Below, in pieces: positions 1-64,000 of a stretch of 64,000 bases of DNA (position 1 is the first letter of the stretch; each line of letters opens with the position of its first letter). This stretch comes from Falciphora oryzae. Lineage: Eukaryota > Ascomycota > Sordariomycetes > Magnaporthales > Magnaporthaceae. The position numbers and the translations under genes are program-made. The notes under the pieces were generated by a model that ran no database searches, had not been told where the DNA came from, and saw only the letters and a list, made by a program, of their open reading frames with translations. The DNA is taken from assembly GCA_000733355.1 (NCBI GenBank), contig JNVV01000035.1, positions 5,994 through 69,993 on the forward strand, written 5' to 3'.

Positions 1-131
1 CCTGTTCCACCCACTAAGCTTGGGGCCCCGACAGCGCTATTTATAGCGCCTGTCAGGGCCCAATCCAACTAACCGAGACCCTGCTGGCCACTGTGACTGC
101 GCTGCAAATCCCCGATTTGACCTCCCAATAT
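1..131. other. Unassigned left edge with a strong hairpin
   Basis: No coding frame is recognisable before the Gypsy reverse transcriptase begins. Positions 22-61 form a long imperfect hairpin: the arms read GGGCCCCGACAG-CGCTA and its near complement around the loop TTTA (41-44). The usual protease and N-terminal RT sequence of a Gypsy element is not seen here, so the element may be truncated or rearranged at about 130. Confidence 0.4.
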
Positions 132-140
132 TAATAGTTC

Positions 141-2655
141 GTGCCAAAGAAAAACGGAAAGGAGCGGATATGTATCGATTACCGACCGTTAAACGAAGCA
201 ACCATTAAGGATCGATATCCTTTGCCTTTTATCGACGAGCTACGGGATAAGCTTAGCAAAGCCAAATATTTTACGGCTTTGGACTTACGCAAAGCTTATG
301 GCCTGCTACGGATCAAAAAGGGTCAGGAATGGATAACAGCTTTTCGGACGAGATTCGGGGTTTTCGAGTTTTTGGTAATAACTTTCGGGCTTACCAATGC
401 GCCAGCTACATTCTAGCGGATAATCGACCACGTATTGCGAAAGTACTTCGATATTTTTGTCCTCGTATATTTGGACGATATCCTAATTTTTTCGGGAACA
501 CTGGAAAAATATGAGGAGCATGTGCATAAGGTGCTGCAAAAGCTGCAAGACGCTAAGCTCCTAGTTAACCCAGAAAAATGTGTATGGCATACGCAGGAGG
601 TCGTTTTCCTGGGTTTTGTCATTACACCCGGAGAAGTTCGCATGGACCCTAAAAAGGTGCGCGAGGTTAAGGAATAGCCTGTACCTACAAACGTTAGGGA
701 GGTCCGAAGCTTCCTAGGGTTTATAAACTTTTACCGACGGTTTATCCGCGACTTTAGCAAAAAGGCTGCACCACTTACGAATTTTACCAAGAATAATACC
801 TAGTTCCATTGGGGGAAATAAAAACAAGAAGCTTTCGAGCTATTGCGGATAGCCGTTTCGTAAGAACCAGTTTTAGCTATGCTAGACCCAGACAAACCTT
901 TTGAGGTAGAAACCGATGCGTTAGATTTCGCAATCGGGGGACAATTCGGACAAAGAGACGAGCAAGGAAGGCTGCACTTTTGCGCCTTCTTTTTACAAAA
1001 ACTTAATGGACTTGAGTTGAACTACCAGATCTATGATAAGGAGCTCTTCGCTATTATTAGGGCGTTAAAAGAATGGAGACCTTACCTGTGTGGAGCAAAG
1101 CATCAAGTTGTGGTGCATACGGACCACAAAAACCTATTACATTTCACTACCAGCAAAAATTTGAACAAGCGGCAGATCCGGTGGAGTGAGTTCCTCCAGG
1201 ATTATAATATCCGGATCGAATACCGCAAGGGATCGGAAAACGGACGGGCGGACGCCCTTAGCCGCCGATCAGACCACGAGGTTGATATTCCAAAGGAAAC
1301 TCGTGTGATATTCGCCTAGGGCCTAGACGGATTTCTGGTTCCGGCGTAGCGGGTACTAGCAAAAACAGCTAGGCAAGAGGAATGGACTTTTGAAAGGATT
1401 TAGCAAATCCACGGGCAGTTGGCCTATGGCCACCAGGGAGTGACCAAAACATGGAAAAGGCTACGATAATACCACGGGTTTGTCGGAACTCGAGCCGAAG
1501 TACAGGAAGCAATTAAGGATTGTGAAAGCTGCGCAAAGAACAAAGCTAGCCGACATAAGCCTTATGGGTTATTGCAACCTTTGCTAGCGCCTAGCGAGGC
1601 ATGGCAATATGTTATAGCAGATTTCGTCGTTAAGCTACTAAGGTTAAAAGAGCCCCTAACGAATGTTTGTTATAATAACATCCTAGTAGTAATGGATAGG
1701 CTTACCAAATATGCCTTATTTTTACCCTATAAGGAGGCAAGCGATGCTACGGAGTTAGCGTACGTTTTTATCCGGCATGTGATCGTAGAGCACGGAGTGC
1801 CAGAGCACATCGTTACGGATAGGGATAAGCTGTTTACAAGCAAGTTTTAGCGCGCGCTCGTATCCAAATTGGGAGCCGAGCACGCCTTGTCAATAGCGTA
1901 CCACCCGGAAACAGACGGACAGACCGAACGAACGAACCAAACTATGGAATAGTACCTTCGCTACTACGTCAACTATAGACAGACGGACTGGGTACAACTG
2001 CTTTTTATAGCGCAGTTTGCGTACAACAGCTTAGAATACGAAAGTACGGGGACCACACCGTTTTTTGCAAACTACGGGTATACACCTACGGTGTACGGAG
2101 AACCCAGGGCAGGACCATATGCCCTAGTAGCAGAAATCCAGGTGACGGAGCTTACTAAGCTGCACAAAAATTTCCAAATAAAGCTCGAGGAGCTACGGTA
2201 ACGAATGGCCACGCAAGCCAACAAGAAAAAGATCGAGGGACCGACCTTTAAGGAGGGGGATAGCGTTTATCTTTTACGCCGCAATATCAAAACGAAACGA
2301 CCAAATGACAAGCTAGATCATAAAAAGCTTGGGCCGTTTAAGGTGAAAAAGGTGGTATCAAACGTTAACTACGAACTACAACTCCCCCCAACTATAGAAA
2401 TCCACCCAGTTTTTCACGTCTCTTTGCTAAAACCAGCACCGCCTGGTACAGAGAGCAACGAGTTAGTGGAAGTCGACCCAGACCAAAAATAGGAGGTCGA
2501 AGAAATACTCGACGAAAGAAGGCACTACCGCAAGCGGCAGTACCTCGTTAAATGGGCAGGATTCAGCCACGAACACAATACGTGGGAAAACGAAACGAAC
2601 CTTGGGAACTGTCAGGAAGCGCTAGCGGAGTACCAGCGGGAGCGCCTGGCAAAAG
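141..2655 (+). pseudogene. Gypsy-1 pol pseudogene: RT, RNase H, integrase, chromodomain
   Basis: The RT opens with [20 protein letters not shown] and keeps the catalytic YLDD (about 469-480). RNase H (about 879-1280) keeps ETDALDFA, YDKELFAI and HTDHKNL. The integrase (about 1400-2200) keeps the Asp of ADFVVKL, the second Asp of VTDRDKLFTSKF and the Glu of DGQTER, so the DDE triad is readable. A chromodomain follows at about 2490-2630 (YLVKWAGFSHEHNTWE), which in related elements binds methylated histone H3 tails and steers insertion. The frame is broken by TAG or TAA, for example at 414, 675, 1848, 1950 and 2490, mostly where Gln is expected. It is therefore an inactivated copy, with transitions as the main damage. 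Confidence 0.9.
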
Positions 2656-2660
2656 GTTAC

Positions 2661-2661
<1 letters not shown>

Positions 2662-2704
<43 letters not shown>
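2662..2704. repeat. Poly-A tract, 43 A
   Basis: An uninterrupted run of 43 A follows directly after the chromodomain coding region (the frame continues as poly-Lys). It is long for a unique sequence and is probably a slippage-prone microsatellite. It could also mark a retroposed junction. Confidence 0.9.
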
Positions 2705-2711
<7 letters not shown>

Positions 2712-2716
2712 GCCAA

Positions 2717-2749
2717 GGAACCAACCGCCGGAGTTCGACAATTGGTTCC
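2717..2749. repeat. Short hairpin GGAACCAA/TTGGTTCC
   Basis: Perfect 8-bp arms (2717-2724 and 2742-2749) enclose a 17-nt loop, between the poly-A tract and the tRNA-like sequence. Confidence 0.6.
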
Positions 2750-2757
2750 CTAGCGAC

Positions 2758-2828
2758 GGTTTTGCCGGGATTCGAACCCGAAACCTCGGCAAAAGAAGCC
2801 AAAGCTACACCCAATATGCCATAGGACC
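2758..2828 (-). tRNA. tRNA-like sequence, anticodon CTT, inside Gypsy-1 (degenerate acceptor stem)
   Basis: Read on the minus strand from 2828, it shows an A-box-like TGGCATATTGGG, an anticodon arm with a 5-bp stem (TTGGC/GCCGA) and loop TTCTTTT giving anticodon CTT (nominally Lys), and a T arm with an exact B-box (GGTTCGAATCC). Total length is 71 nt, normal for a tRNA. The acceptor stem pairs only partly (GGTCCTA against CAAAACC), so it is probably a decayed tRNA gene or a tRNA-derived sequence. There is no immediate oligo-T terminator downstream on its strand. The body does not look like the fungal tRNA-Lys I know. Confidence 0.5.
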
Positions 2829-2863
2829 TAAAAAAGTTGTTAGGAATTCCACGACTTACCCGA

Positions 2864-3424
2864 TTAAAGAAAAATACCTAGGTCGAAGGCAGGATTGACC
2901 TCGGGACCCGGCCAGTTTAAAAAGGAAAGCGACAGCGGAGGAAAGGAAGGGGCAAATAGGGCAAAAGGCGCAGTAAAGGCCTGCGTAGCAGCTTTTTCGG
3001 CCTCCTCCCGCTTAATCCGCTCCAGCTTTTCCAAACTATCGATACCCCGACGTATCGCACGCATTTTTTTTTCCAACCACACCTTTTTCTGTTTTCGCAA
3101 ACGTTCTATTTTTGCGTTAATGAGGCGACGCTCCTCTTTAGCAGCCTCCAATTCAGCTTTACGTTGTATGAACTGATGCTAAAGCTTCTAAAGTTGTGCA
3201 AGCGAAAGGCCCAGTACGTCGCAGCGGGAACGGCCTTAACGGACACACTCTACGCATCGGGAAAAGTTTTAAGGAGAAACCTCGCAACAGGAACGACCTA
3301 GGGCCTCGCAAAAAGAACAGGAAGGCATTTCAATTGAAAAAAAAATGAGGGCGGCAAAGAGGTTGTCGCGACGAACAGTCGAACGCGCAACAAAAGTTTT
3401 TCGTTTCTGCACCCGATCCGACAT
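2864..3424 (-). pseudogene. Antisense Cys-rich/coiled-coil gene of Gypsy-1 (pseudogene)
   Basis: One minus-strand frame runs from an ATG at 3424 to 2864 (187 codons), lying between pol and the 3' LTR and opposite to pol. From the internal Met at 3328 it has Cys in the pattern C-x2-C-x6-CC-x9-C-x2-C-x7-C (CSFCE..., RCVECVR.GRSRCDV). A charged, helical, probably coiled-coil segment follows (LEAAKEERRLINAKIERLRK, KVWLEKKMRAIRRGID). Four in-frame stops (TAA, TAA, TAG, TAG) fall where Gln is plausible, so the frame was once open. Similar short Cys-rich proteins occur with fungal mobile elements; I do not know their function. A zinc-binding, nucleic-acid-interacting role is inference from the Cys pattern. 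Confidence 0.65.
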
Positions 3425-3521
3425 TTTGTCAAAAACAAGGGGATAGGAAATGGCAAGGAAGGAAAGTACTTACTACTAACAGAAGGAAGGGATAGCAGAT
3501 ATAGCCAAAGGGATTTGGCCT

Positions 3522-3537
3522 AAAAAAGGGGACCTAA
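3522..3537 (+). other. Polypurine tract of Gypsy-1
   Basis: AAAAAAGGGGA lies directly upstream of the LTR start at 3538. This is where plus-strand DNA synthesis is primed in LTR elements. It confirms that this LTR is the 3' LTR of a plus-strand element. Confidence 0.7.
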
Positions 3538-3647
3538 TGTTACAACCATATAGGTGGCGGGGACAGGAGGCCTGGGTCAAGCCCCGGGAAGGAAGCACCC
3601 TCAACCCCGCACTTGGAAAAGGAAAGGTCACGTGGAAGGACACGTGA

Positions 3648-3791
3648 CCTTAAGGTGATATGTTTGATATGCGACATAGTAGATATAGCACAGGACCTTA
3701 AGGTGATATGTCTAATATGTGATATAGCAAACATAGCACAAATCCTTAAAGTAATATGTCTAATATGCGACATAGCAGACATAGCACAGAT
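3648..3791 (+). repeat. Tandem repeat, 3 x 48 bp, in the Gypsy-1 LTR
   Basis: Three units begin with CCTTAARGTRATATG at 3648, 3696 and 3744, upstream of the TATA box. Tandem units in this U3 position often carry enhancer or binding sites; that role is inference. Confidence 0.85.
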
Positions 3792-3808
3792 TGGGAAGGA
3801 CCAGGTCG

Positions 3809-3817
3809 TATATATAA
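3809..3817 (+). promoter_or_regulatory. TATA box of the Gypsy-1 LTR
   Basis: TATATATAA lies about 20 bp downstream of the last 48-bp unit, a good core promoter context for element transcription. Confidence 0.55.
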
Positions 3818-4021
3818 GGGAAAGGTTCTTCCACGGTTAGATAGCTTTGACTGAGGCATCGGCATCAGTTAACCTAAGTTAGCTCCAAGGTACCCCCTTG
3901 GGCAAGCAATCTAAGCTTCTGTCACCAGTTTCCCGGTTTCCCTAAAGCAACCCCTATCAAGTGTACTGTTCAGCACCCTCCCTAGGTGTCCTACCCTAGG
4001 AGCAGAGCCTGATTGTAACAT

Positions 4022-4144
4022 AATGACGATAAGGGAGGCGCGGTAAAAGATATAATGCTAGCCGGGTATCGTCGTTTTAGCGACGATTTCCTAGCTAGTA
4101 TCGCTTTTATAGGCGCTAATTACCGCCGTAAGCGCGGTATTTAG
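4022..4144 (+). pseudogene. C-terminal remnant of the Copia-A antisense gene
   Basis: The plus frame ends with LAGYRRFSDDFLASIAFIGA and the tail NYRRKRGI before TAG at 4142. It matches the C-terminus of the antisense gene of Copia-A2 (39681-39800, minus). Only about 40 codons remain because Gypsy-1 separated them from the rest. Confidence 0.85.
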
Positions 4145-4429
4145 CCCCCCCGCGCTTTAAAAAGCTTAAAAAGGAAAGGGAGAAGGAGGAAGGGAATAAG
4201 GAAAAAGAAAGGGAAAAGGAAAAGGATAACGTTTGCGGCTATAAAAGCCGTTTCTTATCTCTATTCGTCGTTTTTGGGCTACGACGCCCGTTTTTTATTT
4301 CCTGCTGCCGCCGCTGCCACCATTCCTGCGTTATTATTTTTTTTTTTTTTAAAAGGAAATGCATATTAGGTTACCGGGTGCTCGTTATCCTTTCGCCGCG
4401 CTTCCGTAACGTAATGCTTATGCTTGATG

Positions 4430-7400
4430 CTTAAACGCGCTTTTGAAATATTTTAAAGACAGCGTTATGCAATTTTAAAAGCGCCCTAAAATGCTTAAAC
4501 TTAGCCCTAGGTAAGGCCTTTGTTAAGCCGTTAGCGGGCATCTGCGAGGTTTCGAAATACGTCACTTCGAACGAGCTTTTTGCATGCTCCTAACGCAACC
4601 ATATGTTTTAAATATTAACGTGCCGGAACGCGGTAGCTATGCGGGCGTTATCCTAAACCACTAGGCGGATCGTTTGCTTATTATTACAAAAAATTTTCCA
4701 AGGCTCGCTAAACTCCAGCTGCACGTCCCGGAAAAGCCTTTTTAAAGCTATAATCTCCTTAGCCACCTTAGCGAGCGTCAAAAGCTTTGCTTTAATGGTT
4801 AAAATTGTTACGGTACTTTGCTTCCTTGCCTTCTAAATAACCGGCCCCCTAAACAAAAAAATGATAAACCCTTTTGAGGAATGCCTTATTTTTAGATCAT
4901 TTGCGTAGGAAGCGTTTCCCGCGATGCTTAAATGCTCGGTTTCCTAGCCGTGGCCGTATTTAATAGCCAGGAACCTCGTCCCATCCAAATATCTGATGGC
5001 TTAATCCGCGGCATCGTAGTACGCAAGCGAAGGGTTGGTCAAATGCTTAAAAAGCGCCGAAGCTGGTTATGCTGCGTCCGGTCGTACTATAATGGCGGTA
5101 TAAAGTATTAATCCTACTTTTTTTTAAAAATTTAAAACCTTTTACGCGGTAGCCGTGCCTAAATGCTTTAAAAGCTTTTCGGCTGGCATTAGCGTATTTG
5201 GGAAGGTAGATTTGTTGTTAAAGTTAAAGCGGCGGGTAATTTTGCTGATATAAAAGTCGTGCAATAGGGTAACTGTGCGTTCCTCCCTGTTACGTGTAAT
5301 CCTAATGCCTAAAAACCACTTTAAAGGTCCTTCGCGCATTTCGTACTTGTCCTTAAGCCCTTCGAGCATTTGGCGCGCTTTGCTTGCGTGCTTTTTACGG
5401 TAAAAAAGCACGATATCGTCGATATAAAAGATTAGGAAGACATAGCGTGCTTCGTTTATAAAAAAGCAGAGCTCGTTTACAGCCGCTTTTAGGCTAAATT
5501 CCTGCAGGGTTTTAGCTAACTCCTTGTACTAAAGTAACGGAAAGTCCCTTATCCCGTACAGGGTTTTTTTTAAGCGGGCAACGTATTTAGGTTTCGCAAA
5601 TCCGGGTGGGAATTTGACGTAAACTAGGTCGTAATTTGGACCGAGCTTTACGTATAAGAACGCGTTGCTTATATCCATTTATAAAGCTTCTAAATCGAAA
5701 TAGGCTATAATCGCTATTATAATCCGGAACGTCCGCGCAGCTAGTGTCGCCGCGTAGGTGCTTTTTAAGGAATTTAAAGGTTGCTAATCACCCTTAACAA
5801 CTGCCTTTGCTTTAAATTTATCGAGGTATCCGTTTTTATCGAATTTATAAGTAAAAACCCATTTGATATCGAGCGCTCGGCTAAAAGCATCGGATTTCGG
5901 TAGTTTAATCCAAATGCCTCTTTTTATAAACCCCGTTACTTCCGCTAATGCGGCTTTTTTAAACTGGGGTCCCAACGGGTGCTTATTAAGCTCCTTCCAA
6001 AACTTTGGGACGCTTTATAGTGCGTTTTTATATATCTTTTTGCCTGCTTGGTACTTAAGCCTATCCGCCGTTTTAAGGGTTAAGGCCGTAACGATCTCGT
6101 AAAGGGGACGGTGGCCTTTTTGACCCTTTGCTACCGCTTTTTAGTGATTAGGCAAAAACGTGCAAAAAAAGTTATCCTACCGTTATTTAAGCTCTTTTTT
6201 TTCATTAGGCCGATCCGCAAGTTCCTTGCCATTTAGCGTAGCGAATACGTAATTGATAAGGTTTTTTTATTGTTTGGCCTTTTTTTTTAGGGATTGTTCC
6301 TCTTTTAGCCTTTATTTCCTCGCCGCTTTAAAAGCCTTTTCGGATTGTTAGGCGGTTGGCATTTGGAAAGCAGGTCGCGCTTGCGCCGGTGCTCGCGAAG
6401 CATTCGTTTGTTATTATAGCGCGGGCGGGAAAGGTTGCTGTTGTTCCTTAACAATTGGTGGTAGTTAATCGGTTCGGACTACTATCGTATTTCGGATTTC
6501 CAGGCTTTCGTCGGGCTTTGGAGTGCTTGGTTGGTGCTTCCGCGCATCCGAGTATTGTGAAAGGGAGCGCGTTATAGAAAGCGAGCGCTAACGCCCCCTT
6601 AGCGCCTTATCCTCGTCACCCCCCAGGTCGGCAGGGCCACCCCTTGTTTCGCCGGGGCCGCTATTGAAGTTATTATTTAACTTTCAATTGCGCACCGGCT
6701 CCTTTGCTTGGCTGCCTTTTGAAGCATCTAAAGTCGAGATTCTTTGCGCGGCCTGACGTCGCACGTTTACGGCGTCTTCCGCGACTTTCTAAGCCAGTCG
6801 TGCAACCTCCTTTGCGGGAGGTTGGTCGTCGACGATCTCTTTTGGCACCTCCACCCCCGAATTTTGACCCGGATGTTCGGTTACGGTGGTGGTTGCTTTT
6901 GGCGCTTCCGTTTCCAAAAGGCTAAGTGCATCTGCAAGTCCTTTTCGGGACCAGAAAGGCTTGTCCTGCTCGTCTGTTGTTAAAAGCATCTCGTATATTT
7001 CCGGAGCAACAGGAGGCTCTTTTTCCAGTCCTTTAAAAAAGGTTCCTTTATCAAAACGCACGTCGCGGGACATTAAAATGCGTGCCTTGCTCGGTACCCA
7101 GATCCTGTAAATATAAGAGGCCTTGTAGCCAATTAGGTATCCGACGTGCCCGCGCGGCTGCACCTTAAACTTTGTGCGCATGTTGTTTTTCGCTCGTTGA
7201 GGATCGAGAACGTATGCTCGGTACCCGTAGGCGTAAATGCCGTCCTAGTTAGGGCGTAAATCCGCTTTTAACCCTTTAACGAGCTTTAGGGTGTAGTGAC
7301 GGAAATAGCCTTTAAACTAAGCGAGTATAACCTCGTTGGGAGAGCGCATGCCTTTAAAGGACGAGGGGCTCATGTTTTTAAGCCAAATAGCCGCGTGAAC

Positions 7401-8620
7401 GGCTTTTGGCTAAAGATCTTCCGGGAGGTTGGCATTTTGTCGTATGCGTATCGAGCGTGTAACGACGTTTTGCCCTGCTCGCTTTATTTTGCCATTGGGT
7501 TCGTAAGTATCTGGCGGTAGGTTTTCCAGCTTGATACCCATGGATTTGCATCATTTTTGATACTATGTTTTCCCTTTATGCGCGATCAGGGTTGGCTCGT
7601 TATTATGCCGGAAAATGGCGACCTTTAGACCGTACTAACGGGCGACCTAAGCTTTCCAATTGATTAGTAAGGGCGTAAGTTTATCAGCACTTTTGCCGGA
7701 TATCGTATACCCTTAAAGCTTGCTACTAAAGTCGTTTTTTAGTAGTAGAAGGACCTTTTGTTTATTTCCGCTGGATGGAAAGTGGAACAGGTCCAGCCAG
7801 ACTTTCCAAAAGGGCTTAGGGGCTGGGTCCATCCGGCGTCGAGAGATAAGCGCTTTGGCATGCGTTATTGCGCAATCTTCGCACTCGATTTGTCGTATCC
7901 CTTTAATCCGTACATTCCGAGCGCTTTAAACCATAGCTTCGAGTGCTTGTTAACTTAAATGCCCACTCCGTAAGTGCCATAGGTGTGCCGTATCTTCCCT
8001 AAGTTTGGTATAATCGATGCTAAAGCGCTAAATCGGATTAGCGCGCACTTGCCGAAAATATTTGCTGCGTATGGCCATTACGAGCTTAGGTAAGGATTGT
8101 TCGAGTGCTTTTAAAGCACGACTGTAGGAGGAAAAGTGCTTGTATTCGAAAAAAACAACATTGCTTTTACGTTTTAACTGCCTAACGAGGAGGCTCGAAT
8201 CCAAGGGTCCTATACGCAAAGTGCAATTTAAGCCATAAAACCAAACGCCTGCAGCCTTAAACCTCGCCTCGGAAATGATATTAACGTAAAAACCATCTAC
8301 AAATGCGACGTCGTTAAACACTAGGTCCTTGTCGCCGAAAAGCGATCCTTTGAAAGTGCGCTTTCCTTTGCCCAATATCGGGAGTGTTTAGGTACCGCAT
8401 TTTACGGTTTCGCTACCGTCGCTCGGTATAAAGGATTTTAGGTCCAGCTTATCGATAGAGTTAACCAGATGCACTATACCGCAGTTATTTAAAAGCGTGC
8501 TGTACTAATGCGCGTTATGCACCGGGCTGATCGTTAAGTATACCGCATTCGCGTTGCTAATGTTTTCGAAAATTGCCGCGTTAATATGGCTCGGTTTGGG
8601 CTAGTTTTAGTTGCTTCCTA
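4430..8620 (-). pseudogene. Copia-A1 pol pseudogene: protease, integrase, RT, RNase H
   Basis: On the minus strand: the post-protease segment (8375-8028, GSLFGDKDLVFNDVAFVDGF), the integrase C-terminal region (7181-6789, QPRGHVGYLIGYKASYIYRI), the RT N-terminus (5975-5784, IKWVFTYKFDKNG) and the RT palm/thumb (about 5430-5142). The catalytic motif reads YIDD where Copia-A2 has YVDD. The RNase H part (5100-4430) is barely readable. Dozens of TAA and TAG interrupt it. The IN-before-RT order is diagnostic of Copia. Confidence 0.85.
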
Positions 8621-8631
8621 AACTTTGTTAC

Positions 8632-9023
8632 TGTTCGTGGCACGCCGATATCGATATCAGCCGGTTGGGGTGAGAAGGCTTTGGTATATTCTGTGTATCC
8701 AAAGTCGTCTGTCTTCTAGAAACAACGGAAGGGCTCCTCGTGCGAGCCCTCTAGATACATATATCCCAATCACGGAAGCCGCGGGGTGCGGTCGTCCAAG
8801 GCCAGTCCCGGTGCCGGGCCTGACTTGCGACTTGCACCGCCTCCGTGCATGACCGGTGATCTCCGTGCATGACCCGTGATCACCGTTCATGACCGGTGGT
8901 CCCCATTGCCGGTCCCTCCGTGTTAGAGAGGCGGGGCCTCTCAGTCCCGGAGTCCCTAGTCATTGGGGATTCCCCTTGCCCGTGCTTCTACCTGTCGTGC
9001 GACCTCTTGCTGCCCTTCCAACA
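8632..9023 (-). repeat. Solo LTR of the Copia-B family (392 bp) inside Copia-A1
   Basis: On the plus strand it reads TGTTCGTGGC...TTCCAACA and is flanked by the direct repeat GTTAC (8627-8631 and 9024-9028). It is the reverse complement of the 392-bp LTR at 57060-57451. Comparing Copia-A1 with the empty site in Copia-A2 (near 35190) confirms both ends. It is the product of LTR-LTR recombination after a Copia-B insertion in the gag/protease region. It carries two TCGTGCGA sites (near 8737 and 8996) and three 20-bp tandem units. Confidence 0.95.
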
Positions 9024-9028
9024 GTTAC

Positions 9029-10319
9029 TATTTCCCCCAATCGGAATTAGCAAAGCGATTAATCCCTAGCAGGGTCTTTTTAAAGCCTTTCTATTATGGC
9101 TTTTTAAATTCCTTTTTAATCGCTTTAACCTTTTGCTCGGTAAGGGGTTTGCCGCGCATTGCCGATTTTGTAAAGGCATATTGTATGGTCCAGCACCCTT
9201 TTGGCTTTTATAAGTGATTTTTGTAACTGGCCGGGCAATTGTATGTTTTGCCGTTACCCCTTTAAGATTTTCCGTTGCGTTAGGAACTTCCGTTTCCTTG
9301 TTTCGAATGCTCGTTAGGGGGTGCCGAACTTCCGCTTAAAGTTGTATAAACCGGGTTCCTTTTGCCCCCGATTTTCTAAATGGAGTTTCGGTATTAAAAT
9401 AAGCCGAATTGGTTAACTAGGGTTTTAAAAGTGTTGTTATTAGCACCGATTGCAAGGTCTTCGGCATAGCGCTTAGCCCAAAAGGCCTGGAAGCGCTCTA
9501 CGGCATCCAGGAATTTTAAAGCGCCGTTGGCACCTATGATTTAAGGGATCTGGTGGATTTGGGCCTGCCCGAAAGCGAAGTGGAAGTTAACGAACCACTT
9601 GTTAGTATCCGTCGTGCTTTTGGCTTTTTTAAAAGCGTTGTTATACTGCGCAATCACCTAATCGTTCGAAAGCGTTGTATTAGGAGCGAGCAACAACTGC
9701 AAATATTTAACTGTTCTTTTAAAAGAGGCCCACCTTTTAATATTTGCTTTTTATATAACTTCGGTAAAAACGGAGCGGTCGACAAAAGTAAACACCCATT
9801 TGGTAAGTGCTATAAGCTATTTATCGGGAACGTTCGCTTTATTGCTGGTTTTCTATGCTTATTGCGCATCCATAAAGCGTTTATTAAGCTCGTTTTAAGT
9901 GGCAAAAACCGGGTTTTTTAGTTCGGGATAAAGCTTTCCAGCCTTTTGTCCTTCCTCACCCCAGTTTTTAATGCACTAGTTCTTTCAATTTGGGTAAGCT
10001 CTTTCCAAACGAGCAGTCGTATCTCGTGCGCCTTAAGCGTGTTATCCCTATCCTCCCGTTGGATCTGCTCCAAAGTGGGAGGGTTAAAGTACGCTTGCTC
10101 GATATCCGGCTGCAAATCAGGGTTAACCTTATGCCAGATAGCGAGCATTTGGGCGTTTTGCCGGAAAACCGTAAACCATGTGTGCCATTGGTGCTTGTCC
10201 TGCAAAATCCCCGTAGGGAGCAAACTCGCATCGTTGTTTGATATGGTGGGTGCTTCTAACGCACTAGAAACGTCTTAGGGAGTGCTCGGGGAACGCCGGG
10301 GTTTTAGTGGAGGCGATAT
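9029..10319 (-). pseudogene. Copia-A1 gag pseudogene
   Basis: The best-preserved stretch is 10223-9918 on the minus strand (LLPTGILQDKHQWHTWFTVF, EIRLLVWKELTQIE), similar to gag of Copia-A2. The start codon corresponding to the ATG at 33905 reads ATA here (10319-10317). That G to A change is the complement of a CpA to TpA mutation. Many TAA and TAG follow. Gag would form the virus-like particle. Confidence 0.75.
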
Positions 10320-10525
10320 GGGCTAATGGTGGAGGTCCGAGACGGAGGTGGCGATAGCTTTAACGTCGGTAATCGGTAGGCTCGTAAGCGTGGAACGGGT
10401 GTTTTATACGGGCCTGCCGCGCACTGGTAAAGGTTTTTGTGTGTTTGATAAAGGTAGGTAAGCGGAGGTAAAAGGGGCAACTGCAATACAGCATTTAAAA
10501 TGCGAAAAAAAAAGGGGGTTTAAAA

Positions 10526-10540
10526 CGCCGGGCTCATAAC
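10526..10540 (-). other. Primer-binding site of Copia-A1 (initiator-Met half-tRNA type)
   Basis: Immediately inside the 5' LTR the minus strand reads GTTATGAGCCCGGCG. This is complementary to the anticodon stem-loop region of fungal initiator tRNA-Met (GGGCTCATAAC), not to the tRNA 3' end. Priming by a tRNA-iMet fragment is known for Drosophila copia and yeast Ty5. The identical site occurs in Copia-A2. Confidence 0.7.
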
Positions 10541-10789
10541 TATTGCAAAGTAGAGCGTATGCAGTAGAAGGATTGTTTTGATTTCTACCTTTAAGGAACT
10601 AATAGGAAGGCGCCCGAGGGTCGTAAACCCTCGGGGTCTTTATACATGAGTGCGTAGTAGGAGTGGAGAGTCCCTCTCGGCGTCGCCGAGTGTTCTGTAA
10701 CCGCTTATTGAGCATCTGCGACGCCGACGAGGGTGGTGATGCAGACCCCGGCCGTGCCGGCCGGGGACCTCCCTTGATCCTTTGCGACA
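10541..10789 (-). repeat. 5' LTR of Copia-A1 (249 bp)
   Basis: On its own strand it runs TGTCGCAAAGG...TTTGCAATA and is nearly identical to the 250-bp LTRs at 33435-33684 and 41574-41823. It has the same three GC-rich hairpins. It abuts an ankyrin gene remnant at 10790. Confidence 0.93.
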
Positions 10790-11505
10790 GATCACACTTC
10801 AACATCGTCGAACAGTTCAAATCTCGGCGGTATACCAAAGACGTTAGCATGCTATATATTCTATCGGAGCGGAACCTTGCCGCGCTCATCCGAATCCATC
10901 CTCTGCGGCACACTGGGTTTAATATCGGAATACAGCGCTACGGCCCACCCATCTTCGCGGCTGTCGCTGCGAATGGCAATGATGCTGTTCGCGAGCTCTT
11001 GAAGGCCCAAGAGGAACGCCTTCCCGATTCATCGCCCCTGCAGGGGCTTTCTCAACAATACCGCCCAATTCAAAATGGAACCATTGTTCGGAGCTTTGAG
11101 TTTCAACACAACAGAAACCAAACTGTTTTTCCATATCTCGCCCAACACGGAAATGATATACTTGTCAAATTTTTCCTTTCCACGGCGTCTGGAGATTTAG
11201 CGGATAAAGACTGGAAAACAATGCTTTTGTTGGCTGCTGAGAAAGGGCGCAAGGCCGTCGTCAAACTGCTGCTCGCTACAGGCAAAGTTGACGTCGATTC
11301 GAAGGACGCCAAATATAACCGGACGCCGCTATCGTGGGCCGCCTTGTACGGGTACGAGGCCGTCGTCAAGCTGCTGCTCGGTACCGACAGGGTCGGTATC
11401 GATTCGAAGGACAATTTTGACCGGACGCCGCTGTCGTGGGCAGCTTGGAACGGGCGCGAGGCCGTCGTCAAGCTGCTCGACAACCGTGGCCGGACACCAC
11501 TGTAA
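10790..11505 (+). pseudogene. Ankyrin-repeat protein, 5' part lost to Copia-A1 insertion
   Basis: An open frame of about 239 codons follows the LTR. It begins with RSHFNIVEQFKSRRYTKDV and contains ankyrin units such as LLLAAEKGRKAVVKLLLATG, RTPLSWAALYGYEAVVKLLL and RTPLSWAAWNGREAVVKLL, then stops after RTPL. Ankyrin repeats mediate protein-protein contacts and are abundant in fungal accessory gene families. The frame is open through the LTR in antisense (from a GTG at 10663) but has no ATG there. The gene's own N-terminus should lie on the far side of Copia-A1. The repeat array is short and the C-terminus may also be truncated. There are no RIP-type stops, unlike the neighbouring transposons. 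Confidence 0.8.
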
Positions 11506-11834
11506 CCCCCTCCCCCGGCCCCAAACAAGATTGGGGGGCCTTGGGCCTTTTCAGTGGAAATCCAGTCCCTCTAGGCACCGCATACTTTAGAACCAGGCTG
11601 CTAGTTCCTTCTAGCCTGTAAGCGAAACAGCTCTAGTGTCGTGGAGTGGCGGGCCCACTTTAGCAGCCGCTACTGCAGGCACTGGCACGGGCCAATTGGA
11701 GTGCACGGACTAATTGGGATGCAGAAAAAGCTCTGCAATCGAGGGCCGGTGCTGCGAACCGATTCCCTTTTTTCGACTTTAACTTTTGATAGTTAATCCA
11801 TGCTATTTACTACAGCCTTGTTTTTTTATTACGT
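11506..11834. other. No gene recognised
   Basis: GC-balanced sequence after the ankyrin stop. I see no conserved frame, repeat or RNA gene. Confidence 0.5.
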
Positions 11835-12207
11835 GCGATTCCCTAATATCTCGACTCACCGGAAATCTAAAGCCCCTTGCTGATCATGGTCGTCGGCTGC
11901 CTAGGGCTTGCCTCGAACCTTGTCGGCTTCTTCGTCCTCGGTAGCCACAACTACGGCCATAGCGGCAGCGACTGGATAACTACGAGTACGACTATGGGCA
12001 CGCCCACGACGGCGCTGCCAGCACGCATTCGCACGGCGCTGACGGTCGCTGTGACGTTACCTGTAAGGCAGAAGAAGGGCGCCACATCAGCTTCGGTAAC
12101 GGGAAAGCTATGAAGAGGTGCGGCAGCAGGGCGTTTACGCGATCTAGGCGCCGCACAGGCGCCGCGCCAGTAGCATTTGGCACACACGGGCTTGGCCAAA
12201 TTGGGGG
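11835..12207 (+). pseudogene. Fragment resembling a CDF zinc transporter (Zrc1/Cot1 type)
   Basis: The frame around 11870-11950 reads LLIMVVGCLGLASNLVGFFV followed by LGS. This resembles the fourth transmembrane segment of fungal vacuolar zinc transporters, which export Zn2+ into vacuoles. A frameshift near 11975 leads into a His-rich stretch (DYGHAHDGAASTHSHG), typical of the cytosolic histidine loop of this family. One TAA precedes the segment. No other transmembrane segments were found nearby, so this is an isolated gene piece. The assignment rests on one segment plus the His loop. Confidence 0.5.
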
Positions 12208-12310
12208 TAGGTGATGATAGGTAGTGTACGCTATGTATATTCTGCTTTATTGCTTGCTTGGTGTAAGCTACTCAACCGCACAACGTGTCAAAGTTGTAGG
12301 CTTAGCTAGG

Positions 12311-12655
12311 TTAGGTTTATTTAACGTCTGTAGCGAGTGCTGTTTCATTCTGGCCTCCCTCGGGGCATCAAACGTGCTAGCGACTACCAGATGAACTAGA
12401 TATAGAGTCCAGAACGCCGACAAAATTTACGGGAGCTAGCAAAACAAGCCCTTCAGCCGACCAGTGTTGGCTTTAAGTACGTACAAAACAAGCCGCATTT
12501 CGAAGCCACTGTCTGCCGGGCAGGTGCTCGGTGATGTTGGTGCGGGGCCGTAGGCTCGGCCTTGCAGTGGATTAGAGAGAGAGAGTTTATTTAACGTCGG
12601 TAAGTCGGGATCTACCAGTCCCTGCCTCCCAGGGGGCATACGACGTGCTAGCGCT
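12311..12655 (+). repeat. Diverged direct repeat pair (12311-12395, 12589-12655)
   Basis: Both copies share TTTATTTAACGTC near the start and GGGGCAT...ACGTGCTAGCG near the end. The intervening bases differ. They may be ends of a small unrecognised element. Confidence 0.5.
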
Positions 12656-13172
12656 ACCTAAGCTTGACACTAGGCTACATGTTGCTATCGAGGCGGCTAA
12701 CAAAATCAAACCAAGGGGCAAGCCCAAGGCACACGAAGTTCGGGCCGCATTCCGGCGCTCCTTGTTGGTGAGCGGGCAATCGGCAAAAAAAGGGGCGAAT
12801 AAACGCCGGGGCGCTGTGAGCGCTGCTGTTGGTGGTAGTGAAAGCTGTCGGCCGGCAGAGTGCCGGAAAAAGAGTGAGGCCGGGTGTGGCGGGGAGGTAC
12901 CGCAATAGTCCCCCCCTGGGCCCGGCCAAAGAAAGAAAATTCGGGGGCTGGAGGGCTTAATTCCAACCCTATGTGCTCCTTGTGTGTTTTTCCGCGTATC
13001 GAACGATAGGCTGCGCGGCTTGCCAGCGTGGTGCACGGCAATTCGTAACACTTCACGGTTGGCAAACAGAGCCGCGACAAGATCTTGCGCGTGCGATGCC
13101 ACCTATACTTCAGTATAGTCACCGCGTGGCAACAAACAGAGGCGCGAGCGTCAAGCCAATCTTGCGCGTGCG

Positions 13173-13199
13173 TGCTTAGGCAGCTTGCGTGCCTAAGCA
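13173..13199. repeat. Perfect inverted repeat, 10-bp arms
   Basis: TGCTTAGGCA (13173-13182) and TGCCTAAGCA (13190-13199) flank a 7-nt spacer. The pair is itself bracketed by direct copies of GCCAATCTTGCGC. Confidence 0.8.
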
Positions 13200-14568
13200 G
13201 GCCAATCTTGCGCCGTGCGTATCGTTGGGATGCGGTCGACCGAGGAGGAGTCGCGTGTGTGTACGCCCGAAAGGGTCGCGTGTGTGGCGGGGGACGGCGG
13301 CGGCCGGGCCGGTTATCGTCCGATGTGTTCTAACTGCTTTCCGGCCTGCAGTCTTCTTGTGCGTTCGAATCGTTCGGCTCGTAAGTTCGCGAGGCGAAAG
13401 CGAAAAGGAAGTCGAAGGGCGGTCTGGTGATGCGCGGAGGTTGGAGCACCCGATTGTCGAAGGTTTCGGCGCGCGCGAAGCGCGCCCTGGGCGATAGGGT
13501 GCAGGCCTTCCCCTCGACTGGCAATAGGCACCCGCATACCTTTGCCAGCCATTCTCTGCTCTTTTGGCCCAGTTGCGTTGCCGACGTCGTTGTTGAAAGG
13601 AGTCGGAGAACGCGGGTCAGACAGAGCCAAATGGCCTGTTAGACCCTGTTGTGCAGCCGGCTCATTTTTGGTGGCACCACTACCAAAATGGCCGGGATTC
13701 CTTAGCGGCCACTAACAGTGGGTCCGACAGGAAATTTTTTCGGGGGGAAGGTGCTTGCAGTGGATTATGTTCTCGGGCGGGGACGCGTTCCCACCACTCT
13801 GACGCCTTTGATTGCTTGGTGGCGCGTCGCGTGCTCCGCTCTCTCCCAAACTGAGGGATAGCTCAGCGCTACTTGGCCAGCGCGACCCCCAGTAGGCGCG
13901 CGTACCCCGGTAAAAAGGTAGGCAGGTACCTTCCGAAGTCAAGTTGCGGGTGCTACTGAGAATGCCTCCGGCATGGCCACTTTCATGTGGCACCACCAAC
14001 TCACATCGGCTGCGGATTGTTCACTGCAGATCTGCAACGTGCGGTCGCAAGTCACCGCTTTCAATTGAAATCGCACCGTGCAGATCCTTGTCGCGTTTGA
14101 CTTAGCAGGCACCCAGCTTGAGGGTGATGTAGATGCCCGGAACAGATGAGTCATAAATAGCATCTAGGACCAGGGCCCAGGACCGTCCAATCCCCGCGGG
14201 ACCGTCCAATCCCGCGCGATGTCCTGGTACCCCGCTTTGAGCTTGCCCCAAGCCGATCTGGTCTCCGGAACCAGGATTGCAGCCAGTGGTTGGCTGCAGG
14301 TTGTTGGCTGGGCAGTTATTGGCTGGCAGTTGGCTGCAGGGTGACACATCGAGAAATCCATCCAATCACTGTCCAGAATCGCAAACCTCCTGTCTAGGGC
14401 GCAACTTCCAATCAGGATTACCTAGCAGTCGAGTGCGGTCGAAATCGAATGGCAGAGGATGAGTGACTTGTACCTGCGCATGCATGATGAACACGAGCAT
14501 GTGGCAGGAACGTTCGCGCCCCGGCTTATCTAGCGTTGCCGGAACGCAACGCCTTAAAGAGGGGATAG

Positions 14569-14839
14569 TGTAAGGGAGCCTACAGAGACCGGCCTGCAGG
14601 GGCCCGTGCCGACTTTAGAGGAGGACCGGGCACTGCGGAGGCCGGGTCACGAGGCCGGGGTCACGTGCCCGACGGACCCGGTGCGTGGCCACAAAAGCTT
14701 GCCGTCGTCAATGCAGATCGACGAAGGGCAAGCTGAAGTCTAAATAGCATCACGTACCTACAGTGCAATCCTAAAAGCATTTCCCCTTTTGCGGCCGTTG
14801 TGCATCACCTCGTACAGCTATCTAGCCTACCCCGTGACA
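14569..14839 (+). repeat. Possible LTR of an unrecognised element
   Basis: The stretch starts TGTAAGGGAGCC and ends CCCGTGACA, with a GC-rich first half, a TATA-like TCTAAATAG and a T/C-rich second half, as in fungal LTRs. No second copy or TSD is visible in the window, so this is only a shape-based guess. Confidence 0.25.
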
Positions 14840-15452
14840 TTTATATCTCGGTGACAGCGTTAACTTGCTCGCTGATGGACTCGAAATCCGATTCCGATTT
14901 CGAGGGGATAAAGGACTCATCGTTAACCTCAAAATCGCTGTCGACGGGGTGGGAATATCGGATGGCACCGTTACGATCTCGGCAGCAGCTACTGCAAAGG
15001 TACGATTTGGACCCAGACGATAGATCGCACCACTGGCCCCTTTAAGGACACTCGCCGCCAGGGACCCTTTTACCGCCAAGGACTATTTCATAATGGATAT
15101 CGGGTAATATTCCCGTCGAGCCCTTAAATACAGTCCCGCTTAACCGGCAGTATCCGAATGCAGCCGGGCGACGGCTGAAGCACTACCTGTTTTCGCTCGA
15201 GCGCTTCCCCTATAAGAGGTACAGCATTGTGTCCCGCCGATTGGCGGCGCCGAGGCACCTTACTTTAGCGCGCAGCTAGAGGGTGGTGTGCCTGTTGCGA
15301 AGGAGGTAAAGGTGCTTGCGTGAGGGAGCTGGAGATTGGGCTTTGGTATAGACCAAGATAGACGGGAAGTTTCCGTCCCCGAATACTTCAGTTGGTGGGT
15401 TATGCCGCAGGATGAGTTGGCAGCACTGAATTCTTTTCCGATTACATTAATC
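14840..15452. other. Unrecognised region with one small open frame
   Basis: An ATG frame at 14875-15045 (plus, 56 codons, starting MDSKSDSDFEGIKDSSLTSK) has no recognisable domain. It could be the start of an internal region belonging to the possible LTR just upstream. Nothing else is supported before the FunK1 pseudogene. Confidence 0.3.
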
Positions 15453-17869
15453 CGCGAGGCTATTTTTCCGCCGACACCCCTGGATCCTTACGGGCTTCCC
15501 CAATAATTTCTTTTATCCGAGCATATAATTTTGTCTCCTTTTTTTCCTATTTCCCACCCTTCGGAAATACCGTTTTCCGTAGTCTGTTAACCTAAGGTAT
15601 TAATGGCTGGTAGTATGGCGTGAAGTTCTTTTCTGCGGATTTGATAAAGTCACCTTTATGAGACATTTGTCCTTTCTTCTCCTTTGCCAACAATTCCATG
15701 TTGATGTAGTTCCACTGGTTAAACTTAGGAATAACCCTATTTGTATCTAGCCCGTCGTAGTGTACGCATATTTAGAACAGCACCCAGAAGAACGACTCGA
15801 GGTCGTGCATAAAAGAATGCTGCTCGCCCAGAAGCGCACCGATGGCTATGAAGGCCCTCGTCCCGGTCTTTCCCCTTGCTTTTGAGGCGGCTTTTCGTTG
15901 CATTTTGATGGCGAGGTCCAGGTCGATCAAAAACGAAGGCCAGGAGTGATTGCCATTGTCCTCGTTAATTATGAGATTGTTGATCGAGATGTCCCTATGC
16001 AGGAAGCCAGCTTTGCGCAAGGATTCGTGTCCTTTAATGCTGCCTTCGAGAGTTGTAAGGAGGGCCGATCGAGAGCTTGTTTTGTAGATGGGCTTTTTAT
16101 AGTTACGGAGAACGACACGTCGATGCACCCGATTCGATAGTGCGTTATTGCCGGCTTCCGTTGGAGATGTGGAACAGGATCGCTTGGTGGGGGGCAGTGG
16201 GGCGCTAATTTGGCTGGATGATCGCTTCTTGCTAGCAGCGCTGCTGCTGCTGCGACCTTTCCGTAAAGCCCTAGACGCGATTTTACTCGGTTGCGGCATC
16301 GAGCGTCCCGGCCGGTAGTTTGTGGCTGTGGTAATATCCAGTCCTCCGCGAACGTGGTGTCGAATATCGTCATCTGTGCCGTGCATTTGAACAGTTTCGT
16401 GGTGGTAGTATCGGGCCACGTTGACAACGCTTTAACCATTTGCGTCGCGTAACAATTCGCCCTCCTCGTCGCGTTCGGGGTATTGCTATAAGTCTTTAAT
16501 AACGAGCGGTGTTTGTAGGTCTCCTTTTCGGTGTGCTTTCCAGCAAATCGTGGCCCGGCCAGCGATGCAGCGTGCGCGCTGCATCACCTTGTCAATGATC
16601 AGGCGCTCTATTGAACCATCCCGCTCGATCTCGATAAACCGCTGGCCCTTTGCCGTGACAACTGTAGGATCGAAGCCAAGCTTATCCTCGTTTATTTATA
16701 AAAACCTGAGGATCGTGGATACGAATTGCAGCCCGTTTTTGTTAATGTCGAACTGTTCGGATGCGATACCACCTAGTCGGTTAAACTCCTATAGCCTCAT
16801 TAGAGGCCCATAGAGAGTGAAGCCCAAGATAAAGCGGCGGGTGTTTTGGGCAGCGAGAACTTCTTTTGCGTACCTCCCCAGATTAAGCCACGCCTTTGAG
16901 GGTATGTTTGCAGACGGGTTGCTTTTTAGCTCTCCAGGTACAAGGATCTGCGACCAGTGGCATCGAGAGTCTTTTCCGGCCTCGGGGTCGTCCACCAAGC
17001 CGACGTCCAGCTTCCGCTCTCCTGTTAAGCCCTGGATCGACTTATTAGGCTGTGCCAGTGGTTTTCGTCGATGTGTTGGGGTCGGCCTGTAATCTTCTGT
17101 AAATGCGTCCAGCTTCGCGATAATGCCGTTAAACCAGGCCAGCATATCGCTCTTTTTGGCCCCTGCCGGCCATCCGCTCCACCCTTCGCTGCCGAAAAGT
17201 GGATTGCTGCCTTCCGTGCACTTTTTCAAAACGGCTTCGGACGCTGCATGTAGATCTGCCACGCGCCTAAAAAAGGCTTCGCGGAAGCGAGGGAGACCAA
17301 CGTAGAGAGGGCCAAGCTCCGACCTAAGGACCCTATCCACATCTTGGCGGTATTTTGAGGAGTTTGCGAAATTGCCCGTGTTGTGTAGCTATGGGGTTTG
17401 CTGGAGGGAAGATGGTACCGGGCGGGGAGGCGGGGTGGACTCGGAAACGGCACGGTAGACTTGATCCCAGATAAGGGCATCGTTTGGATTATCGGCGAGG
17501 ATTACAATTAGGAGAGGCTTGATGCGGTCGAAGTCGAAGTTATCGGAAGCGACCGCGGAAATGAGTTTTAAAAGATCGCTTCGGAAGGTCCGACGACCAG
17601 TTTTGGAATGGAGCTGGACCGTAACTGGAAGGATTTGTAGAGAGGGAAGAAGGACGAGCGTAAGATTCCGGAGTTTTATGCGTCGGTTAGAGGAGCACAT
17701 TCAACCAAAGCTGGATTGTTATACCGTCTTGGCCAAATTGATCCAGCGCGTCCGGAGTGCGCGGGACCTTTTTGTCTTTGCAGATCGAATTGAATGAGGT
17801 GTGGAAGGCATTAAGGCCTTTTCCGATGGGATTATCCCTAATAATTTCTGACCAGGATCGATCTGCCAT
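15453..17869 (-). pseudogene. FunK1 fungal protein kinase pseudogene
   Basis: One minus-strand frame can be followed from about 17700 to 15453, with a start segment in a second frame (17869-17687, MADRSWSEIIRDNPIGKG). Features in order: the FunK1 N-terminal region (LISAVASDNFDFDRIKPLL, STPPPRP), the middle (RFILGFTLYGPLMRL, FIEIERDGSIERLIIDKVMQ), the kinase catalytic loop HRDISINNLIINE (about 15990-15955), the metal-binding segment DLDLAIK, and the C-terminal GTRAF...DLESFFWVLF. FunK1 kinases are a fungus-specific expanded family of unknown substrates. In-frame TAA and TAG (for example after PLMRL and after SVVNV's upstream Gly) mark it as inactive. The frame change near 17700 may be an intron or an indel. 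Confidence 0.88.
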
Positions 17870-18300
17870 GGTGAATGGGATGGGGAGGGTGGAAGCGACC
17901 GAAGGAAATCGCGATTGCGGTTGCGCCCAGCCACCAACAATGACTGTGTGCCTTTGCTTTAAGGAACGAAGTGAGGAACGAACGAAAAGACGAAAGGTCT
18001 TATGCCGAACCCCCCGAAGAAAAAACCCCGCACTGACTCGTTTAAAATTAAAAAATCGGGTGGAAAATCAGGTGACAGCGCTAAAAGTTGCTGTGCTTAA
18101 TGCTCCCGCGTCCTTGCGCGATTTTTTTTTGGATTTTTTTCCTTTTCCCCCGCGTTAACCTTTATCGATTGTTATGTATGGATTTCTACGAAAACTGTTT
18201 TATTCGGAGGCATCCGAAGCACTATTTTTATTTACTTTACTTTTTAAAAAATCCTTCGTTTCGTAATATTTAAAGGCCCGAAGTTTTTCCCTATTATTAT
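17870..18300. other. Intergenic, AT-rich toward Helitron-1
   Basis: No gene seen. GGAACGAA-type words (17960-17985) recall the dispersed repeat at 28330 and 31195. The right half is T-rich and probably belongs to the 3' flank of Helitron-1. Confidence 0.4.
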
Positions 18301-21300
18301 TTATTCTTTTATCTAATCCCAGGATTTTGTATCCTTAATCGTCGCCTTACTAAGCATTTTTAACCTTTCCTTTGCAACGACCATATTGTTCGGCACTTTA
18401 TTACTTACAAAATCCCTTTTTTTCGCTTTAAACAAGAGCATAATGCCGTCTAATGACGGATACCGCGATAGTTGCACGTATAAGCTATACGGGTCGCATT
18501 AGCTAGGAACGGCCTGCCTATCGATATTCGTCGTTTTAGTTCCCCGCAATTCGAGTGCCACCCGATCCAAGGTCCTACTTTGCATTTTATAATCCGTACA
18601 AACGAACGCCGCCGCATACGGTAATCCCTTACGGACGACGTCGTTTTGTTGCTATGGCCGCTTCCTTTGGCATTTTATTTTAATACTTATAGGCGTTAGA
18701 AGGATGGTGCCGGCCGGCATGCCGACGAAATGGAAGTTTCCCGTCGTTTCGGACGCTAGAAGGATCCCCGTTGGCGGACCGAAATGGAGGATTGTGTTGG
18801 TAAAAACTCGATAGCTTGGGTGCGCTTTGTTAAAGATAACGTCCAATGCCGTATAGCTGGTACCGTTTACTAGTTTAAGGCTTTGGTAGGTGTTTTGGTT
18901 TACGACGATAGGTATGCCGGGGACGAACGTAAAGATGGCCGGAACCGGTATAGCGCTATTATCCCTTTAGCTTAGGATTATAAGTACCTTTTCCTCCGTC
19001 GGCTGGCCGTTTTTCCATTTATATTTGGAAATAAATATCCAGAGCGGGGCTTGTTATTGTTTTTGGAAAGATAACGCCGCTTTGATGTTTAGGTTCCATT
19101 AATTCCTATTTAGCGGCGTTACTACCGTAATGCCGGATTTTTATGGGATCCGCCTTCCCTCCTAGTAGTACGTGCTATTTAGGAACTTTATATCGGATTG
19201 GTTCTGGATGCTTCGGCGGATTCGAGTTAGTAGCTGCTGTAATCGTGGATTTCCCGCGGTACGGACCTGCTCGTTTAGCATAACCACGGTAGTAAATTTC
19301 TTCCACAAAGCGTACGCTTTATCGTGCTGGTACCTTTGTTTGGTCCTAAACGATTTTTTTTCGTCCTATAAAATGGCTGTGCTGGGGAGGATAATCGACC
19401 TTTTTTGTATAGGGCGGAATTGGTGGAAGTTTTTGCAAAAGAGGATGATAAGGATTCCGCCGAAATTTTATGTACAGCTTTAGAATTTGCAAAGCTGCTT
19501 ATTTACCGCGTATAAAATCCGCGTTTTAAACATACTAACCTCGTTAATAATTAGCATATTTTTTTTTGCTAATCCATTTTCGCCTGCCCGTTGATATATA
19601 AATTTGCTGAATTGGACGTTTTAACCCCGTCGATATTTCTATTGGAGCTTGCGCGCAAGGCATTTTTGGAAAAGTTGTACGCCGAATGAATGGTAACGCC
19701 GTTGATTTTTGCAGCTGCAATTCCCGACGTTGCCGTTACTAGCAAACGGTACAACATCCCCCTATTTGCAAATAGCTTCCCGAAAGCTTCGATAATCCGA
19801 AATTTCCCGGTGCCGCTTTCGCTTTCGATAAATTGGCAAAGCTGAGGAGTTCCCCGCTCGTCGCGCCGTATTTAATTTAATTGGCGGCATATTATTCGAA
19901 AGGCCGCGCTTTGTTTTTGGTTAAGCGTAAACGATTCGGTTAGCTGCTTCTTTATTTCCGAAAATGACGTGGCCGGACCAAACCGGATATTTGTTAACGG
20001 GCTTATATCCCGGCTAAAACTTTCCGAGTTTGCGGCCGTAATATGGATGTCGTCTTCCCCGAAACCGTTTAATGCATTGTATATAGCTATATTATAGCTG
20101 GTCGTATTGCTGTTAGGTGGCTGGTTTTGTATCCCCTAAATTATTTTTTCCCTTTCTTTAAAAGCGCTTATTTGCTGCAATTTAATAAACCTAATTTGTT
20201 TTTGTCCCGGTATTTTTACGCCTTAATATAAACGTTTTAAAACGTTTAATATTTTTAGCCCTCGTTTTAAAACTGTTATAGTACGTAGTTCGTTCGTTAA
20301 ATATAAAGCTGCTATTTAAAATCGGTATAATTGTTACACTATTATCGAAATTTCTTTCGATCCGGCCGTGATTTGGCTATTTCCGACCGTGTTTTTTAAA
20401 ACGTTAATAAAACGGATTGCGTTGCCGATATTATTTGGCCGGTACGCCGTTCCTAGCCCTTTATCGCCTTCGGTTATACCCGATTCGTCCGCGTCGGCCG
20501 TAAGATCAGTCTTTCCAAATAGCGTAGCTTATTATTTAGCATCGCGCTTTACGTTTTTAGCGGACCGGCGGAGCAATTAAATGTTGTTTGCGAAGAACGA
20601 CACCTTCCGGGGTAGGTCCTTTTTTTTTTTTCCTAAATAGTGTTAATATTACCCGATTTTTTTAAATAAAAACGACTTTTACGGGATAAAAAAGGCAAAA
20701 TGCTGTATAGTTGCCCTGTAGTAGGTCTTTTTTTCTTTACTAAAGCTTATATTTAAGTAACCGTCCAGGCAGACGACGGCGTGCTTACCCGGTTTCCGTA
20801 ATTCCTAAACCTATTTGCGTAAGGGCGGCTAGGCACTATTAAATTGAACTTTTCCCTAAGCGGCCGTGCCTTTGCCCTTCCGCTTTAGTTTAACTATAAA
20901 CATGTAGTTATAAAACGATAAGCCTCGCAGGAGTTTGCCGCGGTGCTGGTACGTTTGTACAAAAAAGATTTTCTACCCGGCCTTTTCCAGCAGGATCGTC
21001 TCCTCACTATGCTCGTTTACACTCTCCGTACCGCTTGCGTTTTGCCGTAAGTGCGGCCACCGCCGGAAGATGTGCTAATAAAGAAAAAACATATTTAAAA
21101 ACGTTTAAGCATTATTGTTTGCGAATTTCGTAAGGTAGCCCAGCAAATGAAAAACGATTTTTATTTGCGATAAGGCCCGCTCCGTGAAAATCCGGTTCGT
21201 AACCCTCATTAAAAATTGCCGTATCCTATTCTCCCTTTTATCGGCTTTACTACTACCTTGCGCGGCATCCGCCTAGTTCCCCGTTGTCGGGTCGTTTAAA

Positions 21301-24300
21301 AAGGGGAATACCTTTGCCGCTATTGCTACACGTTTTCATACCGGGTTTTCGATTTTAGTTGCATAGTTCGTTACATAAAAGATTATAGCTATAATTTTAC
21401 ATTGCGTCGTAATAAACGATATGTTGTGGTTGTGCCGTAACCCTACCGCGATAGCCTTATTCTAGCGGTTTATTATGCTATAACCGCGCCGGATTTGTAA
21501 CACTCCGTTTGCTATAAACGTGGTTTTTTCAACTAATTTCCAAAGCGCTTTAAACCGGCAAAGGTTACAGTTTTTTCCTTTCCTCCCGATGGAGTACTTT
21601 ACGTAAATTAAGCTGTAGGTGTGTATTTAAGTGGCTCCGGTATAAAAGTTGGCCTCCTCGTCGAATGCGGCTGCGAATTGGTATCTGTTTTACAATAACG
21701 ACGATATATTTAACGTTGCTAACCTTTCCGCTTAAACGGCTAAAAATGCTTTTTAATCGAAATTTTAAATTATTTAAACCGTATTAGTTAGGTTTATTAG
21801 GCGGGGTGGCTACGCGATAAAAACTAACTTCCGTGAAAACGCTATTTACGTATTGGATAACCCGGTTACGGTATGCTTCCTGGCCTTCCCTTTATATATT
21901 TTTAAATACGGTGCTTAGGTGCATGTTTCCCTAAAGCTAAAAGAGTCCGTAGACGTGCAGCGCGCCGCGTTTATTTGTTTCCACAGCCCCAAAGTATTAG
22001 TTAATGCGTTTAAATACTAAATCCTCCCTTGTTTTTATATAATGCTTAAAAAATATAAAGATTTCCCTATGGAAAAATATTGCTGAGCTGAAAGGGTCCG
22101 ATATTGCTAGTTGTATCCGTTTATATGCTAGGTCGAAGCTCGTTAGGAAGGCTTTAGTTTCCCCTGGTTTGCGGCTTCGGTACGCTACTAGCTTTAATTT
22201 TATCGGGTTTGTAATATTATTCGGGTTAAGCGTAAACCAAATAGCCGGAATGCCGTACCGAATTATAAAAGATTTAATTTTTTGCTGCATGCTTAAGCGA
22301 TTTTCCCTAAATATTGGCTGGCGAAACCCGTAAAGCGATAGGCTTTTTAACAGCTCTTTAATACCCTCGTCGGAAAATTTCCCGGAAGCCTTTAATTTAA
22401 CTTTCGCCGCTTTTAATCTCTTTGCGTTTAGCGAGCGTATTATACGTTCGATTTTTGGAAAGTTTTTCCTCGTTACGCTAAATATGCTAACATGACGGTT
22501 TTTCGACCGGACCTTTATATTAAAAACGAGAAACGAAAAGACGTGGTATGTCGCAAAACGACCGCCGTAGCGCTAAAGCACTACGCGTATTTAAACTTCC
22601 AAGCTTATGTTCCGAAAAGACATTAAACTTTGCGATATAGCCTTCGCGTTAAGGCTTATATTTGTACCATTTGCCACATCTGCGATGCTTTCTTCCGTTT
22701 GCCGTAAGCCCCTATTCCCGACCGGGAACAGCGTCGGAAAGGTTTTTGCGAAGAATTTTGCGTTAAAAGAATTAGCAAAGTCCCCACCCCGAAATACGAA
22801 AATATAAAGCTCGGAGGTGTGTCTATGCCGCACTTTGGCTGATCCTGCGTAAGCACTTTCTCCCGTTTGCTCGAAGAGTGCGTTTTGGCTTAAAGCGTTA
22901 CAAGCGTACCGCAGCTTTTCCGCATCCGCAACATCCGGCTATGTATCGAGTGCGAATATGCTAAACGAGCTAATTTCGTAAATGGGAACGGCAGCGCCAT
23001 TAATCCCCACTTCGTCTAATCGATTTTCGTCGCTTATATTACTAGGCTTTTTTATTTCCTTTACGCCAATTGCTATACCGTATTTTTGGTTAAGCGTTGC
23101 GAGGATTTCCTAAATATCCACAAAACCTTCCTCTTCCAAACCGCGCTCCGTTGGTGGAACGAGCTAACTTGTTCGCGCTTTTTCCAAAGCTAACAGCTCG
23201 TTCCGCTTTAAACGATTATAAATTTAAAAAGGTACGCCGTACCGTAGCGTATCCCAGCTATCCATTTCGGCTTTATCGATTTAAATGTTAGCGTATAGGG
23301 GATTGTGCCTTTTTAACTATACCAATGCCTTTTTTATAACGCGACGCCGTACCGATAACAGTGCCGAAAGATTATCCGGTGCCGGTTTTTCCATCCCCTA
23401 CTACGATACGTGAATCTTATTTATTACCTTTAATAGCGGATAAGGTAAAACGTTTATCGCGAGCTTTTGCAGGTTATTGGGGAAGATTGTGATATGCCTT
23501 TTAACATGTTTTAAATATTTCGCGTTTTGTTTATACCCATTTGCTAAATTATATTTGGTAATAAACCTATAACAGGAGTTTAGTGCGATAAGCTTTTCCT
23601 TAATCGGCGTAAAGGCTTTTAATTCGTTCGGAAACATATGTTCGCATTTTAACCGAGTATGCAGCCGGCCCGCCGGGGATAAGATACCTTTCCGTAAGTG
23701 CTTTACGCAATCTGCGCACCCGGGAATCTTCTCCTTTACGGGGAAGCACCTAGCGCATTTAAACGGTAATCCATCCCGCTTTTCGATAGGGTTTGCCATC
23801 CACTAACCCTAACCAATCTCTTTTAATTCGGCCGTACTAAACTTCCGATAATAAATTATGCAGGTATGTATTGGTAAAGTTTTTACGTTATAAAACGCTT
23901 CGTAAAATTCCCGGACGGTAGATACCTTTTTGTTATAAGGGATAGGCGTATATTATGCTTACTTTTAAAATAACCTTTTTTTTTCGGCAAACTTTTTATC
24001 CAAATTGCGCAGGATATTGGCGAGATTTTCCATTTGCTTTTTGTCGCTTTTATTTTAACGGATTATTATTTTAGCGCGTTTAGGCCGCGGCTAATCGTTG
24101 TTTGAAGGATTTTGTCTTTTTTTCGGCCCCTAAGGTTGTTGGCTTTATTTAATTACGTTATCTTCCATTAATATACCACCTTTTGGAACGCCCCCTAATT
24201 GTTCCTGCTTTTTTCGCATTATAAGCCCGAATTTGTCGAACCCGAAACCCGCCGGTAAATCCGTAACGATTAGCTTTTTAAAAGGTAGGGCAATTTTTTT

Positions 24301-26203
24301 GCCGTCGTTTTTTTTAATATATAGTTTTTTATAAAACCAGGTCTTTAGATTAACCAAATCGCCCGGTTTAATAGGGTCGACCGATTCTTTAACCCGGCGT
24401 TGTTCGAATTGCTAAGCTCGTTTGTAAATTAATTTATTTAATTTTACTATAGCTTTATCCCAATCGCTTACCATACGAGCTATTACGCAAAGTTTGTTGC
24501 AAAAACCTATATTTTTACCCGCCTATTGGTAATATTAAACTTTATTTCCGCTTTAGATACGGCTTACCGTTTTTAAAGGCGAGAAATTTGTCGGTCCTTT
24601 ACCCGGGTCGTTCGCCGCTTAATTGTTTTAGTCCGCGGCTGCCGTATCCTTTAGGGAAAACCCTCCCGGCTTCCGAATCCGCCGTCGTCGAAACCCCCCG
24701 TTTGCCTTTGCCTGTTCGTACTTCCTTTGGGATGCTTTAAAAACGTCGGCTGATATGCGGATCCCTAGTCCTCGCGCAGCCCCGAAGGTTTTTGCCAACG
24801 ACCGGATTTCGGGAATGTCGGCCGACGCCCGAACGCTTAATCCAGCTAATACCGAAATGTTTACCGCCCCTTTTCGTAGTGCGTTTCTCTTTGCTATCGT
24901 TTTTTCGTATTCCTTTCGCGTTTCCTTAAAAACGTCGGCCGACGTCCGAATACCTAATCCAGCTAATATTAAAATATTTACCGCGCTTTTTCGCGATGCG
25001 TTTTTCTTTGCCCTCGTCGCCTCGTTTGTGCTTTGCGCAACCCCGAAAATTTTTACCAACGGCCGGATCCCTAATCTTTTAAGCACTATCGTATTCGGCC
25101 GATTATGCGCCTCGTACTGGTTGGTGAAACCCGTTAGGGACCGTACGGCGTCCCTTCGTAAAGCTAAAGCTGCCCTGCTACTTTGCGCCGTCTGAAAAGC
25201 TCTAAACAAATTTCCCGGCTTCGCCTGCCGGTTTCCTCCCTATCCGGCCTGCAATTGCTTTAGCCGCCCCCGGACCCTACCTACTCCGTGCTATATTTGC
25301 GCCTCCCCGGCGCGGGACGGAGGTTCCCGGGTCGTCCCTGCAGTCCTCCGCCGGGCCTGCCTCTTTGTCCTAGCCGCTTCATGCTGCCTTTGGCCCTTTT
25401 CGAAAATATTAGCAAACGTCCGGATATTTAATCCAGCGTGCGCTATGTTCTCGCGATTGCGCGCGTCGAGGTAATGGAATCGGTTAAATGGACTTTCCGT
25501 CTCCTTTCTCGGCCCTTAAGGCGGCTAGCTCGATTCAGTTACGTTAACCTCTACGGATACACTACCTTTTAAAATACTCCCTAATTTTTCCTGTTTTTTT
25601 CGCATTATAAGCCCGAATTTATCGAAGCCGAAACCGGCCGGCAAATCCGTAATAGCTAGTTTTTTAAAAAAATAGGGCGATTTTTTCGCGGTCGTTTTTT
25701 TTAATATATGGATCTTTATAAAACCAGGCCTTTAGATTTACTAGGTCGTCCGGTTCGATAGGGTTAACCGATTCGTTAACGTTGCGTCGTCCGATTTGCT
25801 GGGTTTGTTTGTAAATTAATTTGTTTAATTTTACTATAATTTCGTCCTAGTCCTTTACTTTGCGAGCCGCCGTTAATAGTTTGTTACAAAACTTTACTTT
25901 TTAATTCGCTTATTAGTAATATTAAACTTTGTTTTCGCCTTAGATACGCTTTACCGATTTTAAGCCTTCGCGGGCTTTCGATCCTTTTAATAAATGCCTT
26001 CCGGTAGCTTTTCGAACCGGAGCGGTTTTAACATCACCTTCGCCGGCCTCGCCAGACCCGGCGGCCGGGATTTTGTTTATAGCGTCGTTAGTAGCATCCA
26101 TAACTGGATACGTTTAGTCGATTTCGTTTAAAGCAACGGCTTTGCGCGCATTTACAGCGTCGATATCGAATTCGACCAAATCGACGGCGTATGTTATCGG
26201 CAT
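18301..26203 (-). pseudogene. Helitron-1: Rep/helicase pseudogene, strongly RIP-mutated
   Basis: From the ATG at 26203 down to TAA at 18301. N-terminal part (26203-23800): low-complexity, internally duplicated. Cys-rich segment (23799-23650, CARC...CADC...). Helitron-like N domain (about 22290-21930): IPAIWFTLNPNNITNP, AISDPFSSAIFFHREIFIFF, then GALHVYGLF, where the family has a His-hydrophobic-His Rep motif; the second His is now Tyr. PIF1-type helicase (about 20000-18301): the Walker A position reads ESESGTGKF, where Helitron-2 has GGEGGTGKS. The end is LYVQLSRYPSLDGIMLL. Helitrons move by rolling-circle replication using this protein. Many TAA and TAG plus Gly to Ser/Glu and His to Tyr changes show heavy C to T/G to A mutation. 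Terminal TC and CTRR ends were not located. Confidence 0.85.
24140..25985. repeat. Internal duplications in the Helitron-1 N-terminal coding region
   Basis: About 24140-24600 and 25530-25985 are diverged direct copies of the same coding module; minus-strand translations include LVNLKAWFYKDPYIKKNDRE and LKTWFYKKLYIKKNDGKK. Between them, 24628-25209 encodes imperfect units of about 40-45 residues, each with a GLGIRTSADVFK-like core (LGIRTSADVFKETRKEYEKT, GLSVRASADIPEI, GLGIRISADVFKASQRKYEQ). Confidence 0.75.
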
Positions 26204-26820
26204 TAGAACACCAACCTGCGGCCTTCGAAAAAGGCCCTCCAGCCCACTTTGCTTATACTCCTTCCGAAACGCATCGATTATACCATTGCACCTTTTCTTT
26301 TCCCCCGTACTTTAACCCCTCGCTTACCCTTTCGCTTTTTTATTCGCATTACGGAGCATTACAGACAAGCCCTATCCTTGCCCGCCGGCTGGCAGCCAGC
26401 CCCGGTCCCGGGGCACCGGTCGCTTCCCGGCTAACTTAGTTATATCGCTTAATAAACTAATTATTTTAGCTTTAAACTTTAAACGTAACCACGTTCTTTT
26501 ATCCGCCCGTTTATTATTTTGTTTTAGCACTCGTTAGTTTTTTTCCCCTGTTCGTATGATTAGGTCACCTGGGCGGTAGTTTAGTCGTCCCTGCACTTTA
26601 CCTAATTTATATAGCCGTACTTAGGTGTTCCTTCATCCACTTAAGTACCCGCTTTACCAGATTCGGGGATAAACCTGTTTACCCGACTTAATTCTTTTGT
26701 CTTACTTACCAAACATTTTACACGCTTGATGTGCTCCTAACACAAGCGTTAGATACGAAACGCCCCCCGCTTAGCACCTTCGTTATGTTTTGATAGCTAA
26801 CATTTTCGAGCATTATCCAT
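26204..26820. other. Divergent intergenic region between Helitron-1 and the RPA-like gene
   Basis: 617 bp separate two diverging coding regions and should hold promoters for both. No clear TATA or repeat was identified. A GC-rich palindromic patch (GGCTGGCAGCC, CCCCGGTCCCGGGG) lies at about 26388-26412. Confidence 0.4.
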
Positions 26821-27881
26821 TTGCGTAATTTCGTTAACGCCATTACGGACGATTCGACTCGGGACGCTCCAAATCACGTCGAAATTTACGCGGATATTAA
26901 TATTTTCGACGAAAACGGTTTCGATAGTCCTAATATTATCGCTAAGCCGATTCGCTCCCGCATTTACGTTTATATGACGCGGGACGAACGAAACCTATAC
27001 CTTTCTAACACTTTTTTTTATGCCGATAGCCGCTTTTCTACCGTCCTTTCCGCAGACGGAGATTTGGAAATCAGTATCCAAGCACTAAATTTAATAAGGC
27101 ACGTCCATCCACCCGTTGCGACCTTGCTTCGGCTGACGTACGCAGGCACCCAGGAGATGTGGCCGATTTCGACGAGTACCGTCGCCATTTGCTAGAACAG
27201 TGGTGCCCCATGGTGACCGTTATCAGCTCGGTCCGCACTGGTAACGACAGCTGTTTTGAGCCTTTGGAGCCCCGGCATTTTACCGTCGAAATATCCGTTT
27301 ATAACGCTTTAAAAGCCGCTCCGGTGCAATTTTTTGTGGCTTGTTTCCTGGAAAACACTAGACGCTGGCAGAAGGTTAAGACGCTACCGTCGGGCGCTTT
27401 TCTTAGCGTCACCGCGAAGATCGCTGGCCGCACTGCTCACACGAATCGTTTAGCCCTTCGCGTCCTCGATTTGACGTACCTGCTAAGACCTCCCTCGGCC
27501 GCGCCCGTATCGATATCGGTTCCGACTCCGACTCCACCGTTTAAGCGATCGAGTCGCTGGGAAGGCCGGGCAGGCCCGACTACTCCCTTTAAAAGGCCGC
27601 GCGTTTCGGACCCTGCTAACGAACCAGCGAATCCATCCGATAGTGATATAACCCCCCTAGAAATAACCCAGACCGGATACGACCTCCCTCATACAAAGGA
27701 TTCCCCAGACTCCGCTTCCGTCCCAGCTCCTCCACCGACCGCCGCTCGTTCTGGCGACTCCTTTTTTAGCTTAGTCCGGCCTTTAACGTCGGAGAGTGGG
27801 CTTCGACCGCATCGCAGCCGCCATTTTCCGAAGAAGTACGCAGATTTGGAGCAGGCCGCGGTGAACCGAACAGAACCCTAG
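26821..27881 (+). CDS. RPA-like (OB-fold) protein of the fungal Helitron-associated family, one GC-AG intron
   Basis: Exon 1 encodes RDAPNHVEIYADINIFDENG and PIRSRIYVYMTRDERNLYLS. Exon 2 encodes DVADFDEYRRHLLEQWCPMV, PVQFFVACFLENTRRWQKVK, GAFLSVTAKIAGRT, and a Pro/Ser-rich basic tail ending RSRHFPKKYADLEQAAVNRT before TAG. The frame changes at an intron 27099-27145 (47 nt): donor GCACGT, branch site GCTGAC, acceptor CGCAG. Removing it restores the frame at Arg (AG|G). From memory, similar fungal hypothetical proteins have beta-rich OB-like cores and lie near Helitrons; single-stranded DNA binding is inference. No upstream in-frame ATG is visible (the frame begins at or before TTG 26821, with TAG at 26794), so the start is unresolved. 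It has no internal stops, in contrast to the adjacent Helitron-1. Confidence 0.65.
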
Positions 27882-28616
27882 GATATGTAAATATCAAATT
27901 TAGCCCTTTTCTATACGAGACCGCGAGAAATTCGTGCATATATTTCAGCTTCTCCTTTCCATAATAAAGTGCGAAGCGAACTGTGACAAGCTGTGACAAG
28001 CTGCCTATGATTGATTTAAAAAAAAAAAAAATAATGTTTTTAAATTGAATATGGAAATCAAAAGGGAATTACGCAAAATTGATCTAGATGCTGACCATGC
28101 GACATCTTTGGTTGTTTTTGCGTCCATCTTTACGTCATACCCCATTACGTTTCGGCATACCCAGGTAACCAGTGCACCCTGTTTAGAACAAACGCTAGAT
28201 TAAGCCACCAAAGTGCGCTATCCCAACCTTGGTGCGGTAACATCCGAACGCGTGCAAACGCAGCAAACTTGGATTTTTTTTTGGCATCTAATTCCAGCGC
28301 TTCCAAATTGCCAAATCCAAGTTTCGTTTCGTTCCTTAAGGCTCCTTTAGGCGAACCGCTTGCGGTTTGCGTCTCCTGTGCTTTGAGGAACGAAAAGCTC
28401 TTAAAGGACGGGCGCGGGGAAAAAAGCGGAGCTCGACCAAAACCAGCTGCCACAAATTTTCACGTGACTTTAAGCGTGATTTCAAGCGTGACTTTTTCGC
28501 TCTGCCAATTAAAAAGTCGTGCTTAAAAGCACGTGACTAATAACTAACTCGTTAAAAAAAATTTAAATCCGCGACATGTGACCACCTAATCGCCTCCGCT
28601 TCCTTTTTTTTTCATT
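27882..28616. other. Intergenic between RPA-like gene and Helitron-2
   Basis: Contains a duplicated GCTGTGACAA near 27980, an A-run (about 28018-28031) and the palindrome-bearing dispersed repeat at 28330-28379. No gene recognised. On the minus strand this is the 3' flank of Helitron-2. Confidence 0.4.
28330..28379 (+). repeat. Dispersed 50-bp repeat with palindromic core, copy 1
   Basis: Copy 2 is at 31195-31244 with three transitions between them. The core GCGAACCGCTTGCGGTTTGC can fold into a hairpin. Copy 1 lies about 240 bp beyond the Helitron-2 stop codon. Confidence 0.75.
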
Positions 28617-30290
28617 TCAATCTTCTCCCGACCAGTCCCATAACTCCGCTGCCCGGATCGTCTCCTCGCTCAATTGCTCCAGCCTCTGTTCCGCCTGCGC
28701 CATCTCCTCTAGCACAGTATTGCCCACAAAGTCCCGCTCCCGCGCCTTGGACAGGAGCGTGATGCCGTCCAGCGTCTTACATCGCGACAGCTGCACGTAC
28801 AGGCTGTATGGGTCGCACGTGCTCGGAACCGCCTGCCCGCCGATTTTGGTCGTTTTTATCCCGCGCAGTTCCAGCCCCACTCGGTCTAGCGTCTTTCCCT
28901 GCACCTTGTAGTCCGTGCACGCAAAGGCTGCTGCGCAGGGCAGCCCTTTGCGGGAGACGTCGTGCTGTTGCTAAGGCCGCTTTCTTTAACACTTTATCTT
29001 GATGCTGATGGGCGTTAGGAGCACGGTGCCCGGTGGCATACCGATAAAGCGAAAGTCCCTCGTCGTTTCCGACGCTAGCAGTATCCCCGCCGGCGGGCCG
29101 AAGTGGAGGAAAGTATTAGCGTTAACCCGATGGCCCTGATGCGCCCTGTTTGGGACGATATCTACCGCCGTGTAGCTGGCGCCGTTAACTAGCTTAAAAT
29201 TTTGGTAGGTGTTTTGGTTTATAACGACGGGCATGCCGGGAGCAAATATAAAAACGGCAGGCACCGGGATTGCGCTATCGTTTCTATAACTTATAATTAT
29301 TAGCGCTTCCTTTTCCGTCGGTTCGCTATTTTTCCATTTGTGTTCGGATATAAATATATAGAGCGGCGCCTGCCGTTGCCTCTGGAAAGCGATCGTCGCT
29401 TCGATGTTTAGGTTCCACCGGTTCCTATTAAGCGGCGTTACCATTGTAATGCCCAACTCCTACGGGATGCGCTTGCCTTCCTGGTAGCAGGTGCTGTTTA
29501 GGTACTTGACGTCCGACCGGTCCTGCGCTTTTTGTCGAATGCGCGTTAGCAGCCCCCGTAGTTGTGGATTTTGCGCGGCACGGATTTGCTCCTTTAGCAT
29601 TACCACCGTGGTGAATTTCCTCCACAGGGCGTAAGCCACGTCGTGTTATCGCCGCTGTTCTGGACCGAACCCATAATCCCCCTCCTACGGAATAACCGAG
29701 CTTGGGAGCAGAATCGATCTTTCCTGCACGGGACGAAACTGATGGAAGTCGCCGCAAAAAACGACCACCGGGATGCCGCCGAAATCCCGGCTGGACTCCC
29801 GGAGCCTGCAGAGCTGTTCGTTGACGGCGTATAGCGTCCGCACGCCTAATATGCTGACCTCGTCTATAATTAGGACGTTTTTTTCCTGCCAGTCCATCTT
29901 GGTTTGCCCGTCGATTCGGAGAGCTGGTAAGCCGGTCGACGTAAAGCCGTTTGGGTTTCCGGCCCGGCTGGCCCTGGGGAACGTGTCTTTCGAAAACTTG
30001 CAAGCGGAATGGATGGTAATTCCGTCGATATTCGCGGCCGCCGTGCCGGACGTTGCCGTCACTAGCAGGCGACGGGATTGTGCCGTACGGCGGAACAGCT
30101 CGGCAACGCCCGCGATGACGCGCGACTTCCCGGTGCCGCCTTCGCCTCCGACGAACAAGCAGAGCTGAGGGGTACCGCTCTCATCGCGGTCTATTTGGTC
30201 AAGTTGGCGGCAGATTAGCCAGAGGGCGATCTTCTGTCTTCGGTTGAGCGTTAGAGATTCGGCCACCTGCCTCCCCACTTTACAGAAGGG
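28617..30290 (-). pseudogene. Helitron-2: PIF1-type helicase, C-terminal half, weakly mutated
   Basis: A single minus-strand frame from the truncation point at about 30290 to TGA at 28617. It shows helicase motif I LFVGGEGGTGKSRVIAG, motif II VLIIDEVSILG, motif III VVFCGDFHQFRPV, then AFACTDYKVQGKTLDRVGLE and motif VI YVQLSRCKTLDGITLL, ending WDWSGED. Only about four in-frame stops are present (around 29685, 29640 and 28985-28970), all TAA or TAG, and every catalytic motif is intact. The N-terminal and Rep domains are absent: homology ends where a 45-bp inverted repeat begins. This protein would unwind DNA during rolling-circle transposition. Confidence 0.88.
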
Positions 30291-31023
30291 GACTTTTCCG
30301 TTCACACCCTATTCCTACGCACCCCCCCCACAACGCCGACATCGCTGATTATGTAAATTTGTGTGCGCCACACGGCCAACCCCACATAGGCGTCAATTTC
30401 AACTACCAGTCAATTTGCGCAACGATTAACAAATAACGCCCCCGACAAGTTGAAGCTATTCACAAGCCCGCCATGGCGTCGCCAACGCCCTCCTGGTTTT
30501 CCGAACACGACGAGGACGCTCGCAGTACCTCGGAGAACTCCGAATTACGCGTCTGGCACCCAGATTGGGACGGAAAGCCATGGCACGCAGCTCCGCTGGA
30601 CAATCTTTTGTCGACCCTTTGGTCTACCCATGACGAGGCCCTCGAGGCCGTTGAAAAGACGATTGCATAACGGGTGGCCGCAAGGAGGGCACGGGAGTTA
30701 AGAGAGGCGTTACAGGACCGTTTTGATCGGGACTTGCAAAGAGATTTGCAATGCGGGCATTGGGACGAAGAATGCCGCTGTGTTGTAAAGTAAATCTCTA
30801 GCTATCGATTCATCTATTTTTTAACTTCTGAATAGCTTTATTCCGTTGTTGTGCGCCGCTTTTTATTTTGTTGTTGTGCGACGCCCTTTATTTTGGGTGT
30901 CCATGGCCTGTGTTATTTTATATGAGCGCGCCACAGAAATTACATAAGCCCGAGACCGGTGGTGGCGGAGGTGTCCACTGTGGGGAGGGTGCGTAGGAAT
31001 AGGGTGTGAACGGAAAAGTCCCC
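30288..31023. mobile_element. 736-bp unit bounded by 45-bp inverted repeats
   Basis: Arm 1 is 30288-30332 and arm 2 is 30979-31023, differing by one base when inverted; both begin GGGGACTTTTCCG from the outside. The unit interrupts Helitron-2 homology and encloses a small open frame. No convincing TSD is visible (left flank CAGAA, right flank TTAAT). It could be a non-autonomous TIR transposon or an inverted duplication of the Helitron break point. Confidence 0.55.
30473..30793 (+). pseudogene. Small acidic/basic ORF inside the inverted-repeat unit (one stop)
   Basis: The ATG at 30473 opens MASPTPSWFSEHDEDARSTS. It contains LRVWHPDWDGKPWHAAPL and LLSTLWSTHDEALEAVEKTI, then TAA at 30668. The same frame continues RVAARRARELREALQDRF and GHWDEECRC to TAA at 30791-30793. 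The internal TAA is probably a mutated CAA, giving about 106 residues. The C-terminal half is helical and Arg-rich with three Cys. I do not know the family; its clean coding appearance and position next to Helitron-2 suggest an accessory gene. Confidence 0.5.
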
Positions 31024-32601
31024 TTAATATATTCAAGGACAAGAAAGACAGTGGGGTAAGCCACCAACCACCCACCAATCCTAGCCCTGCTGCCGCCACT
31101 GCCAAACTTCCATGTGCAAATCTTGCAAATAAAAAAGGTTTGTGCATACGAATGGCTCCAGCGCTTTTTGAATGAAAATTTCTATATCTAGTTTCGTTCC
31201 TCAAGGCTCTTTTGGGCGAACCGCTTGCGGTTTGCGTCTCCTGTCCTCTATTAGTCAGCTATGACCACCTTGACAAGGCAAATTGCCTGCGGGGCGCCGT
31301 CACGTGCTGATAGTCATTATCAGCAGTGTGGGCCTGCCCCTCGCAGTCGGACAAACCGACGCCGATCCTCTGTTCAGGCCAAGCGTCCCCACCTCGGAAT
31401 CTGCCCTACGCCGGCCCCTGAATGCACTGCTGAGGCTCGTGGAGACGTCGTGCAGTCTGTAGCAGTGACCGCACCAGCCACAGTCCTTGTCACAGAGAGA
31501 GTAGTGTCTCGCCGCCGTCTCCCCAATCCATCCCGTGGTTGTTGACACGCAGCTTGGGAAGACCGAGCCCCGAGCCGAGATTGCCGGCCCCATTTTCTTC
31601 TTCCAAGCTTTCTTCTTGCCTTGCTGTTCTGCCGACCCTTGTCGCTCTTTGTAATCTCATTGTCTTCGCTGGGCTCTGTGGCCTTGACGAACACAACCGG
31701 CAGGTTCCGTATAAAGCTCGGCGGAAGATCGCTGACGCTTCCGCCGTCATTAGCCCGAACCGGCTGTTTACTTTCCCCCTTGATTTCAATGCTTTTGCTG
31801 GTGGCACTGGCTTACACAACCCAGCCATGCCGAGCATAAGAGACAGCGAAATTGATCGCAAATTCTAAAAGTCCTCAACTTACAATGGAAAATAGGAACC
31901 GATTCAACCACTTTAATGCCCCTACCACCAAATAGCAAAAAAAAAAAAAAAAACCGTCTACCCTTCAAGACCGTAGGTCTTGTCTGTGCTGATGCCCTCC
32001 TCGAACAAATACCCCCTACCGCTGTCGAGCATCTAATTTTGGAAGCACCAGGGATGTTGGCGATGGCGCGCTCGATCAAAAATGGGGTTCAGGTGGCTGG
32101 GGTGGTGGCCTGGTGGAGAGGCTTCGGTTGCCCTGCTGTCGGGTGTCATATATAATCGGAACCAGAATTGCTGACTCGTTGGTAAACGCGGTGGAGTGCG
32201 TCGGATGATTAGACGCCAAAGATCCTGTAGGGCTGAGTGTTGGCACGATGGTGACATTAATAAAGAGATACATCGCAGGGCAAAGGATAGGGGATGGCAC
32301 CACAATTCAAGGACAGGGTTTTTGCCGTTTTCAACGCGACGCCATCCCGCGAATCCGTCATGGCCACGGACTTATGTCTGCACGCTTTTCATCGGGCAGC
32401 CGAGCCCAGAGCCACGGCTCGAGGTCCACGTCACCCTCTCGAACGACATCGAAGTATTCGGACACCGAGCTTCCCCAACAACCGCCTCTAGCGTTCTGCG
32501 CAGCCTGGTTTCGCAGTACCGACAGAGGGTTTAGGCTCCCAAGCGCAATCTAGTTGCTGAACTTAATTGTTCTCGTCCTTTTGCCGGGTCTGGGTGGGAG
32601 C
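31024..32601. other. Unassigned region with dispersed repeat copy 2
   Basis: Includes the 50-bp palindromic repeat at 31195-31244 and a 17-A tract at 31937-31953. Overlapping frames occur on both strands, but none shows a family I recognise. The right end is the 3' flank of the CorA-like gene. Confidence 0.45.
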
Positions 32602-33434
32602 CTACCTTGTAAAGCCGTGACACTCTCGATACTCTCGAACCGTTTCCCAAAATCCTTTTACGGCCAGCCAAGCTCCACGCACGACCTGGGCGGGCTTCAC
32701 TCCGCCATTGATGAGGATGGAGCCGAGCAAGAGAGCAAACACGAGCGGTAAGGCCGTAGCGGGATACACCCAAAACTGTTCGTGGCCAGGCTGGTACTTG
32801 TCGGTCATGCTGAAAAGGCTGGCGACCCATGACAGCGGCACGAAGACGAGCGCGATATACGTCAGCCGCGTCGTATTGGCAGCTTCCACCAGCGAATGGC
32901 GCGCCTCGAGCAGCTGAACCATGGACGTAGCGACCGGGATCATCTGCTCGAGCGAGTGGTTATAATCCCGGAGCTGCGCGTCCACCTGGTTGATATCTTT
33001 GAGGACTAATTCCCAGCATCGCCGCCACTGCTTGGCTTGATCGCCGGTGTGCCCTCCCTCCACCTCCTCCTTAGCAAGCCAGTAGTTAACGAATTCGGCG
33101 AGGGTAAAGAGTTTGTACTGGCTTTGCTTGCACCGCCTCCTCCAGCGCTGGAGGTCGACCAGGTCGCTGTTGTGGAGGCGGTTGTGAACTTCCTGGAGCG
33201 AATACTCATAGTACTTGAGGTAGCGACTGGTCAAATGCGTATACATTACCCATTCTGCCAAGGCAATGCGGATCGGATAGTACCCAAAGGCCAGGACGAG
33301 ACTATAAAGCGGCGAAGATGCGAATCCAGGAGGCTGTTCGCGGCGGAGGTACCTGACCAAGCTGTGAAGCATAAAGCTCTGGGCCTCCTTAAGAACAGGG
33401 CCGATGTTTCCGGTTCTGCCAAAGCGAGAAAACG
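32602..33434 (-). pseudogene. CorA-like membrane protein, 3' (C-terminal) part
   Basis: The minus frame enters from Copia-A2 with FSRFGRTGNIGPVLKEAQSF and continues through helical segments (LVRYLRREQPPGFASSPLYS, YLKYYEYSLQEVHNRLHNSD). Two transmembrane helices follow: LTYIALVFVPLSWVASLFSM and, after TDKYQPGHEQF, WVYPATALPLVFALLLGSIL. It ends RECHGFTR. This two-helix C-terminus is that of CorA-like divalent-cation channel proteins. The metazoan/bacterial GMN signature is absent (SMTDKY at that place), as in many fungal CorA-like proteins, so Mg2+ transport is not assured. The reading frame joins exactly to the upstream part at 41824 once Copia-A2 and one copy of its TSD are removed. This half has no internal stop. 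Confidence 0.82.
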
Positions 33435-33684
33435 TGTCGCAAAGGATCAAGGGAGGTCCCCGGCCGGCACGGCCGGGGTCTGCATCACCACCCTCGTCGG
33501 CGTCGCAAATGCTCAATAAGCGGTTACAAAGCACTCGGCGACGCCGAGAGGGACTCTCCACTCCTACTACGCACTCATGTATAAAGACCCCGAGGGTCGT
33601 AGACCCTCGGGCGCTTTCCTATTAGTTCTTTAAAGGTAGAAATAAAGCTAAACGGTCTACTGCATGCACTTCTACTTTGCAATA
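33435..33684 (+). repeat. 5' LTR of Copia-A2 (250 bp)
   Basis: TGTCGCAAAGG...TTTGCAATA. It holds a TATAAA at 33580-33585 and three hairpins: CCCCGGCC/GGCCGGGG (33458-33478), CTCGGC/GCCGAG (33534-33548) and a perfect 10-bp stem CCCGAGGGTC/GACCCTCGGG (33589-33611) just downstream of the TATA box. Confidence 0.95.
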
Positions 33685-33700
33685 GTTATGAGCCCGGCGT
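33685..33700 (+). other. Primer-binding site of Copia-A2
   Basis: GTTATGAGCCCGGCG starts at the first base after the LTR and is complementary to the anticodon arm of initiator tRNA-Met. This implies priming by a tRNA fragment, as in copia and Ty5. Confidence 0.7.
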
Positions 33701-33904
33701 TTTGAACCCTTTTTTTTTTCGCATTTTAAATGCTGTATTGCAGTTGCCCCTTCTACCTCCGCTTACCTACCTTCATCAAACACACAAAGACCTTCACCAG
33801 TGCGCGGCAGGCCCGCGTAAAACACCCGTTCCACGCTTACGAGCCTACCGATTACCGACATTAAAGCTATCGCCACCTTCTTTTCGGACCACCACCATCA
33901 GCCT

Positions 33905-35260
33905 ATGTCGCCTCCACCAAAACCCCGGCGTTCCCCGAGCATTCCTTAAGACGTTTCCAGTGCGTTAAAAGCACCTACCATATCAAATAACGATGCGAGT
34001 TTGCTCCCTACGGGGATCCTGCAAGATAAGCACCAATGGCACACATAGTTTACGGTTTTCCGGCAAAACGCCCAGATGCTCGCTGTTTGGCATAAGGTTA
34101 ACCCTGATTTGCAGCTAGATATCGAGCAAGCGTACTTTAACCCTCCCACTTTAAAGCAAATCTAACAAAAGGACAGGGATAACACGCTCAAGGCGCACGA
34201 AATACGACTGCTCGTCTGGAAAAAGCTCACCCAAATCGAAAAAAACCAGCGCATTAAAAACTGGGGTAAGGAAGGACAGAAGGCTGGAAAGCCTCATCCC
34301 GAGCCAAAAAACCCGGTTTTTGCCACTTAAAACGAGCTTAACAAACGCTTTGTAAATGCGCAATAAGCATGGAAAACCAGCAATAAAGCGAGCGTTTCCG
34401 ATAAACAGCTTATGGCACTTACCAAATAGGTATCTACTTCTATCGACCGCTTTGTTCTCACCGAAGCTATGCAAAAAGCAAACATTAAAGGGTGGGCCTC
34501 TTTTAAAGGAACAGTTAAATGCTTACAGCTATTACTCGCTCCCAATACAACGCTCTCGAACGACTAGGTGATTGCGCAGTACAATAACGCCTTTAAAAAA
34601 GCCAAAAGCACGACGGACACCAACAAATAGTTCGTTAACTTCCGCTTCGCTTTCGGGCAGGCCCAGATCCACTAAATCCCTTAAATTATAAGTGCCAACG
34701 GCGCTTTGGAGTTCCTGGATGCCGTAAAGCGCTTCCAGGCCTTTTGGGCTAAGCGCCATACCGAAAACCTTGCAATCGGTGCCAGTAACAACACTTTTAA
34801 AACCCTAATTAACCAGTTCGGCTCACTTCAATACCGAGACTCCATTTGAAAAATCGGGGGCAAAAGGAACCCGGTTTATGCAACTTTAGGCGGAAGCTCG
34901 GCACCCTTTAACAAGCATTCGAAGCAAGGGAACGGAAGTTCCCAGCGCAACGGAAAATCTCAAAAAGGTAACGGCAAAACATACAATTGCCCGGCCAGTT
35001 ACAAAAATCACTTATAAAAGCCAAAGGGGTACTAAACCATACAGCACGCCCTTATAAGGTCGGCAATACGCGGTAAACCCCTTACCGAGTAAAAGGTTAA
35101 AGCGATTAAAAAGGAATTTGAAAAGCTACAATGGAAAGGCTTTAAAAAAACCCTGCTAGGGATTAATCGCTTCGCTAATTCCGATTAGGGGAAGCACTAA
35201 CAAAGTTCAGGAAGCAACCAAAACCAGCCCAAACCAAGCCATATTAACGCGGCAATCTTC
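33905..35260 (+). pseudogene. Copia-A2 gag pseudogene
   Basis: The ATG at 33905 is retained (MSPPPKPRRSPSIP, then TAA). The body includes SLLPTGILQDKHQWHT, FRQNAQMLAVWHKVNPDLQL, AHEIRLLVWKKLTQIE and SASVSDKQLMAL-like helical stretches. More than ten TAA and TAG interrupt it. A zinc knuckle was not found. Gag would package element RNA in particles. Confidence 0.75.
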
Positions 35261-38200
35261 GAAAACACTGGCAACGTCAATGCGGTGTACTTAACGATTA
35301 GCCCGGTGCATAGCGCGCACTAGTACAGCACGCTCCTAGATAACTGCGGTATAATACATTTGGTTAACTCCATTAACAAGCTGGACTTAAAATCCTTTAT
35401 ACCAAACGACGGCAACGAGACCGTAGAATGCGGTACCTAAACGCTCCCGATATTAGGCAAAGGAAAGCGCACTTTTAAAGGATCGCTTTTTGGCGACAAG
35501 GACCTAGTGCTCAACGACGTCGCATTTATGGATGGCTTTTACGTTAATATCATCTCCGAAGCAAAGCTTAGGGCTGCAAGCGTTTAATTTTATGGCCTAA
35601 ATTGCACTCTGCGCATGGGACCCCTGGACTCGAGCCTCCTCGTCAGGCAGTTGGAACGCAAAAGCAATGTTGTTTTTTTCAAATACAAGCACTCTTCCTC
35701 CTACAATCGTACGTTAAAAGCACTCGAACAGTCCTTACCAAAGCTCGTAATAGCTATACGCAGCAAATATTTTCGGCGAATGCGCGCCAATCCGACCTAG
35801 CGCCCTAGCATCGATTACACCAAACTTAAGGAAAATACGGCACATCTGTGGCACTTACGAAGTGGGCATTTAAATCAACAAGCACTCGAAGCCATAGTCT
35901 GGAGCGCTCGGAATGTACGGATTAAAGGGATACGACAAATCGAATGCGAAGACTGCGCAATAACGCATGCCAAAGCGCTCATTTCTTAACGCCGGATGGA
36001 CCCAGCCCCCAGGCCCTTTTGGAAGGTTTGGCTGGATTTATTCCACTTTCCATCCAACGGAAACAAGCAAAAGGTCCTTCTATTACTAGAAAACGATTTC
36101 AGTGGCAAGCTTTAGGGGTATACGATATCCGGCAAAAGTGCTAATAAACTTACGCCTTTGCTAATTAATTAGAAAGCCTGGGTCGCCCGTTAGTACGGTT
36201 TAAAAGTCGCCATTTTCCGGCATAATAACGAGCTAACTCTAATTGCGCACAAAGGGAAAACATAGTATTAAAAGTGGTGCGAATCTATGGGTATCGAGCT
36301 GGAGAACCTACCGCCGGATACTTACGAACCTAATAGCAAAATAAAGCGAGTAGGGCAAAACGCCGTTACACGCTCGATACGCATGCGACAAAGTGCCAAC
36401 CTCCCGGAGGATTTTTGGCCAAAGGCCGTTCACGCGGCTATCTGGCTTAAAAATATGAGCCCCTCGTCCTTTAAAGGCATACGCTTTCCTAACGAGGTTA
36501 TATTCGCTTGGTTCAAAGGCTATTTCCGTTATTATACCCTAAAGCTCGTTAAAGGGCTAAAAGCGGACTTACGCCCTAATTAGGACGGCATTTACGCCTA
36601 CGGGTGCCAAGCATACGTTTTCGATCCTTAACGAGCGAAAAATAACATACGCATAAAGTTTAAGGTGCAGCCGCGCGGGCACGTCGGATACCTAATTAGC
36701 TACAAAGCCTCCCATATTTACAGGATTTGGGTACCGAGCAAGGCACGCATTTTAGTATCCCGCGACGTGCGTTTTAATAAAGGAACCTTTTTTAAAGGGC
36801 TGGAAAAAGAACCTCCTGTTGCTCCGGAAGTATACGAGATGCTTTTAATAACAAACGAGCAAAACGAGCCTTTCCGGTTCCGAAAAGGATTTGCAAATGC
36901 ACTTGGCTTTTTGGAAACGGAAGCGCTAAAAGCAACCACCACCGTAACCGAGCATCCGGGTTAAAATTCGGGAGTGGAGGTGCTAGAAGAGATCGTTGAC
37001 GACCAACCTCCCGCAGAGGAGGTTACACGATTAGCCCAGAAAGTCGCGGAAGACGCCGTAGACGTGCGATGTTAGGCCGCGCAAAGAATCCCGACTCCAG
37101 ATGCTTTAAAAGGCAGCCAAACAAAGGAGCCGGTGCGTAGTTAGGAATTAGATAATGGCTTTAATAGCGGCCCCGGCGAAACAGGGGGTAGCCCTACCGA
37201 TTTGGGGGGTAACGAGGATAAGGCGCTAAGGGGGCGTTAGCGTTTGTTTTCTATAACGCGTTTCCTTTTATAATATTCGGATGCGCGGGAGCATTAACCG
37301 AGCATTTTAAAGCCTAACGAGGGCCCGGAAATCCGAGATATAATAGTGGTCCGAACCGATTAACTACTACCAGTTATTAAGGAATAATAGCAATTTTTCC
37401 CGCCCGCGCTATAATAACAAACGAATGCTTTGCGAGCACCGGCGCAAACGCGACCTGCTTTCCAAATGCCAACCGCTTAGTAGTCCGAAAGGGCTTTTAG
37501 GGCGGCGAGGAAACAAAAGCTAAAAGAGGAATAATTTTTAAAAAAAAAAGGCTAAATAACAAAAAAACCTTATTAATTACGTGTTCGCTACGCTAAACGG
37601 CAAGGAACCCGCGGATCGGCCCAGTGGAAAAAAAGAGCTTAAATAACGGTAAGATAACTTCTTTTGCACGTTTTTGCCTAATTACCAAAAAGCGGTAGCA
37701 AAAAGTTAAAAAGGCCACCGTCCCCTTCACGAAATCGTCGCGGCCTTAACCCTTAAAACGGCGGATAGGCTCAAATACCAGGCAGGCAAAAAGATATACA
37801 AAAACGCATTATAAAGCGTTCCAAAATCCTGGAAGGAGTTTAATAAGCACCCGTTAGGACCCTAATTCAAAAAAGCCGCACTAGCGGAAATGACGGGGTT
37901 TATAAAAAAAAGCATTTGGATTAAATTACCGAGGTCCGATACCTTTAGCCGAACGCTCGATATCAAATGGGTTTTTACCTACAAATTTAATAAAGACGGA
38001 TACTTTGATAAGTTTAAAGCAAAGGCAATTGTTAGGGGTAATCAGCAACCCTTAAACTCCCTAAAAAGCACCTACGCGGCGACACTGGCTGCGCGGACGT
38101 TCCGGATTATAATGGCGATTATAGCCTACTTCGATTTGGAAGCTTTACAAATGGATGTAAGCAACGCGTTCTTGTACGCAAAGCTCGGTCCAGATTACGA

Positions 38201-39385
38201 CCCAGTTTACGTTAAACTCCCACCCGGATTTGCGAAACCTGGGTACGTTACCCGCTTAAAAAAAGCCTTGTACGGGATAAGGGACTTTCCGTTACTTTAG
38301 TACAGGGAGTTAGCTAAAACCCTGCAAGAATTTGGCCTAAAGCGGCTGCAAACGAGCTTTGCCTTTTTATGGACGAAGCACGCTATATCTTCCTGCTCTT
38401 TTACGTTGACGATATCGTGCTTCTTTACCGTAAAAAGCACGCGAGCAAAGCGCGCCAAATGCTCGAAGGGCTTAGGGATAAATACGAAATACGCGAAAAA
38501 CCTTTGGAGTGGTTTTTAGGCATTAGGATCACGCGCAATAGGGAGGAACGTACAATTACCTTATTACACAACTCCTATATTAGCAAAATTGCCCGCCGCT
38601 TCAACCTCGACAACAAATCTACCTTCCCAAATACGCCAATGCCAGCCGGGGAGCTTACAAAGCATTTGGGCACGGTTACCGCGCAAAAGGTTTTAAGCTT
38701 TTAAAAGAAAGTAGGATTAATACTTTATACCGCCATTATAGTACGACCGGACGTAGCATAACCAGCTTTGGCGTTTTCTAAGCATTTAACTAACCCCTCG
38801 CTTGCGCACCACGATGCCGCGGATTAAGCTATTAGATATCTGGATGGGACGAGGTTCCTGGCTATTAAGTACGGCCACGGCCAGGAAACCAAGCATTTAA
38901 GCATTGCGGGAAACGCTTCCTACGCAGATGATCTAAAAACAAGGCACTTTTTAAAAGGGTTTATTATTTTTTTGTTTAGGGGGCCGGTTATTTGGAAGGC
39001 AGGGAAACAAAGCACCGTAATAACCTTAACCACTAAAGCAAAGCTTTTAACGCTCGCTAAAGTGGCTAAAGAGATTATGGCTTTAAAAAGGCTTTTTTGG
39101 GACGTGCAGCTAGAATTTGGCGAGCTTTAAAGGATTTTTTATAATAATAAGCAAACGATCCGTTTAGTGGTTTAGGATAACGCCCGGATAGCTACCGCGC
39201 TCCGGCACGTTAATATTTAAAACATATGGTTGCGTTAGGAGCATGCAAAAGGCTCGTTCGAAATGACGTATTTTGAAACCTCGCAAATGCCCGCTAACGG
39301 CTTAACAAAGGCCCTACTTAAGGCCAAGTTTGAGCATTTTAGGGCGCTCCTAAAACTGCATAACGTTATCCCTAAAATATCTTAA
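35261..39385 (+). pseudogene. Copia-A2 pol pseudogene: protease, integrase, RT, RNase H
   Basis: The protease active site region reads YSTLLDNCGIIHLVNS (about 35323-35370), replacing the usual DSG. The GAG-pre-integrase zinc region has WHLRSGHLNQQ and CEDC (35840-35960). The integrase C-terminal region (36287-36960) reads LPPDTYEPNSKIKRVGQNAV and QPRGHVGYLISYKASHIYRI. RT (37890-38704) has IKWVFTYKFNKDGYFDKFKA, ALQMDVSNAFLYAKLGP and an intact YVDD near 38407. RNase H ends AKFEHFRALLKLHNVIPKIS at 39385. TAA and TAG are frequent from 37130 to 37560 and in RNase H. Confidence 0.85.
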
Positions 39386-39680
39386 AAGCGCGTTTAAGCA
39401 TCGAATTTAGGCATTACGTTACGGAAATACGGCGAAAAGATAACGAGCACCCGGCAACCCAATATGCATTTCCTTTAAAAAAAAATAATAATAACAACGG
39501 AGGAATGGTGGCAGCGGCGGCAGCAAGAGATAAAAAACGGGCGTTGTAGCTTAAAAACGACGAATAGAAATAAAAAAACGGCCTTTATAGCCGCAAACGT
39601 CGTCCTCCTTTTCCTTTTCCTTTTCCCTATTCCCCTCCTCCTTTTCCCTCTCCTTTTTAAGCTTTTTAAAGCACGGGGGG

Positions 39681-40936
39681 CTAAATACCGCGCTTGCGGC
39701 GGTAATTAGCGCCTATAAAAGCGATGCCAGCTAGGAAGTCGTCGCCAAAACGACGATACCCGGCCAGTATTATATTTCCTACCGCGCTTCCCTTATCGTT
39801 ATTATCGTTATCCCGTCTCCTTTTTAGGCTTTGATTTCGAGGAGGAGCATCCCCTGTTTTGCGGGGACGTTTCGCGCGCACCTCCTCCTCCTCCGAGTCG
39901 CTTTCTTCCTGCGCGACTGTCTTTAAGTGACCGCGCGGATACGGCCTGATTAAATCGCGGACGATAGTGCGGAGTTTCCGAACCTCCGCCCTATCGTCAC
40001 GGGCGAAAGCCTTTCTAAGCAGGATAGCCCTGCTACGGAGAGTTTCGTCCGCAGGTAGAGGCTTACAAAAGTGACCCGCCGAGCACTGCCAACAACGAGG
40101 GGCTCTGCCGTCCCTGCGTTTGCGACGTATGGGACGGTCGGAGCAGAGCCCGCGGTACCCCGTTAGGTACGCACGGGTGCAGCCGTCGCACGGGACAGCC
40201 CGAAGGGTTGCCCCCTCGGGCATCCCGATAACGGTGCCCCCTTCGAGGGCAGGCCGGCGAAAACGGGAAATGGGAGCGCGAACGCGGCCGCGCGAAAACT
40301 ACAAAAAAAAGTTAGCATAAAAAGGGGGGTAAGGCTTAGAAAAAGCAATCGGGTGCGCTAAAAGCACTTAAACTAATAAGCTTATGCTTACGGAGCATAA
40401 AACAACACAAAACTTACCGGGGACGGGGGCTTACCCCGGCTTTGCCGGTTTGCCTAAAGCGATTACAAAATTTCGTCGACCTCCTCCTTCTCTTCCTCTT
40501 CTTCCTTCTCCTTTTTGCTATCTACGTCCGCCGGGCGGACCCTCCTTTTGTCGTTCACCCAATTAGGGACCGGAGAACGCTCCCTCCCGAACGAAAGGGA
40601 TATTCCCGGGGGAACGACGGAAGAGGGCCGTTTAACGGACGTGCTTCCAATAAGGGCCAGGGCCCTGGTGGCGACGGCGGCAGCGGCGGAGGGGACGAGG
40701 TCCGAGTACCTCGCCCTTTGCGGCGACGGCGCATCGGGCGGTAGGAGCGGGCGCCCGGATGGCAGCGGGCGGCGCGCGGGCGCGGGCACGGGCGGTGGCG
40801 GCGCCGGAGGCGCGGCAGGCGGCGGCGGTACGGCTGCTGCTATTGCTGTTATTGCTGTTGCTAATGCTGTAGTAGGCGGAGGCTGCGAGGCCTCCGCTTG
40901 CGAGGCCTGGAGAGCTAGCGCTAGGTTGTGATCCAA
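39681..40936 (-). pseudogene. Copia-A antisense gene: spliced, Cys-rich zinc-finger-like protein (two stops)
   Basis: Opposite to pol, between RNase H and the 3' LTR. Exon 1 is 40936-40418 (173 codons from a TTG; TAA lies just upstream, so the true start is uncertain). Exon 2 is 40298-39681 (205 codons plus stop). The intron 40417-40299 (119 nt) has donor GTAAGT, branch GCTAAC and acceptor TTTTTGTAG, and joins in phase 0. Exon 1 begins LDHNLALALQASQAEASQ (UIM-like), then Ala/Pro-rich, then an acidic EEEEEKEEVDE. Two stops near its end (TAA 40465, TAG 40459) fit mutated Gln codons. Exon 2 has Cys at about 210, 213, 225, 242, 245 and 251: C-x2-C-x11-C-x16-C-x2-C-x5-C (PCDGCTRAYLTGYRGLC, RCWQCSAGHFCKPLP). 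A basic/acidic region and a conserved tail follow. It recalls Cys-rich TE-linked fungal domains such as DUF3716; that family match is unverified. Confidence 0.7.
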
Positions 40937-41573
40937 ACGCTTTCTGCACGCTTAATATGGTTAACGCACTTTTAATACCACGATCCAAAAAGTGTGGAAC
41001 ACTTATTGCTTACGGGCTTGCGCCCGTTCCGCCGCCCTCTTTTATCGAAACTTGGTATTGCCAAATATTTGCAATAAGTTAGCATTAGGTGTTTTTTAAT
41101 TCGTCGCGCGTACGCGCGCGCGCGCTTAAAAACGCGGGAATAAGATGAATTTACGGTTATTTTAAGGTTTGGGCCCTAATAACGTACGAAAAGTTAGCTT
41201 GGGCTTACCGCCGGAAGGGTTAAGGGTATTACCACGTACAAATTGTTGGTTGTTACTAAAGAAAGGAGAAGAGAGAGACGCCCGGGCAAAAGCTAACGGT
41301 AGAGCCCTTTTTTGATATCGCGCAACCAATGGCAGGTACCGGGCGCGCACTAAAAGGGAAAGAGCACCCAGATCCTTACGGAGGGAAGGAACCCTTACGA
41401 AAGGCGCCGACCCTCTGGGCCAGGCTTACTAACGAGCACCCGGGGCCTCGGGTCAGGTTTAGAAAATATTAAAACGAGCACCTAATAAAGGGATAAAGAC
41501 GTTTGTGATACCTTTATTTTAGCTCTCCTTTATTTATTATAGCCGGTACCCTCCGGGCACTAACTGGGGGGTG
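40937..41573. other. Region between antisense gene and 3' LTR of Copia-A2
   Basis: Probably the promoter side of the antisense gene. It contains a (CG)n-like tract (about 41105-41124, CGCGCGTACGCGCGCGCGCG) and a G-rich tract (CTAACTGGGGGG) just before the LTR that may serve as the purine primer site. No other gene seen. Confidence 0.5.
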
Positions 41574-41823
41574 TGTCGCAAAGGATTAAGGGAGGTCCCC
41601 GGCCGTGCCGGCCGGGGTTTGCATCACCACCTTCGTCGGCGTCGCAAATGCTTAATAAGCGGTTACAGAGCACTTGGCGACGCCGAGAGGGACTTTCCAC
41701 TCCTACTGCGCACTTATGTATAAAGACCCCGAGGGTTTACGACCTTCGGGCGCTTTCCTATTAGTTCCTTAGAGGTAGAAATAAAGCCAAACGGTCTACT
41801 GCATGCACTTCTACTTTGCAATA
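41574..41823 (+). repeat. 3' LTR of Copia-A2 (250 bp)
   Basis: Same length as the 5' LTR, differing by transitions (for example GGTCGTAGACC to GGTTTACGACC-type changes in the hairpin). It is followed by the TSD AAACG at 41824-41828. Confidence 0.95.
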
Positions 41824-42470
41824 AAACGGCATCGGGTTCGTAAAATCCTTAAATATACGATGCAGCGGACGACTTGGGTGTTTTCTGCCGCCGCGTGATA
41901 CCGCTGCCGTGATAGGCGGATCAGTTAGGATCAAACCCGCATCATGTGGGATTTGTGTTCTTTGTCAGTTTTGTATTTTGAACAAAACGAGGGAGCGTGC
42001 ATTAGAGGAACGTACAAACCCACTGGCGACCGAACCATGTTACTAAGATTGAATAGCACCCGCGCGCAAAAGCAAGCTGTCGACTAGAAAGGGGCGGAAG
42101 CCGCCGGACGTTACGCGGGACATTGGACTCCGTTTTAAGTGCATAAGGCAATCCCTTAAATTCATCGGCGTTGCCCAAATCGATCACCAGCTGGTAATGG
42201 GGTGGAGGAACCCCTTTTCGGCGATCCGAAAGGGCAGGAAAGCGAACGAAGGCGGAGGTGGCGCCTTTTCGATGTTTTGGAAGTCGGTGGCGATGTGGCC
42301 TGCGAAAAAGGCGGGGTCCACGTCCAGCGTACTGCCTAAGGTGCTAATGAGATCTGCTGTAATATTTTCGACCAGCAGGACCCGTCCTTTGAGGTTTGGG
42401 GCTGGCGAGGCGAGCAGGCGGTCGAGCTGTCACACGGAAGAACCTGTGGACTCACCTAATCGGCCCCACA
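41824..42470 (-). pseudogene. CorA-like membrane protein, 5' (N-terminal) part
   Basis: On the minus strand: RVLLVENITADLISTLGSTL, DVDPAFFAGHIATDFQNIEK, a one-base frameshift near 42199, then VIDLGNADEFKGLPYALKTE and RNVRRLPPLSSRQLAFARGC, typical of the cytosolic N-terminal half of fungal CorA-like proteins. A GTACGT after WV (about 42018) could be an intron donor; coding resumes ILTDPPITAAVSRGG and ends NPMPF at the Copia-A2 insertion, where the frame continues at 33434. The start codon is not resolved: a TGA lies upstream in frame near 42435. Broken by the frameshift and the 8.4-kb insertion. Confidence 0.7.
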
Positions 42471-43000
42471 GAAGGTCCGGGAACCGGTATAGGTGCCCAA
42501 CGGCCCCGAGGCCCAAAGGCCGAAGGCCGGAATGGCAGTGTGAATCATATACTTAATACTTCGCACGGATCACAGGGTGGTTTATATAAACCCTGCCATC
42601 TCCTATGTCCTCCATGAAAGATTCCTTCTTCCTCAAGCATCTCTTGAGCCCATAGAAAGATTATCTGCAATCTAGAGATTCTTTCTCCAAGCCGTCTTTG
42701 ACCCCTTGTTACACGAGCTCAGCTGTGTTTGTTACAGGTCGAGATTTTTTAGGAACAGTCGCGTTTCCGAGATAATTTAAAAGTGTAAGCCTGGGAGTGT
42801 TCGGAGCGAGCATAAGGCGAGCTGCGTATGCGTTTAAGCCGGCGATGCACGGGTTGGCCCGGTTTTGGAAAGCGATAAATTCGCGATAATTTGGTTTTGT
42901 AAAGTTTTGGTTTGCTCCGGCGACTGCCATGTTTGCCATTCTGCCTCTCCCGACCAGGAATGAGAACTGCTGGAGGATTAGGTCAGGGGCCGAAAACTAA
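42471..43000. other. Upstream region of the CorA-like gene; no further gene
   Basis: A TATA-like TTTATATAAA at about 42581-42590 reads equally on both strands and may belong to the CorA-like gene. An open minus frame at 42939-42709 has no recognisable domain. Confidence 0.4.
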
Positions 43001-43713
43001 GGGGCTGTTTTAGACTATTGATTTTTTGGTTTTTTCGACCCCCGGCCGGTTTTTTGGATAAGCGAGGATCGTCACAAGGGGCTTTGCAATAAAAAATGTA
43101 CCTTTATAAATAGATTTCTTTTCTATTTTCAACCCCTAACAACAGTTCGCAAATAAATTTCCCCTTTAGGAGGTGGCAAAAAAAGAAAAAAAAAGATTTA
43201 TTATTATTTAGTCCTATTTGCACGCATTAAACCCTCGTGCCCGGCCTTTTACACGTGCCCGGCCTCTTACACGTGCCCGGCCTCTTACACGTGCCCGACC
43301 TCCTACACGTGCCCGGCCTCTTACACGTGCCCGGCCTCCTACACGTGCCCGGCCCTCTTTAAAGCGGCCCTTTTTGGGGCGGCCCTTGTTGGAGCGGCCC
43401 TCCTTGGGGCTCGAAATTTTTCAAGGTAAAAGCTCCTCGAAAGGCGGGAGGGTGGCCGGCTTTATATATTCAACGTGACACAGCTCTGGTTAGGGGGTGG
43501 CAAAGGAGGTGGCACCGGAAGTGGCAAAGGAGGTGGCAAAGGAGGCGGCCGGGGTTTGTGTTAACGCGACTCGTTAGCTTGGGAAAAGATACTTCTAGCG
43601 GGTTTTGCGAAGGATTTTCACAAGGGTTCGCGCGGATCCGCAAACCGGTTTTTAAACGGTTTTTGAAAATAATATGGAAAAACCAAAAAATCCGATTACC
43701 TTAGAACAGCCCC
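43001..43713. mobile_element. PIF/Harbinger-like MITE (713 bp, TSD TAA)
   Basis: The terminal inverted repeats begin GGGGCTGTTYTA and share about 38 diverged bp including GATTTTTTGGTTTTT. They are flanked by TAA at 42998-43000 and 43714-43716, the 3-bp TWA target typical of PIF/Harbinger. There is no transposase. The interior holds an 18-bp tandem array, GCGGCCCTT-type repeats and GGTGGCAAAGGA repeats (43490-43555). Confidence 0.7.
43236..43361 (+). repeat. Tandem array, 7 x 18 bp, with CACGTG in most units
   Basis: The unit CGTGCCCGGCCTCTTACA repeats at 43236, 43254, 43272, 43290, 43308, 43326 and 43344. Junctions create the palindrome CACGTG, the core binding site of bHLH factors. There are no spacers, so it is not a CRISPR array. 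Confidence 0.9.
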
Positions 43714-44154
43714 TAAGATAGAGGATTCGGATTTTGGTGCATTGATATCCTCTCGTGGAACCCCCTTTCGGTCCCGAAGTTCCCCTCTTTGCTCCTATAA
43801 GTATTGGGGTGGCCGTGCTCGTTGCCTGCCCGCTTCGGAACACCTCCGCGCGGTTCCATCGGCGTTTTCGTGGGAGCATGGAGCCCAAGCGAAAAATTGG
43901 GCACGAGTACATAAAAGCGACGTTTTTGCGCCTATAATCTCGACAGCATGCTGCCTGCGCATTGGCTGCCTGCGCATTGGCTGCCTGGCGGCTAGGCATA
44001 TGCGGCCCATCCAACCAGCTAGCAGATGCTCAGTCGTCGAGCCATTTCCCCTCTCCTTGTCCTCTTTTACTTTTTCGCTCATTCATCCACATCGCACTGG
44101 CACCGACCACCAATACCGCAACGCCGGCACAACCTACCACTAAAAAGCACTATT
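43714..44154. other. Upstream region of the NLR gene
   Basis: No gene recognised. Contains the doubled GCTGCCTGCGCATTG near 43950-43982. The NLR promoter should lie here. Confidence 0.4.
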
Positions 44155-47100
44155 ATGGCCCTGCCCCTGCCGAGTCGGCTTGCAAGGCAGACGGGGACTG
44201 AAAAGGAGGTTGAATAACGGTTTAAAACGATAATTGACAACCTGGTCGCGAAGTGGGATGAGCAGCTGTCTAGGGGCGAGCACTGGGCCGATAAGGCTAG
44301 AAGAAGCGCCAAAATTAGAGAGACCTTTGTGGACAAGATCTGGAGTCAAGTCGAGGACGGTTACGACAAGATGCTGCAAAACCTTGAGGCGCATTTCAAG
44401 GCCCGTCTCGAAGCGAAGGACATCGCTGCCGACTTGTCTGCGAAGGTCAAAGACGTTAACTCGATTAAATTGACGCTTAAGCGTCGCGAAAAGATAAAGC
44501 TCTTCACAAACGTTTAAAATGTCTTTACCCAGATGCACGATCTTGTGGGGCTCCGGATCGTACCGCACACTTCCGAAGCCCGAAAAGAAGTTTAGGACTT
44601 CATCGACAAAAAGTTCCATCAGCTGAAGCCAACAGCGCACATCTCGTTGGACCGTAAGGTCGGCGAATTCTAGGACGTGCGCTTCGGAGCTTACGAGTCC
44701 AACAACTACCGAGTCGGTATCAACCTGGAGTATGGGGCGTACGGTGGAAATTTGTCATCCTACGAAGGTGTTATGTTCGAAATCCAGGTGGCATCCTTGG
44801 CCGACGTGCTCGGCAACATCTTTACGCACCCGCTCCAGTATAAGAAGAAGCACGGCCCGCTCGACAAGCGAACGGAACAGACGCTGGACCTCTTAAAGGG
44901 GACTTTCAAATTCCTTAACGTGCACTTCGAGCAGTTCTTCGACGCGTACAATGTTATGCTTGAGGCGAAGGCGATCGAGGCCGAATTTAGCTCGGGCTCC
45001 GGGCGAGCTATGACCAAGGCTGCTAAAGTTGCTGCTTTGAGTGATTTGGGCAAGATGAGAGCAGATGTGGCAGCGGCCGTTACGGAAGCTCTCGAGGGGC
45101 GTATGCGTCATTTGGCAAACGGAGTACCAGACACGCCTTCCCGTGCGCCGGAATACTGGAGGCGTTATATGAAAAAGCAAAGCGAACAGTTCAAGTATGT
45201 TTCCTACTTTTCCATTTCACTCACTTCCCTTTTGTACCTCACTTGTTACTTGTCGCACCAGTCGCTTTATTCTTTCACCCTTTTCCCCTACTTCCACCTT
45301 CCCCTATTACCTGGGTTGCTTTATAACTTGCTTCTAACGCTTCATCAGGGAATTTCTACGCGAATTCCGACAGCAGCAAGACCGTTAATACCTGGAAAAG
45401 CTTCCGGTAGCAAAGGGCGCAGCATTTAACGCCGAAGCCAACGAGCACGACCCCAGCTGCCACCGTGATACCCGCGTGGACCTTCTTGCCGATATTTATA
45501 GATAAATTAAGGACCCGAACGGGAAAAGCATATTTTGGCTGCGCGGCATGGCCGGCACCGGCAAATCGACCATTTTTCGAACCGTGGCCAAAATACTTGC
45601 CGACACAAAGGTGCCTAACGCCAGCTTTTTTTTTAAAAAGGGCGAAAGCGACCGGGGCAAAGCAGCTATGTTCTTTACCACCATACTTGCTTAGCTCCTT
45701 ATCCAGCTGCCGGCTTTAGCCCCGCATGTCCGGAACGCTATAGAAAGCGACCCAGCCATCGTGGATAAAACCAAAAGAGAGCAGTTCGAAAAGCTTTTCC
45801 TAGAGCCGCTGGATAAGTGCAAGGGCGATGTCCTGGGGCCGTTTGCTATAGTGGTCGACGCGCTCGACGAATGCGATCGGGAAGAGGACGCTACTGCCTT
45901 GATTGACCTTATATCCAAAGCAAAAGATGCAACGTCGATCCATATCCGATTTTTTATTACCAGCAAACCCGAACTGTCCATCCGCCTTGGTTTTAAAAAA
46001 ATCGGCGACAGCTACCGAGACCTAGCCCTTTATAAGATTCTTGAGGCCGATATAAAAAGAGACATTTTTATCTTTTTGCGCTCGGAGCTAGCCAGAATCC
46101 GCGACGAGTTCAACATGACGTGCCCGGGGCTACTAACAAATTGGCCTCCATCCACCAATCTCGAAAGCCTTGTCGACATGGCTGTGCCCCTCTTCATCTT
46201 CGCATCGACAGCTTGCCGCTTTATTGCCGATAGCGATTACGGTAACCCCGGGGAGCAGCTGGACAAGATACTCGAGTACAGTAAAAAGGGCGGATGGTTT
46301 TAGCTTTATACGACGTATCTGCTAATTTTAAATCAGCTTCTTTTCAAGCGCAGGGAGAATGAGAAAACTGCGATAATTGCGTGGTTCCGCAAGATTGTTG
46401 GCACCATCGTACTTCTCGCCGATCCTCTCCCCACCTCATCGCTGGCACGGCTCCTTAGCACCTAGGAGAATATCGACTCGAAACTGCGCAAACTGCATTT
46501 TGTCCTTAACATTTCGAATGATCCGTTTGCCCTAATCAAACTGCTTTATCTATCTTTTCGCGACTTTTTTGTGGACGACGAAAATCGCGATGCGAACCCC
46601 TTCTGGGTTAACAAGCAAGACACTTATAAGCGGCTGGCAGACCGCTGCTTTCAACTGCTGTCAACTGGCAATAATTTCAAAAGAGACATTTGCGGCCTGC
46701 GTTTGCCTGGAACCCTCCGGTCCAAAATCGACAAGCAGACGATCGATTCCGCTTTGCCGCCCGAAGTCCAATATATTTGTCGATATTGGGTTTATTATTA
46801 GAAAAAAAGCAAACGGCGGATACGAGATGGTAATCCGGTTAACCGCTTTCTAACCGACTATCTCCTGTACTGGCTCGAAGCGTTAAGCGTAACGGGGCGG
46901 ATCCGAGAAAGTATCGGCATGCTAAATAGCCTGCTGGATATGCTCGACGTAGGCACTTTTACCATTCTTTTATTAAAAGAGATACGTATTGACATAGCTT
47001 TAGCCGGGAAACAGCATTGCAGCGTCGGCGCTTTTTCGTAACCTGCAGCGTTTTTTTCCGAATAATTGCACTATTATCGATGCATCGCCTTTCCAGATCT

Positions 47101-48053
47101 ACCACTCGGCTTTGCTATTTGCGCCAAAAAGGAGTGTGATTTGGAAATTATGGCGTAATAAGCTTTTAACTTACATTTTATTGCTATCACAAATGGATTT
47201 GGATTAGAATGCGTGTTTGCAAACTTTCGAAAAGCATAGCGAGTACGTTAATTCGGTCGCTTTTTCGCCGGACGGTCAAAGGCTCGCGTCGGCCTCCCAC
47301 GACAAAACCGTCAAGCTTTGGGACGCGGCGACGGGCGCGTGCGTTACGACGCTCAAAGGGCATGGCGATTAGGTCCATTCGGTCGCTTTCTCGCCGGACG
47401 GCCAAAGGCTCGCGTCGGCCTCCCACGACAAGACCGTCAAGCTTTGGGACGCGGCGACGGGCGCGTGCGTCACGACGCTTAAAAAGCATAGCAACTCGGT
47501 CCGTTCGGTCGCTTTCTCGCCGGACGGCCAAAGGCTCGCGTCGGCCTCCGACGACAACACCGTCAAGCTCTGGGACGCGGCGACGGGCGCGTGCGTCACG
47601 ACGCTTAAAAGGCATGGCGACTGCGTTGAATCGGTCGCTTTCTCGCCAGACGGCCAAAAGCTCGCGTCGGCCTCCCGCGATAACACCGTTAAACTCTGGG
47701 ACGCGGTCGCTTTTTCGCCGGACGGCCAAAGGCTCGCGTCGGCCTCCGGCGACAAAACCGTCAAGCTCTGGGACGCGGCGACGGGCGCGTGCGTCACGAC
47801 GTTCGAAGGGCACAGCAGCTCGGTCTTCTCGGTCGCTTTCTCGCCGGACGGCCAAAGGCTCGCGTCGGCCTCCCTCGACAAAACCGTTAAACTTTGGGAC
47901 GCGGCGACGGGCGCGTACGTTACGACGTTTAAAGGGCATGGCGCTTGTATCTATTCGGTCGCTTTCTCGCCAAACGGCCAAAAGCTCGCGTCGGCCTCCG
48001 GCGACAAAACCGTTAAGCTCTGGGACGCGGCGACGGGCGCGTGCGTTACAACG
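44155..48053 (+). pseudogene. NLR pseudogene, part 1: RelA/SpoT-like domain, NACHT, WD40 repeats 1-7
   Basis: The ATG at 44155 (MALPLPSRLARQTGTEKEVE). Exon 1 to 45194 encodes a RelA/SpoT-like fold: HDLVGLRIV (Asp 129), YRVGINLEYGAYGG, and FEIQVASL (Glu 209, Gln 211), the E-x-Q motif of nucleotide pyrophosphotransferases. The intron 45195-45348 has GTATGT, CTAAC and CATCAG. Exon 2 has Walker [10 protein letters not shown] (about 45549), Walker B FAIVVDALDECD (about 45842), helical ARC2-like segments, and, after a frameshift near 47000-47040, WD40 repeats. Stops are TAA or TAG (44215, 44515, 44593, 44671, 45391 and others). Fungal NLRs sense non-self; the N-terminal domain is the effector, NACHT oligomerises, and WD40 binds ligand. 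Interrupted at 48053 by Gypsy-2 and continued at 54627. Confidence 0.87.
47235..48053 (+). repeat. Near-identical WD40 repeats, 126-bp unit
   Basis: Units share [37 protein letters not shown]. Seven VAFSP starts precede the Gypsy-2 insertion and one follows it. The fourth and fifth are fused by an internal deletion at about 47704. Differences cluster after the GH pair and at SAS-x-D-x-T. Confidence 0.92.
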
Positions 48054-48565
48054 TGTAACAAACGGCGGCCTCTTTAGGGAAAGGAGGTCACGTCTAAAGG
48101 GAAAAGGGGGATCTCAAAGGTTCAGCAACTTAATAATCTGGTTTGTGCAAAGCTTGGCAAGCTAATAATAACAAAAAACAAGAAACGATTGCTTGGCCTT
48201 CGAACTCCCTTCATAAGGGGTCCTGCAGGCCCTTTTTATGCACAGCCTCCCAGCCACCCCTCGGCTGCCGTCGGCAGAGTCTCTTCCTCCATAATGCCCG
48301 TCCGGGCTGGCTGTGCTTTGGTGCGTTATAGTTTGGAACAACATGCTACTAACCCTTTGGTTTGGAACAACATGCCACTAACCCTTTGGTTTGGAACAAC
48401 ATGCCACTGATCCTTTGGTTTAAAACAACATGCCACTAACCTCCTGGTTTGGAACAACATGCCACTCTAGCGTACGCCCTTTTAGCTACTACCGGAGTCC
48501 CCCTTTGAAGCTACCGGTGGCGGTCCTTAAGGCTGCTAATCGTGGCTGCGGATCGGGGTGTTACA
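48054..48565 (-). repeat. 3' LTR of Gypsy-2 (512 bp)
   Basis: Plus-strand ends TGTAACAAACGG...GGGGTGTTACA. Contains tandem 29-bp units (GTTTGGAACAACATGCCACT core) at 48331, 48360, 48389 and 48418, plus a partial one at 48447: one unit more than the 5' LTR, exactly explaining the 29-bp length difference. Confidence 0.95.
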
Positions 48566-48816
48566 ACTATCCCCCTCCTAAAAAGGCTATCCTCGGCCTC
48601 CAACCTTCTCCTCCTTCTTCCTAGTGCAACGACAAATCTTCGTAAACTCGCAAGGGCGTTAACCGTCTCTTTCCCTTCGCTTAGGGGTGGGCGCTGGTCT
48701 CTAGTAAAACCTTTGGAAAAGGATAACCAATTTGGCGATTTTCAAGGCTCCTCTTCATTGCTTGGCTCCACGTCCTGGAGCTCGCGGATCTCTTGGTTCC
48801 TCCGACCTCGGGCCTT

Positions 48817-51800
48817 TTAAAAGGCTCGCACTTTCGCGGGTGCGTTTTGGAAGTGCTCCTCTGGTTTCCAAATGTTATACTCTGCCGGCCAGTCCTTCCA
48901 TTTGACCAGGTAGTACTTCTTGCCCTTGATGTAGCCCTCGTCTCGTACCTTTTCGACTTCCCATTCGTTTTGGTCGTTTTCGTACTCGGGCATAGGCAGC
49001 GGCACTTCGTCTCCTTATTTTCTAGCAGTGTACCGCTCGAGGTATTGCATAGGGAAAACGTCGTGCAAACGGCGGTGGTGTTCGGGAAGTGCCAATCGGT
49101 AGGCCTGCTAACCGATGCGTTCGGTAATCCGAAAAGGGCCGATCTATTTGGGTACTAACTTTTTGTTTTTCAACCGCAGGTTTTTCGTGGATAACTTTAC
49201 CAAATCTCCAACTGCGAACTGTATAAGGGTATGGTTTTTATTATAGTACTTAGCTGACCGTTCCTGTGCTTGCAGCAACGTTTCCTTAAGTTCTTTACGC
49301 ATTACGTAAAGCCGTTCGATACGGTTCCTTACTGCGGGTACCCTCCCTTTAGGGATATCGTCCGCGATATTAATCCGCATTTCGCAATCCGATCCGTATA
49401 AGAAGTAGAATGGCGAATGCCCTGTGGTAAAGTTCCTGCTATTGTTATAAGCGTACGCTGCTAATGGTAGCAGTAATGCTTAGGAATTTTCCGAACTAGC
49501 GCAGTAGTTGCGGAAGTAATTTTCGATTACACGATTTAAAACTTCCGTTTGCCCGTCCGTTTAAAGATGGTAGGCGGTCGACATGCGTCTTTTGATGATT
49601 TGGTATTTGCACATTTTTTCCCAAAAGGTACTAGTAATACGGCTATCCCGATCGCTAACGATGCTTTTAGGAATGCCGAATACGCATTCGATACGCTTGA
49701 AAAACAGTTTTGCGAACTATCCGGCGCTTATATCCGCTCGTGTAAGGATAAGCACTACGTATTTGGTTAACCGGCACACGACGACGAAAATCGCGTTAAA
49801 AGCCTGACCACTCGCCGTCCTGCTTTTAAGTAGGCCAGTTACCCAATCTAAAAAGATTTCTTTTATAAGCTATCCGTTTTTTAGCGGTAGCAGGGGTTTA
49901 AGCTTACCGTAGGGCTTGTAACGATAAATCGCCTTCCTTTAGCACTAAAAGCACGATGCTACATATGCAATAACATCCCTTTTAACCCCATCCCACCAAA
50001 AAAAGCGCTGGATTAAATCTAAGGTTTTAGCCACGCCCCAATAACCGGCTCCTGGAAAATCGTAAAATTGTTTCAAAATCTCGGTCTTTAAGGCCTCGTT
50101 TGCAGGGACATAAACCTGGTTTCCCCGGAAAATCAACTCGTTACCGTCAGCTAGGTGGAAGCACGATGCTCCTCGCTACCAAAGCGTCGTTTTAATATCT
50201 CGGTGCGGTGCGGTATATTTCGCGTTAGGTACTAGCAAGCGGGGCTTCTTGACTTCTATCAGCCTTTTAAGCAAATTTATGCTCGCCGGATCCCGCTTTT
50301 GTACGTCCCCAATCCATTTCCTTAGCAACGTTGGGATCCCCTCAAGGGAGTCCGATGCGTTGCTCTCAAGCCAATTTAAAGCGGTACGTGCTTCCTAGCG
50401 AGTAACAAATTGCATTTGTAGGGCATGGATAACCCTAAAGGTGTTTGAATCGTTGGCTAACGTAAGTTGTGCCAAACGTATGCTATCCCGCTCGCTTCGC
50501 CGGTTAGAAACAAAGTTTCTGGGGGATCGCTCGTTGGGTGCGCTTTTTGCGCTCACTGGCTAGGGAAGCTTATTAGGCGTCACTCCTTCGGCAATGTCCT
50601 TTACTACGTACTATTCATAACCCAGCACGTCTTTCCGACCCATTTTATTAGATAGCGTCGGCAAAAGCTTTTTAACGAAAATCTCCTATCCTTCCTCTTA
50701 ACCGTCCATATAATCCGGTTAACGAAATGGAGCGTCCGCCGGGTTCAGGGACCCTGGCCGGTACTTGATCTCGAAGTCGTACGGCGCCAACTGTAGTAGC
50801 CAGCGTGCCTAACGTCCGTTCAAACGCTTTTGCTTCATAAAAGCCTTCAGGTTCTCATAATCCGAAAATACCTTTATAGTTTGCGCTCCTTCGAAGTAAT
50901 GTCGCCAATAGCGAAAACTTCCCACTATTGCGAAAAGTTCCTTATCGTACACAAGGTACCGGATTTCGGCCCCTTTAAACTTCTAGGACCAAAAGGCTAC
51001 AGGGTGCCACTAGTCGCCGTGCTTTTGCAACAAAATGCCTGCCTTGGCAAAGTCGGAAGCATCCGTTTCCAACCGCAAAAGTAAACGCGGGTCGTAGTGC
51101 CGTAGTACTAGCGCGGTTATAAAGGCGTTAATTAGGTCTTCGAACGCTTGCTGCTATAATTCCTGCCAGTAATAGCCTATCTAGTCTAGCTTGCGTCCGT
51201 TCTTCATCCCTTGCAAAAGGTCGTACAAAGGCTTCGCCATGCGGGAAAAGCCGTAAATAAATCGTCGGTAAAAGTTGCAAAATCTAATAAAAACTTAAAT
51301 ATCTCTGTACGTGCGAAGTAGGTGGTTAATCCATTCGCGAACGACCTGGACACGCGCAGGGTCCATTTTAAGCCCTTCGGTATTAACGATAAAACCTAGG
51401 AACTTAAGTTCCTGCTAGAAAAAGGTGCACTTTTTCGGGTTAGCGTAAAGCTCGAAAGCGCGAAATCGATCCAAAACCAACTCTAGGTGGTGCTAGTATT
51501 CCTCCTCGCTATTGGAATAAATAAAGATATCGTTCAGATAAACGATAACGAAATCGTCCACTAAGCCTCGCAAAACCCGGTTAATATAGCTTTAAAACGA
51601 TGCTAGGGCGTTGGTAAGCCTGAAAAGTAGCACGAGGTACTCGTAATGCCCGTACTTGGTACGGAACGCGGTTTTCCACTCGTCGCCCTTTTTAATGCGA
51701 AATCGATAATAGGCGTTAACGAGGTCGATTTTAGAAAAGCATTTGGCACCGTTCAACCGGTCGAGCATTTCCCCAATAAATGGAAGGGGTGCTCTATTCT

Positions 51801-52530
51801 TAATAGTGATATCGTTTAGCCCTCAGTAATTAACGCACAAACGCAACGTGCCATCCTTTTTAGGGACAAAAATAACAGGTGCTCTTGCGGGTGATTGCGA
51901 TTTGCGGATGATGCTTTATGCGAAAGCATTAGCGAGGTACTCCCGGAGCGCTTCGAACTCGGCGGGAAACAGGTGATAAATCTGCTTCCACGGGGGCTCT
52001 TTGCCCGGGATCAAATCGATGGCGTAGTTACCGTAGCCATGCTTCGGAAGCATTTTTCCCTTGCGGACGTCGAACACGTCGGAATGGCTTTTTCGGAAGC
52101 TCATAGGAACGTTCCCTAAATCCGGCGGTTCGTTTAAAAAGTCCTCGAACGCATCGTCCTTTTTGGGGACGATAAAAGGGTTAAAGCGAATAAAACAAAC
52201 AAATACACGATCCTTTGCTTGGAGTTTTTTTCGGAATTAGTATGCGGATAGTTAATAAATGCGCGGGCGTTGGTTAAAACGCCAAATTCTTTCGGCCGGG
52301 TAAAAGTCCATAGCCAGTTCCTGCATCAATGGCATGCCCACAAGGATAGGGGCGTTTGCTAAGTTCTGATCGATAGCAAAAAACGGCCGGATAACTTTTA
52401 CCGGGGTGCCGTACTAATCATAAAGGCTTAAGCGTAGGTGATAAACACCGTAGGTCCTTACACCTTAGTCACCTGCAGCGGCTAAAGTGAAAAACTAGTG
52501 GTCGTATTTGGGACGGTTGCAAAGCTAATA
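48817..52530 (-). pseudogene. Gypsy-2 pol pseudogene: protease, RT, RNase H, integrase, chromodomain
   Basis: The minus-strand frame contains RT (about 52100-51300) with [40 protein letters not shown] and VIVYLNDIFIYS, where catalytic YLDD has become YLND. RNase H has LETDASDFA and YDKELFAIV. The integrase zinc region and core (50136-49300) have FLDWVTGL, IVSDRDSRITSTFWEK and TDGQTEVLNRVIENY, giving the D, D and E. A C-terminal KSTKNLRLK-type segment and a chromodomain (49005-48817, YYLVKWKDWPAEYNIWKPEE) follow. About 30 in-frame stops were seen, all TAA or TAG. Confidence 0.9.
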
Positions 52531-54092
52531 TCCCAAAAATTTGCAAAAGGTAATAGAAACTGTATTCATTTCGGCGAACGTGTTTAAGCCGATTTCGACC
52601 CTAACTTTTGGACCGCCGTTAGGAGCGCTAACGGTCCCCTTAGTAACGAGCGCAGGGGCTATACGAAGCTGGTCGTTACGGAACACCGGTGCGGGGATGA
52701 CCGGGTTCCCCTTTAGTTTTTCTAGCATTTGTCGCTTAGCTCCTTTCCGTCCTCCTCCCCCTTTTTTCGCTTCAAGGAATTAACTTTAGCTTTTCCGTCC
52801 GGAAGGGGCTCGCTATCTTTAATTGGGGGCTTAGTAGCGGAAAAGGAGCTTTTGCAATCTTTCGCTATATGGTTGGGCTTACCACACTTTATGCATACGT
52901 TTTCATCCTAACGTCGTTAGCGTTCGGTGGGTGAAAGTGTCGTACGTCCGTTGCCCCTATTGGGACGTTAATCGCGCCCTTCCTACCTGCTTCGGGGTTT
53001 ATAATTCTCGTCCTTATCCTTATTCGATTCCTTTTAGTCCTTTTTATTAAAAGATTTCTGGGGATCTTTTTTCTCGTCGTACGGGGCGCGGGCACCCGTA
53101 CCTAGGGTATCCCAAAGGATTTGGGCTGTGGCGATAAGGTCCTCCAAAGTCTCTGCCTTGTGGTGCATACCACGGGTGATTTGGACTTTTAAAGCGGGGA
53201 CTAAACGGACCACGTAGCCGTTAATATCTGCTGCTTGTCCTGCCTCGCCGCACACGCGTCGGTACCGTACTGCGAAAACACCGGGGTCTTTATTGTTTTT
53301 TTGCATAAATTGTTGCAAATCGTTAGTAGCCCGAAGGAGTGAAAAATCTCCTCGCAATGTGGTATTACGGAGCCATCGCATGAATTTGCGCCAATGCAGG
53401 CCTAGAATGGGGTTGGCTTTACGCGAGCCGTTGTAAGCGGAGTTGAGGTCGCTATTAAAGGTTCCGACAGCGGCTGCGATACGTAATTTAGCCGTAGTAA
53501 AGCCGTTAAAGTTGGCTTCGAAGGTGAGGTCGAGCTTGCTTTCCCAATGGTCGAAGTCCTATATTGAGCTTGGAAGCTTCAATTCGGGCATTTTTTATAA
53601 GATCTTGTGGCTGCCTTTATCCTTTTCGTATGAAAGAAAGGTATCGTTTTCCTCGTTATCGTTCCTAACTAAGGAGTGGTGTGATGGTGCCCGGGGTGCT
53701 AACTGGTTAGCAGGTCCTCCTAACGGGCGGTTGATTTCCTGGCCATGCTGCTAAGGGGTCGAAGCTTGAGAACGAGGCTAAGGTTGGGGCTGAGGGTGAT
53801 CCGGATCGTTCGAATCGTTTGGGAGGCTAAGGGCTTCGCGCATTGCCTTCCGTTCGATTAGGGCTTTTTAAAATTGTGATAGGATTTTAGTGGGAACGCA
53901 ATTACGTGAAACGTAATAGGCGAGCTGGGAACGGGTGTAGGAAGCAACGTTGTAGATGCTGAACTTGGGGTAACTTTTGGGGTTGTTGGGGGTAGGTTGC
54001 TCGCGTCCTGGGGGCAGGGTGGATGACCTTGTCCTTGGATCCTCGTCCCGTCCGGCGTCGTTAACCTCAATGAAGTCGCTAGAGTCGGATAT
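52531..54092 (-). pseudogene. Gypsy-2 gag pseudogene with intact zinc knuckle
   Basis: The coding frame begins at about 54092, where CACCATA replaces an expected CACCATG (SDSSDFIEVNDAGRDEDP follows). It passes through KFSIYNVASYTRSQLAYYVS and TTLRGDFSLLRATNDLQQFM to a CCHC knuckle CIKCGKPNHIAKDC near 52880-52920, used for RNA packaging. A conserved segment precedes the protease. Several TAG and TAA. Confidence 0.8.
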
Positions 54093-54138
54093 GGTGCCTG
54101 ATAAATGCTGAAGGTTTAAGCAGAGGAAGCAATCGAGT

Positions 54139-54621
54139 TGTAACAAACGGCGGCCTCTTTAGGGAAAGGAGGTTACGTTTAAAGGGAAAAGGGGGATCTT
54201 AAAGGTTTAGCAACTTAACAGTCTGGTTTGTGCAAAGCTCGGCAAGCTAATAATGATAAAAAATAAGAAACGATTGTTTGGCCTTCGAACTCCCTTCATA
54301 AGGGGTCCTGCAGGCCCTTTTTATGCACAGCCTCCCAGCCACCCTTCGGCTGCCGTCGGCAGAGTCTCTTCCTCCATAATGCCCGTCCGGGCTGGCTGTG
54401 CTTTAGTGCGTTATGGTTTGGAACAATATGCCACTAACCCTTTGGTTTAAAACAACATGCTACTAATACTCTGGTTTGGAACAACATGCCACTAACCTCC
54501 TGGTTTGGAACAACATGCCACTCTGGCGTACGCCCTTTTAGCTACTACCGGAGTCCCCCTTTGAGGCTACCGGTGGCGGTCTTTAGGGCTGCTGATCGTG
54601 GCTGCGGATCGGGGTGTTACA
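54139..54621 (-). repeat. 5' LTR of Gypsy-2 (483 bp)
   Basis: Matches the 3' LTR apart from transitions and one missing 29-bp unit. TSD CAACG follows at 54622-54626. Confidence 0.95.
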
Positions 54622-55142
54622 CAACGCTTAAAAAGCATAGCAACTGGGTCTAATCGGTCGCTTTCTCGCCGGACGGCCAAAGGCTCGCGTCGGCCTCCGA
54701 CGACAAAACCGTCAAGCTTTGGGACGCGGCGACGGGCGCGTGCGTCACGACGCTCAAAGGGCATAGCGGCTCGGTTAAATCGGACGCTTTTTCGGAATCA
54801 ACTTCCATTTTATCGTTTGATGCAACAGGCTCGTACCTCCACACCGATCTTGGCATTAAATTGCTTAGCAAGCAATCGGCTACTCATACAGCTGCGCTTT
54901 AGGCTCATCCACAGCATAATGATATTAAAGGCATTGGCATTAGTGCTGATAAAGCATGGATCACCTGGAACGGGCAGAATTTGCTGTGGCTGCCTTTTGA
55001 ATACCGACTGGTATGTTCAGCCATAGCAGGATTTACAATAGCCCTAGGCTGCTCGTCAGGGCGGGTGCTGGTTCTTTCAGTTTGCAGAAATTTTTTCTAT
55101 GGAGAAAGCTTTAATCAAATTGATTCCTTTATTTCTTTATAA
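54622..55142 (+). pseudogene. NLR pseudogene, part 2: last WD40 repeats and C-terminus
   Basis: The frame resumes directly after the TSD ([22 protein letters not shown]), gives one full WD40 unit, then [33 protein letters not shown], and the C-terminal motif WITWNGQNLLWLPFEYRLVC followed by GCSSGRVLVLSVC. That C-terminus is characteristic of fungal NACHT-WD40 proteins. The frame ends at TAA 55140-55142. Two TAA/TAG codons are present. Confidence 0.87.
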
Positions 55143-56603
55143 CTTTGCCCGTAAACGGGTTGTAGGGGGCCGGGTGAATTTATAGTTTTGTGCTCCGTTC
55201 AAAGAATATTATAAACTGTCTAGCTTTTTCTATCAACTAACTAATGTCGTGGCGGAGCGCGTTATTACCACGGCACAGCAGTGCGTGATCTAGATGTGAA
55301 CAGTCAATTGCAAATGAAAGAATCTATCTACGAGCTGGCGGGCGGGCTGAGGTGGGGTGCCACGCGCAAATCCCACGAAAGGTAATCCGTGGATTGGATC
55401 CACACGCCAGGCCCTCGGGCAGAACAACGGAGAGTAGTGCTCAGGGCGGGCCGCCATTGGCCAGCCGTCAAGGTCCCGGAATCAACAACAGCACGGCACC
55501 TCGAAGTATCGCTTCTTGTTCCCACTTCGTCCTGCTGACGCGTTTGCACCGCCATGTTACGACCACGAAGGCAGGACCCTGGTCGTTGCGTGAGGAAGGA
55601 CGGGAAGGCAAGAAAGCCACCCCGCAGGGCGGACGCAAAGGAAAATAAGACGACTAAGGGAAGTTCAGTCACGTGACCGGAAGATAATATAAGGAGATGC
55701 TACAGATAAGATAAAAGAGGTGATCACTGTGCGAAAGGATTACCAAAGGGAAATAATCACTGCGCTGAAGCGCGAGGGGTGACCACCACACCCAAACGAT
55801 CACAGGACAATGATCACTACAGCACCGCGGGAGCCGGTGATCGCTCAAATTCAGACATTCCCTACCACCTAGATAGTCATAGTTAGGATTACCCTCAGTG
55901 ATCAATCTCGAGTAAATGAGTACGCAACTCAGTGTCCGCATCAGAAAGACCCTCGACGATTCCCGACCGACGAGAAGTGTGTGACGAGCCTGACTTATCT
56001 CTTAACGAGTAATCGGATGTCCAGGTTGGCTATCGAAGAACTTTCGTTGTATTTGGAACTGTGAACTGGAAAGCATTAAAATATTCTTCGGTTTGGGAAA
56101 AAAGCATGGAGATGATGCAAAAAGTGTCAACTCGTCCAAAAATCCAACGATTAATTCTCGATCTTCCAAGTAGTCTCAGAGGCTCAGACTAGATGTTCCA
56201 GTTTTCAGTTGCCGGAGCCCCACCGGCTTCGAAATTGTGGCTCATGTGGCTTAGCGAGAAGTCACTGGTCTGTGCACGGTTCTTTGTGGGGCGGGCAACT
56301 TCTACTGGATCTAGTCTGAGGAACGAAGGTGATTTTTCCCCGCACATGCGGTGAAGCTCCATACAAATCGAAAATCCGTTCAAGATGAACTCCTTTATAT
56401 TTCGCTCAATTTAACATCTCAACTTCTACAATCTTGATGCTGAAGGTAAGTTTCATGCCCTCTTTCTAATGCATATTTTTTTTTAATTTTGTAGCATTTT
56501 TCTAAGTGTATGTCGCAGTGCACGAGGGGTGGTTTGGCACATGCGGTGGCAGGATGTGAATTGCTTCATCACCGAATAACCCATGTCCAATTAACCATTT
56601 CTA
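55143..56603. other. Intergenic between NLR and helicase fragment
   Basis: No gene recognised. Repeated TGATCAC-like words occur at about 55719-55905. The right end is the 5' flank of the helicase gene. Confidence 0.45.
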
Positions 56604-57059
56604 ATGGCATCCGGTTCAAATTTGGCATGGACATTCCTGTCTCCAAAAGCTAGCGACGAGCAATTTTTCGCTATTTTACCTTACATTTCTGGCTGCCCTG
56701 ACTTGGCAACCGGAAGTGTCGACGGGACGCCTTTCCGAGACGTTATTTGGACCATTTATACCCATACCAAAAACCCAAGAAAAGCCCAACTGCAATACCA
56801 ATTCATCGAAGCGGTTGTTACATCCCTTCTTAACAGCAGCAACACAACAAACATCCCCCGTTCGCCAAAGCCCGACCAAATTGAATGCATCCGGCGTATT
56901 GTTTACCAGCTAGGGGATACCATTCTTTTAGCTAAAACTGGCTACGGGAAAAGCATTGTTTTCCAAGCTGTTTCTGTTATCCGCAACAGACATGTCACTA
57001 TCCAAATAGTGCCTCTTAGCAAGCTTGGACAAAAGCAGTTGCGTATCGTGAAAGGCTTC
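56604..57059 (+). pseudogene. DEAD/RecQ-like helicase, N-terminal fragment cut by Copia-B
   Basis: The ATG at 56604 (MASGSNLAWTFLSPKASDEQ). The Q-motif-like PKPDQIECIRRIVYQLGDTI precedes motif I LLAKTGYGKSIVFQ (56928-56969), followed by VTIQIVPLSKLGQKQL. This arrangement is that of RecQ-like ATP-dependent DNA helicases. About 152 codons remain before the Copia-B LTR begins at 57060; the frame runs into the LTR and stops at 57095. No stop or frameshift occurs in the visible part. The expected TSD is GCTTC (57055-57059), but its partner is outside the window. RecQ-type genes are frequent near fungal telomeres, so a subtelomeric position is possible. Confidence 0.8.
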
Positions 57060-57451
57060 TGTTGGAAGGGCAGCAAAAGGTCGCACGACAGGTAGAAGCA
57101 CGGGCAAGGGGAATCCCCAATGACTAGGGACTCCGGGACTGAAAGGCCCCGCCTCTCTAACACGGAGGGACCGGCAATGGGGACCACCGGTCATGAACGG
57201 TGATCACGGGTCATGCACGGAAATCACCGGTCATGCACGGAGGCGGTGCAAGTCGCAAGTTAGGCCCGGCACCGGGACTGGCTTTGGACGACCGCACCCC
57301 GCGGCTTCCGTAATTGGGATATATGTATTTAAAGGGCTCGCACGAGGAGCCCTTCCGTTGTTTCTAAAAGACAAACGACTTTGGATACACAAAATATACC
57401 AAAGCCTTTTCACCCCAACCGGCTGATATCGATATCGGCGTGCCACGAACA
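57060..57451 (+). repeat. 5' LTR of Copia-B (392 bp)
   Basis: TGTTGGAAGG...CCACGAACA. Contains TCGCACGA near 57081 and 57335, and three 20-bp tandem units with the core CGGTCATGCACGG (about 57186-57241). A possible TATA (TATTTAAAG) is near 57326. Confidence 0.93.
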
Positions 57452-57826
57452 CTGATTAGTGGGTGGTTACAACCCACAGATTGGCAACGTGAAGAGACGG
57501 TTCGTACTGGTTGACGAGGTTGTGAATTCGCCTCGTGCTATCAGTCCCGTGCTACTGCCTAAGCAACTTTCCCCTATGAACGGCAATCGGAATTAGGGGA
57601 AAGGAACTTGGACGGGTTTACTAACCTTTCGTACGAACGACAGCCGATTAAAAAACGGAGGCCTAGCTCGTGCGGAGAGGGAAGTGAATCGCGCTCCGTT
57701 GCGCACACCAGCTTTCTAATATTTTCATTTTTTTTTTCCTATTTAACATTTCATTTCGTTTTTCCCCCTACCTTTTTATTACACCATTTTTTTACCTTAC
57801 ACCCTCGTACGATCACCATATCAGGT

Positions 57827-60800
57827 GAAGACGAGACCCCAGACACACCCGTCGCCGGACCGGCGGGAATATCGCATAAAGGTCATCCTGGCAGGACTTC
57901 TTAGGATTGGTACAAAAAGATCGCCGAAAGGACAAACATCCCCTTGTTAATATGGCGCAAATACGTCGACCCCGAACGCTGGGAAAACGACGTCGACCCA
58001 ACTCAGCCATTTTCGGTTAACGAAATTACAACCTATTTCGCACGATCGGTCGCGGAAGCTATTTGGATGTTTATTAAAAGCAAAGCGCTACGTCAAACCT
58101 TTCGAAAGGAGTTCGCCGGATGGACATACGACCTATTTAACCAAATCGGTCGTACGTTCAAAAAGCGGATGGACCAACTTTTGATGGAAGATGGGACCCA
58201 TATCCTAAGAGGAACAGTAACGGCCAGGTTTATGCGAGTATTGGACCTTACATTTCCAAACACTCCGTACGAGACACCCACCTTACAGCTAGCGCAACCA
58301 GCACGTCCATCCCGGACATTACAATTTGGACAACAAGCATCCTCGCACGATACAGCCCCAGCTCGGCCAGCCGTCACTCCGGCTAGGGCAGTCCCGATAG
58401 CAATCCTTACCGTGGAAGTAAAACAGCTCCATAACAATACGGATTTCGTGCGGGAACAAACACAAATGTTTAGGATTATCCCACTAGGAGCACGTACGAT
58501 ACAGGAAGTTTGGAACTTCCCACAGCTCCCGGAAGATTAAACCCTTCGCATGACCATCCCCCCGATGGAATATAACCTGCCCCCGAAGCTGCCGGTATAT
58601 AGCTACCCGCTGGAGCCGAATAAGATCTTAGCTTTCCAAAAGGGATGGAAAACGGACCGGAACTACACCGGCAAACCGTACGACATCCTGTTCGACAAAG
58701 TAAGGATTTTCATCGGCTATTGTTAACGATTCCAGATCGAAGAAAACCAGTACCACGCTATTTTCCCCGATATCTTATTAGGCCGTGCGGAAAATTTTTA
58801 TATTAACCATATCGGACCCGGAAAGCGATAGGACGAAATGTATAAGCTCCTCGATCTTTATTTTAATTCGAAAATTAACTATACGCTTTATTGGATAGAT
58901 TGGACGTCGACGACGTTCGTGCGGATGCGCCAAACCCATTTAAATAAAACATTGCCTAAGGTGCTGGAAACGATACTAGATAAATTTTAGCTCGTACAAA
59001 AAGCTTTAGGTAAAAGCTACCAAAGGGAAAGTGCCCTCCACACGGTCGTTATTTAAGTATGCCGTGGAGTGCCGGAGTTCGAAATCGCACTTTTTACCCA
59101 AAAGCTAACGTGCGAAGCTTTGTTCGCAGACCTCCGGGTAGCATTATAGGTGACGATGGATCGTACGAGTAGAACCCAGTTCCTGTTGGAGGAAGGACCG
59201 CACGACGCTAACTATACGGACCGACGGTACCATAACAATAACAAACCCCGGACGGGCTAAGGCGGCAACTTCCGGATAGGCGGCGGCGGCAACTACCGGC
59301 CAAATAGCAACTTCCAATATCGCACGAAGTTACGCTGCTATATGTGCAAAAAAGAAGGATGCTGGTTAACGAAGCACCTACGTAAAGAACAGGAGGGTGC
59401 GAAATAACGGTACCTTTAAGCGTGCGAAAACCTGGGTAACGAAAGAAATAATTTCGAAGCATTCCTTTAAAACCACGAAGGCTTACCACTATCGTACGAT
59501 AAGGAGGAAAATGAATAAGTTCGAGCACTACTGATGCAATACCTCCAGGACTATGCCTACCTTTATCGCGCGATTAGCGAGGACATTTACTAAACCAGTT
59601 TAAGCGAAGCGTTGGACCAGTTCGTACTGCACAACTAATATAGTACGATTTACTAAAGCGAGCTTTGGGACACCGGCGCCGCACGAGTTTTTACAGTCGG
59701 AAAATGCCAGGTGGAGGCATACTTAAAAAAAAACCCCGTGCGAAAATCGATTGGACGCCGGGATTAACGGAAGTAAAATTTGGAAGAAACAATATGGAAA
59801 CCTCTATCGGTACGATGCGGATGGAAAACCCCCTCGGGGAAGTTACCTACCACATTTTAAACTCCCAGACCCCATTTCTGTTTTGCTTGCACGACGCCGA
59901 TAAATTGAAATGTTATTTCAATAACGTCGACGATAATATCGTGCGAAAGGACGGAACAACTATTCCTATAATTAGGAAATAGGGGCACCTATTTTTTAAC
60001 GTAGGTAGTGCGGAAGCAGTAGCATTCCTAACGGAAAGAAAGCTTAGGAAACTCCATCGAAAGTTCGGACACCCTCGTACGGAGCGCCTCCATCGACTTT
60101 TAAAAAAAGCAAAACATTCCGACGTAAAGGAAAAAATCCTAGAGGAGATTGGCAAAGTGTGCTACCACTGCCAAACATACGACCCGGCCCCCTAACGGTT
60201 TAAGTTTTCGATTAAAAACAATTGCGAATTTAATTACGAAATCGTTATTGACATCGTATATTTGGGAGGGAAAAACGCACTGCACGTTATCGATGCAGCA
60301 ATATCCTTCCAAATTGCGACGTTCGTACGATCACTATTAGCCTAAAACGTATGGAACGCCTTTTGCAAATGCTGGATTTTTGCTTACTAAAGGCTATTAG
60401 ATACCATTTCGCACGACCTTGGCACGAACTTTTCGTCGGAAGTATTCCGCAACTACGTTAAGGTGGTAGGGGTGTCGTGTAAAAAAATGCCAATGGAAGC
60501 CCATTGGGCTGTCGGGAAAATCGAACGAGCGCACCAACCTTTTAGGAAAGCGTACGATATCCTAAAAGAAGAACTTGGATATTGTACGGATAACGAAACA
60601 TTGTTGCAAATGGCAATTAAAGCATTAAACGACATAGCAGGACCTAACGGCCTCGTGCCAACCCTGCTGGTTTTTGGTGCCTACCCCCGGATTAACCAAG
60701 ATTCCGCTCCGTCCCCAGATATCGTACGAAAAGCAAAAGCAGTCCAAAAGGTAATGAGAATGTTGCGAAGTATCCGTGCGGAAATCGAGGTCAGCCGAGC

Positions 60801-62808
60801 ACTAAACACCCGGAACGGACCTCGCACGCACGACCTATTGCAACTTCCCCTCGGCAGCGAAGTTTTCGTTTGGAAAGAAAAAAAGGGCTGGACCGGACCG
60901 CACGTCCTTCAAGCAACCAACCAATCCAATGTTACCGTTTTTACAAACAGCGGACCAAAGGTATTCCGGCTAATATAAGCTAAACCATACATCCGTAATC
61001 CAAAAAAGGAAAACGATAAACCAAATTTATCGCACGAAGCCCCAAAAGAAATGGATAATAAGCCAGACCCATCGCACGAAGCTCCCGAAGCAGCAAAAGC
61101 TACCGCCTAATTTGACCCGGTTATTCCCCCTAAACGAGGCAGGGGAAGACCGAGGAAAGACGCACAGCTAATAGCATACCTGACTACCAAAGAGAAAAGT
61201 GACTGGGAACTGGCCCTATCACTTCGTGCGGAGGGAAAAATCACTACATTAGGAGAGCCGTTCGAAGAGTCCGACGCGGTAGAGATTAATAACCTTATCG
61301 CACGAAGTATTATTAAAATCGTTAAGTACGATCCAAACAAGCACGCCGGATTCCGGATATGGGATACCCGTTTCGTACGAGAAGTGAAAAGGAAAACCTC
61401 GGACCATCCGTACGAAAAAACGAGGATGGTTGCGCAAGGGTTTAACGATTCCGAAAAGGAGGAACTTTTTACCCAGGCTCCAACCATCCAACGGATGAGC
61501 CAGCGCTTACTTTTTAACATCGGCCCGACTTTAATGGAAAAGTTAGGAGCATCGTGCGAAGTAAGGGACATCACCCAAACTTATATCCAATTTAAAGAAA
61601 AGCTCGCACGAACAGTTATCGCAAACCTGCCAAAGGAAATCCGCCACAAGTACCTAACGGATTCCATTTTATGGATATAAAGGCCATTATACGGAATGGC
61701 AAAATCTGGAACCTATTGGTGGAAAATTTACTATTCCCACTATCGCGAAGCATTGGGAATGGAAGCTTTATCGTACGACCTTTGCCTACTATTTATAGCA
61801 ACCGGACGATAAAAGTTTGGCATTACGGGCATACAAACAAATGATACGTTTAGCTTTGTAACGACAGCATTTTCGGACCTGGAGGAGGAAAAGCTGTACG
61901 AAACTAACTTCCAAGCTAAACCGAAAACGTTCCTTTCGTACGATAACTATTTGGAATTTAACGGATGCAAATTCGAACTCCAAAGAAAAAACATCACGGT
62001 CGTGCAAAAAGGACAGCTTAACCAACTCCAGCTGGTAGAACCAGAGGCCAAGGACGCAGCACAACAGTATATTGCCCAGCGCGCACGAGGTGCATATATA
62101 GCAACCATTTGTTAACCAGAGGCAGCGTACGACCTATTTGTAGCAGCCCAGGTGAATAACCCAAGCAAAGAAGACATCGACAAATTGAACCAGCGGCTTT
62201 AATAGCAGATAGACAACCTATAACGAGGACTTAACTACCTTCCTTTGGACCTAGCTCGCACGAAGCTATTCATTTTTGCAAATGGATTATTCGCTAACAA
62301 TAAAAACCTGATATTACAATTTAGCTATTTGATCGTACTAGCAAAGGAAATAGGTCGTGCGGAAACTTTATTTTTTATCTAAAGGAATATCATCCATTGG
62401 TTATTTACCAAATACAAGCGAGTGACGAAAAGCGTGCTAGCAAGCGAATTATACGGTATAACAATTGGCTTTAATAGCGGCTTCGCATTTAGCAGCACAT
62501 TAGAACGGATTATTTTTACTTTAAATATCGTACGCATCCCGACTATTATTTACACAAATTCCAAATTATTGTACGAATGCTTGGTAAAATTAGGTAATAC
62601 GACGGAAAAAAAATTAATAATCGATATTATGTTTTTCCGGGAATCGTACGAACGAAAGGAAATTTTTAAAATCCGCTAAATCGATAGACGAAATAACCTT
62701 ACTAACGCCCTAACAAAAAAAAATCCGAACGAAACATTAACAACTTTGGTGTTAATAAATCGTACGACGATCAAGGTGGAAGCTTATGTTAAAAAAGGAG
62801 AGAAATAA
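57827..62808 (+). pseudogene. Copia-B gag-pol pseudogene
   Basis: A single frame with TAA and TAG only. Gag: WRKYVDPERWENDVDPTQPF, a Gly/Asn-rich patch, and a variant zinc knuckle RCYMCKKEGCWLTKH (about 59335-59380). Protease: LWDTGAARVF (about 59668). Integrase: KLHRKFGHPRTERLHR with CYHC, then IDIVYLGG, SHDLGTNF and PMEAHWAVGKIERAH (D, D, E). RT: RMVAQGFNDSEKEELFTQAP, RDITQTYIQF and RPLYGMAKSGTYWW. RNase H: the catalytic Asp of the expected FVDASFANN is Asn (FANGLFANN), and TDSKSL has become TNSKLL; ASELYG is retained. The start lies in or before the SGEDETPDTPV region and is not fixed. TAA ends it at 62806-62808. Confidence 0.88.
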
Positions 62809-62983
62809 AATTAACGAGAAGAAAGATTTCCTTTGTTAGGTACAGTATTTGGCTTCGCACAACTCCAGTCCTTTCCGACCCAAACTCCGAAAAAAAAAAG
62901 AAAAGACCCAGTAAAGCAACGCACGATAAAAACCCCTTTCCCTTATCCTATACTTAAAGAAAAAAAAGAACATTACCGCACGA

Positions 62984-63670
62984 TCAATCCTCGATTATAA
63001 TCACCTTACGACCCAGACCCGAACCAGCAAAGCCAAAGGAAGGAAAACGTTTCTGCACCGCACGACCACCATTACTACTACCAAAACCATTATTATTATC
63101 GCCACGGTTCGAACCAGCAACAGACGAACCGGGAGAGACAGTCCCCGCACGAGCATGTCCACATCTGCTCCCATGGCTTTGCCAAATGCAGCTCGAGCAG
63201 GCACCAGCTTGGTATCCTCGAAGGCGCACGCAGCGTGCGAAGCGCGGTACCGAGTTGGAGTTGCCGACCTTTAAGGGCAACGACGATAAGGAGTTCCGCG
63301 AAAATGGATTAAAACCGCACGGAAGTAGGACTCGCGTCGTACGATCCGGGCAACCAGATCGAAAGCACCGGCTTCGGTCGGGATATCCATCCGGACTTCG
63401 ATATCAACGGACGGCAAAGCATAAAGCGCACGCTTTTCGTCCTGCAAGTTTGAAGAAAAAGAGGTTAGCTGCGTACGATAAAGAAAAAGAGCCAGGGAAG
63501 GTGATACACACATTGATAGCGAGCGCGGCCATAAACGCACGATTGCCAGGCGAGCCGGTAGGCAAATGGAGCCAGCGGGCACTTTGCTCGTCGGTGCGGA
63601 TAATGAGCATGCCGAAAACCGAAGGAAAAACGACCGCCTAAACGGCAAGCTGAGCGGGCACAAGAGCCAT
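62984..63670 (-). pseudogene. Copia-B antisense gene: spliced, Cys-rich protein (one stop, one frameshift)
   Basis: ATG at 63670 (MALVPAQLAV, TAG, then AVVFPSVFGMLIIRTDEQSA). Exon 1 ends at 63512. The intron 63511-63442 (70 nt) has GTGTGT, branch GCTAAC and acceptor TTGCAG. Exon 2 starts at 63441 in phase 0 with DEKRALYALPSVDIEVRMDI and IVRRESYFRAVLIHFRGTPY. A one-base shift near 63273 leads to SVPRFARCVRLRGYQAGACS and SCIWQSHGSRCGHARAG, Cys pattern C-x10-C-x2-C-x8-C, then a Gly/Asn-rich tail ending GRKVIIIED at TGA 62984. Placement between pol and the 3' LTR, opposite strand, Cys-rich core and intron all parallel the Copia-A antisense gene. It recalls TE-linked Cys-rich fungal families such as DUF3716; unverified. 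Confidence 0.65.
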
Positions 63671-64000
63671 CGTGCGAGCCGAAAGAGAAAGAGCCCGAAG
63701 AAGGTGGTGGAATCTTTAACTGATAGTTGAAAGGAAAAGAGAGTTTGAAGGTCGCGCGATGAGAGGTCGCGCGATCGGAAAAAACGAGTTTGTGGTTATG
63801 GTTATGGTTGTTATTGTGGTTGTATCGCACGGAAAGAAAAGATCAAAAAGGAGGAAAGGAAGGGACGCCTTTTATCCCTACGAATGGGGAAAGAAGGCGG
63901 GCCTCGCACAAAGCAAGCAACTGCTTTTTGTGTGAAGCTATTCACAGCTTAACCAAAAAAGCCAACGCACACCTTTAACCACCTCAGCACAACTTCCTAC
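63671..64000. other. Copia-B sequence between antisense gene and the off-window 3' LTR
   Basis: Likely the 5' flank of the antisense gene. Contains two unmutated TCGCGCGA sites (near 63752 and 63769) and repeated GGTTATG/TTGTGGTT words. No LTR start (TGTTGGAAGG) is reached. Confidence 0.5.

Follow-up and report, generated by a model that had tools for sequence, protein, structure and literature searches.

A dense CGYRCG word array and an antisense cysteine-rich gene in a fungal Copia retrotransposon, with a different word in its sister family

Copia-B, an LTR retrotransposon in the analysed window (the whole DNA stretch of 64,000 nucleotides), carries the word CGYRCG along its length and an antisense gene with a six-cysteine (Cys6) motif. 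The sister family C carries another word, GATC, together with its own antisense Cys6 gene, and the arrays were specific to their families among the elements read. We tentatively favour the reading that the words may be sites bound by a protein with DNA sequence specificity, for which the antisense Cys6 zinc protein of the element itself is the likeliest candidate. The DUF3716 identity of the Copia-B antisense product and the GATC array of family C with its own gene are new with respect to an earlier note on this DNA.

Judged by its sequence, Copia-B is a Copia (Pseudoviridae-type) LTR retrotransposon in which LTRs flank gag-pol, the LTR pair being compared over 128 unmasked bases. The element started at 57060 and continued past the end of the window, with the genome masked from 64410 onward; the extent of 57630 to 63830 given previously was therefore too short at both ends. 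The features were located as follows.

57060 to 57451, + strand: 5' LTR of Copia-B with CGCACG at 57082 and 57339; 97% match to 8632-9024 and 98% to the readable part of the 3' LTR (128 bases).
8632 to 9024, - strand: solo Copia-B LTR in which TCGYRCGA occurs twice; 97% match to the 5' LTR.
57082 to 63826, no strand assigned: CGYRCG array from site counts, evenly placed at about one site per 100 bp, with YCGYACGA as the consensus on either strand.
57941 to 59500, + strand: gag-like region, 15 sites; limits approximate.
59501 to 62800, + strand: pol with many RIP-type stops, 30 sites; tblastn with the pol of copy L032 matched 59722-62397 at 85%.

The readable 3' LTR bases, counted from the position equal to 64282, held one CGYRCG. 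The least mutated Copia-B copy read was L032, whose pol of 2691 nt is an open frame. This pol matched the Pfam domains gag_pre-integrs (E 1.2e-4) and then RVT_2 (E 5e-5), both under the curated cut-off, and had no Pfam match to the integrase core; the integrase and RNase H of Copia-B were placed by position and are presumptive. Among viral contigs, three pattern matches to the Copia-B pol were obtained, none of which was a relative.

The exact count of CGYRCG in 57630-63830 was 62, equal to the rough figure reported earlier, and the mean of 1000 dinucleotide shuffles was 7.4 with a maximum of 18. In the case of the 8-mer TCGYRCGA, 26 sites were found against a shuffle mean of 0.44 and a maximum of 3 (1000 shuffles). 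The variants in the window copy were CGCACG (23), CGTACG (22), CGTGCG (14) and CGCGCG (3). The density was 5-6 per kb in the LTR and leader and 9-10 per kb in the gag-like region and pol, compared with 0.8 per kb in the 5 kb upstream of the element; a further 16 sites were counted in 62801-64281. The spacing was more even than chance (CV 0.54 vs 0.97; none of 20000 uniform placements was this low), and helical phasing of the sites showed nothing notable. The sites occur in both orientations and in palindromic form, which points to double-stranded DNA as the state in which they would be read.

The same excess was determined for L032 with synonymous-codon shuffles. The pol had 24 CGYRCG (mean 4.9, maximum 13 in 1000 shuffles), distributed over the reading frames as 7/10/7, and the antisense frame had 12 (3.2, maximum 9). 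The short RNase H piece had three sites against 0.46, a number which the shuffles also reached. The occurrence of the word in all three pol frames, the antisense gene, noncoding DNA, the LTR and its solo copy, as claimed previously, was confirmed, and both proposed controls, preserving dinucleotides and codons, fell far below the observed counts.

Three simple sources of the array were rejected. CpG richness does not account for it, as the remaining twelve CGNNCG words occurred only 0-5 times each in 57630-63830. Codon usage was likewise insufficient according to the synonymous-codon shuffles of L032. Tandem expansion was dismissed since the site flanks were unlike (1035 site pairs, mean identity 0.28, maximum 0.58), with no tandem duplication behind the sites.

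Neither the relatives nor any other Copia element read had a CGYRCG array. Genome-wide, TCGTACGA barely outnumbered its reversed control (858 vs 735), and 193 of the 858 occurrences lay inside the Copia-B loci read, about 0.19 of 50.2 Mb. Ordinary tiles of the window reached z values up to 9.3 for palindromic words of small count (6 vs 0.1), so a z value alone is no proof of an array.

The antisense gene of Copia-B was mapped as given below.

62984 to 63830, - strand: antisense gene between pol and the 3' LTR, split over several frames; limits approximate.
63158 to 63244, - strand: DUF3716 (PF12511) cysteine-rich domain by Pfam, only its second half in one frame here.

In L032 the gene is one frame of 281 aa. 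The DUF3716 scores were 24.8 bits for the window ORF and 31.1 bits for the L032 ORF with a curated cut-off of 22, which shows the gene supposed in the earlier note to be real. The protein matches the DUF3716 family over its length. No function of DUF3716 was found in the literature from 2015 on, and no meaningful solved relative was detected by sequence in the PDB for the antisense proteins (one query gave two matches, E 1.8 and 4.5; another gave none).

The pol of family C (copies L047 and L048) is 48% identical to that of Copia-B. L047 contained only three CGYRCG in 5.4 kb and 90 GATC, with 30.6 of the latter expected. Under synonymous shuffling, 38 GATC in the first pol piece exceeded a mean of 17.3 and a maximum of 27 (1000 shuffles), and 19 in the second exceeded 10.4 and 18, respectively. 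Downstream of pol, 27 sites were found against 9.4 (maximum 18, 300 shuffles). Pairs of GATC were in excess at distances of 8/9 (12 pairs), 23/24 (10) and 31/32 (10), where about 3 were expected each. This evidence comes mainly from the single copy L047, L048 being a RIPped relative with 46 GATC (15.8 expected) that keeps 43 of the 90 L047 sites, 9 being unaligned.

As a separate observation, RIP in L048 had struck CpA more often inside GATC (20/27) than outside (148/375, P 0.0009), and the same was seen at CpT (9/15 vs 77/249, P 0.025); the 5' base is uncontrolled in both comparisons, and no weight is given to them.

Family C has an antisense Cys6 gene of its own. Its protein gave no BLAST alignment with that of Copia-B (E 0.17, outside the Cys region), although the pol proteins align; no Copia-B locus was among the places listed by a further search, and the antisense ORFs of L047 and L048 had no Pfam match to DUF3716. 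In an alignment of nine sequences, five of them other DUF3716 domains of the same genome, only the order of the six cysteines was common to the B and C proteins. The patterns were CX3C-X11-C-X10-CX2C-X8-C in Copia-B and CX2C-X13-C-X9-CX2C-X5-C in family C. The Zn(II)2Cys6 zinc cluster follows CX2CX6CX5-12CX2CX6-8C. Compared with that pattern, the B and C motifs have a similar order with a different spacing and do not conform to it.

The word and the gene did not always occur together. Family D (L049 and L050) showed a weak GATC excess (25 vs 10.2 and 11 vs 5.2), and word scans revealed no strong word in it; no Pfam match to DUF3716 was obtained in a scanned D piece that excluded the Cys part. 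A word array was absent from two further Copia elements in the window, one of which served as a comparator.

33434 to 41823, + strand: comparator Copia element without array, 18 CGYRCG in 8.4 kb; LTRs 33434-33684 and 41573-41823, 93% alike.
40065 to 40190, - strand: antisense Cys6 motif of this comparator.

Hence, the antisense Cys6 gene was found in four families, of which B and C had an array, D the weak GATC excess and the comparator none; the comparator indicates that gene and array can be separated.

A cause is needed for how evenly the sites are placed and for the switch of word between sister families. In the reading favoured here, the antisense Cys6 protein, of the DUF3716 type in Copia-B, would bind zinc and read the word of its own element. 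With sites so dense and even along the whole element, the protein could cover its own family's DNA but leave host genes uncoated. Such coating could counter silencing or otherwise control the element's own chromatin, as VANC does on VANDAL. Sister families would differ in both partners, with CGYRCG and a DUF3716 protein in B and the often paired GATC and another Cys6 protein in C. A sister family with a different array and its own antisense Cys6 gene strengthens this VANC-like idea, and the presence of each family's word in a corresponding hairpin (described below) also speaks for the favoured reading. The broadest form of the proposal is possible but doubtful: each Copia family of this fungus would possess a private palindromic address word over its whole length, coding DNA included, and an antisense Cys6 reader, both replaced together at the family split. 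Retrotransposons would then have a system by which they recognise their own DNA and counter silencing.

It is rather unlikely that a host DNA-binding protein, a transcription or chromatin factor, is exploited through the words for expression or insulation while the antisense gene does something else. The near-palindromic TCG-N2-CGA does resemble the inverted half-sites recognised by zinc cluster factors of fungi, such as the AflR site TCGN5CGA, and the comparator at 33434-41823, with an antisense Cys6 motif and no array, suggests that the two can uncouple. However, sister families with related pol have different words, and the sites are spread evenly over coding DNA with no clustering at a promoter.

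The words could also steer integration, which we consider unlikely: a protein would tether the integration complex to the element's own copies, which would serve as a safe haven, or would repel it from them. A Copia-B LTR was nested in Copia-B pol in L035, and several matches were crowded on C55, C4 and C113. The nested case is a single one, though, and transposons commonly crowd in RIPped regions.

That the array is a relic of a past composition bias, codon preference or former arms race, having no present function, is improbable as well. The copies read are decayed, and 799 of 937 CGYRCG cells (85%) were kept among Copia-B copies, no better than the other CGNNCG classes (97/117, 119/134 and 39/48). 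The expectation that the sites would be conserved above their neighbours was consequently not borne out among the copies, and no selection on the sites was visible among these decayed copies. This result also counts against the favoured reading, as does the lack of a significant protein-level cost of the word: motif codons fell on conserved residues in 25/62 cases vs 394/810 in the comparison with C (P 0.24) and in 15/46 vs 247/558 in the comparison with D (P 0.16). On the other hand, the counts are far above the synonymous-codon and dinucleotide controls, and both the even spacing and the exchange of words between sister families call for a cause.

A role of the word in RNA, in packaging, export or reverse transcription, is quite improbable. 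It draws on a hairpin in the LTR.

57331 to 57354, + strand: Copia-B LTR hairpin holding CTCGCACGAG, directly after a TATA-like stretch.

In the presumed LTR of family C, GATCTTCGATC lies in the corresponding hairpin, the outer bases of which are the same as in B. Each family's own word is thus placed in the corresponding hairpin, which in B is near the probable 5' end of the RNA. In addition, the sense strand of L032 favoured CGCACG over CGTGCG (24 vs 10, P 0.024). Against this, both orientations are present, 12 of the 47 L032 sites are perfect CGTACG palindromes, and GATC is itself a perfect palindrome, as would be expected for duplex DNA.

The earlier note had proposed to derive nearly all variants from a single ancestral TCGCACGA converted by RIP to TCGTACGA. 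Divergence among Copia-B copies was almost entirely in transitions, RIP here struck CpT besides CpA, and many CA/TG sites had been turned to TA in individual copies. For each of the 22 CGTACG sites of the window copy, 11-17 other copies were aligned. At 18 sites no aligned copy had the full CGCACG or CGTGCG form; 17 showed only the TA centre, and the site at 61409 had one partial TG form. The remaining four, at 59162, 61937, 62529 and 62761, had CGCACG or CGTGCG in other copies. As these 18 palindromes have no full CGCACG or CGTGCG form and L032 carries CGCACG, CGTACG and CGTGCG (24, 12 and 10 of its 47 sites), all three were most likely present already in the Copia-B ancestor. The RIP account therefore stands for individual sites only and is highly improbable as the origin of the array, being already against these data, and a C to T change cannot create the two flanking CpG.

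Returning to self-recognition by the antisense protein, a dense family-specific array accompanying the antisense gene in two of four families offers a cheap and direct test of binding. If the reading is true, VANC-like self-recognition evolved independently in fungal retrotransposons with an unrelated protein and sites within coding sequence. The word change between sister families would then offer a naturally occurring series in which to follow how a DNA-binding domain coevolves with its site. In its broadest form, the proposal would account for the antisense genes of LTR elements, which have long lacked an explanation.

Short words marking self are known from the DNA uptake sequences of Neisseria and Haemophilus, where one word occurs throughout coding DNA in all frames. 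Those are bacterial, genome-wide and used for transformation, and are unrelated to the Copia-B array. No description of word arrays in fungal Copia elements was found in a literature search that covered a minority of subscription journals. Antisense genes of LTR elements resemble that of Copia-B as extra genes of the same place and orientation; their function is given as unknown for plant cases, and brtn of Boty is named as a fungal case (PMC8365987). The available part of that source mentions no word array, DUF3716 or Cys6 domain.

The closest parallel is VANC/VANDAL of Arabidopsis, a Mutator-like system in which the element's own protein binds a short word, dense in one family and rare elsewhere, and related families use different words (PMC5735166). 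The VANDAL word is the 9-base YAGTATTAY, whose copies all point the same way, lie for the most part in noncoding DNA and were spread by tandem repeats (PMC5735166). By Pfam, the antisense and pol frames scanned showed no homology to VANC or VANDAL, with matches only to Copia domains, DUF3716 and sub-threshold noise. VANDALs are DNA transposons, whereas Copia-B is an LTR retrotransposon with an antisense Cys6 protein, and the Copia-B word is near-palindromic, lies in coding DNA of all frames and lacks tandem repeats. The likeness is that the Copia-B word is dense in its own family and rare elsewhere among the elements read, with a presumed reader encoded by the element itself.

In the 50.2-Mb genome (123 contigs; the window is C35:5994-69993), Copia-B, the Copia LTR retrotransposon at the right end of the window, gave 26 pol matches with a 1-kb pol query, the window's own included. 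Its LTRs were located as follows.

57060-57451: 5' LTR of Copia-B, 97% identical to the solo LTR at 8632-9024
From 64282, beyond the window: 3' LTR of Copia-B; the genome is masked from 64410 onward

For the copy comparison, 20 stretches were taken and 19 were aligned, the window's neighbour being excluded; several were partial, and the aligned parts were 78-91% identical to the window element. In C55:24100-33500 (copy L035), a Copia-B LTR sits within the pol of another Copia-B copy.

The earlier count of 62 CGYRCG words in 57630-63830 was borne out, with 26 TCGYRCGA, and dinucleotide shuffles gave a mean of 7.4 and a maximum of 18 CGYRCG (1000 shuffles). The enrichment was confined to the YR centre (CGCACG 23, CGTACG 22, CGTGCG 14, CGCGCG 3); each of the remaining twelve CGNNCG words occurred 0-5 times. 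The 5' LTR and leader had 5-6 sites per kb, the gag-like region and pol 9-10, and the 5 kb upstream 0.8. There were 16 sites in 62801-64281 and 1 in the readable part of the 3' LTR (128 bases). The gaps were evener than chance (CV 0.54 vs 0.97; none of 20000 uniform placements was that low), with 7 gaps below 40 bases vs 19.8 expected.

Codon usage, dismissed as a cause by the earlier note, was assessed with L032 (contig C61), the least mutated Copia-B copy among those compared, which has an open pol frame of 896 codons. This pol contained 24 CGYRCG vs a mean of 4.9 and a maximum of 13 in 1000 synonymous permutations, distributed as 7, 10 and 7 over the three frames, all of which had been said to be occupied. 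The 3 sites of the RNase H part were not beyond the permutations on their own because the maximum there was also 3 (mean 0.46; 1000 permutations). The antisense frame had 12 sites vs a mean of 3.2 and a maximum of 9 (1000 permutations). The logo from 47 L032 sites was YCGYACGA, with a faint signal reaching about 3 bases outside. The flanks were unrelated between sites, with identities that averaged 0.28 and never exceeded 0.58 in 1035 pairs; apart from two short arrays (GGTTGT and a 20-base repeat in the LTR), Tandem Repeats Finder detected none in 5.1 kb.

Transitions made up 12861 of the 13176 substitutions between the Copia-B copies and the window copy. The C→T change reached 31% before A, 26% before T and 7-14% in other contexts, mirrored by G→A, a RIP-like pattern at CpA and CpT. 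Among 67 sites compared individually, many CGCACG and CGTGCG sites read CGTACG in some copies; RIP therefore converts such sites. When each of the 22 window CGTACG sites was compared with 11-17 other aligned copies, a full CGCACG or CGTGCG was present elsewhere at four (59162, 61937, 62529, 62761), and one partial TG form in a single copy at 61409; TA was the sole centre at 17. The proposal that RIP of one ancestral site explains nearly all variants is not supported as the origin of the array; it holds only for the conversion of individual CA and TG sites. Most likely, judging from the aligned copies, all three forms were already present in the Copia-B ancestor. The proposed check on whether the sites are kept better than their neighbours came out negative: 799 of the 937 CGYRCG cells were intact, a rate not above that of the other CGNNCG classes (97/117, 119/134 and 39/48), and this retention test among decaying copies gave no sign of present selection on the sites.

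A tblastn search with L032 pol gave at least 83 matches (51 of 158 candidates scored) and revealed, beyond Copia-B, families at 31-48% identity. Four stretches were compared: L047 (C3, 48%) and L048 (C69, 45%), forming family C with 93% identity over the compared 2 kb of pol, and L049 (C12) and L050 (C51, 2 kb), forming family D with 84% identity. CGYRCG was at background in the relatives (3, 2 and 5 in L047, L048 and L049), and the 16 B sites within the 2 kb of pol that were compared had no counterpart in C or D.

Family C carried another word, GATC, seen well in one copy, L047, with 90 occurrences vs 30.6 in dinucleotide shuffles (z 10.7). One of its pol pieces had 38 GATC vs a synonymous mean of 17.3 and a maximum of 27 (1000 permutations), another 19 vs 10.4 and 18, and the region 3' of pol 27 vs 9.4 expected and a maximum of 18 (300 shuffles). 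Pairs 8/9, 23/24 and 31/32 bases apart numbered 12, 10 and 10 vs about 3 each, counts reached by fractions of 0, 0.0008 and 0.001 of 5000 uniform placements; in an all-distance scan the largest class, 12, exceeded the 99th percentile (11), yet not the maximum of 13 in 3000 placements. Some 23/24 pairs in L047 (C3:519600-525000) resemble GATCAG...ACCA...GATC by eye. L048 had 46 GATC vs 15.8 expected despite RIP, which was mostly one-stranded (300 C→T vs 24 G→A; 42% of CpA, 33% of CpT). The C→T change seemed commoner within GATC (CpA 20/27 vs 148/375 outside, the 5' base being uncontrolled). The GATC excess of family D was weak (25 vs 10.2 and 11 vs 5.2), both copies being RIPped. Control counts of GATC in 5-kb tiles of the window (twelve tiles) were 5-23 vs 6.7-16.2 expected; other palindromic words reached z 9.3, on counts of about 6. 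At 45000-50000, GTCGN8CGAC and AGGCN8GCCT occurred 6 times each vs 0.1-0.2 expected, possibly owing to a repeat.

The B LTR contains, just 3' of a TATA-like stretch, AAAGGG-CTCGCACGAGGAG-CCCTTCC (57331-57354); the presumed C LTR contains AAAGGGG-ATCTTCGATC-CCCTTCC (L047, reverse-complement position ~5000). The predicted hairpins have folding energies of -14.1 and -13.6 kcal/mol, respectively. Because the outer bases are common and the words different, this single place suggests that the word was replaced at a corresponding LTR position between B and C.

The antisense gene 3' of pol is broken across frames in the window copy, where the minus-strand ORF 62984-63280 matched DUF3716 (PF12511) with 24.8 bits (cut-off 22); the 281-aa antisense frame of L032 matched along its length with 31.1 bits. 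Among 20 PF12511 matches in the genome, five lie within Copia-B copies by coordinates (C61, C55 twice, C17, C35). Five others (C34:305517, C34:306134, C40:259, C89:93432, C94:32058) share profile positions 12-58 and a 75-aa frame, four with equal scores, which suggests another repeated element with this domain. L047 and L048 likewise carry a Cys6 gene 3' of pol on the opposite strand. This C-type gene had 47 genome matches at E up to 1. At least 31 of them are antisense to a listed pol match and lie no more than 3 kb beyond its 3' end; the remaining 16 had no such neighbour among the listed pol matches. The B antisense protein could not be aligned with the C-type protein, whereas B and C pol align; the six-cysteine order is common to DUF3716, B, C and D (nine sequences aligned). 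The window holds one more such element.

33434-41823: another Copia element, with 93% identical LTRs, distinct from Copia-B
40065-40190, minus strand: antisense Cys6 motif of this element

Its LTR (33434-33684) shows by eye a hairpin 3' of a TATA-like stretch, with a family-specific sequence. No word array was found in this element (18 CGYRCG and 13 GATC in 8.4 kb): in 35000-41000 the best general word, purine-rich, had z 6.2, barely above the shuffles' 5.2, and the best palindrome 5.4. No array was detected at the Copia RT 5205-5903 either, where the top palindromic word had 4 copies and z 6.3. The Cys6 pattern had no match there, but the broken gene of Copia-B escapes this pattern scan too, so the result is not proof of gene absence. 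Of the four families with an antisense Cys6 gene, two have an array, one has none, and D has the weak excess in RIPped copies; the genes are general among the Copia families compared, the arrays are not.

The analysis establishes the arrays, their family specificity across the elements compared, the antisense genes and their cysteine pattern. In the most likely mechanism, the antisense Cys6 proteins would bind zinc and DNA, each would read the word of its own family, and the protein coating of the element would hold silencing off. From the decayed copies of one genome, we put the antisense protein as the reader of the word at slightly under an even chance. LTR elements are known to carry antisense genes, which according to PMC7264820 are still unexplained; brtn of Boty is a named example (PMC8365987). 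No report connecting antisense genes of this kind with word arrays was found in the open literature. Copia-B is not a member of the VANC system, since its Pfam matches include no VANC-type domain, tandem repeats are lacking and the sites lie within coding DNA. VANC is the nearest known system: as described in PMC5735166, a family is marked there by a dense short word and related families by other words, as B and C are here.
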